Assembly: GCA_945859605.1 (NCBI GenBank)
Contig: OX243814.1
Location: 29,377,307 to 29,441,306, forward strand
Source of the DNA: Lumbricus rubellus
Taxonomy: Eukaryota; Annelida; Clitellata; Crassiclitellata; Lumbricidae
Direction of reading: 5' to 3'
Length of the DNA: 64,000 nt
Shown: positions 1-64,000 of the stretch, in pieces
How positions within the stretch are numbered: position 1 is the stretch's first letter
How the letters are laid out: each line of letters begins with the position of its first letter
Notes under the pieces: generated by a model
The model's database searches: none
Seen by the model: only the letters and a program-made list of their open reading frames with translations
What the model was told of the DNA's origin: nothing
Made by a program: the position numbers and the translations under genes

Positions 1-300
1 GTGCCGTTACGGATGAGTGATTCGTTGATGACGGGATAGCAGAAGGTTCGCGCCAGTATGAGAATTGTGGAAAAATAGCTGGGGGGGTTGGCCTATGATA
101 AACTTGAAATTGGGGTATGAAAAACATACTTTAACATGGGGCTCTAAAAATGACTGGGGGGGGTTGAACCCCCCCAACCCCCCCGGCAATTCTCACCCTG
201 GTTCGCGCCTGAGGAACAGTTGGACCGTGATCATGGACCTTGACCCCACGAACAACGTCAGATTGGTCGATTCAGACATGGTGGTGGTGGATTAGTTCGG
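1..300 (-). pseudogene. Inverse copy of a protocadherin-like coding stretch
   Basis: On the minus strand bases 300-201 and 53-1 read as the same cadherin C-terminal stretch that lies on the plus strand at about 895-1,040, including the residues NESLIRN. The copy is interrupted by a DNA element at 54-200. Without that element the two halves join at the 8-bp duplication. It runs off the left edge of the window, so its true length is unknown. It has no open frame of its own, so I call it a pseudogene fragment created by inverted duplication. Confidence 0.75.
54..200. mobile_element. Non-autonomous hAT element, 147 bp, with exact 8-bp target duplication
   Basis: The element begins CAGTATGAGAATTG and ends CAATTCTCACCCTG, giving roughly 14-bp imperfect terminal inverted repeats with the CAG...CTG ends typical of hAT. 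GTTCGCGC occurs immediately on both sides (46-53 and 201-208), an exact 8-bp target duplication as hAT transposases make. The inside is rich in G and C runs and encodes nothing. Relatives lie at 15,272-15,620 and, worn, at 63,651-63,717. Confidence 0.88.
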
Positions 301-1215
301 TTCTACCTCGACGCCAGCTGCTGCAATAGGCCCTCAAGGACGACCGATATCTCCCGCCTAAATAACGAACATAGAGCAATTGAGCTGCTGAGGAGGCTGG
401 ACTTTGAATCTGCATCTCTCCATAAATTGCAAGTGCTTGCCATTGACTCAAGTCATGACGTCCGATTGCCTTACGAAGCAAACGTCATCATATACGTCAC
501 CGACGTCAATGACAATGTGGCAATTGTGACGGTCAATGTCTTGACAGAGTCTGGAGTGGCCGAGGTGTCTGAGGATGCTCTCAATGGAACCTTCGTCACT
601 AATCTCAGAGTCAACGATCCGGATGACGGGCTAAACGGACAGACGACGACTAGACGGTGATGGGTCTCGCTGCTGGACTCAAACTACTACGATCTGTACA
701 AAGTGGCTACAGCAGCATAGAGATGCTGATGCAGAAGACAATGCCCGTCTCTCCCATTACATATATGATATCTCAGCATCCTGTAGACGCCGCTTACCAT
801 CACCACCACCGCACCCTCCTCCAGATCGACCAGAGAACAGGTGTCATCTCCGTCAAACTACCACCACCACAACCACCACCACCACCACCACCACCACCAC
901 CACCACCACCACCAGCATGTCTGAATCGACCAATCTGACGTTGTTCGTGGGGGTCAAGGTCCATGATCACGGTCCAACTGCTCATCAGGCGCGAATCTTC
1001 TATCTCGTCATCAACGAATCACTCATCCGTAACGACGCAGGACCGGACGCTGTTGCCAAGGTATACGGATCGAATAATGACGTCGTCGTTGTCGTCATCA
1101 TTATAATCATCGTCGTCTCATCATAATCATCGACGTCATCGTCATAATCGTTGTACTGTTGGCTATAACTGCTCTGCTGGCGTTTTCTCTTTCCGGGCGA
1201 AAATATGAAAAACTA
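301..1215 (+). pseudogene. Protocadherin-like fragment: cadherin repeat, degraded repeat and transmembrane segment, frame-shifted
   Basis: From about 357 to 655 one frame reads as a cadherin repeat end and the next repeat start: RLDFESASLHKLQVLAIDSS, the calcium-binding DVNDN, then DPDDGLNGQ. Cadherin signatures continue but change frame after about 650: DADAEDNARL near 720-760 and LLQIDQRTGVISV near 812-855. At 855-915 a CCA repeat has expanded in the coding frame. Further on come a VKVHDHG stretch and, past a GTC/ATC-rich patch, a hydrophobic segment in another frame (about 1,127-1,215) ending in LSGRKYEKLR and a stop. Family knowledge: such proteins are single-pass calcium-dependent adhesion molecules. 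Several frame changes and stops argue for a pseudogene, though sequencing error in the simple repeats could explain some. Confidence 0.7.
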
Positions 1216-3555
1216 CGATAATTAGGTTTTAGCTATTTAGTCTAATTATAAATTATAATTATTATAGATTGAATTGCAAGAACCACCCAGATACATGCGG
1301 AACTTGCGGAAGGATGTCACGAAAAACTGAAGAAAAGCAACGAAGACAAAAGAAATATATATATTTTAATACATTGATCATATTGGCTTTATATTGATGT
1401 CCTAAGATGATTTTGACCTTAGATTGGTGTTCTTCGAGTCAAAAATTATATATGTAAACGACACTAGACGTGACATGCATGTCTTGACAACTTGTATTAA
1501 TGTATTTGACGCAGAACGCCACTTTTAAGAAGCCGCCATTTTGAGTTCAAAAGATAATTCTAAATGGTTCCGATGGATGCATAATAATCAAAACTGTGGA
1601 AAAACATCCAGAGCTATGAAGGAATATGCCACAAAAAATTGGAAAACAAGCAATGGAAATGAAGAGCTATTTTGTAAATTTCGATAGCAATTTTGCTGTT
1701 TTTTAATGTAAAAGTTCTTTTTTTGGCCAAATTTTTATGTCTAATGTTGATTTGACCTTAGATTCGTGTTAATCGAGTCCGAAATATATAGAAACGACAC
1801 CAGACACGAGATGATACGATGATTTATAAGAATTTTTGAGCCTCAGACCGCCATTTTGAAAAAAGCCGCCATCTTGAATTCTAAGGGAAATTTCGGATGG
1901 CTCCCCTTCTTAAAATGTTCTCTTGGGTCTCAACTACAACTGTGCCAAGCGGCAACCCGTGTTCAAAAAGTGCAGTTTACTTTTGTGTGCCGCTTAGACT
2001 ACATAGGACTATTGGTCACAGGACTATTGGTCATAGGACAATTGGTCATAGGAATATTGGTCATAGGACAATGCAAAACTTAAATTAAATTTGTTTTCAT
2101 GATAAATCATCCGATCATCGTAAAAATGATTTGTCGTCATGAATTCATGACGTCATATCCGGAACTATCAATAGGAATCATAGAAATATTTCCGAGCACA
2201 ATCAAGCGATTCAAGTCGTAGGTATATATCGTAACAGCATTGGCAAACCGCATAGGCTACCGGTAGTGAGGCAGGCGGTTACCAACCATCGCTAAACTGC
2301 AACTGTAAAATGAACTTTATGCCCTGGGCATAAAATAAAAATGGGCTATATCAAACTGCCCATGAAAAGCAGACTGATTGATCTGAGAACGCCAGCTGAC
2401 TTCTCACTGGTGACTGCTGTGCCAATTTATCATCAATAAAAATAAGATCTTTTTATGGAAGGCAGCATCAATTTTGGTGGCTCTATGCGGTCGCATACTG
2501 CCTAAGGCAAGTACTGCTGGGAATACTTCTAGCAGCTGGGGAGATTTTGCAGGCAATTATAGACTTTTTGTTCCAGGATGCTGCATAGATTTCGAGCAAA
2601 ACCTATCCAGCATTATTCCACTGGAACCAATGTGCATGCGTGTGTATGCATGTATGTGGACATGTGTGCACATGTGTGTGTGTTATTTTTGAGTGTAAAC
2701 CGATAAATGTGAAACTAGCAAACCGAAGCTTATAGCTTTTGTCATTATTATCGAAAGCAATATAAATGAAAAGGAAATAAATTTTTCCTGAAACCGTTAA
2801 TACAATTGATGCGTACTTAACATAATATTTTCAAGATTCCTAAAAAGATTTACTCCTCAGCAGTAACTGTTGTGGAGCTTCGTACACATATTTTTACAAA
2901 TCTTTCCAACAATTTTACCTGTGCTAATCCACCACATGAATATTCTGGACAGGTATTTGGAAAACATTTTCATTTTGTACATACTTTCAGCATTTTAAAA
3001 GTAAGAGTAAAATAAACAAGATTAAACATAGAATCAGGGTTAAAGCAGGTGTAATGCAGAACAGGGCCTATCTCCACTGCATCCGTCGTATAAAATCTTT
3101 GAAACAATAAACTCAACCCAAATTCTTTAACTGATATTCACCATTAATTTTTGCAAAACTTAATTGCTGACTAACACTAAGACTTTACAACAATTACCCA
3201 TTGAAGACGTCAAAAACAAAATGTTTGTAACTACACGTATTACTACTTCAGAATTTATACACTTACTTTTACAACACTTAAAATGACTGAAATTCAAAAC
3301 ACACAAAAACACACAAGGCTAAAAAAAAGCTATTATGAAATCAACGGCTGCAGTTGAAATCATCGGGGCTTTGCACAGACATCAAGCAAAATCAGAACGA
3401 GTAAGACCTCACACAAAACTAATACCACATCATCAATAAATTTGTTGTCAATGCAAATTCAAAAGCCAGACAAGATAAGATAAGAATATTCTTTAATTGA
3501 CCAATAGCTAATCACATTTTGGTGCAACAAATAATTTATAGGCTACATCATCATT
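1216..3555. repeat. Non-coding stretch with a diverged direct duplication and a 15-bp tandem repeat
   Basis: I see no gene. Two diverged copies of one unit lie at about 1,405-1,580 and 1,743-1,905. Both contain TTGACCTTAGATT, CGACAC(T/C)AGAC and GCCGCCAT(T/C)TTGA. At about 2,010-2,070 a 15-bp unit close to GGACTATTGGTCATA is repeated four to five times. A TG-rich run lies at 2,635-2,685. Confidence 0.55.
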
Positions 3556-3775
3556 GTGGGGTGCGGTGGTGTAGTGGTGGCGTCGTTGCCTTGGAGCCGG
3601 AAGGTTCGAGGTTCGAATCCACCTCGCCGCGTAAGGACCCTGGGCAAGTCCTTCACTCACAATTGCTCTGCGCTTCAGCGTGAAACTCCGATGCAGTGTC
3701 CGCTCTGCATTCGGGAGCGCCTCTGAGTAGAGAGAACTTGAAGGGGCGCTATAACAAGTGAACATACAAACAAAA
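3556..3775 (+). mobile_element. tRNA-derived SINE, family A
   Basis: The 5' part carries pol III internal promoter boxes: an A box at TGGTGTAGTGG and a B box at GGTTCGAATCC. The body follows with GGGCAAGTCCTTCACTC and the tail GGGGCGCTATAACAAGTG. Three further copies are in the window: 16,780-16,990 (minus), 17,101-17,325 (plus, diverged) and 59,619-59,838 (minus). The tail resembles the ends of LINE pieces here (GCGCTATA...), which suggests a shared 3' end for mobilisation. That link is inference. Confidence 0.85.
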
Positions 3776-3866
3776 TCATCGAAAGATCCAATAGAAAGTC
3801 AGATGTTTTAAATAACACACATAATCCTAAATCAAACATAGGCCTACATGTAGGCATGTTCTTATA

Positions 3867-4296
3867 AGGCGTAAAAATTTTTTTTGTGTTTCCGGTAACA
3901 GAGCTAAAAAAAATTGGGTCGGTAGGTCGGAAAATATTTTTATTTTGGTAAAATTTTTTTATGCAGTGACTGTCCGAAAAAGTATACCCCGCTAGTCTTT
4001 TTTGCACGCTGCAACAAAGTACGTGTTCTAAGCAAGTATAAACTGCCTATTTCGCGACTGTCTGCACCTAAAACTGCTCTAGAAAACAGTCCTATTAATT
4101 TCATTTTGTTGACGTCTTTTCTGTTATGTCAATACAAATGTAAAAAAATTATTTTTAAAAAAAATTAAATTTTTTGGGAAAAAAAATTTTTTATTAAAAA
4201 TTTTTTTTTAATAAATTTTTTTACAAAATTATTTGGGTCGCGGCCAAAAAAGAGGGTCGGTCGGGTTACCGGAAACACAACTTTTTTTTTACGCCT
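3867..4296. mobile_element. MITE-like element with long terminal inverted repeats, about 430 bp
   Basis: The left end reads AGGCGTAAAAA...GTGTTTCCGGTAAC and then GGGTCGGT. The right end is the reverse complement: GTTACCGGAAACACAA...TTTACGCCT. The arms are about 40 bp, imperfect, with long A/T runs. The centre is AT-rich and non-coding. No clean target duplication is visible (TTATA before, AACAA after), so the superfamily is not assigned. Confidence 0.7.
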
Positions 4297-4395
4297 AACA
4301 ACCAACTATTTATATACACCGCATTATAAACTACACCCAGCTGCAGTCTAGCTTGCTTATTTTTACAGACAATTCTTTTTCGTTTCCATACGCAG

Positions 4396-4516
4396 TCTAC
4401 CACGACTACATCAGAGAAGAAAACTCCTCTGGTGGACCAAGCAATGAGGAGACAAAGGAGGAGGAAGAGATCCTTTAAGGGGATAAAGGAAGCTCCTCAG
4501 CCCAAGGTGATGCATG
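4396..4516 (+). CDS. Candidate plus-strand exon with a strongly basic stretch
   Basis: A good acceptor (pyrimidine-rich, ending CCATACGCAG) precedes 4,396, and GTAAAT follows 4,516. One frame is open throughout, about 40 residues, with a basic run AMRRQRRRKRSFKGIKE. It could be a cytoplasmic exon of the plus-strand cadherin locus to its left, but nothing ties them except order. It is not recognised as any family and chance cannot be excluded. Confidence 0.25.
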
Positions 4517-4768
4517 GTAAATGATCTCGTGCATAAGACAATGGAGGAGGAGGAGGAGGAGGACGGACTGACAGACTCGGTACGTATGACCCTAGAACTG
4601 GACACTTTTCCATGCAACATTAACACATGCCGCCGCCGCCACTATCGCCGCCGTCAGCATCAAAGGCCAAACGGAACATGGAGAGACCGGTTAGGATGAA
4701 TAAATCACAAGGAGGGAGGAGGAGTAGAAGGGAGGGGGGGCTGTGCGGGAAGACCGATGCTATTAATC

Positions 4769-4897
4769 TCAGACGAGGCACCAACCATACGTGACCGCTT
4801 CTTCCGAGATACAGCGCCTGCTGCTGCTGCTGATGCTGGAGCTTCCAATTAAAAACCAATGAGATGACGAAACACTGATAAAGCCTGCACCAGTCGG
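4769..4897 (-). CDS. Possible last exon of the minus-strand EGF/TNFR-module gene
   Basis: On the minus strand an acceptor (CTTCTTTTGACAG) opens a 43-codon frame, Ser-rich and ending WCLV then TGA at 4,769-4,771. It starts in phase 0, the phase in which the exon at 6,654-6,828 would end if its GTGAGC were used as a donor. No domain is recognised. The alternative is that the previous exon simply ends at its own stop codon. Confidence 0.28.
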   Translation of the reverse strand, partial: PTGAGFISVSSSHWFLIGSSSISSSSRRCISEEAVTYGWCLV

Positions 4898-4904
4898 CTG
4901 TCAA

Positions 4905-6320
4905 AAGAAGTCTTCAGAAATAATTATTTGACTTCAGAACTGTTGTGGAAGACGCTCAGTGCAAAAAGCCAAAATTGAAACAAAAAGCAATAATAATAAT
5001 AATAATAATAAGTTTTTAAAATTATTTACTGCACTGTACATGTACAAGTTATGCAGCAATCTTAATTAATTAACATAAAATTTATTACTAACAGAACATG
5101 CAGCCATAATAATTATTATTATGTTATTATTCTTGAATGAAACGCCTGAAAAAAGTGAAAATGCACTACAGTACAAGTTATGCAATTCAAACAATTCACA
5201 AGAATGCAGATCACAGAAAACATGAATTGAAAAGTTGCAGCCATTCAGGGCACAAGCTATGCTCCACTTTAGCTGCCACTAACCGTCCCTTATTTTTTTA
5301 TAGAAAAATGAACAACTTCAACCACCAAATGCTTGATTCCCCCCTCCAAAATGCTTAACTTCAACTGAGAAATTATAAAAAGATCCAATAAAAATATGCA
5401 AAACGAGCAAAACTTCATACAAGAATTCAACTAAAAATTGGATGATTTCGACTAAATATTTAGTGAATACATACCAAAATAAAATTTAACCAAAACAGGT
5501 CTATTGCACAATGCACATCTTAACCTAAAACATATCTGAGTTTGTTGAGCAAGCAGGTGATATACCCGTACACTGCATCTAGCAGACAAAAACTGGCATG
5601 CAATGATTTAGGTTCTGCACTTACCAGTTTAGGCCCCTGAACACATACCATAACACAGCAACATACAAGATACAGATTTTGTCTTCAATGACCTTAGCCT
5701 TAGTAAGATAGGACAAGGTACCTGGAATAACTTTTCCTAAGTCAAACTATATCAGAGACAAAAATATTAGGATTAGAGTAAGTAATTTGATAATTAAGAA
5801 GATGCTAGAAAAATTGACAACTATAGCAGACAATCTGGAATACAATGAAAACAGAAAGAAAACAAACAATCTTTGTTGTCTTTGTAGAGACAGACAACAA
5901 AGAATGCCATTTTGACATGACATATGCAAAGCTTAACCCCAGACTTAGAAGGTGTGCAGAGTGCACCACTCCTAATCTGCCACTGTGCCACTTCATCAAT
6001 CATATCGAATTCAACAAGAAATACATGTACAGCAATTATCTTTTAATTGCACAATGTATACTTATATTCACGTACTGTAACTACAAGATTGTTAATCGGC
6101 AAGGCTGTCTGTCAGAAAAAGATATCACTTCACGTTCTAGGCTTCTAACAGGCACTATGCAAATTACCGGAAACACACACATAAGCACATGTATGCATAC
6201 ATACATGACAGTAGCAGCAGAATTCTGCTCTAACACCTTACGAAATTTCCCACAGGAGAACGCTAATTCCCTGAACCCCCCACCTCTCCCACCTCCGTCC
6301 TCCTGCTGTTTCTAAAAGTA
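4905..6320. other. AT-rich stretch with no recognised gene
   Basis: Short (AAT)n runs lie at about 4,990-5,010 and 5,110-5,130. The open frames seen here lack splice signals or family motifs. If the minus-strand gene continues to 4.8 kb this is its intron. Confidence 0.5.
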
Positions 6321-6365
6321 ACTACTCAACCCATGCAAGTAACATATCCTTGCGCTCAGAAACCA

Positions 6366-6400
<35 letters not shown>

Positions 6401-6600
6401 CCCCATACACACACACACACACACGCACGCACAGACCCACACCCCACCCCCCCCACACCGCACACCCCACACCCCCCCCCCCACAACCCCCCCACACACA
6501 CAGAGCCAAAGGAGAGCTGATCCACAGCAGCCAAAATACATCTTGTACCACATGTTTCTCTCGAATGTTCGAGAGATGGGGGGGGGGGGGGGTGGGGTGG
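6366..6600. repeat. (AC)n, C-rich and G-run low-complexity tract
   Basis: A (CA)n run at 6,366-6,425 passes into C-rich imperfect CACACCC sequence up to about 6,505, and a G run lies at 6,579-6,592. The frames open through it are artefacts of composition. Confidence 0.9.
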
Positions 6601-6653
6601 GCAACACGCAAAATTGCTTTTGTCGCGTTCGAAGAAAAATTTGCTCAGCTCAC

Positions 6654-6828
6654 CATTTTCTCACACGGCTCGTTAAGCGTACGGTGCAGGAACTGTTCGG
6701 TGGGGAAGACGTTCTCCGGACAGATGCCCTTCTCGTGCTTCTCCGATGTGCAAGTATCCACCGACGCACGGGTGACGCGGTCGCGAGCGACCTCCAGTGT
6801 CACGCTGTAATAATCTGGCATTGGATTT
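6654..6828 (-). CDS. Exon of EGF/TNFR-module gene, C-terminal region
   Basis: The acceptor CTCTGTGCAG precedes the exon. It joins in phase 2 to the exon ending at 8,723, completing an Arg codon. About 58 residues: NPMPDYYSVTLEVARDRVTR, then three cysteines around TCTSEKHEKGIC and LNEPCEKM. The exon may end at GTGAGC (last base 6,654), or read through to the stop two codons later (6,645). I do not recognise the domain. The cysteines and secreted-side neighbours suggest an extracellular fold. Confidence 0.68.
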
Positions 6829-6884
6829 CTGCACAGAGACAGAATCATGTCAGATGCTATATACTGATGTTGACACCTTGGTTA

Positions 6885-7105
6885 CATGGGTGTCTCTGTC
6901 TGGCTGTCTGTCTCTCTGTCTTTGTGTGTGTCTCTCTCTGTCAGTCTCCATCTGTCTGTCTCTGTCTCTCTCTGTGTCTGTGTCTATGTCTGTCTCTCTG
7001 TCTGTCTCTCTGTCTGTCTCTCTGTCTCTGTCTCTCTCTGTGTCTGTGTCTGTCTGTCTCTCTTTCTGTTTCTCTGTCTCTGTCTGTCTCTCTTTCTCTC
7101 TTCAA
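6885..7105. repeat. (CTGT)n/(CT)n microsatellite
   Basis: A run of TGTCTGTCTCTC units about 220 bp long sits just upstream, in minus-strand order, of the exon acceptor at 6,828. All frames through it are composition artefacts. Confidence 0.9.
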
Positions 7106-7343
7106 ATCATAAAAATAACATTCACAGCTGTGACTTTCCAACGGATTGCAAGTCTTGATTGCCATTTCAATAGACAAACAACCATTCACTCATCGGACAT
7201 TGCTGCAACAATGAGGCTACGGAACCAACAGAGAAGACAGATTTGGTTCAGTTGGTCAATTGACCTCGAGTTTTTCGAGTTTTTCAATAAGCAATCGTAG
7301 GCTCGTCACTCTGGCATTGCACCAATGATTTATTTATTTCAGA

Positions 7344-7539
7344 AATTTATATAGCGCCTCTTCAAGGCAGGCTACTCAGAAGTGCTCCCGGCCCAACCAT
7401 GGCTAAATAAAACAGTTTTTAGGTTCTTAGTGGAGTGACTCCTGGGAATTAAGCGCAGTGCAATGATGCGACGGAAACCAATAGAGAAAACAGATATTTC
7501 GCCTCTGAGCTGAGATCTTGAAGAGGCGCTATATAAATT
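7344..7539. mobile_element. Small foldback element with perfect 23-bp inverted ends
   Basis: The left end (7,344-7,366) and right end (7,517-7,539) are perfect reverse complements containing AGCGCCTCTTCAAG and CTTGAAGAGGCGCT. These are the tail motif shared by SINEs and LINE ends here. The simplest reading is two element tails facing each other, or a foldback derived from them. There is no coding content. Confidence 0.65.
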
Positions 7540-8399
7540 GACGTGATTGATTTATCTGGATCAATAATTATTGGTCGATTAGTCCTGATAGCAATTTCAC
7601 TCTAAGTGCAACCATTGACTCACATGACTTGGATATTATGATAATGGCCAGCGCTATGGAAACAATCAGATAAGGCAGATTAGTTTCAAGATCCGATTGC
7701 ATCGATGGTAGTGCCATGGTTCGAATGCTTCCCCTGCAATTGGTTAGCCTTTGAAATGGATAGATGATGGAGGTTCAACATCAGGGTGGTTGAGTGCTGA
7801 AAATTCCTCTGAGAGAAAGGGCTTAAAGGAATCTCGAGTGCATCTTGAGCAGGTGCCCCTTATTACGTTCACGGAACGAATGAATCAAAATGCACGAATA
7901 TACCAGAGAGGAGTTATTTGAGGAACGCCATCATGCCTTGCATTGCACCCGTCAAATGCCCAACGGTTATTTCTTTACAGGAAATATATCGCATCAAAAC
8001 GAGAGACCGCACTGCACGCAAGAAAAGCGCTTCTTTGTTGCTGGTTGGAGAAATATTCCATCAGAAAATACTTCCCAACTTGATTGATGCTTGAAAGCGT
8101 GCAAGAAGCGCTTAAGCTATGCATCAACGTCACCGCATGCATCAATATATTCAACCTACAGTTCAGAAGTGTCTATATGCAGATCATTTATGTAGCACCT
8201 TTTACAAATAAAAGCAAGCAGAGCATGTCAACAGCCATTGAGCTATATACGAAACAATTATGAATGCTTTCATTTATTTAAATATATATTTATTTTATTT
8301 ATTTATATATATATAAAAACAAGTTAACTGAATCATCTTCAACACGGAGTGCAATTACAGAATGAGAGTTGTTGGCTCTGTCCATAAGATGATGCTGGC

Positions 8400-8722
8400 A
8401 TTTCAAGCTTTCTAACACCACCACCACTACCACTACAACACTACCACTCACTACACCACCACTCATACCACCATCACCATCATCAAGAGCAGCAGCAGCA
8501 TTTCTACCAGTAGTGGTTCTACATGTACATGATGTTTGCAAAATGTTCCTTTTCCTCGTCCACTAACACCATCACTAACACCACCACTAACACCACTAAC
8601 ACCACCACTAACATCACCAACACCACCACCACTAACACCACCACCACAACCACCACCAGCATCACCACTACCAGCACCACCATCATCATTATGAGCAGCA
8701 GCAGCATCATCACCATTTCTAC
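8400..8722. repeat. (ACC)n/(CAT)n intron repeat with a duplicated exon end
   Basis: ACC- and CACTA-rich repeats fill the intron just 3' (minus strand) of the exon ending at 8,723. Inside, 8,503-8,563 is a second copy of that exon's last about 40 bases plus its GTAGAAATG donor, reading DEEKEHFANIM on the minus strand and then a stop. This copy has no acceptor of its own. Confidence 0.72.
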
Positions 8723-8999
8723 CTGCAGTGGTTCTTCATGATGTTCGCAAAATGTTCCTTCTCCTCGTCCATTTTCGGTCGTCCCATCATGAATTCATTA
8801 TCGCTGTCGTGGTCGACATCCTCGTAGACCGGGATGACGTTGAGGTTCTGAAGACCGATGTTTATCCGTATTCCAGAATCGCGGAACCAAAAGAAGTCCG
8901 TCAGTTGTTTCGTATCCGTCATGTAGTACATCGTCTCCATGTGTCGCGTGCTGTGAAGGTTTTCGAGGAAAACGTTCTTCGACGCCTCAATGCGCAATC
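8723..8999 (-). CDS. Exon of EGF/TNFR-module gene, largest exon, unknown domain
   Basis: The acceptor (ATGACATTTCAG) precedes 8,999 and the donor CTGCAG|GTAGAA follows 8,723. The length of 277 nt fits phase 1 in and phase 2 out, agreeing with both neighbours. It encodes about 92 residues: NVFLENLHSTRHMETMYYMT, then DTKQLTDFFWFRDSGIRINI, an acidic stretch YEDVDHDSDNEF and KMDEEKEHFANIM. No family is recognised. It directly follows the basic microexon at 10,460-10,498, so it would be the first part of any product released by cleavage there. Confidence 0.75.
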
Positions 9000-9055
9000 C
9001 TGAAATGTCACCATCATTCGTTTTCATTTATGATTTCATTTTATTTATTTTATAG

Positions 9056-9130
9056 CAGTGCTGGCCAATCGTTTTGACACCGCGGGTCACGAAAAAATTT
9101 ATTCTTTGAGTCAAGGGCCGCAGCAGTAAA
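9056..9130. mobile_element. hAT-like 5' end fragment
   Basis: CAGTGCTGGCCAATCGTTTT followed by a GGGTCACG and AAGGGCCGCAG pattern is the usual 5' end of many hAT families. I could not find a matching right end or target duplication nearby, so it is probably truncated. Confidence 0.5.
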
Positions 9131-10459
9131 CTCAAAAGCAATTATTAAAATTCATCGAAAATTATCAACTGTAATAAAATTTTCTGTGGCATATTCATAA
9201 TGTGTGCGACGTCATGGGAAAACAATTTGCTCACACTGTCAAATAATAAGTTAATTTACGAACTAATGGCTTTTGCAATTAGGTCTGTGTTTTATCCATT
9301 TTCACAAAAATTTGCAAAACTTTCACTAGTGATCTGAACTCTTCTAAGTATTGTTTAATTAAACCTGCCACAGAAATTGAAACGAATGAATAGGTCAACA
9401 ACAAGTCTCTCACGAAACCAGTTAACACAAAAACCCAGTCAATTTACTGATCAAATTCCAAAAGAATCATCTTCTCCATTCAGGTTCATAGAAGGACTTC
9501 AACAATAGTAGACTACTTTCAGCAACATGTATTCTTGCCCATCCTAGACCCACCCTAGTCATGTCGCAAACACTTCCCTCTACCAGTTCATTCATTAGTG
9601 AACAGGTTCTACAGTAACCCTCCCTGGTTGACAAACGGATAGTCTTTCCCTTTCACTCATATTTCCATAGAAAATTTCCATCAGGAGGCAGGCGCTGCTT
9701 TCAACGTGGCATAAATATCGTCATATTTCTAACCATGTAGCACACTGACTCTCAGCTGCAACATAAAGCCATCTGATCTGAGATATGCAGGTGCATCCTG
9801 AGCTGCTAACCTCTTAATTAATTAACTTTGTCCAACCAAAAAAAAACAATCCAGCGCGGTGACAACCTGCTCATTAATAACTGCTGCCTCTGCATTTGCC
9901 CTTCAGCTGAAAGATTAGGTATAGGCAGATGGAGGAGGCTCTATGCCTTAAAGGACAACACTCTGAGGAAGACAGGCGATGGTTATGAGCAGCTACTTTG
10001 GTAACAATGACCTTCAGAATTTGTAAAAAAGCATAACACCATCTGACATTTACGTTGCATCATTTCGTGGGTACTTCGCAGTGGCGCTACTAACCAAAGT
10101 GACCAAACCATCAAAGTGCAAAAAAGGCCAACTGGTTCTTCAGGAAGGTTACTAGATGAGCCTTTATTAAGAAATTGATAATTTAGAATAAAACAAATAC
10201 TGCCAAAATGAAATATTGTTCAACTTTGGATGTCTGTTGAATTGTTAGAAGAGGCATAAAAAGCTGTAAAGATTAGTTCCTATGATGACCAAAGATGATA
10301 TATAGACACTTTATAGCAATAGTTTTATACAGAAAATAGTAAAGAAACCTTTTTTCTTATACGAACAATGTTAGTAACATTTTATTGCTCATGTAATTTG
10401 GTTTGAAATCTACATTTTCAACAAACATACTACTTGATTAAATAGAAATGGAATCTTAC
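9131..10459. other. Intron sequence, no feature recognised
   Basis: AT-rich, lying between two minus-strand exons. No convincing open frame, RNA gene or clear repeat array was seen. Confidence 0.5.
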
Positions 10460-10498
10460 GCTTTCGTCTTTTGTTTGGAGGCAGAGGCTTTGCAAACC
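10460..10498 (-). CDS. Microexon of EGF/TNFR-module gene encoding a basic, furin-like site
   Basis: A 39-nt exon in phase 1/1: acceptor TTTCATTTGTAG, donor AAAGC|GTAAGATT. It encodes FAKPLPPNKRRKR when joined to its neighbours. The run of basic residues fits the R-x-(K/R)-R preference of furin-type convertases. Known: such sites are cut in the secretory pathway. Inference: the precursor may be cut between the TNFR-like module and the C-terminal region. Its frame agreement with exons on both sides is strong support despite its small size. Confidence 0.7.
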
Positions 10499-10819
10499 CT
10501 ACAAATGAAAGAATCTTTGCTTAACAAGCAATAAGCACTTCAAGGAAATAAATAAACTAAAACATCAACAACAAAAACTCAAGTCTTTAACTATAAATCA
10601 AGTTAAAAAACAAATCGATATTTACATTACCCAACCTTTCTACCAGTAAGAAATCGATACAGTATTTACGGCCAGCATAGCATTTGGAAAACATACAACC
10701 CATAGTTCAAAATAAAAAATGTTGCCCTTCAAGCACTTTGATAAAAACTACTGCACCATCTCCTGACCATGCTCAGATTCACATTTCGGCATGACTACGC
10801 TCTGCATGTTATAAATTTA

Positions 10820-10855
10820 ATCAATTAATTAATTAATTAATTAATTAATTATTAA
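10820..10855. repeat. (TTAA)n microsatellite
   Basis: About eight perfect TTAA units in an intron. Confidence 0.9.
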
Positions 10856-10909
10856 CAACGATATTAATAATATTTATAAAAATAGGCTTGAATATCTCTG
10901 AAACATTAC

Positions 10910-10966
10910 CCTGTAAAACACTACTGAAGCTTTTGCCATCGGCCACCAGCAAAGGATATGCCACAT
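10910..10966 (-). CDS. Exon of EGF/TNFR-module gene, linker
   Basis: 57 nt, phase 1/1: acceptor TTTTATTCTCTAG, donor CAGG|GTAATG. It encodes VAYPLLVADGKSFSSVLQG. It has no cysteines and probably forms the linker between the TNFR-like module and the basic cleavage-type microexon. The phases of both neighbours agree. Confidence 0.68.
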
Positions 10967-11685
10967 CTAGAGAATAAAAAACAGAAATTGACTACAGCAC
11001 AATAAAGACCATTAACCATTGTTAAAACTTCCATCAATTTTGCTTCAAGAATGCCTCTTAAACAGAGAGTAGTTGAAATTTGGAAATTTTATAAATGAAT
11101 CAAACCACACAGGTACAGTGTACTGTACTTTCATCAATATAAATATGAAATTATCATTAATCATTATTAATTCACTCATTGTATACCAATAATTATTATT
11201 AATTCACTCATTATATACCAATGAATATCAATAAAAAATTATCAGTACATTATTACATTATGTACCCCAATTACTTGAATTTTCAATAAAAATATCAAAT
11301 ATTACATAAAGAACTACGCACTTCTCTACTAATTAATTTTGACATAATAGAATATTACAGATATAAATTTATTAATAACACCATCATTTATTTAATTATT
11401 ATTATCTATTCATTCCTTAGTCAAATGCCTTACATTTTAAATGTTCCTATGAAAATTGAACGCATGATAAAGAATGACAGTGACAGTACAGATTCAAATA
11501 ATATTAAAAGATATATATTACTAATAACATTATCACTCATGTATTTATTATTATCCATCTATTCCTTAGTCCTACATTTAAATGTCCCTACAAAAATTGA
11601 ATGAATGACAAAGAACGACAGTGACAGTTATGGTCAAATAAGTCTTGCGTTGATTGACGTGATAGTAGGAGAAGTCGAGTCTTAC
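10967..11685. other. AT-rich intron with a local direct duplication
   Basis: About 11,380-11,470 and 11,540-11,630 are similar (TATTTATTATTATC, CATTCCTTAGTC, TTAAATGTCCCTA, AAAGAATGACAGTGACAGT). TTATTAATTCACTCATT recurs near 11,160 and 11,200. No gene is seen apart from the flanking exons. Confidence 0.5.
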
Positions 11686-11757
11686 GCAAGCAGAGTCTGT
11701 TGTGAAGCGGATAGCAAGCTCTTGCCTCCGATTCCTGATGACCGCAAACTGTGCACG
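11686..11757 (-). CDS. Exon of EGF/TNFR-module gene, second half of TNFR-type cysteine-rich module
   Basis: 72 nt, phase 1/1: acceptor CATTTTCAAAACAG, donor TTGC|GTAAGA. It encodes CTVCGHQESEARACYPLHNR followed by LCL. With the exon at 13,274-13,341 it gives the spacing of a TNF-receptor cysteine repeat: C-P-x-G-x-Y, then D-R-I-C-S, then C-x-x-C, then a last cysteine pair. Known: these modules bind TNF-type ligands but also occur in other extracellular proteins. The phase match to both sides supports the join. Confidence 0.78.
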
Positions 11758-12049
11758 CTGTTTTGAAAATAAACGAACACAACAGAAATCGAATCCGTGC
11801 TTGATCTTTCGTAAGCTGCTCTCTATTCTATCAGCGCTTCACAGAAAGTCTTCTATATTTTGGGGAATTGGCAGCTGATTCATGCTTGGTTATTAGATAG
11901 AGGAGCTAAATGAATGCATAATAATATTTAATAATTAGTAATAATAACCTGGGTCACGTAAACGACAGTGGACTGGAATTCATCAAAGAATTAGCAAGAC
12001 GTCTTGCCCTAATTACCACGGTTCTTTTGTCCAATCATATTTTGTCGAA

Positions 12050-12950
12050 TAATAGTAGCAATAATAATAATAATAATAATAATATAAAGCATAAATAATA
12101 ATAATAATATAAAGCACAAATAACATATTACCATAAACGATTAGTCCACATGCTCACAGATTTGTGCGCTACATGTACGTATACAGCAAAGGAGGTATGG
12201 GGGGTCTGTGTAGTTAATTAATCACATGCTGCAACAAAGTAGTCCGCAGAGGTATGGTTAGTGGATTGGAAGAGATTTCAGTTGAAGCGCAAAGATAACA
12301 ACCGCGATCTAGCAACTGTACAACAGTGTACAACGTCCCCTAGCGGTCGTCAGATAACCCGTCTGGTCAATCGGTCAAATTACACGGCTCAATTGAACTC
12401 TGCGATGCTACTAAAGACAAAACACAAGTGGAATACAGACAAATCACTATATGCGGTGGTGTTATGAAGATCTGAAACAGGACCATGGAGAGAGCTTACA
12501 ACAGCACAATAAAAAGGAGAAACTGGACCTCAAACACTCCAGCGGATAGGAAGTGTAATCATTAATATTGCGTCGTAAATCAACCGAAGTCTTGGTATTT
12601 CTTATTCTAGACCTAACCCATATACTTGTGCAATTTAATTAATAATTTCTATAGCGCTGATCACATCTGTGGTCATTCAGTAGCGCTCCCTGTGCAAGAA
12701 CCTCCCCCCAGAGAAAAACTAGGTCTTAAGAAGATAGAGAGATGCTGATAGAGAGATGTAGATAGCGATCCAGAAAGAAGAAACAAAAAGTTACTACAAT
12801 TTATTAATATTATGATGATGATGACGACAACGATGATGAAAACGATGATGAAAATGATGATGACAATGGTAATGACAATGGTGATGACATTGCCTTTGTG
12901 AAAACAGCAATCGTGATGATGATGATGATGATGATGATGATAATAATAAT

Positions 12951-12984
<34 letters not shown>

Positions 12985-13110
12985 TAATAATAATATAAAA
13001 ATATTTAAAAAAAATAAATAATAATAATCTCTTGTTGATCGTGCTTCATGTATCTGATGTTGTTTGTTGAAGATATTAAAAATTCATAATAATAATAATA
13101 ATAATAATGA
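12050..13110. repeat. Intron with (AAT)n and (GAT)n microsatellites and a SINE/LINE-tail piece
   Basis: (AAT)n lies at about 12,058-12,115 and 12,942-12,985, and (GAT)n at about 12,810-12,945. A tail-like piece TTTCTATAGCGCTGATCACA lies at 12,645-12,700, and a similar one at 13,110-13,160 that recurs at 20,535-20,590 (GCCGTTACAAGGGCGCCTC). No coding sequence is seen. Confidence 0.7.
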
Positions 13111-13273
13111 CAATTTCTATAGCACCGTAACACAGCACATGCCGTTACAAGGGCGCCTCTACAAACACAAGCGCAATTAGATTGTGACAAAGATGGAGAC
13201 AATAGGATTTACAAAAGATCACAGACCAGTAGTATCAACTATATAATCCTAAAGAACTGAACAATCTCCTTAC

Positions 13274-13341
13274 GTGAGCAGATCCTGTCCTTGTTAGCAG
13301 AGCATGGAATTGATTCATAGTAACCTTCTGGACACCAGTTA
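13274..13341 (-). CDS. Exon of EGF/TNFR-module gene, first half of TNFR-type cysteine-rich module
   Basis: 68 nt: acceptor TAAGTTTGCAG, donor CTCAC|GTAAGG. It encodes NWCPEGYYESIPCSANKDR then ICS. The CPxGYY...C...DRIC pattern is characteristic of TNFR-type repeats. It begins in phase 2, while the EGF exon upstream ends in phase 1. One more small exon, of length 1 modulo 3, is therefore expected between 13.35 and 16.42 kb. I did not find it. Confidence 0.78.
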
Positions 13342-15263
13342 CTGCAAACTTAACATTCAAACACATACAACAACAGAAGGATTAAGCAATTATAGGGAGC
13401 GTCTCAAACTGTTCTAAATTCTGCTTTAAAAATGCATTACAATTTATTGAAATCCAGCATCATTTGCGTTAAGTCACAGCCATAAATACTTATTTTTTCC
13501 TTACGATTGCCAAGTCAAGTTATCTATATGCAAAGTGGGGCTTTGTACTACTTGAAGTAGCCATTCATTTAAGATGAACCCACTTAAAGAAAACATGAAA
13601 GATTACTGTAATTTCAAATGCTGGAGGAAAACATTAAAGGAAAGGCCCCTACATTCATATTCTCAATTGTTGCACTTAATATTCAAAGACAAAAAGAACT
13701 ACACGAAGAGTGTTCTCCATTCAAAGCAAAAAATTCCCATCCATGAATAATTACAGTCGACTGGGACCAGGGCAAAAAATCACAGTTTCTGTCCCTCTGT
13801 TCAATTACATGAATGATTTAATGTTTTGTTCGCTCTAATTAATAATGCAAAGATCAGACCAAATGAAAGATCATTGGAATCAGTGGCAAGTGATGCCTTA
13901 TAATTAAAGCACCCCTGACGCATTGAGCATGAAACTTTAAAAAGGCACAAAATGGACAAAGACTTTCTTTATAAGAAAAGCAGCAGCAGCAGCAGCATCA
14001 GCTCAATATTTTCCAGCCAGAGTGAGTCCCAATGAAGCAGATCCCTGTGGGGGTTGAACCACCCAACCGGCACAACCAGAAAGTGAAAGAGTCAAAGAAC
14101 TCGAAAGAAGACAGACAGATCGAATGTAATTCAGAACTGATATAAATACGCACTGACACAAGTGGCAGGTGATTCATCATAGAATCAACTTCCACTGAAA
14201 TTTGACAGAATTACGGTGCAACATAAAAGTCGATACGAAGATGCAGCTACCCCAAGGCACCCCACAATTAGTACCCCCCCCCACCCCCCACCCCACCACA
14301 GCCCCATGATTAGTAGCCAGTGCCACACAATTCGTGAAAGCCCTACCAGGGTCTTGTTGAATATCCACAGATATTCAGCAGGACTTAATTAATCAGGAAG
14401 ACGCTAACTGGCAATAAAGTCTGAACCCAGTGCCATTCGGGGACCACCGACTACTTTTCCCCCCCTCCCCCCCAACAGAATGGCAACAAGTTTATTGAAG
14501 CCACGCTGCGAATGACGTCGTGGCGTAGAATTGAAAAGATGGGAGGGACAGCGTGCCCGCCATTAGCTGAGAAATGGCACGATCAGGATATCAGGTTTCA
14601 GCCGCTGATCATATGATCCCGTCAAAGCATATCAAGTTGGCAATTTGCACTACAAACAGGAGGATAACGACAAGATATGGGCCTTGCGTTGATAGTGAAA
14701 CTTTTGGAAACCATCCGTAATTGACATCAGATGAATTGTTTAGGCTGTCTGCCGCCGCACTGACACCATAGCGGCTTTGCGCGACACCATAATGGCTTTG
14801 CACGACACCATAATGGTTTTGCACGACAGGAGTGTCGTATTGATATAGAGACAATTATTATGTCTCAGTGCAGCATTGATGGCTGATCTGGGAAGCTAGT
14901 CCTGATCGTGTCTAATACCTACAAAATCTCTAATATTGTGCAATATTTGCCCTTTGACATATATCCTTTGGCACGAGCACCGACTTGCAACACAACAATC
15001 CAACGACTGGCGAATTTTTAGGCATGATTTAAATTGAAATGCCACTCTGAGTAGTGCGTATCTTTGAAATGATGCTATATCAAGCTTACATTGATTGATT
15101 GATTGATTGATTGAGTGATAATGTTCATCAGAATTCAGACATTCCAAAAGTACGGGGAAAAGAATTAAATGCTCTCAAGATATCATCTATAAATGCAACA
15201 ATGTCATCAAAATCTGTAAAAAAAACGGTGCATGCAACAATTGCAGACAGAAGCTGCTGAAGT
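13342..15263. other. Intron with short tandem repeats
   Basis: (CAG)n lies at 13,981-13,998. A 21-bp unit containing CGACACCATAATGG is repeated about 3.5 times at 14,757-14,828. C-rich runs lie near 14,273-14,295 and 14,460-14,475, and (TTGA)n at 15,092-15,113. One further exon of the minus-strand gene should lie between 13.35 and 16.42 kb but was not identified. Confidence 0.5.
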
Positions 15264-15271
15264 GTTGCATG

Positions 15272-15620
15272 CAAGATGAGAACTACCGGTGGGGTTGAGG
15301 GGTTTCAACTTTCAACCCCCCAATCTTTCTTAGAGCCAGGGCTTTTTTAGTGTGCAGTTGTACACAAAATGTGCAGTTCTAAATGGATATATGCACTTGT
15401 AAAAGTACTTCGGTACAGTTAAAACTTGCAAAAACAGGTCATTGTCCTCCGATTGAAAGTAATTTACCATGGAGGATGGGAAAGGAAAGGAGTTGTGCAG
15501 TTCTAAAAATTCCTTAAAAACAGCCCCTGCTTAGAGCCCCATAGTAGAGTATTTTTCACACGCCAATTCCATGTGGATCATAGTCCACCAACCAGCTATT
15601 TTTCCACAATTCTCACACAG
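15272..15620. mobile_element. hAT element (family of 54-200) with exact 8-bp target duplication, itself interrupted
   Basis: The element starts CAAGATGAGAAC and ends TTCTCACACAG. GTTGCATG flanks it exactly at 15,264-15,271 and 15,621-15,628. Its inside shares TTTTTCCACAATTCTCAC and AGAGCCCCAT with the element at 54-200, in the opposite orientation. A second hAT element (15,337-15,529) splits it. Confidence 0.87.
15337..15529. mobile_element. Second hAT element nested in the first, exact 8-bp target duplication
   Basis: It begins CAGGGCTTTTTTAG and ends TAAAAACAGCCCCTG, with classic hAT inverted ends. CTTAGAGC flanks it exactly (15,329-15,336 and 15,530-15,537). It is 193 bp and non-coding. 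It lies wholly inside the 15,272-15,620 element, so it is the younger of the two. Confidence 0.87.
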
Positions 15621-15879
15621 GTTGCATGCCTGTGCCATGTCTTTGTAAAAAAAAATATAAACAGTGATGGCTGTTAATCATGACGGATCATCTGCTCTAA
15701 GCATTCTGCCAAATACAGAAGCAAAGCCGCTTAGCAATACACTGGCTTCTCTGCATATTCCATGCTTTGCTATTCATTGTGATTATCACACAGTCAAACG
15801 TTACATGATGGAAGCATGAAGAAGATGCAGGCAGCATTCAAAAAATCTGAATGATGAGCGTGTTGTATATTTAAAGATG

Positions 15880-16125
15880 AAATATGAGTCTAAGCAAAAT
15901 GTCATAAAGAACAAATCCTTGCAAATCCTTGGAACGAATTTTGTCATTCGAAGGAGAGGAATGAAAATGTTTACAGTTCTAAGGCCGAGGATGGGACGGG
16001 TTGTCAACATCGGAGAATGGATGGGAACATCTTTTGATCGGACTTTGATGGAGACAAGAGACAGAAGGAGATGGAGAAAACTTGTTCATGAAGCGACCAA
16101 CCCTCGGATCGAGGATGGTTGACGA
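15880..16125 (+). pseudogene. 3' fragment of a LINE reverse transcriptase ORF
   Basis: From about 15,950 the frame ends EWMGTSFDRTLMETRDRRRW, then RKLVHEATNPRIEDG and a stop. The D-R-x-x-W-R motif shortly before the stop is the usual C-terminus of non-LTR retrotransposon pol proteins. The stop is followed by a (CACC/ATC)n tail and GTGTATTTATAAAGTG. Only the last about 60 codons remain: a dead 5'-truncated insertion. Confidence 0.65.
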
Positions 16126-16422
16126 CAAGACAAGACAAGTTCTCAAAAGTGAACTAAGACAACTTACAAACCATAAGGAATATGCTAGATTAAAAAAGTG
16201 TATAACCACCACCGCCGCCGCCACCATCATCATCATCATCATCACCACCCCCACCACCACAGTGTATTTATAAAGTGACACTTTCTAATGATTAACCCAT
16301 GATGCTCAGTGACAATATTAACCTTTTAAATCCACACTCTCCACACTGCAAGGCATATGCCCAAACCATTCTCCAACAGTGATGGTAAATAGCACAGAAA
16401 AAACTTGCAGGAAAATAAATAC

Positions 16423-16545
16423 CTCTGCACGAGGCGCCATCGTGGTAGAAGCCGGCTGGACAGCGGCACACGTAGGAACCGCTGAGATTCTCACAGATGG
16501 CACGAAAGCCGCAGACGCCTGGATCACGTGCGCATTCATCAACAT
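16423..16545 (-). CDS. Exon encoding a calcium-binding EGF module
   Basis: 123 nt, 41 codons, phase 1/1: acceptor TTTGTTGTAG, donor CAGAG|GTATTT. It encodes one complete EGF domain: DVDECARDPGVCGF, then six cysteines in all, ending PAGFYHDGASCR. D-x-D-E-C at the start and C-x-N-x4-Y-x-C-x-C give the calcium-binding and Asx-hydroxylation consensus of cbEGF modules. Known: these domains act in secreted or membrane proteins as rigid calcium-stabilised spacers or ligand-binding modules. Symmetrical phase 1 exons are the norm for this family. Confidence 0.92.
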
Positions 16546-16559
16546 CTACAACAAAGCAG

Positions 16560-16700
16560 TCGAAGACAATAATATTAATATTTAATAATATTATTAAAAA
16601 TTAAATTATTAAATAATTAATTAAATTATTATTAAAAACTAAAAAAATTATGAAAAATAATATTATTAAATATTACTAAATAAATTATTAAAAATAATAA
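16560..16700. repeat. AT-only low-complexity tract
   Basis: About 130 bp almost entirely of ATTAA and AATAAT, directly upstream (minus strand) of the cbEGF exon acceptor. Confidence 0.8.
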
Positions 16701-16779
16701 AGACAATCATCCAATTAAATTCATAATGAGATACATGCAGCTAATTTTAACAGACTGCTTTACAGATCGAGTAGTTGAG

Positions 16780-16990
16780 TTTGTTTGTATGTGCACTTGT
16801 TATAGCGCCCCTTCAAGCTCTCGCTACTCAGAGGCGCTCCCGAATGCAGAGCGGACACTGCATCGGAGTTTCACATTGAAGCACTGAGCAATTGTGAGTG
16901 AAGGACTTGCCCAAGGTCCTTACGCGGCGAGGTGGATTCGAACCTTCCGGCTCCAAGGCAACGACGCCACCACTACACCACCGCGACCCA
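16780..16990 (-). mobile_element. tRNA-derived SINE, family A, minus orientation
   Basis: This is the reverse complement of the copy at 3,556-3,775. On the minus strand it shows the A and B boxes, the CAAGTCCTTCACTC body and the GCGCTATAACAAGTG tail. It lies in an intron of the minus-strand gene, in sense with it. Confidence 0.88.
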
Positions 16991-17100
16991 CGAGTACTCA
17001 GCGTAACAGTGCCACTGTATAATGCAGAGTATTATTAACGTCATGATCGTATATTTGTGATATTGCTATGACGTCACATACTAAAGCAGATTATATCTAT

Positions 17101-17325
17101 GAGGGGCAGTGGTGTAGGAGTTCCGTGCCTTGCAGCAGCCGGAAGGTTGCTGGTTCTAATCCACCTCATACCGCCGGTCCGCCGCGTAGGACCCCGAGCA
17201 TTGAGCAAGTCCTTCACTTGCAATTGCTCATGCGCTAAACTCTGATTTAGTTTCTGCGCTGTAGTCGGGAGTGCCTCTGAGTAGTTGTCTTGAAGAGGTG
17301 CAATAACAAGTGCTCAGACATACAC
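17101..17325 (+). mobile_element. tRNA-derived SINE, family A, diverged plus-strand copy
   Basis: It carries GTGGTGTAGGAG, GGTTCTAATCC and GAGCAAGTCCTTCACTTGC with the tail GAAGAGGTGCAATAACAAGTG. It is about 110 bp from the minus-orientation copy, so the two SINEs form a long imperfect inverted pair. Confidence 0.82.
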
Positions 17326-18129
17326 CTGATGATTATGTCGTGATCACGAGGTCGCTTAATGTCGCACTTCACTTCTGCTTGATGTGTACAGCTAATAAGG
17401 GTCATAAATCTAAGAAACTGTCTTAATATAACAATATTGCTCGTAAGCGTCAACATGGGCCTATCAGATCGATGGCCCACGCTCATGGAAGAACCTTCCA
17501 GGCTTCCAGCACCCTGCGAGGAAACCAAGAAGCACTCATGCATCGAAAACACTGTTAAAATTGCACTTGTTATCATGCTCGTAGCATTTACGGAATTACA
17601 TACAGAATTCTACCAGTTGACAGTACTTATGAGTGCAAAGACCCTAGAACTACCTTGCTGTTCACAATGCCATAGAAATGGTCATAAATTTAATCTCGGA
17701 AATAAAGTCAAAGTTTGCAGGCAGAATCCTATTCCATGCACAATGGTAGTCCCAATATTACGTATATATATATATGGGGGGAGTCATGAGATTTAGGCGA
17801 TATGCGTACAGGTGCATACGAGGGAGGGCTCGGCAAATTGTACATATGCAAAAAAAAATAAAAAAAATAAAACTAAAAAATAATGTCCAATTTTGATGTG
17901 CACAATATAACAGCCTAGTATAATAACATAATATAATAGCCTACTAATAACCCTGGATTATCCTATAGGACTTCACCTTAAAATACTTCTATAACAACAT
18001 GACGACAAACAATATATGTGAGATCCACATCCTCGGCCAGGTTACAGCAGAATACAAGCCATGACAAAATGCATCATAATGCGGTCCCTGTGCAGTGTGC
18101 ATCCCACAGGGAAAATATCTACTTTCCTT

Positions 18130-18643
18130 AGAAACCGCCATCCCTAGCAACCATTCTCCTTAGCAACCAACCAATTTCCCTAGCAACCATGTTCCCTAAC
18201 AACCACTCTCATAGCAACCAACCAATTCCCCTAGCAACCGCATTCCCTAACAACCACTCTCAAAGCAACCAACCAATTTCCCTAGCAACCGTGTCGTGTT
18301 CCCTAACAACCACTCTCATAGCAACCAACCAGTTTCCATAGCAACCGTGTTTCCTAACAACCACTCCCATAGCAACCAACCAATTTCCCTAGCAACCACG
18401 TTCCTTAACACCCACTCTCATAGCAACCAACCAATTTCCCTAGCAACCATGTTCCCTAACAACCACTCTCATAGCAACCAACCAATTTCCATAGCAACCG
18501 TGTTCCCTAACAACCGCTCTCATAGCAACCAACCAATTTCCCTAGCAACCGTGTTCCCTAGCAACCACTCTCATAGCAACCAACCAATCTCCCTAGCAAC
18601 CGTGTTCCCTAACAACCATGCTCATAGCAACCAACCAACTTAC
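18130..18643. repeat. 51-bp minisatellite beginning at the EGF exon's splice donor
   Basis: Roughly ten units of 51 bp with the core CATAGCAACCAACCAATT and CCCTAACAACCACTCTC. On the minus strand the array starts about five bases after the GTAAGT donor of the exon at 18,644-18,796, so the intron's 5' end is made of the repeat. Units are 51 = 3 x 17, hence the long plus-strand open frame, which I regard as an artefact. Confidence 0.9.
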
Positions 18644-18796
18644 CAACGCACACATCGCCGTGCAGGACGAACCCGCGCTGGCAGACGCACGCACCTCCGG
18701 AATCGCACCCAACCTCATCGCGGTGGTACATCGCAATGGGACAGACCGTATCCGCTCGGCACGGGGAATCCCCACCCGACCCCATCTGCGTGACGT
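18644..18796 (-). CDS. Exon encoding an EGF-like module
   Basis: 153 nt, 51 codons, phase 1/1: acceptor GTGTGTTGTAG, donor GCGTTG|GTAAGT. It encodes GGDSPCRADTVCPIAMYHRD, then six cysteines in EGF order with C-x-C between the fourth and fifth, ending FVLHGDVCV. It lacks the calcium-binding D-x-D/N-E motif. Its phase joins directly to the cbEGF exon at 16,423-16,545, giving two EGF modules in tandem. Minisatellites flank it on both sides. Confidence 0.88.
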
Positions 18797-18811
18797 CTAC
18801 AACACACAGAA

Positions 18812-19115
18812 CAGAATTCAACCCACATATATCCCACAATCCCCCAGAAGTCAACCCACATATATCCCACAATCTCCCAGAAGTCAACCCACATATATCC
18901 CACAATCTCCCAGAAGTCAACCCACATATATCCCACAATCCCCCAGAAGTCAATCCACATATATCCCACAATCCCCCAGAAGTCAAACCACATATATCCC
19001 ACAATCTCCCAGAAGTCAACCCACATAATTATATCCCACAATCCCCCAGAAGTCAACCCACATGTATCCCACAATCCCCCAGAAGTCAACCCACATATAT
19101 CCCACAATCCCCACT
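18812..19115. repeat. 33-bp minisatellite upstream of the EGF exon
   Basis: About nine units of 33 bp: CACATATATCCCACAATC, then CCCCAGAAGTCAACC. It ends close to the acceptor side of the EGF exon. The unit is divisible by three, which keeps frames open on both strands without meaning they are translated. Confidence 0.9.
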
Positions 19116-21548
19116 GCTCACGACGATAAATAATAAAACTGGAAAAGGATGTGACCGGCAATTTGTCGCAACCCGCTCGGCGTGAAAATCGAGTCGCTTA
19201 CAAGCGACGTCGCAAGACTCGGTTTACGACCTCAGCCTCGCAGCAACTCAGCGGCGCTCGTGGCTTGCATTCGAATTACGACGGTAAGCGGGGCACCAGT
19301 GTTTGCGACAAAAGTACCGAGTTTCCTGTTGGATCGGATGGCCATGCATGCATGACTATCGAATAAATGATAGTCGCAAGTCGAACGCGCGACAAATGTC
19401 ATCCGATATAGTCATGTGTGCATGCAAGCAAGCAGTTGTGTTACACGGCTTCATACAAAACACACAATGAAATGAGTAGATTAAAAATTTCAATCGTGAA
19501 CAATGAGAATCATTGTTGAGCAAGTTAAGAACCTCCCCCCCCCTTCTACCCGACATGATCCCACACAACATCGGTGAAAAGATGCTGGAAGCGAGAAACT
19601 GATGCCACAGGAAATGACACAATCACGCAGACAAATAACAACAGACAAAGGCTTTCAAGAGCCCCATCTATCAAGTAACAGATGAGCAGTTGTTCCTGTA
19701 ATCACAAATGTTGCTGTTCTCAACACCCCCTTCCCCCCCCCCCCCCCCATCACGAACTTTGCCGTCATCATCACCATCAACATCATAATTTTGATCATCA
19801 TCGTCGTCGTTATCACCGTCATCATCATCATCGTCATCATCATCGTCTATCGAACTGAAATTTAATTATTCATTATCACTCTTGTTAACATTTCTGCGTT
19901 ATTGTCAGATTGTTCTTCTTAATAAAACGAATATACCATACTTGCTATTTACTTGCTATTTACCTGATATTCACTTGCTATTTACTTGCTATTTACCTGC
20001 TATTTACTATTTCAAATGGCAGGCAGGAGGAGCACACATTTAAGAGCAACAACATTCTGCCACGTTGGTCACAGTTTTCACACAACAACGAAAAGTCCAA
20101 ATTTCGTGCGCGAGATGCAAATGGCAACAACTGCTATGTAAACAGACAAAATCCATCAGCATCACTGTTTCCCCTGTCACAGACCTTAATGCTCCTCCTC
20201 CTCCTTCTCCTTCTCACTAATCTTGTCTCTGCTACTATTCTCCACTACACCACGACTACCACCACTATCACTGCTGCCACAACTGCCACCATCATCATGA
20301 TCACCACAAAGACAGTCACCACAAAAGTGCAATTACTACCACCTGCACTGGCATTATCACCGGACATATTAAACCACTACCACTAGCATAGTATTCACAA
20401 CCATGACAATAACACCACCAAAATGATGTTATGAAGATCACCACAACAACAACCATTATGACCACTATCACCACCATTCATAATATTAATAATAATAACA
20501 ATAATAATAATAATCATAAGAATACCGGTAATTCCGACAATTTACATGGTGCTGCGACACAGGCATGCCGTTACAAGGGCGCCTCAGTAAAAGAGTCAGT
20601 ATATTCATAATATACTGATCGACTTTCTGTGCTGCTGAGAGGTATACTTCTGAATTGGCGCGCAAATAAAATAATAATTATGTCTGAGGATAAAATTAAT
20701 GTCATGGAACTGCAGCTGCCCTCAACATAGTAGCAGACTAAAAAAAACTCAAACCATTCCAAACTGAAACTCATTTCTCTGCCAAAAAACAACTTGTATG
20801 GGATGATCTCCTTTTATTATCATATTTTCTGTTTTAACTGCTTATTTATATGACGTTTCTTTCTTAAACTGCATATAGCTCTGGTACAGTACTAACACAA
20901 CAAATATACTTCATGAGATACAATCTTAGTCAGACAGTAGATTTCAACTAAGATTAGTAAAACAATTCAGTTATCTTTATCAGCATCTGCATTATCATCG
21001 ACTACCTGGTAATAACATGAAACCTAAAAATGTTTTAAAAATGACTGATAAAACACTAGCACTGACTGATAAAAGACTAGCACTAACTGATAAAACACTA
21101 GCACTGACTTAAGGTTATCTTAATTAGCATCAGCATGAAAAACGATAATAATAACAATAATAATAATAATATTACTACTACTAATAATAATAATAAAGGA
21201 CAATTATTCTTGTTCAGTGATCCGTTTGCCGCGTGTTGAGCGGCCATAAAGACTGTACAGCGGTTGACGAGCGCCACTGATCCGACCCGGTCTTAGCAGG
21301 ACCGCAGCAGCAGCGGCAGCCACAGCAGAAAGAGGGTCATTTAGAATCTGGAAGACTTCTCATCGGCATTGTCTACATCCTGCGACTGCCATAAAATGTG
21401 GCCCAATCTGTCAGAAAACGTGGACCGTCAACAAGGTCCGCCGCAACATATGCCACCATCTCCACAGAGCAATCGGGCGCGTTTCAAAGGCGGTGGCGGT
21501 GGCTCCGGCAGCGGCCAACGCACCCGTATCAGACGAGAAGAGAGACTG
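19116..21548. other. Intron or intergenic stretch with microsatellites
   Basis: No gene is supported. (CAT)/(CGT) runs lie at 19,765-19,845. A 15-bp TTACTTGCTATTTAC repeat lies at about 19,940-20,010. CCACTA and AAT runs lie at 20,240-20,520. A repeat piece GCCGTTACAAGGGCGCCTC lies at 20,565. ACTGATAAAACACTAGC units repeat at 21,040-21,110, and AAT/ACT runs at 21,145-21,195. Confidence 0.5.
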
Positions 21549-21559
21549 TGGTCCATAGC

Positions 21560-21901
21560 CAGGGGCGGATCCAGGGGGGGCAATGCGGTCATGGTCCCCC
21601 CATTTAAAACAGCCATGGGACGTGGCCCCCATTTGGTCTGAAATTAGCAATAGGAATAGGGGTGTCATGGCATATTGCCCCCCCGCCCCCCATTAAGAAA
21701 ATTGCATTGGACGTGTCCCTATCCCCCATTGGGTTTTCTGCTGGAGGACTAAACAAAAGAAGGTCATTAACTTTTTTTGGGTGGATGAAAAGTACTTTTT
21801 TTCTTCGGCCAAAGATCGATGACCAACGACGAAATTTTTTCCCTGTCCCAAGATAAAAGATTTTGCCCTCCCCCCTTGGAAGAGTTCTGGATCCGCCACT
21901 G
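21560..21901. mobile_element. DNA transposon, CAGGGGCGGATCCAG ends, 11-bp flanking duplication
   Basis: Ends CAGGGGCGGATCCAG and CTGGATCCGCCACTG form 15-bp inverted repeats with one mismatch. TGGTCCATAGC lies directly on both sides (21,549-21,559 and 21,902-21,912). The ends look hAT-like, but 11 bp is longer than hAT's usual 8 and lies in the range of Mutator-like elements. It is 342 bp and non-coding. Confidence 0.82.
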
Positions 21902-22470
21902 TGGTCCATAGCAGCAGCAGCACTGCCTGCAGCTGTCATGAAACCAGGGCCATCTATGTTTGGATTGGAATATTGTCCATCCCGGTTTTAAAAAAACCGA
22001 ATTACACTTCGGCCGGTGCCGCCGCCGCCGCAACGCTTGCTAGTTATGACGATGAAGATGTCCACAATGGCAGCACCGATGGTGGTGGCGGCGGTGGTGG
22101 CGGCGTTGCAATCGGCCGGTGGCGGCCGGTGGCGGCGGGGCATGCCCAGTGACAATGCCCGTCTCCGGGGGTGGCTGCGTCGACGCCTGTTTTGTTCGGT
22201 TTATTGCTTGCAGTCTCTCTTTGTCGGTGTCCGGATGAAATGTTCAAACTAAAGGCATCCGTTACAATAACGTTATGAACAGACCGACCGAACGAACGAA
22301 CGAAGCGCGCGGGATGTGTTTGCACTGTTTTATTATCCGCAACTCCTACTCCAGTCGGTCGGAGGCCCCCATAACCCCCTTCCATACCCCCTTTCCACTT
22401 CCACACGGAACAAGTGCATCAAAGCCTAGCGGCGAAAATTTGTGATTTTGCAACAGTGACTGTCACTGAC

Positions 22471-22648
22471 CGTCGTGTAGCCATCGGCGTACATCAGCCG
22501 CGAGCACGACACGCTGGAAAAGACTTTGACCGTGCGGCGAAAAATAAGATTGGAATCCAGGGTGAATAAACTTCTGCAGACCGTTAAATTCACAGCCGTA
22601 CGCGGAACATTGTTTTTTTCTGTCCGCATTAGAATTACGCACACTTGA
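22471..22648 (-). CDS. Candidate exon, extracellular-type, upstream of the EGF modules
   Basis: A pyrimidine-rich acceptor ending CATCTAG and a donor ACGACG|GTCAGT enclose an open frame of about 59 residues: QVCVILMRTEKNNVPRTAVN, then LTVCRSLFTLDSNLIF and a Cys-Ser stretch ending LMYADGYTT. No domain is recognised. It ends in phase 0 while the EGF exon needs phase 1, so at least one exon is missing between them, or this belongs to another transcript. Confidence 0.42.
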
Positions 22649-22749
22649 CTAGATGACGCAGAAAATGTGGCGCTACTAGGCATTGACTTGATTGCAACGT
22701 AATTAAATTTTTTTTACAAGCTGAATAAAAAGCTCTTGTGTAAGCTTAA

Positions 22750-23090
22750 TCCACAGCCTGTCTGTCATAGGCACACACATGCACGTACGAATGCACGCAC
22801 AAACACACACAAACACAAAAGCAAACATGTAAACAAGCCCAAATATACAAACGGACATACACACTCACAAACAGTGTCACAAACACATACACAAAGTGTC
22901 ACACAGTGTCTCAAACACACACACAAACACAAAAGCAAACATGTCCACAAGCTCAAACACACACATGGAGAATTGGACATACATGCTCACAGTGTCACAC
23001 ACATACACAAAGTGTCACACACAGTGTCACACACAGTGTCACACACAGTGTCACACACACATACACAGTGTCAAACACACACAAACATAC
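22750..23090. repeat. (CA)n and CACACAGTGT imperfect tandem repeat
   Basis: Repeats of ACAAACACA and AGTGTCACACA of variable length. A longer unit (CACAAACACAAAAGCAAACATG) occurs twice, near 22,806 and 22,922. It is not coding. Confidence 0.85.
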
Positions 23091-23521
23091 AGATCTGATA
23101 AGAGAGGAGCTAGCAAGTCCCTCCCAGCCTGACCGCCAAATGAATAGATGGGGTTGGCATTTCGCATCTGATCGGGGATAGAATCCTATCAAATGGACCA
23201 ACCACCGCAACACTGGCGAGTCTTCGTAATGTGATTACGTGTAATCACATGTCACACGATAACATTTTATAACCGCAAAACATCAAAGCATACTTTCGCA
23301 CAGCAGTGCATTTATAGAATACAACATTAAAACATTGAGATTAGATCTTGTCAACAAATCGTTGGCACACATCCATAGGCACTTGTAGGCCTCTAACCAT
23401 TTGATCCATTGCCGGTGTGTGCGTGCGCGCGTGTCTGTGTGCGTGAGTGTATGCGTGAGTGTGTGCGCGTGTGTGCGTGTTCTTTGATTCATAACAATGT
23501 TTTTTATAATATATAAAAACA

Positions 23522-23659
23522 TTGTCATCATGAAGCATAATATATGCATAATATATGCATAATATATGCATAATATATGCATAATATATGCATAATATAT
23601 GCATAATATATGCATAATATATGCATAATATATGCATAATATATGCTTCATGATGACAA
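23522..23659. repeat. Palindromic element: 18-bp perfect inverted arms around an 11-bp satellite core
   Basis: TTGTCATCATGAAGCATA (23,522-23,539) and its exact reverse complement (23,642-23,659) enclose about nine copies of ATAATATATGC. The core unit contains TGCATAATATATGCA, so it is itself close to palindromic and the whole 138 bp can fold on itself. Confidence 0.88.
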
Positions 23660-23784
23660 CATCACTTGACGAAGATGACTCTTTTGTCTGGTCTTGGTTG
23701 GGAATGCCATTGAGTAGACAGACACCTCGAAAGGAAGCTGCATTAAATAAATTAATTATCTGTGTGAATCAGATGAATGAACGA

Positions 23785-23857
23785 CAGACAGACAGACAGA
23801 CATACAGACAGACAGACAGAGACAGAGATAGAGAGAGAGATAGAGAGAGAGACAGAC

Positions 23858-23890
<33 letters not shown>
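23785..23890. repeat. (GACA)n/(GA)n microsatellite
   Basis: A run of CAGACAGACAGA mixed with GAGAGATAGAGA. Low complexity. Confidence 0.9.
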
Positions 23891-24164
23891 GAAAAAAAGA
23901 GAGATCAAACAAGATAAGAAGACACATTGATAGCTGGTAGCGGAATTCCCTGTGGAATGGACGACCTTGTCATGAAATATGAGTGGCTGGAGAACTGTCC
24001 TTTTGATTGAAGAGAGTCTGAGAGCAGAATGAATGTCTGCTAAGACAGACACTTCATTCTGAAATCAGCTTACCATGCACCACACGCTACAACCTCTTTT
24101 TCAGGCTTTACCTAAGGCTGACATGTCCAGTTATCCACTTTCCTTATAACCCACAGATGGGTAA

Positions 24165-24774
24165 TCTATATAAATAAAAAAGAAACTTTCCAATAGTGTG
24201 TAATAATTTTTCTCGCAAAGTTACGCACCGATTGTTTTGAAAATTTACCAAAAACCTTCCATTCCAATAGGACCGTGTTTTAAGATGCTTTTTTCCCGAA
24301 AAATGCAATCTTTTCTGCAAAAAGTGAACTTTGCAATCCGTTCGACCACAATTGCAAATTCAACAAAACCGCAGGGTTGCCAGATTTCCCAAACGTTTTG
24401 TCCCGAAATCACGTTGTAAAGGCGCCCAAAAGTCGCGAGATTTCGGAAACGCGAAATCACGTTGTAAAGTCGCCCAAAAGTCGTGAATTACCAACTTTAT
24501 CGCTGTGGGGAAGGAACGGTGTGAGGGAGGAAAGAAGAAAGAGGGAGCGGGACAAAGAGGGAGGGGAGGGACCGGTGGGGGAGGGATGGAGAAGGCAGGG
24601 ATGCAGGGAGGCAGAGGGAGGGAGGGGAATGGGACTGGGGCGGGAAAAAGAGGAGAGGGGACGGGAAGGGGGAGGGGCAGGAGGAGGGGAGGGGCAGAGG
24701 AAGGGGAGTTTAAGTAGGGAGGGATGGTTGGACGCTCTTTTCAGCCACAGCAACGCGTAGCCGGGGACAGCTAG
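24165..24774 (+). mobile_element. Non-autonomous Helitron-like element, 610 bp
   Basis: It begins TCTATATAAATAAAAAAG, a common Helitron 5' end, followed by the typical TTACGCACCGATTGTTTTGAAA stretch in shortened form. It ends GGGGACAGCTAG, a CTRR end, with the short GC-rich stem-like sequence ACGCGTAGCCGGGG about ten bases before it. It sits between A (24,164) and T (24,775), the usual Helitron insertion site, with no target duplication. The middle (24,510-24,715) is a G/A-rich GGGAGGG tract. No Rep or helicase is present. Confidence 0.78.
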
Positions 24775-24857
24775 TCTTCAATAAAAATGGGTAGGCTAAA
24801 CTCAGAGGCTAATTTTATTCACTAAATAAATGCATATTTTAATATTTAGTTTCCTTA

Positions 24858-25001
24858 TGTATGTATGTATTGTATGTATGCATGTATGTGTGTGTGTCTG
24901 TATGTATGTATGTATGTATGTATGTATGTATGTATGTACACTATGTATGTTTGCATGTATGTTTGTATGCATGTTTGTATGTATGTATGTATGTATGTAA
25001 G

Positions 25002-25032
<31 letters not shown>

Positions 25033-25035
25033 TAC
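24858..25035. repeat. (GTAT)n microsatellite
   Basis: Runs of GTATGTATGTAT interrupted by GCATGTTT variants. Non-coding. Confidence 0.92.
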
Positions 25036-25844
25036 TATGTATGCATATGAATATTTATATAGTGCCGTACAATAACCTCACGAAGGCGCTTAACGTATGA
25101 ATAACAAAGCAGATTGTTTTTATGTTCAGACGCATAAAAGCCAAAAAAACAGGAGATTATCTGCAAATGCCTCGGTATATACGCCAAAAACACAGCTGGC
25201 TTCATATGGAACATAAAGCGAATGATAATGGCACGTCCCACTGCTATTCTTGTTATCGGACTTTTGTATAAATACTGCCATAAATTTACTCACTAATAAA
25301 TATGCACTCACTGACTCACTTGCTCGCTAACTCATTCATTCACTCACTCCTTTACGCTCTAAATTGTGACTTAGTGTACATAACATAACATTTTTTATTT
25401 GGCAACCAACTCATTAATTACAGATAGTGTAATGATATATCAGTTATCTAATATGTCAGCTCACCCAGGAGACCCAAAAGGGGCCAAAGGTCCCGCTAGC
25501 CAGGGCCACCTGAGACAATTGGATTAGGAAATGCAGCACGGCCGACTGGAAAATAAAGCAGCTTCATGAACAATAAATTCTTAACTAGCATAATATAATT
25601 TATACAAAACAAAAGTGAGTTAGGAAAGTAGAACAAAGTTAGTGCAGTGTGCACTTGCTTCCACGTAAGAAATATCTGAAAAGACTGGGGTCAGATTTAG
25701 TATCTTTTAACAGCAGAGTTGCAACAAATTCAAAGCAGTATGAAGCTGGCATGAACCGCCTATAAAGTCATTCAATAAAACGAAATTCAGGTAAGCACCA
25801 GTAAAAACGAAAGTGACATCTATGCACAAACAGAACGATGTAAC

Positions 25845-26268
25845 TCTGTGCTACATGTAACATCACCATCAGCTAGGGCAGCTGCATTAGTTTGGCGATG
25901 TTGTCAGGGCTTCGCCCCAATTTACCTCTGTGAGTTATGTAGCCTTACATTGGGTATCCAAGGACGTCGTCAGCTACGCTCTGCTGTTAAGGGAGTCCTC
26001 TTGGTTCCTTTTGCTCGTACTGCTACCATGAAGAATCGAGCTTTTTCTGTGGTTGGTCCGGTGGTCTGAAATGGCCTTCCTTTTGAGCTACGCCTACACC
26101 CTCGTACTCTACTAGAATACTACCTTACTAAACTTAAAACTGTTCTTTTCAGGCGCTCTGGAGTCAGGAGCGACTCTGAGTAGTTTTTAACTTGAAGGAG
26201 CGCTATATAAATGTCCAAATGAATGAATGAATGAATGAATGAATGAATGAATGAATGAATGAATGGCA
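25845..26268 (+). pseudogene. 3' end of a CR1/L2-type LINE with (GAAT)n tail
   Basis: The frame carries RSAVKGVLLVPFARTATMKN, then RAFSVVGPVV, a stop in place of the usual Trp, NGLPFELR and LTKLKTVLF. The motif R-A-F-S-V-x-G-P-x-x-W-N-x-L-P is the standard C-terminal region of CR1/L2-like reverse transcriptases. The 3' end GGAGCGCTATATAAATGTCC is followed by about 12 GAAT units, the microsatellite tail of such elements. The in-frame stop and 5' truncation make it dead. Confidence 0.82.
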
Positions 26269-26344
26269 TACCACACTTTGTGAGACAAATGTTAAAGCTA
26301 CAATGCTACATACACCAAATGGAACGAATTTCCTACTGAAGATA

Positions 26345-26354
26345 TATTTGTCAC

Positions 26355-26393
<39 letters not shown>

Positions 26394-26410
26394 CACACAC
26401 ACACACACAT
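26345..26410. repeat. (CA)n microsatellite
   Basis: About 60 bp of CA repeats followed by a G run at 26,417-26,425. Confidence 0.9.
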
Positions 26411-26689
26411 CACTTTGGGGGGGGGCCACACTTCCATCCCGCAACTGCAACGAGCATGCGAAAGCAGCACGCGAGAAACATATGGAGTTTTAACGGAGCA
26501 GTGTCAACATAATGAAGTGCAGACTCGCCACGACAGAAACCCATTTGTATCGACGTGAAATTAACTGCAGCAGTGCATGACACGAGATTTCCCGATCGAG
26601 CGGCTGCGCTCATGAACACCCGAACCAGAATGGACCCCCAAGTTGGACATATTCATCTGCATCAAGATAAGCTCGATCGAGCAAGAATG

Positions 26690-26820
26690 GATACAGCGAA
26701 AATCAAACTATACGATCTTGTCTTGTTGACCAGCGCATACATCACGCAGAACAGCGATAGCACGACGGACACGGCTGTGACGAAAATTGGAAAGCCGCGA
26801 TGCAGAAATGACTGCATCAT
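26690..26820 (-). CDS. Candidate first exon with a signal peptide or signal anchor
   Basis: On the minus strand ATGATG at 26,820 opens MMQSFLHRGFPIFVTAVSVV, followed by LSLFCVMYALVNKTRS: a short basic head and about 20 hydrophobic residues, as in a signal peptide or type II anchor. The sequence around it (about 26,420-27,060) is richer in CG dinucleotides than the surrounding DNA, as at a promoter-proximal exon. No clear donor was found, so the 3' boundary is approximate. It could start the EGF/TNFR-module gene or be an alternative to the exon at 31.1 kb. Confidence 0.42.
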
Positions 26821-27084
26821 GGTTCTTTTAACAGCTACGCGCCCCTCCCCGAGTCGGTAGAACCGAAAAGACAGGAATTAAAACGTCGCGGGAAATTGTG
26901 ATGGCATAACTGACGAACCCCGAAGTCATATCGACCCCTCTTCCACGCATCGGTGGATTGTAGTTGAATTCTGCGGAATCGGATAATACGATACATGATA
27001 TCGGTCGACCCTTGAACTATCGAAATCACCATCCAACCACCCCTAAAAGATCCCCTAAAAGTCCTCATCACCCCTTTCCCCATC

Positions 27085-27444
27085 TCGGCCTAGAGTCTCC
27101 TCCTCTCAGTTACTATTCTGCAACTGCTCCTTAGACTAAGCAGCACCAGCTATTTGGAATGAACTCCCAAAGGATCTTTGACGGTTTACTCATTCATCCG
27201 CCTATTTCAACCGTTAACTACAACTCCCCTCCTCTTGCTCTCTACTCCACAGTTTTCCACTCACGTCAGATATCCGAACTGTTCAAGCTATCCTATCTTC
27301 ATTCTATTCCACACAACCACCATCGTCAATGATTGACATTGTATCAAAATACACATGTATTGTCTCCTCTTCTTGACATCCTCGGATTCTGACTTTCACT
27401 GGAATGGAATCAATGGATAAAGCAACCTGGCTACAGTAGACTAT

Positions 27445-27498
<54 letters not shown>

Positions 27499-27500
27499 TA
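27085..27500 (+). mobile_element. LINE 3' fragment with (AAT)n tail
   Basis: The stretch contains TTTGGAATGAACTCCC, resembling the W-N-E-L-P segment of LINE reverse transcriptases with frames broken. Its end (GTCTCCTCTTCTTGACATCC, then GGATTCTG and CCTGGCTA) matches the piece at 58,590-58,900. An (AAT)n run follows at 27,427-27,497. Confidence 0.55.
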
Positions 27501-28044
27501 AAATAAATAAATAAAATCTGATTATTGCAAACTCAGAACTTTCACAGTGCCCACAACAGCCAAGTCGTGCGAATCAGTTTGTTCACAGGCGTTCAACCAA
27601 AGCAAAGTCGATAGGTAGGGGGGGGCAAGAAGAAATAGCATCAGCAATTACAAGTACCGGTAGGTCTCTCTGTGTGGTTCTGCCATATGTCAGATATTTA
27701 CATTACATTACATTTAAACTAGCCACTGTTCGACAAAAATATATTCCGGTATTTTCTTTTCAGCAGTTTTAATACCTTCAACGCTATACTACAAATATTA
27801 TTATCAGCATCATCATCTTTTCTTCAACAACATCAATGTTCGTATGAACAGGCATTAAATATTGCAATAACAATCGCCTGGATAGGCATTGTAAAATAGA
27901 CACATGTTCAAGTCCTTTTAAGCATGGATGTTCTGCTACAAAACTCTTGCAGGGATTGGACTGTGAGTATATCTGTGTAGCCTAGAATTCATGAAAGAGC
28001 ACTAAATGTTCTGAATGTACGAATAAATAATATTAGTCAATAAC

Positions 28045-28738
28045 TGCACTGATAATTTTCAGCAACAGTACTGATAATTTTCAGCAACAGTACTGATAAT
28101 TTTCAGCAGCAGTACTGATAATTTTCAGTTAGATCAATATCACTTTAATGAGTTCAATCCATATTTATATCCACTTTTTGCATTGCGTGCTCTGATGGCT
28201 CATAGGCTTACTGGTAATCGTCTCCATGATGTAGTACACATGACTGTTGTTGCTTGATACATGTATCCCTCTCCTGTTTGGTGGGGATCCACAAAATTTG
28301 GGTGAGTGGGAAAGGCTTAACTCATTGATAAAAAACCTATAAAAAGGCTTTGCCCAGCCAATCCCCTAAATTTGAAGCGATATGAGTCAAAGCCGACCAT
28401 GCTCTATTTATTTGCTGGTACATTGACTGAACTTGGGATGTCCTTCATGGTTTTCTGTCTCTGGTTTATGGATCATGATACTCCATACACCTATATCCTC
28501 ATAACTGTGACCTACTCACTAGAAAAGGATGTTCTAAGACATTAATATGCATTATTTTTACTTTGGAACAGTGTGTTATTGTATCATCTTCAATTTTGCG
28601 GCCTTTTGTGTGTTTGAAAATGGAATAGCAATGAAACAACAAAGACTTTACTTACCTACTTATTTACATTATCAGATATCTTTATAAGCAAAGACTTTAC
28701 TTACCTACTTACTTACATTATCAGATATCTTTATAAGC
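28045..28738. repeat. Short tandem and direct duplications
   Basis: ACTGATAATTTTCAGCA(A/G)CAGT is repeated four times at about 28,048-28,130. A 45-48 bp segment (AAAGACTTTACTTACCTACTT, then ATTATCAGATATCTTTATAAGC) is tandemly duplicated at 28,646-28,738. Confidence 0.8.
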
Positions 28739-28825
28739 GATCATTCCCTTAAGTTAATTGGTACAATGGTGCAACAACACATTGTTGGTAACAATATAAT
28801 CGTGGGCTAAAAGAATCAAGCTTAC

Positions 28826-28918
28826 CAAATATCTGAATCTTTGAGCCATTTCTTTGACTCCACGAATCTGAATCAACTTCATTTCTGTGTCCATCTTTGA
28901 AAAACACCTTTATTTTAC
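28826..28918 (-). CDS. Exon joined in phase to the hydrophobic exon at 31.1 kb
   Basis: 93 nt, phase 1/1: acceptor TTTTCTGGATTTCAG, donor ATTTG|GTAAGC. It encodes KIKVFFKDGHRNEVDSDSWS, then QRNGSKIQIFG. The phase fits the donor at 30,798. Domain not recognised. It is mostly polar, suiting an extracellular position after a membrane anchor. Confidence 0.55.
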
Positions 28919-29169
28919 CTGAAATCCAGAAAAATATATCTGATATATTCATTCTGCTTCATATTAAGACACCAGTAACATAATTTTCTGATGTTGTAAT
29001 GAAATGCAGTCATGATTTGCAGATTTTGATTTCCTATTCTTCTCAAATAGCTATTCTGGGTGACTTTAACAATCAAGTTGATGCAGGCAACGTCGGAAAA
29101 CTCTTTTAATAAATCATTCTGATTCATAATAATCAGATGCTGATACACAATTCCAATAACAATCACTTC

Positions 29170-29285
29170 ATTCCACCAGTTGTGTTAAGTGCATTGTATT
29201 GTATCTGACCATTTATAAAGCGCTTCTCACAGCAAGAGCCTTTCAGAGGCGCTCTCAGTGCATGCAACCTCGAGCGAAAAGGTAG
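29170..29285. mobile_element. Interspersed repeat, family B
   Basis: ATTGTATTGTATCTGACCAT, TTTATAAAGCGCTTCTC, GCAAGAGCCTTTCAGA and GAGCGAAAAGGTAGG recur at 45,945-46,035 (same strand) and, shortened, at 53,036-53,100 and 53,215-53,255. It is a short interspersed repeat of unknown class. Confidence 0.65.
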
Positions 29286-29400
29286 GCATCTTTCAGAAAT
29301 GTTGCCATCCACACCAATCTTGACATAACTGATTTCCTTCTCATCTCTTTGCACATGAAGGCAATCAGTATATTTAAATGGCAATTATTAGTATCACAAA

Positions 29401-29625
29401 GTCAAGCCCGGTAGAGTAATGGTTAACACGCCGGCCAAGAGTGCGAGTGGTAGCAGGTTTGAGCCCCAGTTTGGCGGATTTGATTTGTAGGCTGCTATTA
29501 GCGCCATGTAATTGCAAAGCTGTCTGTTCAGTTGGTAGTTAAGTTTAATTAAGATTACTGCATAACTTGTAAATGTAAAGCGCAGTGTGTCTTGCAGGCG
29601 TTTCAATAAAGAAAAGATTATTAAT
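29401..29625 (+). mobile_element. tRNA-like SINE, family C
   Basis: It has an A-box-like TAGAGTAATGG and a B-box-like AGGTTTGAGCC about 45 bases apart, then an unrelated body ending AATAAAGAAAAG followed by TTATTAAT and an (ATT)n run to about 29,665. It differs from family A. Confidence 0.55.
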
Positions 29626-30797
29626 ATTATTTTTAAAAAAAATTATTATTATTATTATTATTATTTGTCTTGCACTTTGCTAATTACTATGTGGAATTTC
29701 ACACGGTTTCATGCTTGATCCTCCTCATTTGTTGCCATTATACGTTACACCACCAGAAGGAAAGAGCGCCTGATTATCAATTACTGGAATGTCGTTTCTA
29801 TGATGATTAGATATACAAAAATCTATATTTTAGCTGAGTCCGTCTTGCCACTTGTCTGGGCAGCTTCTGTCCACTGCCTTTGAGCAGGTGCAAACTTGAA
29901 TTGCAGTCAAAAAACCTCATCCATAATCCATATAAAAAACTGAATTGCTGCTACTTCGTACTTCCCATCAACCTAAGAAATAATGTCTTGAATCTTTGAC
30001 ACCTCGTGACTCACTTGTCAAGTTGGCCGATGATGTCTGCAGTTTGTGCATTGGCTTTTTATTATACAATACTGCTAACTGACTGTGCAAATGGCATTCG
30101 CAAGACATACAGCATTAGGCCCCCATAAAAGATACCGTACATCTAGCAAACACATCGGTCTTGAGTCACCTTGATTACTGTTATTCACTTCGTGTTAGTA
30201 TCACAAAGTAAAATATGACAAATAAAAAATTCTAATAGCCTTGATTAATTTAATCTGAAAAAACGACTTCCAAGGCTTAAAAGAAACTTTGACTCTATTT
30301 GAAACTTATGCAACACCGCTCACAGAAGTGATCCTTCAGTAGCACCTCTAGTGCGAGTACCCAAGAAGAAATAGGTTTTGAGGACAGAGACAGATGTAGA
30401 AACAGATCTGGAATGGAAACACGTAAAGACGAGGGAAGGACATTCCAGATTGGTGAAGTGATTGCTGAGGTCATTTATTTTTCAACTTATGATCTACTGC
30501 AGACGTAGCAATCGCACGGTGTGACAACAATGTCCGTGATAGAGAAAATTCCAGAAGATTTTTAACGGTGAACTACCATAAACTTGGAAATTTATTTTAA
30601 TCGCAAAGTTTAATAGTCAAATAAAAAAAATATACAAGGTTACAGAGGGCTATCTTGTGACAAAACCGCACCGAGAACAACCGGTACAAGAAGAAAACGG
30701 GACGAGGCAAACGAGTGCTGAAAAATGTTAAAGTTCATCACACCAGACACATCGTCCAGATCCATCACAACCAACCGAAATGAATTCAATGCCTTAC

Positions 30798-31143
30798 GTA
30801 AATGCACTGACGACGGAATACTGATGAGGACGACCACTTGCAGCTCAGGAGAACAGTTCGCCATCACCAGAGACACCACGGACAGGATGGTGACGACGAG
30901 CATGGTCGCTCGGTACAGCAGCTGGGGGCTACTCGGGCGCCCCCGGCCACCACCACCGGGGAACGACGACGGTGGAGGAGGGTCGGGGAGCGGGCCCCCC
31001 GCTGACGCTGCCGGCACCGGAGGAGACTTCTGAGCGATGACGACGACCCGGCCACCGCCCGTCGTCGAACCACTTGGAGATTCCGAATTATCTCCTTCGC
31101 CGCTCGATGATTTCTGCAATGTTAATCGAAATGCATCAATCAT
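30798..31143 (-). CDS. Candidate first exon: Pro/Gly-rich head plus transmembrane anchor
   Basis: An open frame from ATG at 31,143 reads MIDAFRLTLQ, a Ser/Gly/Pro-rich stretch (PPVPAASAGGPLPDPPPP), then the hydrophobic segment LLYRATMLVVTILSVVSLVM and a short polar tail to the donor TTTAC|GTAAGG at 30,798. An acceptor (ACATTGCAG) before 31,113 offers an alternative internal-exon reading. The surrounding GC and CpG content suits a promoter-proximal exon. Topology would be type II with a cytosolic Pro-rich N-terminus. Its phase agrees with the exon at 28,826-28,918. Confidence 0.52.
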
Positions 31144-32003
31144 ACATGTAGTGCGCCGCCGCCGCCGCCGTCACGAAAATATAATTCTGGATTCCGTGAA
31201 AAAAACGTCGTGAAATCTTCACCGAAAACAATCAAATGTCACTGACAAAACAATTCCCCCCCCCAGTCCCAACCCTCCGGGCGGGTGAGGAGCTAGCACG
31301 GTCTTACCCTACAGGTGCAAGAACGACGCGAGCGTATAAGCCTATCGATGTTCAAATGACATTTCGTTCGATGGACATATGCATGTATGCTTAATCGATC
31401 AACAACAGACTCATTTACAAGTAAATTATGGAAGAGCTGATGGGACCAACTGAGGGGACGTGGTACGAACGCGTTAAAGAAAGACATACAGACACACCGG
31501 GGACATTACACATTCCACACAATCGCACAATTGCGCATGTGTCTGAGTCTGTCGTGATCTCTCAGTTCGGTGCAGTTTTTGAGATAATGTCTGAAGAACA
31601 TCCACCACTTCTGTTCGTGGTTCCGCCACCACTTCTGTTCGTCGTTCTGCCACCACCGAGTACCTAACTCAGTGCTATTCAATAGTAATTATCAATAAAT
31701 TGTAGCCATTGTCGCCTTCGGTTTCAGCAATTACTACTTCTGCTGGTCGTGGTACCAAAAACATTGGACAGCACTGTCCTAGCTGAACATGTCTAACATG
31801 TATGGAAGTAGTTTGGCCTCAATGGACTCTTGCAAATAAAAGCTTAAATCCTATCTGTTTGCTAAGGTATATCCCAACAATTAGCAGTTTGTGAGGTGCC
31901 CGTGTAGCGGTATGGCTGTATTATGGCGCCATAAAAATTGTCGTTATTATTATTATTATTATTATTATTAAGTGTTTATATTTATTATTATTATTATTAT
32001 TAA

Positions 32004-32042
<39 letters not shown>

Positions 32043-32091
32043 CAAGTGCATTTCAACTCAAGGAAGCAGAGTGGAGTAACTAACTGCCTGC
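31144..32091. other. Stretch upstream of the minus-strand gene, with repeats
   Basis: (GCC)n lies at 31,155-31,170, which could be part of a CpG-rich promoter for the minus-strand exon at 31.1 kb. A 24-bp repeat (CCACCACTTCTGTTCGT) occurs twice near 31,600-31,650. (ATT)n runs at 31,945-31,968 and 31,983-32,041 precede the LTR element. No other gene is seen. Confidence 0.5.
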
Positions 32092-32096
32092 GTGAG

Positions 32097-33157
32097 TGTC
32101 ACGAGTTGCCCTTGTAAATAGTATTGGGCCCATTGTTGTAGACCTATGCATTATATACCTATATTGTGTTATGTCGTATATAATAGTATTATGTGCTTAA
32201 ATGACAGTTTGACAATAGTATATAGATATAACTATAATAATCTAGCTTATATAATATATCGATGGTCGTCGATGGTCGTTGGGTCCAAAAGGTGTGTCGG
32301 GGGTAAAGGTCATCTGTCTGGAAGGCAGATAGGCCTATATAGGCAAGAGAACGGACTGTCTGGGGGTCAGTCGTCGGAGGAGAGTCAGTCGGCGGTCAGT
32401 CGTCGGAAGCTGTCGTCGAGGAGTCATCAGTCGTCGGTCGGAGATGCGAAGTGGGCATGCACGCTGAACTTTGCTGAAGGACGTTCGAGCGTAGGACAAC
32501 GCACAACGGTGCAAGAAGGTGAATACTGGGCACAACGGTGCTACCAGGCGAAGTCCGAGCACAACGGTGCTACTACCAGACGAGGACGGTCTAGAAGGGG
32601 CGGACGCTTTCCCGCCATTTTCTCCGTCGCTTTCCGCCACTTCGTCGCAACTTCTCTACCACGTGACCACGTCTATGCTAGACGTGGGCGGTGTCTGAAG
32701 AAACGGGCACTCCTCTACAAGACGGGACCAGCGGTCGTAGCTGGAACGCCAGCAGGACGGGAACTCTCGACGCTGGGTTCGAGAACGGACCAACGGACGA
32801 CTTCAGAACCAACCGGACCAGTGAACCGACCGAAGCCCTTCGCTGCGTAACAGGACTTCTTCACACCTGCAGAAACTGTCTCCATGCGAACGGAAACGTG
32901 AGTGGGGGCGAAGTTTTGTTGGGGGGTCTGGGGGAGGGCACGACCATCGATTAGGGCTCTATAGGCGTAGCCTATTAACGATACTGTTTTTGCTATATAT
33001 GTAACTATGTCTTTTAGTTTAATTTCAGTTGTCTTTTTATCTGAATAATTTTCTAAACGAGTTCATGCTTTGTTTTCTAGTATTTCGATGACAATATTCT
33101 AGACACCCTTTCCTTAATAGGCTAGGGCTAACTCGCCATTTAAGATAACTCATGACA
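32097..33157 (+). mobile_element. 5' LTR of Gmr1-like Ty3/gypsy retrotransposon
   Basis: 1,061 bp beginning TGTCACGAGTTGCCC and ending ACTCATGACA, with TGTCA/TGACA inverted ends. The matching LTR at 56,833-57,893 has equal length, and I found one difference by eye (C32372 versus A57108). GTGAG flanks the pair at 32,092-32,096 and 57,894-57,898, the 5-bp duplication expected of integrase. The LTR carries a long open frame from 32,146, which I regard as incidental. Confidence 0.95.
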
Positions 33158-33160
33158 ATG

Positions 33161-33178
33161 TGGTGATAGCGGTGGGAT
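33161..33178 (+). promoter_or_regulatory. Presumed tRNA primer-binding site
   Basis: TGGTGATAGCGGTGGGAT starts three bases after the LTR end. TGG complements the CCA end of a tRNA, as in LTR elements. The specific tRNA was not identified. Confidence 0.5.
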
Positions 33179-33519
33179 GGTTGAGTTTGTTTAGGATATG
33201 GTCGTTGTATTAGGAACATAAGCTATATTTGACTCGATAGAATTATACGGGGATTTAGACACTGATTAAACGATTTAGCTAAACGCATTGAAGCATTGCT
33301 AAAGATAATTTATGCTAGGATAGCGTAGGTGTTTCACGCTGCATAAAATAGGCCAGAGGGATTGTTTAAAGATCTGTTGTAGACTTAGTTAAACATACTT
33401 CTTCTATAGTGTCGCCTATAGTGAGGTCTAAGGTAATTATCTAGACTGAATAGACTAGCATTTGTCGCTTAGGGGATATTCTGTTTCAGTTTAGCCCAGC
33501 CGGCTAATTATATTGCAAC

Positions 33520-36500
33520 ATGGAGCAATTGATAGCACTTGCCGAAAGGAGTGGCTTGAAAGGGCCTGAGCTTCTTGAGTTTGTGGAGAAGCACAGAGCT
33601 GATGAAGAAGCGCGACAGAAACGGATTCTGGAGCGAGAAGAGAGAGCAGCTGACAGAGAGATGCGCAAGTTTGAATTAGAGCGACAGGCTAAAGCCGTAG
33701 CCGAAGAAAACGCACTCAAGAAGTTTGAATTAGAGCGACAGGCTAAAGTGGATGCAGAACAAAACGCACTCAAGAAGTTTGAGATGGAGCAACAGGCTAA
33801 AGCTGTAGCCGAAGAAAACGCCATGAAGAAGTTAGATTTGGAGAGACAGGCCACGGCCGAGGCCGAAGCCAATGCAATGAGAAAGTTAGATTTGGAGAGG
33901 CAGGCAAAAGCCGAAGCCTTAGATTTGGAAAGACGGGCAAAAGCCGAAGCCGATGAATGCGCCATGAGGAAATTGGAACTTGAAAGAAAGATGAAACAGG
34001 AGGCGCACGAGCAAGCATTGGAAATGCAAAAGGAGCAGCATGAGCAGTCTATGGCTTTGGAGAAAGCTAAGCTCGAAGGGAAGGCTGTAGGCCTACGGCA
34101 GGCTAGTATTAGAAGTGGTAGTGAAAACGCAGCATCGGAAGAGGATGGTGAAGAGGAGGAGGAAGAGGAGCGGACCTCGGATTTTACAGTCAATGCGAGG
34201 AAAGGACCAAAGCTACCTCCATTTGAGGATGGCAAAGATAATATGGACGCTTATCTGAGAAGATTTGAGAAATATGCGTCTATTCGAAAATGGAAAAGAC
34301 AGGAATGGGCAGTTTATTTGGCCGCACTTTTGAAAGGACGCGCTTTAGATGTGTTTGCGCGTATGCCGCCTGAACAATACGACGATTACGACGCATTGAA
34401 AGATGCTCTTCTGAAAAGATATCAGATGACGGAAGAAGGCTTTCACAAACGGTTTAATAACTGTAGACCGGAAACTGGAGAAGCGCCTCAACAATTCATC
34501 ACCAGGTTAGAAAGCTACTTGATGAGATGGATTGAGCTCGCCAAAGTCACTCAAGACTTCGAAGGACTAAAGAGTCTGCTGGTAAAGGAGCAGTATCTCT
34601 CGGTAGTGAGCAAAGAATTGTCGCTGTTCTTGAGAGAAAGGGCGCCAAAAGACCTTCAAGAACTCGCTAAATTAGCAGAGACTTACATAGAGGCACACGA
34701 AGGAAAGTCAAAACAGTCATACCAGTCGGACTACGGAGAGAAAGAAGTAAGAACAGAGGGAAAATTTCTCAAGCCAGACTTCACGAAGGAAAATGAGAGG
34801 GCTGGAAAGAAAGACCAAAAACGTAACGGGGCTACTGATAGGCCTTGTTTTTTTTGTAACCGATACGGGCACTCCTATAATTCATGTCGGTTTAGAATGA
34901 ATACGTCACATAAAGCAGCAGGAATGCAGACTTCCTGGAAGCCTAGAAATGCACGGCAGAACCAGAAGAAAAAAACTGAGAACAAGAAAGATAAATCAGC
35001 ATCTTCCGCAGTTGATAAGAAAACGCACCAAACGACCGCAACTTCAACCGATCCAGAAGGAACGCTGGTCAAGGAAGGGTGTGACGAAAATGCTGGTCAG
35101 GCGTTGAAAAATCTGTCCGATGGTGAAGATGTCGAACTAAGATGTGGTTGCAAAGCGCACGTCATAGCTGAAGCCTGTAGACCGGGTAAATACGGAACTG
35201 ATATGAAGACAACGATTGGTTATGTAGGAGATCAACAGGTCGAAGTGCTTCGAGACACCGGATGTTCGTCAGTTGTTGTAGCCAGGAGGCTGGTGAAAAA
35301 GAATCAGATGACTGGGAAGCATGAGTTGTGCATTCTGATTGACAAAACTACGAGGAAAGTGCCAACCGCTATCATTGAAGTCAGAACGGACTACTTCACA
35401 GGGAAAGTGAAAGCGCTGTGCATGAAGGAAACTTTATACGACCTTGTAATTGGAAATATCTCTGGAGCGGAACTACGGCCCAGATCCTTCGACAAGAGTA
35501 CTGAAGTACACGAACAAGACTTGCTGATTGACGCAGAGAAAGAGGCGGGGAGTACTGAAGAGCAGTTGAATGTGACATCAGCTGTTGAAACCCGACAGAT
35601 GAAGGAGAAAGCAAGAGCACTGCCAAAGCAATTACGAGTTCCAGAATTTCAGAATGAAGTCACATTGGAAACGTTAAAGAAGGAACAAGCTGAAGACAGT
35701 TCATTGAAGAAATACTGGGAGTATTCTACCCAGAAAGAAGCGACTGGAACGAACGATGACGATCGCATCGTACGCTTTGATGTGGAACGAGGACTGCTGT
35801 ACCGCAAGTTTCGATCACCACATCATAACTTCGGCGATGAAGTGAAACAGCTGGTAATTCCATCCAGGCTGAGAACCAGAGTAATGGAAATAGCCCATAG
35901 CTCAATTCTTGGAGGACACTTGGGCATTCACAAAACTCAAGAGAGAATTCTATCTCAATTCTTTTGGCCAGGATGCTACAGTGATATCGGAAGATACTGT
36001 CGATCCTGCGATATTTGTCAAAGAACGTTGCCGAAGGGGCGAGTTCAGAAAGTGCCTTTGATCAAAATGCCGATAATTGACACGGTCTTTAAGAGATGCG
36101 TGGTCGACCTGATTGGACCACTTCCATGCTCAGAGCGAGGACACCGGTACATTCTAACATTAGTGGATTGTGCAAGCCGCTATCCGGAGTGTATCGCGCT
36201 TAAGCAAATTGACACCTGTTCTGTTGCAGAAGCATTGCTTAGCATCTTTTCAAGGATGGGGGCGCCATTGGAACTGCTCTCGGATAATGGATCACAGTTC
36301 ACAGGAGCAATGATGAAGGAAGTAGGTCGACTTCTGTCGATAAAACAATTATTCAGCACTCCATATCACAGTCAAAACTGTGGATTGGTTGAGAGATATA
36401 ACGGAGTCATCAAACAAATGCTTCGGAAAATGTGTGCAGAGAAAGTGAGAGATTGGGATCGATACTTAGATCCTTTGATGTTCGCATATCGTGAGGTCAG

Positions 36501-37278
36501 TAATGAAAGTACGGGATTCAGTCCATTTGAGATGATTTACGGAAGACCTGTGCGAGGATCCATGGCGATCTTGAAAGAACTGTGGACTAAAGACATTGCT
36601 GAACCAGAGGAGAAGACGACTTATGAGTATGTTGTCGATCTGAGGAATCGTCTTCAAGAGACTTGTCATTTAGCGCAAGAAAATCTGCAGAGAGCCGCTG
36701 ATAAATATAAACGTAATTTTGACAAGCATGCCAAGCCTCGAAAGTTTGATCCAGGCGATAAAGTACTGCTACTGTTGCCTACAGAGAGCAACAAACTGCA
36801 AATGCAATGGAAAGGTCCATTTCAAGTACTGAAACGATTCGGAGAAGCTGATTATGTAATCCAGTTTCCTCACCGAGCAAAGACGTTCCATGCGAACATG
36901 CTGAAACGCTATTATGAGCGTCCACCAGAGACAGAGAATAGATCGAGCGAGGAAGCCGTGAACGACGAAATGCAAGCTGTAGGAGCGGCTGTCGTCGTCG
37001 AAGAATTGTCTGATGCAGAGATGAGGATGACAGGTGAAGGAAATCTGCCACTGTTTAACAATCTGCAGAAAGAGACCTACAAAGATGTGGAGATAGGCCA
37101 TGGTCTGTCAGCAGATCAGAAGAAGGAGGTGGAAACACTCTTGGAAGAATTCCAAGACATCTTCAGTGATATGCTAAGAAGAATCAAACTAGTCGGTCAT
37201 CGGATTCAGCCTACGTTAAATGTCGCAGGGATGAAGAGGCCATACACTGTTAGCCCCAGGGGTGTATTTGGCTTCTGA
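33520..37278 (+). CDS. gag-pol: Gag-Pol polyprotein of Gmr1-like Ty3/gypsy element: gag-PR-IN-RT order, RT truncated by insertion
   Basis: 1,252 residues; the start follows GCAAC. Residues about 45-190 are a charged coiled coil of near-repeats (FELERQAKAVAEENALKK). About 276-397 is a SCAN-like gag domain (LLVKEQYLSVVSKEL). The zinc knuckle has C443, C446, H451 and C456. Protease has D579-T-G-C-S. Integrase has an N-terminal HHCC (H800, H804, C830, C833) and a core with D863, D922 and E958, i.e. D-D-35-E, then a GPY/F-type module (WKGPFQV...FHANMLKRY). Only after integrase does the reverse transcriptase begin (LLEEFQDIFSD). Ordinary Ty3/gypsy elements place RT before integrase; the reversed order defines Gmr1-like elements. 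The last 11 residues and the stop come from the inserted segment starting at 37,245. RNase H and nearly all RT are missing, so this copy cannot be autonomous. Confidence 0.93.
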   Translation: MEQLIALAERSGLKGPELLEFVEKHRADEEARQKRILEREERAADREMRKFELERQAKAVAEENALKKFELERQAKVDAEQNALKKFEMEQQAKAVAEENAMKKLDLERQATAEAEANAMRKLDLERQAKAEALDLERRAKAEADECAMRKLELERKMKQEAHEQALEMQKEQHEQSMALEKAKLEGKAVGLRQASIRSGSENAASEEDGEEEEEEERTSDFTVNARKGPKLPPFEDGKDNMDAYLRRFEKYASIRKWKRQEWAVYLAALLKGRALDVFARMPPEQYDDYDALKDALLKRYQMTEEGFHKRFNNCRPETGEAPQQFITRLESYLMRWIELAKVTQDFEGLKSLLVKEQYLSVVSKELSLFLRERAPKDLQELAKLAETYIEAHEGKSKQSYQSDYGEKEVRTEGKFLKPDFTKENERAGKKDQKRNGATDRPCFFCNRYGHSYNSCRFRMNTSHKAAGMQTSWKPRNARQNQKKKTENKKDKSASSAVDKKTHQTTATSTDPEGTLVKEGCDENAGQALKNLSDGEDVELRCGCKAHVIAEACRPGKYGTDMKTTIGYVGDQQVEVLRDTGCSSVVVARRLVKKNQMTGKHELCILIDKTTRKVPTAIIEVRTDYFTGKVKALCMKETLYDLVIGNISGAELRPRSFDKSTEVHEQDLLIDAEKEAGSTEEQLNVTSAVETRQMKEKARALPKQLRVPEFQNEVTLETLKKEQAEDSSLKKYWEYSTQKEATGTNDDDRIVRFDVERGLLYRKFRSPHHNFGDEVKQLVIPSRLRTRVMEIAHSSILGGHLGIHKTQERILSQFFWPGCYSDIGRYCRSCDICQRTLPKGRVQKVPLIKMPIIDTVFKRCVVDLIGPLPCSERGHRYILTLVDCASRYPECIALKQIDTCSVAEALLSIFSRMGAPLELLSDNGSQFTGAMMKEVGRLLSIKQLFSTPYHSQNCGLVERYNGVIKQMLRKMCAEKVRDWDRYLDPLMFAYREVSNESTGFSPFEMIYGRPVRGSMAILKELWTKDIAEPEEKTTYEYVVDLRNRLQETCHLAQENLQRAADKYKRNFDKHAKPRKFDPGDKVLLLLPTESNKLQMQWKGPFQVLKRFGEADYVIQFPHRAKTFHANMLKRYYERPPETENRSSEEAVNDEMQAVGAAVVVEELSDAEMRMTGEGNLPLFNNLQKETYKDVEIGHGLSADQKKEVETLLEEFQDIFSDMLRRIKLVGHRIQPTLNVAGMKRPYTVSPRGVFGF

Positions 37279-37315
37279 TATCCCACCCTCCGCCCTTTGG
37301 AGGGTGGGATATCAG
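37275..37315. repeat. Perfect 17-bp hairpin near the left end of the giant element
   Basis: CTGATATCCCACCCTCC, a 7-base loop, and the exact reverse complement. Further GGGTGGGATA and CCACCCTA motifs continue to about 37,400, and related GGTGGGATT and CCACCC motifs sit at 56,360-56,450 next to the right end. This is consistent with subterminal binding sites. Confidence 0.8.
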
Positions 37316-37429
37316 TGTTTTTCCACCCTAGCTTTGCCTACGGTGGGAAGTCGGAGAGCCGGAGTGGGTTTTCATACCCTAGGCCAAAGGGTGGGATATT
37401 TCTTCAATGATAAGCACTGAGCCACTCCT

Positions 37430-38590
37430 CGCTTCCCTCCTTCCTCCCTCCTCCCTCCTCCCTCCCTCCCTCCCTCCCTCCCTCCCTCCCTCCCTCCCTC
37501 CCTCCCTCCCTCCCTCCCTCCCTCCCTCCCTCCCTCCCTCCCTCCCTCCCTCCCTCCCTCCCTCCCTCCCTCCCTCCCTCCCTCCCTCCCTCCCTCCCTC
37601 CCTCCCTCCCTCCCTCCCTCCCTCCCTCCCTCCCTCCCTCCCTCCCTCCCTTAATCTTGAATTTGAAACACATTCTTTTAGCACGTGTTGTCACGTTTTT
37701 AATCTTGAATTTGGAAGACATTGGTTTTGTGTGCGTGCGTGTGTGTGTGTGTGGATATGCGTTCGCGCCCGAGTGTGTGCGTAATTCTCTTAATTTCCCT
37801 AGGTGGCGCCGCAAGAACTCTTATACACAGTACTAGTTAGAAGAATTTTAAGTGGGACGCCACCTATCGTTGAGGATTAAATCATGACCCCAAAATGTTC
37901 ACAATTAACCTAAACTCAAATATAGAATCTTTGGTGGCGTACCACATCGATCTTTTAATATCGATGGCGTACCACCGTACAATTAATCGTAATCGCGTTC
38001 TCCAAATTTCTATAGAGCCACTCTAAAGCCCTCCCTCCCTCTCTTCCTCCCTCCCTCCCTCCCTCCGTCCCTTCCTCCCTACCTCCCTCTCTCCCTCCCT
38101 CCCTCCCTCCCTCCCTCCCTCTTTCCCTCCCTCCCTCTCTCCATTTCTCCCTCACTCCCTCCCTCTTTCTCTTTCTCCCTCCCTCCCTCCCTCCCTCCCT
38201 CCCTCCCTTAATTTTGAATTTGAAACATTCTTTTAGCACGTGTTGTCACGTTTTTAATCTTGAATTTGGAAGACATTGGTTTTGTGTGCTTGTGTGTGTG
38301 TGTGGATATGCGTTCGCGCCCGAGTGTGTGCGTAATTCTCTTAATTTCCCTAGGTGGCGCCGCAAGGACTCTTATACACAGTACTTAGTCTAGTTAGAAG
38401 AATTTAAGTGGGACGCCACCTATCGTTGAGGATTAAATCATGACCACAAAATGTTCACAATTAACCTAAACTCAAATATAGAATCTTTGGTGGCGTACCA
38501 CATCGATCTTTTAATATCGATGGCGTACCACCGTACAATTAATCGTAATCGCGTTCTTTAAATTTCTATAGAGCCACTCTAAAGCCAAGC
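37430..38590. repeat. Tandem duplication of about 560 bp, each unit starting with a (TCCC)n run
   Basis: (TCCC)n at 37,430-37,650 and 38,030-38,208 are each followed by nearly identical sequence: TTGAATTTGAAACA, GCACGTGTTGTCACGTTTTT, CGCCACCTATCGTTGAGGA, up to TATAGAGCCACTCTAAAGCC. The first run is a nearly pure TCCC array about 220 bp long. It is not coding; frames open through it only because the unit has no stops. Confidence 0.9.
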
Positions 38591-38955
38591 GCAACTGACT
38601 CAATTCAAATTTGTACAGAAAAGTGAATTGAAATAAATGTTATCACAAGTCGACTTAAACTGACTTGTGATATACAGGAGCAAAATTTAAATTTATGACG
38701 TCAACTAACTAAGCCTAATATTCGTGATGCCAGCGATGTAGCTAGGGCATCATTTGAGCAGTCTTATAATTGTAGGCCTACTGATTTTGCAACAAACACA
38801 TGCGCGCGTGCACACACAAAAAACACAAAAACACACACGCAAGCACACGCACACAGCTCCTTGGATTTCAACTGCAATCTTTATTCCATTTGAACAAAGT
38901 GCACAATGATTGTCATAGAATTTTGTCATGGTGTAAACCGTCAGACTTAGACGTC

Positions 38956-39034
38956 TAGATGTGGACTACTCAGTGTACGCACACGTCGCACAGGCTGTGC
39001 GACGTGTGCGTACACTGAGTATAGTCCACATCTA
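38956..39034. repeat. Near-perfect hairpin, about 38-40 bp arms
   Basis: TAGATGTGGACTA, CTCAGTGTACGCACACGTCG, CACAG, one central G, then the reverse complement. The only difference is an extra TA in the right arm. It can form a stem of almost 40 bp with no loop, as a cruciform or as an RNA hairpin of miRNA-precursor size. Confidence 0.88.
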
Positions 39035-39904
39035 CGAAGCCTATCTTGTAGAACTGTAGCAAGCGTATTTAGCCTACATGATAGAATGGCGCATTTCTTC
39101 CGCTGCATTATCCGAAAAGTAGACCAGGTTCAGAAGAATGGGAGAAAATGATGAAACATTTGCTAAGAAATTGCTAAAGACTGATGATCATTCAGCGTTC
39201 AGTGTCATTTACACACACGCACACATAATTATATCCATATAGCCTAATAATATTATATACCCTGCATATATATATATATATATATATTATAATATTGTTC
39301 AGGTGCATGGTATTACAGAGAGTGTGAAAATGGGGAGAATGCAAGAAAGAACCTTGAGTTTTAGCTAATTCCCGACACCCTCAGTTTATCACTAGGCTCA
39401 AGTTGCCCCAGCTCTGAATAGGGATAAAAGGCTATGCGGGGGGGGGGGAGTGACTGGGTCAGTTCGTCTTGGGTGAAAGAGCGGGAGAGGGAGAAAGAGG
39501 ACTTTGCTTCCTCCTGCACTGCTGGACGCCGCTGCGTATGCATAGCTTCTTGTACCACGTTCGCGGATCGTCGTTAGACAGCGCCCGGTGTAGGCTGTGG
39601 GCTGCGGCTGGCCAGACAAGTGGAATGGGTTCATTTGGGTTCTGTGACCAAGCTCCATTGGTCCTGTTCTCTGGTCCATAAACTTAATGAACCGTCATTG
39701 TCTGCATTGCTCGACCGATGTCGAGCTATAAATCGTAATCGTAATCTTCAAATTTCTTAACTCGACATTACATACTCACCTGTGAGACGAACTATCACTA
39801 GCATAACTTGTATATATTATTACCTAACTGCTTAACTGTCAGAGTGAATGATTGAGGCGATCATCTTAGTTATGAAACCTCGTTAATAAACGGTATATCA
39901 GTCA

Positions 39905-40200
39905 GTTCAAATTTCTACAGCGCCACTCGAAAGCCATAGACAGGGACAAGGACAGGAACAGAGAGAGGGAGAGGGACAAGGACAGCGACAGGAACAGACA
40001 GAGATAGAGACACAGACAGACAGAGATAGAGACAGAGAAAGGACATTAACAGGAACTGTGAAAGAAAAACGGAGAGGGACAGGGACATGAACAAGAACAG
40101 GGACGGGGCAGGACCATGGACATGGACAGGGACAGGCACATCGAGAGATGGACAGGGAGAGGGACAGTGACAAGGAGACGGAGGTGGAGACGGAGAGATT
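39905..40200. repeat. GGGACA/GACAGA degenerate tandem with a tail-like start
   Basis: The stretch begins CAAATTTCTACAGCGCCACTCGAAAGCC, which resembles 38,005-38,030 and 38,565-38,590. It continues as imperfect AGGGACAGGAACAGAGAGA repeats. (TA)n lies at 40,626-40,652. Confidence 0.7.
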
Positions 40201-40284
40201 AGGTTTTGCTGCTTGATGTTTTATATATTTGTCTTCTGTACGAAGCGCAATTCGTTAACCATCTTGCATCTTGCATCTAGTAGG

Positions 40285-40622
40285 CCTATGACATGCAGCT
40301 GGTCTAGGTACATTGGTCACATAAAGAAAACATATGTATGCCACATGGCATCTTGAGGGCTTACAGATATGCCTATTATTTGTATCATTTTAGGTGACTG
40401 TATCTTAGTCTGGGGAATAATGTCCTACCCACACTAAGAATTATAACGATTATTCCCGGGGTAAAATGTCCGTTTATCCATCTTGAAGACCAGCTTATTT
40501 ACCATGGCTATGTCTATAACCAATAAGTGACATGCAACTGGTCTAAGTATGCTGGTTACATCACGAAGTCATATGGATACTATAAAATTGTCATCTTGAT
40601 GGTCAACATAATCTGCTTTCTG

Positions 40623-40656
<34 letters not shown>

Positions 40657-41155
40657 GTTTAATGTGAAAAAACAGGTTGATAAGACTGCAACTCGGTTGC
40701 ATGGAAGGGAAGTGCTACGGGTTACACAGTCGCTTGTTGAGAAGGCACTTATAGAGGGCTCTTGGAACAAAGTTTTTATTGTCGTTTGGTGGCAACTCAA
40801 AGTTATAGTAAACCATTACCGGTAAACCATATAGGCCTACAAGTAAGAGCCATATATATCTGTCGCCGTCACTGTGTCTGTCTGTCTGTCTGTTTCTGTC
40901 TGTCTATCTCTCTCAAACAGCTTCAAGCAATGAAACTCTGTCTCTCTGAGGTACCTATGCATGGCATATGACATCTTGATGGTCAGCATATCTGCTTCTG
41001 TATGAAATACGTATTGGTAGAACATATTATTTGAACCACATGGAATGCAAATGGTCTAGATATGCTAATAACATGAAGCACACATATGGATACCATAATG
41101 TCATTTGGATTTTGGAATGGATGATTAGCAGATTTTCCTTCTGTATGAAATAATG
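40285..41155. repeat. Diverged direct repeats inside the giant element
   Basis: Related blocks begin near 40,285, 40,528 and 41,040, with a partial one near 40,960. Each has GACATGCA(A/G)CTGGTCTA, an ATATGGATAC-like stretch, a CATCTTGATGGTCA-like stretch and CTTCTGTATGAAAT. A (CTGT)n run lies at 40,873-40,910. Confidence 0.65.
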
Positions 41156-41189
41156 CGTAATGGTAAACTAACTTGAATCTATTTGACAT

Positions 41190-41395
41190 GGAAGAAACAA
41201 ACAGACAGACAAAAAGACAGACAGGCAGGTAAACAGACAGTCAAGCAGACAGACAAACAAGCAGACGCACATGAAGGAAGACAGACAGACAAAGCAGGTA
41301 AACAGACAGGCAAGCAGACAGACAGGCAAGCAGACAGACAGACAAACAGACGCAGAGGAAGGAAGAAAAGCAGACAAGCAGGTAAAACACATTAA
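41190..41395. repeat. (ACAG)n/(AAGC) microsatellite
   Basis: An imperfect run of ACAGACAGACAAACAAGCAG. Low complexity. Confidence 0.85.
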
Positions 41396-43588
41396 TTTGA
41401 ATGCAGGTAGCTTTCATTCACAGCATCTGACACGTTAATGAGCCGTACATAGCATAGGACGAACGCATAGGCCTACATAAGCAGGAACAATTTAATGCAA
41501 TCGCCGATATGCATGACTAAAATGTGACTTAAGAAAGGATCCACACATTAAGTTTCATCTCACCGGATTTTGACCTGTCTTCTCTAGCAGCTGGCCTAGT
41601 GCACCGGTCTTTTGCTAAAAACTGAAAACTGTCCTTTAGCCAATCTGACGCTTTGAATCTTGACCGGGAACTGGTTTTCTCTTTGCAGATGCTGTTCAGA
41701 CTAATTATTACCCGTGATCAAGATGGGTCTTTACCTTGCCTCAGTAAAACCTTTGACCTGTCTCCAATATATCTTGTGATTTGCGTTTCCCTTGTGAACA
41801 TGCTGCATGCGATTCCTGTCGCAACTCGGAGTTATTGGGGCTTCAGCATAATTATAATAAGCCTAATTCTAATATTTAGTTTCTGCGTGCGCCTGATGCA
41901 CGGTCATTTTTTAAGTGCAGCAAGGTTAAAAACCTGGCATTGTAATTGGGTGCATGAATATTTAAGTTAATACGAAATGGCCAATTAACATGAAATGGTA
42001 GAAATGTTTTTTATCATGTCACTCTAATATGGTTTCTAGCCAGCTTACTTGCTTTTTAGCGATGAAGATGGTTGCAATTCCATTTAGGCCTAATTGAGAA
42101 TTGACCCTATTGATTTTCTTTAAGAATATTTGCCACGCAAATTTATTTATTTCGAAAAGTCAGGTTAATTTAAGTCTATAAAAAATACTTTGAAGGATAG
42201 CCTAATGCAATTAATTGGAGACCGAAAACGTAGTTGGCTAATAACCGCTAACTGAATTAATTGCATAATTTTTATCTGGCTGCCTACTCCAGCTCTGACT
42301 ATGTCAGGCGCTTAACTGTTCTTAATATGAAAATTAGTCATTATTGCCAGATGGTAGCTAAATATACATGATTGATACTGTAACAGTATCGGGTTGAATG
42401 CATGGCCAATAATTGCAACAATATGAGTTTTCGGCCTTATTACAGTTGTCAGATGCGGGGGTATTGCGCTATACAATTTATATTGCATTGAACGAAGCCT
42501 TGATCTTGCTGGGACGAAGATGCCGGAAATGCTTTCTTTCTCCAAGTGATGGCGGATGACATGGGCGGCATGGTGGGCGGTTATCAATTTCGGGAAAATT
42601 CTGATAAATCAACTTAAACAAGTAGGTAATTTTATTCGTATATTCACAGGACATATTCCCATATGTTGTGGTATGGCGAATTAATATGGGCACGGAAATT
42701 GTCTTTTATGTATGAACTTATGGTGGTTTACAAGCATGCGTGCGTTATGTAGCCTAAATGGAAGACTGCATGCTTCGGGGTCGGATTAATGCTATGTTCG
42801 ACATCTTCGGCCGAACAGAGGCCCACACTTTAGGGGCTCCGCACATGCAATAGGAATATATTTTCATCATTGTGAATTATAATTTTAAAAATATCTGAAC
42901 AACAAATTGCCAAATTTTCGAATACTACTAGTGCTTTAACATAGGCTACAACTTTTGCGCCTGTGTGAAGCTCTTATTGTAGTTTCCATAACCAAAGTCA
43001 GAAGACGGGGTGAAAAAGCTCACATAAGTAGGATGGAGCTTGAGCCAGGGTATAACTACTGGTCGTAAGCGCGAAAATATATGTTAGTTTCCAATCAGTG
43101 GCGGCGCTACAACATGGAAAATCAATGCCCTGGTAAAAACCATTTGACCTAGTCGTTATTTAGCCGCAAAATTGCCAGAAATTTTCCCTCCCAAGAATTT
43201 ATTTGGGGCATATAATAGTTAATGCAGTGTTTGCTTCTGCGAGTGCACTGTCTTTGCTCTGGTTAGAAGAAAATGTCTGACCATGAATCATTTTAAAATT
43301 CATAATCCGTAAAGATGCATAGGCCTACTTTTAAACTAGACTGGAATGTTAAAAGGCCTGCTGATATTGTAAGAAACAAAAGTCACAATAATATACGTAT
43401 TGTCTTTTAATACGAAACTTTTTTGTGTAATTTTTGTGTGCTTCTGTCAGGTTGTGGCACCCACAGCTTTATTGAACAGGGCCCAACGTTTGTTAATCAG
43501 TCCCTGATGCTATATTATTTTGTTTTAGATGTTTTTTTAATGATTTCCAAACATTCATTGAATTTTTGTGCTTTTCATGTGTTTTCAG
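41396..43588. other. T-rich stretch of the giant element without recognised genes
   Basis: On the plus strand this stretch is T-rich, unlike the DNA left of 31 kb, which would suit introns of a plus-strand transcript. Acceptor-like sites occur (for example CTTTGCAG before 41,689), but no exon pair is convincing. Confidence 0.4.
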
Positions 43589-43729
43589 TGATATTCTGGG
43601 TTGAATTTCCTGGAAACTATGAACATTTTCAACGGAGATTGTTTTACGGTTCTACGGTATCGTCGACTTTGTCCTTGATGGAAATGGACAAATCAGTCTG
43701 TGCTCTATCCTGTCAAATTCTTCCGCCAT
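43589..43729 (+). CDS. Candidate exon inside the giant element
   Basis: The acceptor CATGTGTTTTCAG precedes it and the donor GCCAT|GTGAGT follows. The open frame (phase 1 in, phase 1 out) has about 46 residues: IFWVEFPGNYEHFQRRLFYG, then STVSSTLSLMEMDKSVC and ALSCQILPP. It matches no family I know. Support comes only from splice signals and an open frame. Confidence 0.33.
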
Positions 43730-44334
43730 GTGAGTTAGTGAGTCTCTAGTTGCACATGATTACGGTATTTGAGTAGCAATTTGTCTGATCAGTTAAATTA
43801 AATTGTGGAAATAAAAATACCAGTTTTAGTCAAAGTATATGTAGAATTTGTTTAGTCAGGCACGTTGTCATTAATTCGTTAAGGTGGGTGTTGAACTGGT
43901 CAATGCTCGTACAAATTTCTTCAGCTTTGTCAGCCTTGGCATACGGGGCAGGTGTCCAATTCTCTCCCTCACCGTCTCATCTACCCACCAACAGTGTATG
44001 CATTTTATCAGACTTGGCAAGGGCTTCGGAAAGAATAGAAATCTGGAACAAGTTATTTTTTGGCTATGTAAAGGCTTGAGCCCGAACCTAATATTCGACA
44101 GTCCTGTGTGCTTACTACTGCATTTAAAGTATCTACTTTAATATTATTAATTTAATTTGATTAATTTCTTTAAATTGACAGTGTACTCGTTTAATCTAAG
44201 TTGACCAGGGGTTGTGCGGGAACTGAAAACTTGAACAAGTTTGTTGGCTACGTATGGATTTTAGCCCTGACCTATTAAGGTCTGATGTGCTAACCATTGC
44301 AATTTGGAGCATAGTATTTTATTTTTTTAATAAC

Positions 44335-44475
44335 ATTATTATTGTTATTGTTTTTCCCAGAGATTTTAATGATTCCTGAGAAAAAATTATTTTAGGACTT
44401 AAAAAACGAATCTCAGAGAAATCAGGCCTCGTCCCAGGTTTAGCAACCATTGTTATTGTTACGGAGCTAATATTA
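44335..44475. repeat. Dispersed repeat with a second copy at 52,300-52,440
   Basis: Shared parts are TTATTGTTTTTCC, GAGAT.T.AATGAT.CCT, TTAGGA.TTAAAAA.CGAATCTC, CGTCCCA.GTTT and GCAACCATTGTTATTGTTAC. The two copies lie on either side of the 27-bp array, both in the giant element. Confidence 0.7.
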
Positions 44476-45939
44476 TTTTTACCCAAGGTACCTAGGATCC
44501 CTCGGGATTAAAAAAAATTATGCTTGTAGCTGGTTTTGTGTGTATTGTTATTATTATTATTATCATTATTACTATTATTGTTGTCATTGTTGCTGTTGTT
44601 ATTATTTGTGATTCTTTGTAGTGGCATAATCTTTTATTAAGATTTGTGGCTTGTGTGTACCGCTATTTAATTTGACTATAAAGAGTACACTGACCGTATA
44701 CTATTTAAGAGAAGACTGATCATTTATGCAGACTTTTGCAGAGGCTGAGAAATGATATTTGCTGACATTTATTACCCATAACCCCATAATTGCTGCACTG
44801 ATTAAGTGCTCTTTTATTTATAAATATTGTTATTTGTGGAGGTCACGATGTTGTGGTTTGTGTTGTGTTGGTGGTCGTGGTGCCGGTTGTATTGCTGTTA
44901 GTCTTAGAATTATTAGATGCAACGTAGCTGGTGGTGGTGTTATTGTTGTTATTAATATTATATTACTAAGTACTGATATTGTTAGTTATTTTTTATAACT
45001 TTTTACCAATTTCTGCTTTAAGGGAGGGCTGGCTTAATGGATTGCTGTTCTAGCCTTCCATTGCTTGTACTATTAGTACTGTTGTTGGTGGCTCTGGGGG
45101 GTGGTGACAGAGCCAGTTTTCGTGTTATGACTACAAAAGTATGTTGTTTTTTGTTCGGTTTCGTTACATATGAAAGAAACGATTAATCTAAAAAATCTAT
45201 TAAAACATTTAACTCAACTGATTTAGCTTGCAATCTAGTGTTTTGTATGTTCTGGGAATTATCTGAATGAAATCATTTTGTTTTTAGGACTCGATGCAGA
45301 TTTTTAAAAATCTGGAATTTTAGAAGGGTGATAGCACCTGTCAAACGGTCAAACATGCCACAGCAACTGTTGCATTATGGACATGCGTAGTAGGTATTTC
45401 ATATTTATCCCTTATTATTGGTATTGACATCAACATTTATTTTTATGCATTTATTCAGCGCCACTATCTTGTGGCGGCGGTGGAAAATTATCTCTTATCT
45501 TGCTACAAAACCCTTTTAATTTCTTTTCGATTTGTTTTGCTATGATGCACGTAACCACATTGCATCTAGACATTTGCTTAAACTTTTTCCCATAGCTTTG
45601 TTTTGATCTGTATGTATATCCGAGCCTGTCACCAGTATTGTGTCTCTTCTTGATGTCTCAGCAGTGTTTGCTACTTGTCAGTTTTCCCCATCTTAATAAT
45701 TCTTTATATATGCAGCACTTTTGTAAACATACTTAGAATGTTTTTCATTTAGTGTCGCTATTCATAGATGCATAATAACAGTTAGTTGCATTTGTCTAGC
45801 ACAACGAGCAACATGTATACATGTATACATTGTATAGTTCCTGTCACTGCAGTGGTTTACTAATCTATAATTGCACTTGCAATGAATTTTTAAAAATATT
45901 TGTGCAATGCTAAGTAATGTGCATGAACGTGGTTATAGA

Positions 45940-46090
45940 GATTGTATTGTATCTGGCTATTTATAAAGCACTTCTCCGAGCAAGAGCCTTTCAGACGTGC
46001 TCCCAGTGTGTGCAACCGTGAGAGAAAAGGCAGGTTTTGGGACGAGAAAAGAACGATTGGAGCTCACCAGATACAATGATGGAAAGAACT
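45940..46090. mobile_element. Interspersed repeat, family B
   Basis: Second copy of the repeat at 29,170-29,285, continuing with GCAGGTTTTGGGACGAGAAA and AGCTCACCAGATACAATG, then a G run at 46,097-46,110. As it occurs both inside and outside the giant element, it is a general repeat of this genome. Confidence 0.65.
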
Positions 46091-46950
46091 GATGGTGGGG
46101 GGGGGGGGGGAGGAGTCACTATTGAAATTCATTATTGCCATGGCATTGCATAGGGTCTGTGATTTTACTAACTGAAAATAGTTTTTTTGTAGAAGTCGAG
46201 ATGTTGTACGAACTCTGGCAATTGAGAATGCTGAACAAGTAGATGGCCATAACTATATGTACATGTATGTGTGGTTACATCTTCGAAAGCATCGTTAGTA
46301 TCTCAATTTTAACCAAACATTGTTGGTATAGCCTTCATTAATGTTATGCATTTATGAAGCGCCATTGTCGTATGACAAGTATCAATTGATGACACTGAGC
46401 GACTGGTAACCAAGGTGTAACGTTTCTGCATGGCAACCATTTCCTCGATGTCTCAAACATGTACTGTATTTTTGTGTCTCCTAGTTCTACAGGGCTAGTG
46501 TTACAGGGATAGTTTCCTTAATTAGTCATGTGCAACCTAAAAAAATTTCTATGCTTTGGTTTCATTGAGCAACATTATATAAAATTTTATCAAAATATTC
46601 ATGCAGTACTTATAAACTATCCATGTTTTCTTCACATAAATTATTTCGTATATTGTTTTGCTATTAATCTTTCGTAACATAATTAGCTTAGAACTAAAAG
46701 AGCAGTAGCCTACTGAAGTTCACACTAGCCAAACAATGGTAAGTTTTAGAGGCCTCTATTGCAGATAATGTGTAGTACTGTAGAGTTGCCTACAGATTTG
46801 TCTGTTCTTTTATTATCAATATGATTAAGCGCTATTTTATTCTTATGGCACCACTTTATTATATGTTTTGCTGTACTATAGATACTAAGATTGTATAGCA
46901 TGACATGTGCTGTCGATATCCAACACGCAAAATTTTTTATGTTTTTCTAG

Positions 46951-47033
46951 AAACTTCTATCTGATCAGTCATCAAGCCTAAGTTATGATGTCGGCTTCCA
47001 GAAGATCAGTCAAGTACGACAGACTAGGTTGAG
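46951..47033 (+). CDS. Candidate exon ending exactly where the 27-bp minisatellite starts
   Basis: A strong acceptor (TTTATGTTTTTCTAG) and donor (TTGAG|GTAAGG) enclose 83 nt. One frame is open: KLLSDQSSSLSYDVGFQKIS then QVRQTRL. It ends in phase 2, which fits the candidate exon at 54,589. No domain recognised. The repeat array begins at the donor. Confidence 0.45.
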
Positions 47034-50000
47034 GTAAGGGCCTCAGTTTATTCACAAGGGTGAATGGCCTCAGGTTATTCACGAGGGTGAAGGGCCTCAG
47101 TTTATTCACGAGCGATAAGGGCCTCAGTTTATTCATGAGGGTTAAGGGCATTAGTTTATTCACGAGGGTTAAGGGCATCAGTTTATTCCCGAGCGCGAAG
47201 GGCACTAGTTTATTCACGAGCTTTAAGAGCCTCAGTTTATTCACAAGGGTTAAGAGCACTAGTTTATTCACATGCTGTAAGGGCCTCAGTTTATTCACGA
47301 GGGTTAAGGGCATCAGTTTATACACAAGTGTAAAGGGTCTGAGTTTATTCATGAGGGTTAAGGGTATGAGTTTATTCACATGCTGTAAGGGCCTCAGTTT
47401 ATTCACGAGGGTTAAGGGCATTAGTTTATTCACGAGGGTTAAGGGTATGAGTTTATTCACGAGCGCTATGGGCCTCAGTTTATTCACGAGGGTTAGGGAC
47501 CTCGGTTTATTCACGAGGGTTAAGGGCATCAGTTTATTCACGAGCGTGAAGGGCACTAGTTTATTCACGAGCTTTAAGAGCCTCAGTTTATTCACAAGGG
47601 TTAAGAGCACTAGTTTATTCACATGCTGTAAGGGCCTCAGTTTATTCACGAGGGTTAAGGGCATTAGTTTATTCACGAGGGTTAAGGGCCTCAGTTTATT
47701 AACGAGCGCTTAGGGCCTCAGTTTATTCACGAGGGTTATGGGCATCAATTTATTCACGAGCGGTAAGGGCATCAGCTTGTTCACAAGCACGAAGGACACT
47801 AGTTTAATGACGAGCCCGTGGGGCACTGGTTTATTCACGAGGGTTAAGGGCATCAGCGTTAAGGGCATCAGTTTATTCACGATAGTCAAGGGCCTCAGTT
47901 TATTCACGAAGGTTAAGGGTATCACTTTATTCACGAGGGTCAAGGGCATTAGTTTATTCACGAGCGATAAGGCCATCAGTTTATTCACGAGCGATAAGGG
48001 CCTCAGTTTATTCAGGAGGGTTAAGGGCCTCCGTTTATGCACGGGTGTAAAGGGCCTCAGTTTATTCACGAGGGTTAAGGCCTCAGTTTATTCACGAGGG
48101 TCAGGGCCTCAGTTTATTCACGAGGGTTAAGGGTATCAGTTTATACACGGGTGTAAAGGGCCTCAGTTTATTCACGAGGGTTAAGGGCATCAGTTTATTC
48201 ACGATAGTCAAGGGCCTCAGTTTATTCACGAGCGATAAGGCCATCAGTTTATTCACGAGCGATAAGGGCATCAGCTTGTTCACAAGCACGAAGGACACTA
48301 GTTTAATGACGAGCCCGTGGGGCACTGGTTTATTCACGAGGGTTAAGGGCATCAGCGTTAAGGGCATCAGTCTATTCACGATAGTCAAGGGCCTCAGTTT
48401 ATTCACGAGGGTTAAGGGTATCACTTTATTCACGAGGGTCAAGGGCATTAGTTTATTCACGAGCGATAAGGCCATCAGTTTATTCACGAGCGATAAGGGC
48501 CTCAGTTTATTCAGGAGGGTTAAGGGCCTCCGTTTATGCACGGGTGTAAAGGGCCTCAGTTTATTCACGAGGGTTAAGGGCCTCAGTTTATTCACGAGGG
48601 TCAGGGCCTCAGTTTATTCACGAGGGTTAAGGGCCTCCGTTTATACACGGGTGTAAAGGGCCTCAGTTTATTCACGAGGGTTAAGGGCCTCAGTTTATTC
48701 ACGAGCCATAAGATCATCAGTTTATTCACGAGCGATAAGGGCCTCAGTTTATTCACGAGCGATAAGGGCATCAGTTTATTCACGAGTGATAAGATCATCA
48801 GTTTATTCACGAGCGATAAGGGCCTCAGTTTATTCACGAGGGTTAAGGGTATCAGTTTATTCACGAGGGTTAAGGGTATCAGTTTATTCACGAGCGATAA
48901 GGTCATCAGTTTATTCACGAGGGTTAAGGGTGTCAGTTTTTTGACAATAGTCAAGGGCCTCAGTTTATTCACGAGGGTTAAGGGTATCAGTTTATACACG
49001 GGTGTAAAGGGCCTCAGTTTATTCACGTGGGTTAAGGGCATTAGTTTTATTCACGAGGGTTAAGGGCATCAGCTTGTTCACAAGCACGAAGGGCATTAGT
49101 TTATTCACGACCCCGTGGGGCACTAGTTTAGTCACGAGGATTAAGGGCATCAGCGTTAAGGGCATCAGTTTATTCATGAGCGCGAAGGGCACTAGTTTAT
49201 TCACGAGGATTAAGGTCATCAGTTTATACACGGGTGTAAAGGGCCTCAGTTTATTCACGTGGGTTAAGGGCATCAGTTTATTCACGAGCACAAAGGGCAC
49301 TAGTTTATTCACGAGGGTTAAGGGCATCAGTTTATTCAAGAGCGTTAAGGGCATCAGTTTATTCAAGAGCGTTAAGGGCATCAGTTTATCCATGAGCTCT
49401 GAGGGCATCAGTTTATTCACGAGCGCAAAAGGCACTAGTTTATTCACGAGGGTTAAGGGCATCAGTTCATTCAAGAGCGTTAAGGGCATCAGTTTATTCA
49501 CGTGAGTTAAGGGCATCAGTTTATTCATGAGCGCTGAGGGCATCAGTTTATTCACGAGCGCAAAGGGCCTCAGTTTAATCACGAGGATTAAGGGCATCAG
49601 TTTTTTCGAGAGCGTTAAGGGCATCAGTTTATTCACGAGCACAAAGGGCACTAGTTTTTTCACGAGGGTTAAGGGCATCAGTTTATTCAAGAGCGTTAAG
49701 GGCATCAGTTTATTCAAGAGCGTTAAGGGCATCAGTTTATTTATGAGCTCTGAGGGCATCAGTTTATTCACGAGTGCAAAAGGCACTAGTTTATTCACGA
49801 GGGTTAAGGGCATCAGTTCATTCAAGAGCGTTAAGGGCATCAGTTTATTCACGTGAGTTAAGGGCATCAGTTTATTCATGAGCGCTGAGGGCATCAGTTT
49901 ATTCACGAGCGCAAAGGGCCTCAGTTTAATCACGAGGATTAAGGGCATCAGTTTTTTCGAGAGCGTTAAGGGCCACAGTTTATTCACGTGGGTTAAGGGC

Positions 50001-52262
50001 ATCAGTTTATTCATGAGCGCTGAGGGCACTAGTTTATTCATGAGGAATTAGGACATCAGTTTATACACGGGTGTAAAGGGCCTCAGTTTATAAAACGGGT
50101 GTAAAGGGCCTCAGTTTATTCACGAGGGTTAAGGGCACTAGTTTATTCACGAGCGCTAAGGGCCTTAGTTTATTCACGTGGGTTAAGGGCATCAGTTTAT
50201 TCACGAGCGCTGAGGGCCTCAGTTGATTCACGAGCGCGAAGGTCACTAGTTTATTCACGAGGTTTAAGGGCACTAGTTTATTCACGAGGGTTAAGGGCAT
50301 CAGTTCATTCAAGAGCGTTAAGGGCATCAGTTTATTCACGTGAGTTAAGGGCATCAGTTTATTCATGAGCGCTGAGGGCATCAGTTTATTCACGAGCGCA
50401 AAGGGCCTCAGTTTAATCACGAGGATTAAGGGCATCAGTTTTTTCGAGAGCGTTAAGGGCATCAGTTTATTCACGAGCACAAAGGGCACTAGTTTATTCA
50501 CGAGGGTTAAGGGCATCAGTTTATTCAAGAGCGTTAAGGGCATCAGTTTATTCAAGAGCGTTAAGGGCATCAGTTTATTTATGAGCTCTGAGGGCATCAG
50601 TTTATTCACGAGTGCAAAAGGCACTAGTTTATTCACGAGGGTTAAGGGCATCAGTTCATTCAAGAGCGTTAAGGGCATCAGTTTATTCACGTGAGTTAAG
50701 GGCATCAGTTTATTCATGAGCGCTGAGGGCATCAGTTTATTCACGAGCGCAAAGGGCCTCAGTTTAATCACGAGGATTAAGGGCATCAGTTTTTTCGAGA
50801 GCGTTAAGGGCCACAGTTTATTCACGTGGGTTAAGGGCATCAGTTTATTCATGAGCGCTGAGGGCACTAGTTTATTCATGAGGAATTAGGACATCAGTTT
50901 ATACACGGGTGTAAAGGGCCTCAGTTTATAAAACGGGTGTAAAGGGCCTCAGTTTATTCACGAGGGTTAAGGGCACTAGTTTATTCACGAGCGCTAAGGG
51001 CCTTAGTTTATTCACGTGGGTTAAGGGCATCAGTTTATTCACGAGCGCTGAGGGCCTCAGTTGATTCACGAGCGCGAAGGTCACTAGTTTATTCACGAGG
51101 TTTAAGGGCACTAGTTTATTCACGAGCACAAAGGGCACTAGTTTATTCACGAGGGTTAAGGGCATCAGTTTATTCAAGAGCGTTAAGGGCATCAGTTTAT
51201 TCAAGAGCGTGAAGGGCATCAGTTTATCCATGAGCTCTGAGGGCATCAGTTTATTCACGAGCGCAAAAGGCACTAGTTTATTCACGAGGGTTAAGGGCAT
51301 CAGTTTATTCAAGAGCGTTAAGGGCATCAGTTTATTCAAGAGCGTTAAGGGCATCAGTTTATCCATGAGCTCTGAGGGCATCAGTTTATTCACGAGCGCA
51401 AAAGGCACTAGTTTATTCACGAGGGTTAAGGGCATCAGTTCATTCAAGAGCGTTAAGGGCATCAGTTTATTCACGTGAGTTAAGGGCATCAGTTTATTCA
51501 TGAGCGCTGAGGGCATCAGTTTATTCACGAGCGCAAAGGGCCTCAGTTTAATCACGAGGATTAAGGGCATCAGTTTTTTCGAGAGCGTTAAGGGCATCAG
51601 TTTATTCACGAGCACAAAGGGCACTAGTTTATTCACGAGGGTTAAGGGCATCAATTTATTCAAGAGCGTTAAGGGCATCAGTTTATTCAAGAGCGTTAAG
51701 GGCATCAGTTTATTCATGAGCTCTGAGGGCATCAGTTTATTCACGAGCGCAAAAGGCACTAGTTTATTCACGAGGGTTAAGGGCATCAGTTCATTCAAGA
51801 GCGTTAAGGGCATCAGTTTATTCACGTGAGTTAAGGGCATCAGTTTATTCATGAGCGCTGAGGGCATCAGTTTATTCACGAGCGCAAAGGGCCTCAGTTT
51901 AATCACGAGGATTAAGGGCATCAGTTTTTTCGAGAGCGTTAAGGGCCACAGTTTATTCACGTGGGTTAAGGGCATCAGTTTATTCATGAGCGCTGAGGGC
52001 ACTAGTTTATTCATGAGGAATTAGGACATCAGTTTATACACGGGTGTAAAGGGCATCAGTTTATAAAACGGGTGTAAAGGGCCTCAGTTTATTCACGAGG
52101 GTTAAGGGCACTAGTTTATTCACGAGCGCTAAGGGCCTTAGTTTATTCACGTGGGTTAAGGGCATCAGTTTATTCACGAGCGCTGAGGGCCTCAGTTGAT
52201 TCACGAGCGCGAAGGTCACTAGTTTATTCACGAGGTTTAAGGGCACTAGTTTATTCACGAGC
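47034..52262. repeat. 27-bp minisatellite, 5.2 kb, with higher-order repeats, open on both strands
   Basis: About 190 units near GGGCATCAGTTTATTCACGA plus GGGTTAA. As 27 is a multiple of three and the unit lacks stops in one frame per strand, both strands stay open for up to 360 codons: plus SLFTRVKGI-type and minus LTLVNKLMP-type nonapeptides. A variant block with TGAGGAATTAGGACATCAG recurs at 50,041, 50,879 and 52,014. The spacings are 838 and 1,135 bp, i.e. 31 and 42 units plus one base, showing higher-order duplication. No start, signal or domain supports translation. Confidence 0.92.
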
Positions 52263-52982
52263 GGAATAGATATATAGTCTCCAGAGACTATTATTATTAA
52301 TTTTTTTTATTGTTTTTCCATGAGATATCAATGATCCCTCAGGATGTAAAAAATTTATATTAGGAGTTAAAAACGAATCTCCGATAAATCCGTCTTCGTC
52401 CCAAGTTTCGCAACCATTGTTATTGTTACTGTTATTGGTAATATTATTAATACAACTTTTTTTCAACAAAATCTGGTTGGATAAAAGAACCGCGGAAGGC
52501 CACGGCATTATTATTATTATTATTATCTCAAATTTTTGTTTTAACCAAACATTATTAGTATAGCCTTCGTTATTATTGCTCATTTATTTCTCAGATATAT
52601 TGTGAAGTTTTGACCCATGAATGGCTTTGTCAGTTGTTACTATGCTCTTACAACGAACCCTGACTTCTAGAGTTGACTTTTGAGGTCCACGTGTATGCAC
52701 AGCCATCAGATAGAGGCAGGCTTTTTTATTTTGTTATTGTGAGTTATGACAACGATTATATTATGGGTAGCTGTCTGTTTATTTTGAGTTGTAGTATAAT
52801 ACTAAATGATCCAAACTACGTTGAAACATGACTTCAAAGCCATTTGTGATGCGACCTGGGAAAACCAGGCAGATGTCGCTAGATAGCATTTTGAGATAAT
52901 TAATGACCGATTTTTGTGAAATGGAGTCAGAGGTCGATTTTTACTTTCTGACTTTGCTATCATTTAGTTTGGGCTCTCTCTT

Positions 52983-53037
<55 letters not shown>

Positions 53038-53150
53038 GTATTGTTTTGCAACTGACCATTTATGAAGTGTTTCTCGCAGCAAAGGCCTTTCAGAAGCACT
53101 CCCCTTGTTCGCTCTCTGTCTCTCCCTCGCTCCCTCCCTCCCTCCCTCCC

Positions 53151-53206
<56 letters not shown>

Positions 53207-54588
53207 ATCTCTCTGTGCACTTCTCGCAGCAAGATCCTATCAGAAGCACTCTCATTGCTCATTCTGTCTGTCTGTCTCTCTCTCTCTGTCTCTCTCTCTG
53301 TCTCTCTCTCTGTGTCTGTCTGTCTGTCTCTCTCTCTTGCTCTCTCTCCCTCCCTTTCTCTCAGCAGCCATTTTTAAAAATGGCCTCCGGTTTACAGATT
53401 TTAAATTATCTCAGCTTCTAGTTTGCTTAGAATCGTAATCTTGGTGTCCAAACATACATAGTTCAGGGCGAGGATTCGAACAAAGTCATTGAAAATGTTC
53501 CCACGACTTCATTTAAAAATGGCTGCTGAGAGAAAGGGAGGGAGAGAGAGCAAGAGAGAGAGACAGACAGACAGACAGACACACAGACACACAGAGAGAG
53601 AGACAGAGAGAGAGACCGAAATTGGGAGTTTTTAATATCTCGGCTTCCAGGGGGCAGATGATTGGGCTTGAATTATAGTAGTCCTGACTCGGTGGACACA
53701 AAAGTCAGTCTGATCCAGAGAAGAGAGAGGCCAATGAGAAAAATGCAGAAGTAAGAGAATGAATATAATATAATGAGATATTTAGGCACAAGTTCTAGTT
53801 TGGGCTTGAGGGCCAAAGCAAGGGCTTTATATTGTAAGTTAATGTGCTGTTAGCTGCTTTAGGCCTTAATAAGATCATATAAGAATATTCTTTAATTGAC
53901 CAATTGCTATCTGCATTTTGGTGTACTGGCATGGTATAAATAATAAACAAACGTACATCATTACTATTACCAATCAATGTCAAAATTCCAAGTTAAAAAA
54001 ATCAATAAGTATAATATATGTTCTTTTACTGACCAACAGTTTATACTGCTCTTTGATTTATATTGTAAGATATTTAAATATGATAAAGCATTTTCATTAA
54101 ACATGATTTCCTCGTTAGGTTGTCCGCCCTAGGAATAATTCTGTCATGTAGTCTTGGCCGCATGGAATAAGGCTAGGGCCTGATTACACTGTTGGTGGAG
54201 AGTTCTAGAATCTAGATGATTCAAAAATGGAATGGCCTTCTGATGGGATGTAGTATCCCAAGACTAAGAAAATTATTTGCTAATGTTTGCTAATCTATGG
54301 TTGTGTCTCAGGCTTCATTCAAGACTGCTGATTCTAACAGATTTATCTTTGCTCTAAATTTCAAAGTGTAAAAATATAGTCTATTTTATTCTTCATATAG
54401 GATAGATTTGTCTTGCTTCACTGGAAAAGGATTACTGAAATGCATATGACTACTACTATCATTTGTAAATTATAACTTTTAAGTTTTATATGAAAAATCA
54501 AGACTTATTTGTCTGATTGTGCATAGTGTGCAAGCACGTAATTCAGCATTGCTGACCGAAATTTGTTTTTTGCTTTTCATGTTAACAG
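52263..54588. other. Stretch after the minisatellite: repeats, no recognised gene
   Basis: (CTGT)n/(CTCC)n microsatellites lie at 52,977-53,038, 53,120-53,205 and 53,265-53,360, with a G/A-rich counterpart at 53,525-53,620. TTTAACCAAACATT(A/G)TT(A/G)GTATAGCC at about 52,540 also occurs at about 46,310, so these copies bracket the array. Inverted copies of TTTAAAAATGGC(C/T)(T/G)C(C/T) lie at 53,370 and 53,513. Confidence 0.55.
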
Positions 54589-54640
54589 GTCGTTTCATCA
54601 CTTGACAAGCTCAGCTACTAAGCCAGCTTCATCTGCCTGA
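54589..54640 (+). CDS. Candidate terminal coding exon in the giant element
   Basis: The acceptor TTTTCATGTTAACAG is good. Joined in phase 2 to the exon at 46,951-47,033, the frame gives SFHHLTSSATKPASSA and a TGA at 54,638. What follows would be a 3' UTR. No AATAAA was seen close by; ATTAAA occurs near 54,926. The phase match is the only link, so this is a hypothesis. Confidence 0.33.
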
Positions 54641-55267
54641 GCTCCTCTCCTTGTCGCCCCACAGACTCTACACTTAAAGTTGAAGTCTCACCACTTCAAG
54701 AATTTGCACCCTAATCCATTTAATATTTCAAGAAACTTCTTCTTCAACAAGATCCGCTGTAGCCTCTGCTCGGCCTCCTGTCTGGCAACCATTGTCTGGC
54801 CTCTAATGGACATAGATCTCTGGACAATTAATCTGTTACAATGCAGTGCTCGTGAATAGGTTGTTGCCCGGTGCTCAGAAGTGGACTAGCGCTTTCGAAA
54901 TTTTGAGTTTGGCAGTTGTTCAAAGCATTAAATACAACACTGTTTAAGGTTTTTAATATGATATTTCCTCGTGCTTTTTGATCGGCTGGAACAATATCCA
55001 CTTGTTATTCGATCGACCTGCTCAGTGGACTGTTTGAGCATTTACGAGTTTCTGGAATACACAAGTTTATCAAAAGTCAAGACCAAAATCAATTTCACAA
55101 CCATTTCTCAAACTTGTCAGCCTAATATGATGACTCATGTTTTTCAAAGCCAATGACTTTGATGTTGACGTTTGCTTTTTAAATTTCATGTGTGTTTATT
55201 ATTTAAATTATTATTTTGATTCTAAAAACGACAGGTGTTTGTGAATTTAAGATTCTTATGTGACGTA

Positions 55268-55317
55268 ATGTTGTATTATAATGTTCACATGTTGTTAAAA
55301 TAGCTAGAATGGTGGTC

Positions 55318-55379
<62 letters not shown>

Positions 55380-55704
55380 TGCCAAGTATTCTGATTTTAA
55401 AATTCCTACATGACAATTGTTTTATAAATTGTTTATAAATCACTTCACGAAGCTGTGCCTGAGCACCTGTGCAATTGCTGCACTGGATCTCATTCCTCCG
55501 CGTCCATTCTTTGGCTCCAGTCATTTGAGAGAACTGATGTATTTGGAGGATCGGGATGCACTTGGGTGTTTAAATACACCGAAGGGTGGATTAGAACACC
55601 TTGGTTGAGGGTGTTTATAATTCACCCATACTTTTTTTGTTTTTATATATAATAGACCACCATTCTAGCTATTTTAACAACATGTGAGCATTATAATACA
55701 ACAT
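55268..55704. repeat. Long inverted repeat, about 59-bp arms, around (TA)n
   Basis: Left arm ATGTTGTATTATAATG...GAATGGTGGTCTATTATA (55,268-55,327) and right arm (55,645-55,704) are reverse complements with about one mismatch. Between them are a 50-bp (TA)n run and about 250 bp, whose end holds the first degenerate units of the 47-bp array. It could be a foldback element inserted in that array. Confidence 0.85.
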
Positions 55705-56345
55705 CCTTCGTTGAGGGTGTATTTAATTCACCCGTAGGGTGGGTTAGAGCACCTTCGTTGAGGGTGTATTTAATACACCCCTAGGGTGGGTTAGAGCACC
55801 TTCGTTGAGGGTGTATTTATTACACCCCTAGGGTGGGTTAGAGCACCTTGGTTGAGGGTGTATTTATTACACCCCTAGGGTGGGTTAGAGCACCTTGGTT
55901 GAGGTTGTATTTATTACACCCCTAGGGTGGGTTAGAGCACCTTGGTTGAGGGTGTATTTATTACACCCCTAGGGTGGGTTAGAGCACCTTGGTTGAGGGT
56001 GTATTTATTACACCCCTAGGGTGGGTTAGAGCACCTTCGTTGAGGGTGTATTTATTACACCCCTAGGGTGGGTTAGAGCACCTTGGTTGAGGGTGTATTT
56101 ATTACACCCCTAGGGTGGGTTAGAGCACCTTGGTTGAGGGTGTATTTATTACACCCTTAGGGTGGGTTAGAGCACCTTGGTTGAGGGTGTATTTATTACA
56201 CCTCTAGGGTGGGTTAGAGCACCTTGGTTGAGGGTGTATTTATTACACCCCTAGGGTGGGTTAGAGCACCTTGGTTGAGGGTGTATTTATTACACCCCTA
56301 GGGTGGGTTAAAACACCTTCGATGAGGGTGTATTTTTTACACCCC
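55705..56345. repeat. 47-bp subterminal tandem array near the right end of the giant element
   Basis: About 13-14 units: GGTTGAGGGTGTATTTATTA, then CACCCCTAGGGTGGGTTAGAGCACCTT. Each unit has two small palindromes, GGGTGTATTTATTACACCC and CACCCCTAGGGTG. The GGGTGTATTT motif also lies 16 bases inside the left terminus. Arrays of this kind beside the ends are typical of transposase-binding regions in large CMC-type elements. Confidence 0.9.
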
Positions 56346-56480
56346 AAGGGTGTAATGTAGTAGGTGGGATTCCCCACCCCGTAGAAAAGGTGGGATTTCA
56401 CTCCCTTACATAGAAAAAAGGGTGGCCTATAGAGACCACCCTAAAAGGTCGGATATCCGACGGTTTTCAGTAACAGTGTA

Positions 56481-56832
56481 TCCTGTGCCATAGGCTATGA
56501 GACAGAAGCTGGACAAGAAAATCGAGGACTAGATTAGGGGTGATAATATTGGGAGGGAGTAAGTCGGATGGATCATCAGTCTTTGATCTATCATCAAGGA
56601 GCTAATCCAGTAAATGGGAGTTTAGTATTTACTGGGTTTTAATTTTGCAGCCGTATTTCTTTATTATACGCTTTTAAAAAAGGGTTTGAAAATGTGGGGC
56701 CGATTTTTTAAGCCGCCATCTGTAGGCCTAAATAGGAACTAGGATAAGTAAACCTAGATATTAACAGGGCAATCGTTTTAGTTTTAGTTGTAAAGAAAAG
56801 CTAAGTTAGTTTTCTCTTAAGTGGGGGGCCAT
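56481..56832 (+). other. RT remnant and 3' untranslated part of the retrotransposon, with polypurine tract
   Basis: From 56,479 about 20 codons continue the RT frame (AMRQKLDKKIED, flanked by in-frame stops). After that RT and RNase H are absent and the rest looks untranslated. AGTGGGGGGCC directly before the 3' LTR (about 56,820-56,830) is the polypurine tract priming plus-strand DNA synthesis. About 2 kb of RT and RNase H coding is therefore deleted as well as interrupted. Confidence 0.75.
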
Positions 56833-57893
56833 TGTCACGAGTTGCCCTTGTAAATAGTATTGGGCCCATTGTTGTAGACCTATGCATTATATACCTATAT
56901 TGTGTTATGTCGTATATAATAGTATTATGTGCTTAAATGACAGTTTGACAATAGTATATAGATATAACTATAATAATCTAGCTTATATAATATATCGATG
57001 GTCGTCGATGGTCGTTGGGTCCAAAAGGTGTGTCGGGGGTAAAGGTCATCTGTCTGGAAGGCAGATAGGCCTATATAGGCAAGAGAACGGACTGTCTGGG
57101 GGTCAGTAGTCGGAGGAGAGTCAGTCGGCGGTCAGTCGTCGGAAGCTGTCGTCGAGGAGTCATCAGTCGTCGGTCGGAGATGCGAAGTGGGCATGCACGC
57201 TGAACTTTGCTGAAGGACGTTCGAGCGTAGGACAACGCACAACGGTGCAAGAAGGTGAATACTGGGCACAACGGTGCTACCAGGCGAAGTCCGAGCACAA
57301 CGGTGCTACTACCAGACGAGGACGGTCTAGAAGGGGCGGACGCTTTCCCGCCATTTTCTCCGTCGCTTTCCGCCACTTCGTCGCAACTTCTCTACCACGT
57401 GACCACGTCTATGCTAGACGTGGGCGGTGTCTGAAGAAACGGGCACTCCTCTACAAGACGGGACCAGCGGTCGTAGCTGGAACGCCAGCAGGACGGGAAC
57501 TCTCGACGCTGGGTTCGAGAACGGACCAACGGACGACTTCAGAACCAACCGGACCAGTGAACCGACCGAAGCCCTTCGCTGCGTAACAGGACTTCTTCAC
57601 ACCTGCAGAAACTGTCTCCATGCGAACGGAAACGTGAGTGGGGGCGAAGTTTTGTTGGGGGGTCTGGGGGAGGGCACGACCATCGATTAGGGCTCTATAG
57701 GCGTAGCCTATTAACGATACTGTTTTTGCTATATATGTAACTATGTCTTTTAGTTTAATTTCAGTTGTCTTTTTATCTGAATAATTTTCTAAACGAGTTC
57801 ATGCTTTGTTTTCTAGTATTTCGATGACAATATTCTAGACACCCTTTCCTTAATAGGCTAGGGCTAACTCGCCATTTAAGATAACTCATGACA
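56833..57893 (+). mobile_element. 3' LTR of Gmr1-like retrotransposon
   Basis: 1,061 bp, same length and ends as the 5' LTR, one base different by eye. It is followed by the target duplication GTGAG at 57,894-57,898. Near-identity means the insertion is recent, since LTRs are identical at integration. Confidence 0.95.
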
Positions 57894-57898
57894 GTGAG

Positions 57899-58589
57899 GT
57901 TGTTCGTATTGCACTTCTTTATAGAAGCTGTATTACATCGTTGATCGGGTTGAAAATTAGTTTATTTTAAATAAATACTGTTAATTGAATTATTTATTAT
58001 TATATGAAGAAAACTTCTGCAGTGATGCTGACACATAAAATAAGAATTTACCTCTGTTTACCAGGTACCATATCTATCAATGAATTCTCGAAGCTAGTAA
58101 ACTGTGAACGCTATCCTCAAGGTGTCAGATTGCCATTTAACTAACTCTAAATAAAAAAAACTAAGTGTTATTTAGTGCAAATAATGAAGAGTTCTTTTTG
58201 GGCACGTTTCTAAAATCCATACTTTAAAATATGTAGCAAACAAGCAACAAACCTCAATTAGTGTTAAAATGTTGGCTGAAACCACCCGCACAAAATGTCA
58301 CAAAGCCTCTGTACACGATACACGATAAACGCGTTTAAAAATTAAAAATGCAATAAATATGTCTCAAGAATGACTTATGCAGGCAGAGCTTAGCCCTCGT
58401 CTTTAGCCAGAGACCGTTGGAAGTGGTAGGCGGTAAATATTTGATAGGCAAACTCGGTTAGACATTAATCAAAAATTCCCAGGAGAAACAAGGATGTTGC
58501 AACAGCTTCATCAGACCATACGCCATGAACTCGAATGCCTACTGTCATGGAATACTTGCTACCAATAACTCTGTACCGGTAGTCTGTAC
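57899..58589. other. AT-rich stretch with no recognised feature
   Basis: This is the flank right of the retrotransposon. Before the insertion it joined the sequence left of 32,092. No open frame with splice signals or motifs was seen. Confidence 0.5.
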
Positions 58590-58900
58590 CACTTCTAAAA
58601 TATGTTTAAAAAAATCCATTTTCAACAAAACCTATCTTTTCCACATAATTTATTCTCCTATCTTTCCCGCTAATATTGTACCTCCTCCACTTGCACGCTA
58701 TACTCTCCTACATTCCCCTCACGGCTGAAAACCGAACTCCAAAAGCTATTATACACTATTTACACAACCACTATCACCACCCACAGTCACCATAATATTA
58801 TAGCACCGAGCTGTCTCCTTGGCTTGACCTCCCCGATTCTGGTCTGGCACTAAAATAGACAGAGCTGCCTGGCTATTATGGGACTTGATCATTTGATATA
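58590..58900 (+). mobile_element. LINE 3' fragment
   Basis: The end part (GCTGTCTCCTTGGCTTGACC, then CCCCGATTCTGG, GCACTAAAATAGAC and GCTGCCTGGCTA) is similar to 27,355-27,420, the end of another LINE piece. Frames are broken. Confidence 0.5.
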
Positions 58901-59104
58901 GCACCGGTGATTAAGCTGGTCTCCCTCCCAATGCTGCTTTCGTGCCGCACAAAAAAATTGATAAGATTAACATTACATTACATTGCAATAGATCTTACAT
59001 TCCTCTGACGGAACAGCACTGGATGCACTGGGTTCAATCACAATGCTTCCAATCGGCCCTTATTTAGTATTCAAACAGGTCATGTATTTTTTCTAGCCAT
59101 ACCA

Positions 59105-59335
59105 GTGGGCTGTGGTGCTGCAGTGGTATGTTCTATGCCTTGTGACCAGAGGGTTGCAAGTTTGAATCTACCTCAAGCCACTAACCTAGCAACCTCGGAT
59201 AAGTTGCTCACCCATAATTGTCTCATCTCATCCCAGGTGGCTTTAAATCCAATGGATCATCATCGTCGTCATCATCATCATCATCATCATCGTCGTCGTC
59301 ATCATCGTCATCGCCATCATCATCAGCATCACGAC
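59105..59335 (+). mobile_element. tRNA-derived SINE, family D, with (CAT/CGT)n tail
   Basis: It starts GGGCTGTGGTGCTGCAGTGG (A-box-like) and has AAGTTTGAATCTACC (B-box-like). GATAAGTTGCTCACCCATAATTGTCTCATCTCATCC is followed by the tail (CATCATCGT)n. The 59,218-59,300 run is the tail. The sequence at 60,075-60,240 shares GGGCAAGTTGCTTGCCC, CATTGTCTG and CTCATCTCATCC and is a related copy. Confidence 0.72.
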
Positions 59336-59618
59336 CAAAATCTAGAACTATTTTTGTTGAACGAGCTTTGCATGATAGCACTGCCGTGTACACTGTACAG
59401 TATGAACCGTCATTTTAGAGGTTACCAGTTGCAATTACCACTCTTCTCCAGTGCTCCAAACTTCAGGGTCAGTCGACCTAATGGATTAGAGTTCAGTTCT
59501 CAGAACATCAATCAGAAACAAAACGACTTCATTTCCACTTCTTTCACCTGCCTGATTTGTTCGAGGTTTCTAGATATCTCTGGCAGTGTTTAGCCATTTC
59601 TTCTTCTTCTACTCATTT

Positions 59619-59838
59619 TGTTTGTTTGTTTGTGCACTTGTTATAGCGCCCCTTCAAGCTCTCTCTACTTAGAGGCGCTCCCGAATGCAGAGCGGACACT
59701 GCATCGAAGTTGCACGCTGAAGCGCTGAGCAATTGTTAGTAAAGGACTTGCCCAGGGTCCTTACGCGGCGAGTTGGATTCGAACCTCGAACCTTCCGGCT
59801 CCAAGGCAACGACGCCACCACTATACCACCGCGCCCCA
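59619..59838 (-). mobile_element. tRNA-derived SINE, family A, minus orientation
   Basis: This is the reverse complement of the copy at 3,556-3,775 with few differences: CACTTGTTATAGCGCCCCTTC, CAAGGCAACGACGCCACCAC and the B box in reverse. A TTTG repeat (59,618-59,630) is its tail. Confidence 0.88.
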
Positions 59839-59984
59839 CTCATACACAGCAAGGTCCTTGCATGTGAAGTAGGCTACTGCTGTTATTAATCACTGTCAAC
59901 AAGTTACCAATCTAAATCAAACTTTGAGAATATTATGATTTAAAGATCAACCGAGGTAGATAACTCTCTTAGAAACCATTAGAC

Positions 59985-60245
59985 TACCTTTGTCCGTGGT
60001 TGCAACGGACTGCGGTTCAAGCCCCAAGCTGGGAGTTGGCATTCAGAAATTTAGATATCTCAGGCTAGCACGCATGGGACGCGGTGGCGCAAGCTGCTGC
60101 GGAGCGACCTTGGGCAAGTTGCTTGCCCATCATTGTCTGTGGGGAAGGCAACGGGAAACCACCTCACTCATCTCATCCTCGAGGCGTAAAGCCAATGAAC
60201 CTGCCTTCGGGCAGACTGCAGAGAACCATCATCATATATAACAGA
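59985..60245 (+). mobile_element. SINE-like element related to family D
   Basis: It has the B-box-like GCGGTTCAAGCCCC at 60,010, then ATGGGACGCGGTGGCGCAAG, GGGCAAGTTGCTTGCCC, GGGAACCACCTCACTCATCT-like sequence and the tail CATCATCATATAT. It may be two tRNA-like heads or a composite SINE. Confidence 0.5.
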
Positions 60246-60380
60246 TTTCCAACAAGCTCACATAAACTGTTCTAACATCAGACTTTGACAAAGCAAAGTG
60301 CAGTAATTAATCGCACCTTCAGCAAAAAAATACGGCACAACTTAGGTGCATTACAGTAATTACATATTAATCACTTACAG

Positions 60381-60489
60381 GAATTTCCACAGGTCGGTGA
60401 CATCTGAGCGCAAAGACGGTACGGTTGGTTCCTACCAACTGGACGGACATAACGGACACAACACACTGGTTTATAAATTGCTCTGGACA
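60381..60489 (+). CDS. Candidate exon, weak
   Basis: An acceptor (ATCACTTACAG) precedes it and a donor (GGACAG|GTAATA) follows. One frame gives about 36 polar residues (NFHRSVTSERKDGTVGSYQL), and a second frame is also open (NWTDITDTTHWFINCSG). No family is recognised. Confidence 0.2.
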
Positions 60490-61030
60490 GGTAATAAATT
60501 ATTCAAACTCAACAGCCTTTCCGGAACTAGGACCTCACCACGCAAGCCACTCCTTTATCGCCCTGCCCTGTCAGTACACTATGGAAAGGACAAGAACCAG
60601 CTCCTCTAAAACAACCCATCATATTGATAAGTCTTCCAGTTACGACTAAATAATTTTCAACACAGGCTTAACCTTGCTCGGGTAAGTAAGGCCGGATAAG
60701 GTCAGGTAATTAATTTTTTCGTTTATTGCACAGTTTGATCTAAAATTCGACTCCCTAAGAGGGGAGGAGGGATCTTCGAGCTGCATAGATGCTGGTCATC
60801 AACATCTAAATATCAAATCTACATTATGTCCTGAATATTATGATAGTCGAAGGGACAGGACGCATTGGTAGAATTTAGCTCAAGCCACAGGAAGACAACA
60901 CATTGGCTGTGGCTGGGACATGGGTTGTCATCCAACATAACTAGAAGTCTCAAGTACTGTAGCTATAATCGTAATGTATTGTGTAGCATTGGACCAAAGA
61001 TGGACTAGCATCAGATACAGTGTGAACTCA

Positions 61031-61192
61031 TTAATGCGTTACTGGATAGTGCACTACTGGATAATGCGCTACTGGATAATGCGCTACTGGATAATGCACT
61101 ACTGGATAATGCCCTACTGGATAATGCACTACTGGACAATGCGCTACTGGATAATGCGCTACTGGATAATGTGCTACTGGATAATACACTGC
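61031..61192. repeat. 15-bp tandem repeat, about 11 copies
   Basis: ACTGGATAATGCGCT units with small variants (GCAC, GCCC, GTGC). The unit is divisible by three, hence open frames of WIMRY and YPVAH type. Confidence 0.92.
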
Positions 61193-61339
61193 ATGAAGCA
61201 GAGTTCTATCCACAAAGCTACTGCATTATTAACACTCTGCTTCAGTCAACGTACCGGACGGACAATCGAATGAATAGTCTGTTAGTTGGACGGATGGATG
61301 GATTGACCATTGGATAGATAGATTGACCATTGGATGAAT

Positions 61340-62120
61340 TGACCATTGGATAGATGGAGTTGTTATTGGATGGATTGACCATTGGATAGATGGAGTTGTT
61401 ATTGGATGGATTGACCATTGGATAGATGGAGTTGTTATTGGATGGATTGACCATTGGATAGATGGAGTTGTTATTGGATGGATTGACCATTGGATAGATG
61501 GAGTTGTTATTGGATGGATTGACCATTGGATAGATGGAGTTGTTATTGGATGGATTGACCATTGGATAGATGGAGTTGTTATTGGATGGATTGACCATTG
61601 GATAGATGGAGTTGTTATTGGATGGATTGACCATTGGATAGATGGAGTTGTTATTGGATGGATTGACCATTGGATAGATGGAGTTGTTATTGGATGGATT
61701 GACCATTGGATAGATGGAGTTGTTATTGGATGGATTGACCATTGGATAGATGGAGTTGTTATTGGATGGATTGACCATTGGATAGATGGAGTTGTTATTG
61801 GATGGATTGACCATTGGATAGATGGAGTTGTTATTGGATGGATTGACCATTGGATAGATGGAGTTGTTATTGGATGGATTGACCATTGGATAGATGGAGT
61901 TGTTATTGGATGGATTGACCATTGGATAGATGGAGTTGTTATTGGATGGATTGACCATTGGATAGATGGAGTTGTTATTGGATGGATTGACCATTGGATA
62001 GATGGAGTTGTTATTGGATGGATTGACCATTGGATAGATGGAGTTGTTATTGGATGGATTGACCATTGGATAGATGGAGTTGTTATTGGATGGATTGACC
62101 ATTGGATAGATGGAGTCGTG
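61340..62120. repeat. 36-bp minisatellite, about 21 almost identical copies
   Basis: The unit is TTGGATGGATTGACCATTGG plus ATAGATGGAGTTGTTA. Apart from the first and last units the copies look identical. On the minus strand it is open as the 12-residue unit NPSNNNSIYPMV within a 334-codon frame. No promoter, signal peptide or domain supports a gene. Confidence 0.93.
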
Positions 62121-62142
62121 ATTGGATGGATATGGAATAGAG

Positions 62143-62589
62143 CAGTGTTTCACAAAGTGGGTTCTGTGAAAACCTGAGCGCAGGGTTTCCTCGAAAAGTC
62201 GTGAACAAAAGAAGTTTGAGTGAGAAATTTGACTTGAATACAACATTTCAAATAGCTTTCTGAAAATATACCGACTGTAAGTTTAAAGCAGTAGGCCTGT
62301 TGCGATCAAAGAGTCCTGTGTTTCAAAATAGTACTATATTTAAATTTTCATAAGCCTATAAGAAAAACAAAATGTCCACAATAGTATGCAGTTAGACATG
62401 CAGGACCTATATTAGCCTATTATGCATGTAGCCTATGTATCTAGTTGCTGACAGAATCCCTACGCTGCAATATTAGTATGCTTCTCAGGCGACAAGCGTG
62501 TTTCAATGCCTTTAGTTGAGATTGGGGGCTTCGCAAGAAAATATTAGGACGCAAAGGGTTTCGTGGCCCACAAAGTTTTGGAAACGCTG
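62143..62589. mobile_element. hAT element, 447 bp
   Basis: It begins CAGTGTTTCACAAAGTGGG and ends CAAAGTTTTGGAAACGCTG, hAT-type inverted ends. The flanks GAATAGAG (62,135-62,142) and GACTAGAG (62,590-62,597) are an 8-bp duplication with one change. It is non-coding. It separates the 36-bp array from related GATG/GACG repeats to the right. Confidence 0.82.
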
Positions 62590-62597
62590 GACTAGAG

Positions 62598-63570
62598 GTT
62601 GGATGGATGGACGGACCATATGACAGACAGACAGTCCGATGAACTGACCATAACTGACGGTAAGATGGATGGACCGTCTGTTAGATGGACGGACTGTCGG
62701 CAACACGGAGCGAACGTCGGCTGGAGGTATTTACGACGGATGGATGGACTGATGGTTTGGTGGAATGGACGTTTGGGAAGACGAACTGATCCCCGGATGG
62801 ATGAATGGTCAGATGGACGACATTGGAAAAGAATAAAAAAAGTTTTAAAAAATATTTTAAAAAATAACTGCTGTAGGCTACATTGATGTCACTTATAACT
62901 AATTATTTTGTGCTACAAATAAAGATTATTTGCCGATTAATAGGAAATTGCAGAAACAAGGTTTTTAAGTTTGAAATGCAGTTAAAGATTTTCAGCAAAG
63001 TTAAATAATAAAGATTATCTGTGCCTGTGAATAAGCTGGTTCCCACGACTTCGCTTTTGTTGGTGCTGTAGAAGTCTCGAGATTACGATTATTTGCCGAT
63101 TAATATAAAATTGCAGAAACAAGGTTTTTTAAAGTTTAGAATGCAGTTTAAGATGCAACAAATTCAAATTCTTTCCCACTTCGGTTTTGTCGTTTTTCTT
63201 CAATTTTTATTTTTTCAAATAAAAACAACGTTTTTTCTCCGTTTGTTGAAATTCCGTTTCCATTGGTTTTTCATACATCTATGGTCGGGACTCGAGTGGG
63301 TGGAGAACAGTCGGATGAACACAGTGATCGTCGTCGGATAAGTGGTTGATGGGAAAGATGGACGGACGGTTTGATGCCAGTACGGTCGGAGGGACGGACG
63401 GACTGACGGCTGGATGGTCAGAAAGACGGATTGACCTTCGAAGGGACGTACGGTCAGAAAGATGGTCTAACCATCTGATGGACGTATGGTAGATAAGACG
63501 GATGGGTCGGCAGTTAATTGGATAGACAGACTAACAGTTGGATGGATGATGAACAGATATAGTGACGCAT
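62598..63570. repeat. Degenerate GATG/GACG repeats and a direct duplication
   Basis: GGATGGATGGACGGACC-like repeats lie at 62,598-62,830 and 63,340-63,560. Between them, ATTATTTGCCGATTAATA followed by TTGCAGAAACAAGGTTTTT occurs at about 62,922 and 63,088. No gene is supported. Confidence 0.75.
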
Positions 63571-63650
63571 CATGGTCGTCTCTGCTGCGTTATTATTAGT
63601 CCAATTGACAAAATGGTCTGGTCACCGTGTGGTGTCCGCTGACCTGTATG

Positions 63651-63717
63651 AGATGAGAAGTGTGGAAAAAATAACTAGGGGTTGAACCCAAAAACCCCTC
63701 AGGCAATTCTCACCCTG
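63651..63717. mobile_element. Worn hAT copy, family of 54-200
   Basis: ATGAGAAGTGTGGAAAAAAT and GGCAATTCTCACCCTG match both ends of the 54-200 element. The inside is shortened to GGGGTTGAACCC, and no clear target duplication is left. Confidence 0.65.
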
Positions 63718-63889
63718 CCGATGACTTGTCTCCCAAGAACAGCAAGGAATGATAGACTAGCCTACCACCATTGGGGATTGCTTGTCTAAAAGAAGCTGAA
63801 CACACTGCTCACAAAATGTATACAGGCCTAATTCCACAAATATATAATCTTATACAATGCATCGAATACACTTTGGATATACTTTCATC

Positions 63890-64000
63890 AGAAGCATATC
63901 GATCACTGCAGTTTGGTCTTTTATATATGTTTTTTCTCCATTTTCTTCTGTTGTTTTTGCTGTTTTATATATGTTTTTCACCATTTTCTTCTTTTGTTCC
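63890..64000. repeat. Tandem duplication at the right edge
   Basis: TTTTATATATGTTTTT, then CCATTTTCTTCT and GTT, occurs twice with a period of about 46 bp and runs off the window. Confidence 0.75.

Follow-up and report, generated by a model that had tools for sequence, protein, structure and literature searches.

The window analysed here, a 64-kb stretch of DNA, contains a retrotransposon whose reverse transcriptase (RT) frame is interrupted by a long foreign segment, which raises the questions of whether this segment is a mobile element, to which class it belongs and what moved it. In what follows, its boundaries, relatives, structure and coding content are considered in turn, together with the retrotransposon that received it.

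Insertion and target site

The segment spans positions 37245..56478 (19,234 bp, + strand). Its tips are CACTGTTA at 37245-37252 and TAACAGTG at 56471-56478, and a TA lies directly outside each of them (37243..37244 and 56479..56480, neither assigned a strand). TACACTGTTA and TAACAGTGTA each occur once on the + strand of the 64-kb window. The mirrored ends with TA flanks had been reported in the first-pass annotation, and their positions proved exact. An empty site is available at the protein level for the window copy: with the flanks brought together through a single TA, the host sequence becomes GMKRPYPVP*AMRQKLDKKIED, while the related protein P0001 reads KRPYPVPYAMRQELDKEIDD at the same place and spans the join with no gap in the alignment. 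P0001 is 96% identical to the host protein over query residues 600-1140 and 68% identical over a 38-residue stretch at the join. Because P0001 aligns gaplessly across flanks joined at one TA, the TA was duplicated on insertion, and the segment is almost certainly a giant transposon with a TA target.

Other copies in the genome

Three more complete copies, of 15,494, 14,979 and 19,818 bp, are present in the same genome and display the same two unlike ends in the same order, so that four complete copies, all in matching orientation, are known on C1, C4, C14 and C21. The left tip is CACTGTTA in all four and TA adjoins both sides of each; the right tip is TAACAGTG in three, and the C14 copy (19,818 bp) carries TTACAGTG, which agrees at 7/8 bases. 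A search for paired ends about 19 kb or less apart elsewhere in the genome had been proposed as a check, and two loci of about 15 kb comply while the one at 19.8 kb nearly does. Chance pairing is an inadequate explanation for the recurrence of these end pairs at three other loci, each time 15-20 kb apart and flanked by TA. From these three further copies it therefore follows that the segment belongs to a real, low-copy family of giant (15-20 kb) DNA transposons and is not an assembly join. A 1.5-kb right-end probe, for which 40 of 1514 first-look candidates were scored, gave full-length matches only at the four complete copies. The copies differ by large gains and losses in the interior; taken together, the other three match 91.1% of the length of the window copy at an identity of at least 80%.

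Each end was found at seven places, four of which belong to the complete copies, leaving three left-end and three right-end places with no partner end in the stretches read. Among the left ends, C4:42702785, C10:34805449 and C4:35868030 were rejected as complete copies, with no matching right end in 30 kb. On the right side, C6:986162 is a good right end with no left end in 30 kb upstream, and C9:1601076 and C10:1552758 have no family left end in 20 kb upstream. One candidate left end, a CACTGTAA word at a distance of 2.8 kb from the C9 end, was discarded, as family sequence does not follow it. Five of the unpaired ends keep the tip: TA adjoins two of these (C4:35868030 and C6:986162) and is missing beside the other three (C4:42702785, C10:34805449 and C9:1601076). 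Two further places, C5:6195073 and C10:9812979, match a 17-base tip pattern and were dismissed as copies or helper, the rest of their 300 bases being unrelated by eye. A possible second element near 17.0-17.6 kb of the window, marked by TAACAGTG and CACTGTTA words, was likewise set aside: the words stand in the wrong order, neither tip has a TA and no similar subterminal DNA is visible by eye.

Structure of the element

The terminal inverted repeat (TIR) is 8 bp long, and beyond it the two ends differ in sequence. The left end (37245..37422, + strand) comprises the CACTGTTA TIR and a subterminal region, of which 37301-37422 is found in all four complete copies. It contains a hairpin at 37275..37315 (CTGATATCCCACCCTCC...GGAGGGTGGGATATCAG; 17 Watson-Crick pairs, one G-T pair and a 5-nt loop), which, like the internal repeats described here, has no strand; the C1 and C21 copies carry other sequence at this position. 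Folded as DNA, the left 196 nt give a z of -3.68, with 1 of 200 shuffles folding as well. Further inward follow a TCCC microsatellite (37434..37651) and, from self comparison, a direct duplication of two copies of about 558 bp with 93.5% identity (37472..38586). A 5.2-kb array of a 27-bp satellite (47035..52263) makes up about 27% of the window copy and recurs in the C1 copy, next to a 200-N gap. The last 2.74 kb (53737..56478, + strand) are common to all four complete copies and include a subterminal tandem array of a 47-bp unit (55705..56352; 13.8 copies, 97% matches) that carries the motif GGGTGG / CCACCC. The right tip (56330..56478, - strand) has the CACTGTTA TIR on the opposite strand and, after it, several short hairpins, and folds with a z of -4.57, matched by 0 of 200 shuffles.

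The motif GGGTG[GT]/[AC]CACCC is packed into the ends: 50 of its 66 sites in the window copy fall within 500 bp of the left tip or 1.2 kb of the right tip, a count to be read with the motif having been picked by eye from the ends, without a shuffled control, and with the 47-bp array supplying much of the right cluster. Under the same choice of motif, CCCACCCT/AGGGTGGG clusters occur at both ends in 4/4 copies. A search of window positions 37000-57000 against Rfam gave no match at gathering scores.

Relationship to known transposons

The family presents the hallmarks of class II elements with TIRs, namely inverted terminal repeats, a TA duplication of fixed length and dispersed copies with the same ends. 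Canonical EnSpm/CACTA elements have CACTR-type tips and a 3-bp target duplication. The family resembles them in its CACTR-type tips, in the dense direct and inverted subterminal repeats that are a feature of EnSpm/CACTA, and in the satellite arrays of its body. It differs from them in duplicating TA (2 bp) rather than the usual 3 bp, which sets it apart from the canonical group, and in that no transposase gene was found in its 15-20 kb body. Mirage elements, in turn, duplicate TA. Subterminal repeats and captured satellite arrays are described for plant CACTA elements (PMC8978399). The wider CMC/CMCT assemblage (EnSpm, Mirage, Chapaev, ESTA) is delimited in one account by CA...TG tips and a duplication of 2-5 bp (PMC12730594), into which the CA...TG tips and 2-bp duplication of the family fit. 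The same account describes ESTA, of the CMCT clade, from fungi, with a TA duplication, a transposase and a TET/JBP gene (PMC12730594). The family shares the CA...TG tips of Mirage and ESTA and the TA duplication of ESTA, the comparison being one of ends, as the scanned stretches yielded no gene belonging to the family itself. PMC4455052 notes that Mirage and Chapaev are at present placed under EnSpm in Repbase. Judged from ends, target site and subterminal repeats, kinship with CMC is plausible.

The elements are most probably explained as giant, non-autonomous cut-and-paste transposons moved in trans, with an EnSpm/Mirage-type (CMC/CMCT) transposase as the best candidate; that the helper itself is CMC-like is held with somewhat less assurance. 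A transposase made elsewhere would bind the CCCACCCT/AGGGTGGG sites that recur densely at either end and cleave at the CACTG tips, and the excised DNA would then enter a TA dinucleotide, duplicating it. A more tentative suggestion is that the family represents a giant non-coding lineage. Its 15-20 kb bodies might owe their movement to a CMC-like transposase that acts in trans, targets TA and is not yet known in animals, or else to a host transposase that has been domesticated, and satellite arrays along with dispersed repeats would travel as cargo.

It is unlikely, though worth weighing, that the same giant non-autonomous element was moved by another TA-targeting superfamily; the candidates are Tc1/mariner and those relatives of PIF/Harbinger that duplicate TA, PHISTA for example. 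The usual target of Tc1/mariner is TA, which is typically duplicated, as in the family, but Tc1/mariner TIRs are usually longer and the bodies usually short. The CACTG...CAGTG tips, the 8-bp TIR and the dense direct and inverted subterminal motifs suit a CACTA-like element better than Tc1/mariner. Membership of Tc1/mariner would call for its transposase as well as the TA duplication; the family has the duplication, and Pfam detected no transposase of any kind in the non-satellite part of the window copy. For the Harbinger side, fungal families related to Harbinger and with TA duplications have been described (PMC12730594), and the TA duplication of the present family is consistent with such a source.

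Coding content

Six-frame Pfam scans of the non-satellite part of the window copy (37245-47035 and 52264-56478) returned 0 families at E 0.1, and no DDE transposase with C(2)C and H(3-4)H motifs was detected there, in agreement with the first-pass annotation, which had recognised no transposase. Polinton/Maverick elements encode DNA polymerase B, integrase and capsid genes, and membership of the family among them was rejected on the same empty six-frame scans. In the scanned parts of the other three copies, the one clear Pfam match comes from the C14 copy and is to a LINE reverse transcriptase (8.6e-31), the remainder being weak or low-complexity. Among giant DNA transposons, 5-10 ORFs are reported for Polinton/Maverick and 4-5 for the 16-20 kb En/Spm elements of Chondrus crispus (PMC6431247); the family belongs to the same size class, whereas no gene other than the C14 LINE frame was detected in the stretches scanned. 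A genome search with the PF02992 profile gave 0 matches (5 candidates scored) and is uninformative, because none of 14 control genomes matched either. What counts against the main explanation is that no autonomous partner was found for the family and that some of its ends are unpaired.

The family is very likely non-autonomous. It is improbable that at least one copy is autonomous and encodes a transposase too diverged or intron-split for Pfam, a reading in whose favour it counts that the scans relied on profiles alone and covered the non-satellite DNA of the window copy and sections of the remaining three. Against it stand the empty scans of the window copy, the detection of the C14 LINE frame by the same method, the interior gains and losses between copies and the ORFs common to them. 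In 12 alignments of these ORFs, which are not independent of each other, there is no consistent third-position excess of changes, and of 167 gaps 29 have a length divisible by three.

Host retrotransposon and age of the insertion

The host is a Ty3/gypsy-type retrotransposon on the + strand, with a left LTR at 32097..33157 preceded by GTGAG and a right LTR at 56833..57893 followed by GTGAG, a 5-bp target duplication common to both sides. Its open frame (33508..37244, + strand) has SCAN, H2C2 and integrase-core domains and is broken at the first conserved RT motif. The first-pass annotation had the RT frame resuming beyond the insert, which holds at the join itself for three codons; these are followed by a stop, twelve codons and a second stop, and Pfam finds no domain (E 0.01) when 56479-57600 is read in its three forward frames. 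The remainder of RT and the RNase H are missing from this host copy, whose right LTR starts at 56833.

An assembly artefact or a chance pairing of unrelated ends has a negligible probability: the ends are indeed unlike after the 8-bp TIR and low-complexity DNA abounds in the interior, but the same end pair with shared interiors occurs at three further loci, and the flanks form one retrotransposon with near-identical LTRs and a single 5-bp duplication. The first-pass annotation had named two findings that would refute a transposon: ends that never occur together in other copies, which the three further loci contradict, and an interior joined from unrelated loci, against which the single retrotransposon around the insert speaks.

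Of 1061 positions, 1 differs between the host LTRs, and the host is whole around the insert, which bears out the earlier view of a recently mobile unit. A host this young provides a clean clock for the jump, and the insertion is recent despite substitutions of 1.5-3.6% between family copies. A satellite-bearing family of 15-20 kb with no recognisable coding that moved very recently suggests a natural system mobilising long cargo, in which DNA of unusual length can apparently be moved by a transposase supplied from elsewhere, and offers a route for satellite arrays and dispersed repeats to reach new sites. As for the host itself, the named relatives of its protein are marine invertebrates, including echinoderms, among the matches listed (120 of 1017).

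Insertion of a giant element into a young retrotransposon

The window copy of the giant element has a length of 19,234 bp (37245-56478). A TA at 37243-37244 is followed directly by CACTGTTA, while TAACAGTG at 56471-56478 is followed by a second TA. The first-pass annotation had delimited a giant inserted segment at this position, and the TA and tip words read at both boundaries confirm its placement. Past the first 8 bases, the left and right ends are dissimilar. The interrupted host is a Ty3/gypsy-type LTR retrotransposon whose 1061-bp LTRs (32097-33157 and 56833-57893) differ at one of 1061 positions and are both bounded on their outer side by the same GTGAG. Its frame contains SCAN, H2C2 and integrase-core domains (Pfam) and is broken by the insert at a conserved reverse transcriptase (RT) motif. 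If the host flanks are fused at one TA, the peptide runs on through the RT motif with one in-frame stop and aligns without gaps over 38 residues (68% identity) to P0001, a protein relative that is 96% identical to the host over query residues 600-1140. Judged by sequence comparison, this alignment represents the empty site, from which the duplication of TA on insertion is evident. To the right of the boundary, the host frame reads for three codons up to a stop and for 12 more up to another. A Pfam scan of 56479-57600 in all three forward frames detected no domain, and the right LTR begins at 56833. This host copy therefore lacks the remainder of RT as well as RNase H, which are absent from 56481-56832 despite the near-identical LTRs. 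The copy may have been defective and propagated by others, or may have suffered a deletion beside the insertion.

Complete copies, lone ends and relative age

A 371-bp left-end probe yielded nine rows representing seven separate places in the genome, and a 181-bp right-end probe likewise located seven places; all genome match counts are lower bounds. For each of the six left ends outside the window, the 30 kb lying inward of the tip was inspected for a partner end. Besides the window copy, three loci are complete, having both ends and a TA next to each: C21 (15,494 bp), C1 (14,979 bp) and C14 (19,818 bp). A matching right end within 30 kb is absent at three of the seven left ends (C4:42702785, C4:35868030 and C10:34805449), and the family left end was not found for three of the seven right ends, namely C9:1601076 and C10:1552758 (20 kb upstream read) and C6:986162 (30 kb). 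Since TA adjoins two of the five lone ends that keep the tip and not the other three, it is constant among complete copies only. The left-end fragment at C4:42702509-42702785, 96% identical to that of the window and with a tip lacking TA, is flanked on both sides by GC-rich, tandem-looking DNA. The tip pattern including TA gave seven genome matches versus none for the reversed control, and five of these are left-end places already found. The other two were rejected as family copies, as the 300 bases read at each are unrelated past the tip.

When 1.5 kb of the right-end region common to the complete copies served as probe, full-length matches were restricted to the four complete copies (94-97% for the three outside the window), and the remaining 38 of 42 rows hit a short internal dispersed repeat only (40 scored of 1514 candidates). 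This repeat, at 53869-54181 within the conserved right region, has at least 38 rows elsewhere at 71-89% identity. Counting substitutions alone over the 1.5-kb segment, divergence of the window copy is 1.48% (C1), 1.74% (C21) and 3.30% (C14), and all six copy pairs range from 1.48 to 3.56%; other shared blocks are more divergent (89-97% identity by BLAST, gaps counted). In relative terms, assuming no mutation rate, the jump into the host is far younger than the split between copies, because the LTRs differ so much less than the copies do. Consequently, the family has been mobile recently, though it is low-copy.

Structure and coding capacity

At ≥80% identity, the three other copies combined cover 91.1% of the window copy, with single contributions of 83.6% (C1), 31.6% (C21) and 15.6% (C14). 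The regions 37301-37422 and 53737-56478 are common to all four, and the intervening body is mosaic, large segments having been gained or lost among copies. A 27-bp satellite forms a 5.2-kb array in the window copy and recurs in C1, where it adjoins a 200-N gap; the right end of the window copy further contains a subterminal 47-bp tandem array. Nested in the C14 copy is a foldback-like insert whose long inverted ends enclose a G-rich core (~6060-6660 of L018, one stretch read there), and the copy also contains LINE-type RT frames (~3450-5230 of L019, another). Sites of GGGTG[GT]/[AC]CACCC, a motif chosen from the ends themselves and counted without a shuffled control, lie in the end regions (first 500 bp and last 1.0-1.3 kb) in 50 of 66 cases in the window, 48 of 56 in C21, 49 of 57 in C1 and 70 of 99 in C14, in which a further 22 are inside the G-rich nested insert. 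Much of the right-end cluster is provided by the 47-bp array. Compared with shuffles, both tips fold more stably (z -3.68 left, -4.57 right).

A six-frame search at E 0.1 detected no Pfam family in 37245-47035 and 52264-56478 of the window, the stretches on either side of the satellite. Partial scans of C21 (L012 4455-10000, L013 1-2900), C14 (L018 100-10000, L019 1-4800) and C1 (L015 2901-6600) gave one clear match, the LINE-type RVT_1 in C14 (E 8.6e-31), which also demonstrates that the scan method works. The remaining matches are weak or of low complexity, and two from C21, PT and Yae1_N, also passed the cut-off set by Pfam. ORFs shared between copies present no consistent excess of third-position changes, and 29 of 167 gap lengths are divisible by three (12 alignments). 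No Rfam match was found in 37000-57000.

Mechanism and kinship

Paired short terminal inverted repeats, TA duplication, dense subterminal motifs and fixed orientation point to cut-and-paste transposition, in which the giant element would be moved by a transposase acting in trans. The sole profile search of the genome for such a helper, with PF02992, returned zero matches, but as it likewise gave zero in 14 control genomes, this result is uninformative. The passages on the EnSpm/Mirage-type CMCT clade in PMC12730594 describe CA...TG tips and duplications of 2-5 bp, and those on plant CACTA elements in PMC8978399 describe subterminal repeats and the capacity to contain satellite arrays. The giant family fits the former in tips and duplication length, and resembles the latter in its subterminal repeats and the satellite arrays of its body. 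EnSpm duplications are usually 3 bp long, and since that of the giant family is TA, it is not filed as canonical EnSpm. No published account of the family was recognised among the papers searched, and the query CACTGTTA plus transposon gave no match.

Further observations in the window

A strong GC skew (0.488) is observed at 61-62 kb of the window. At 61229-62282, long open frames overlap on both strands, and the sole Pfam match there, YrvL, probably reflects low complexity.
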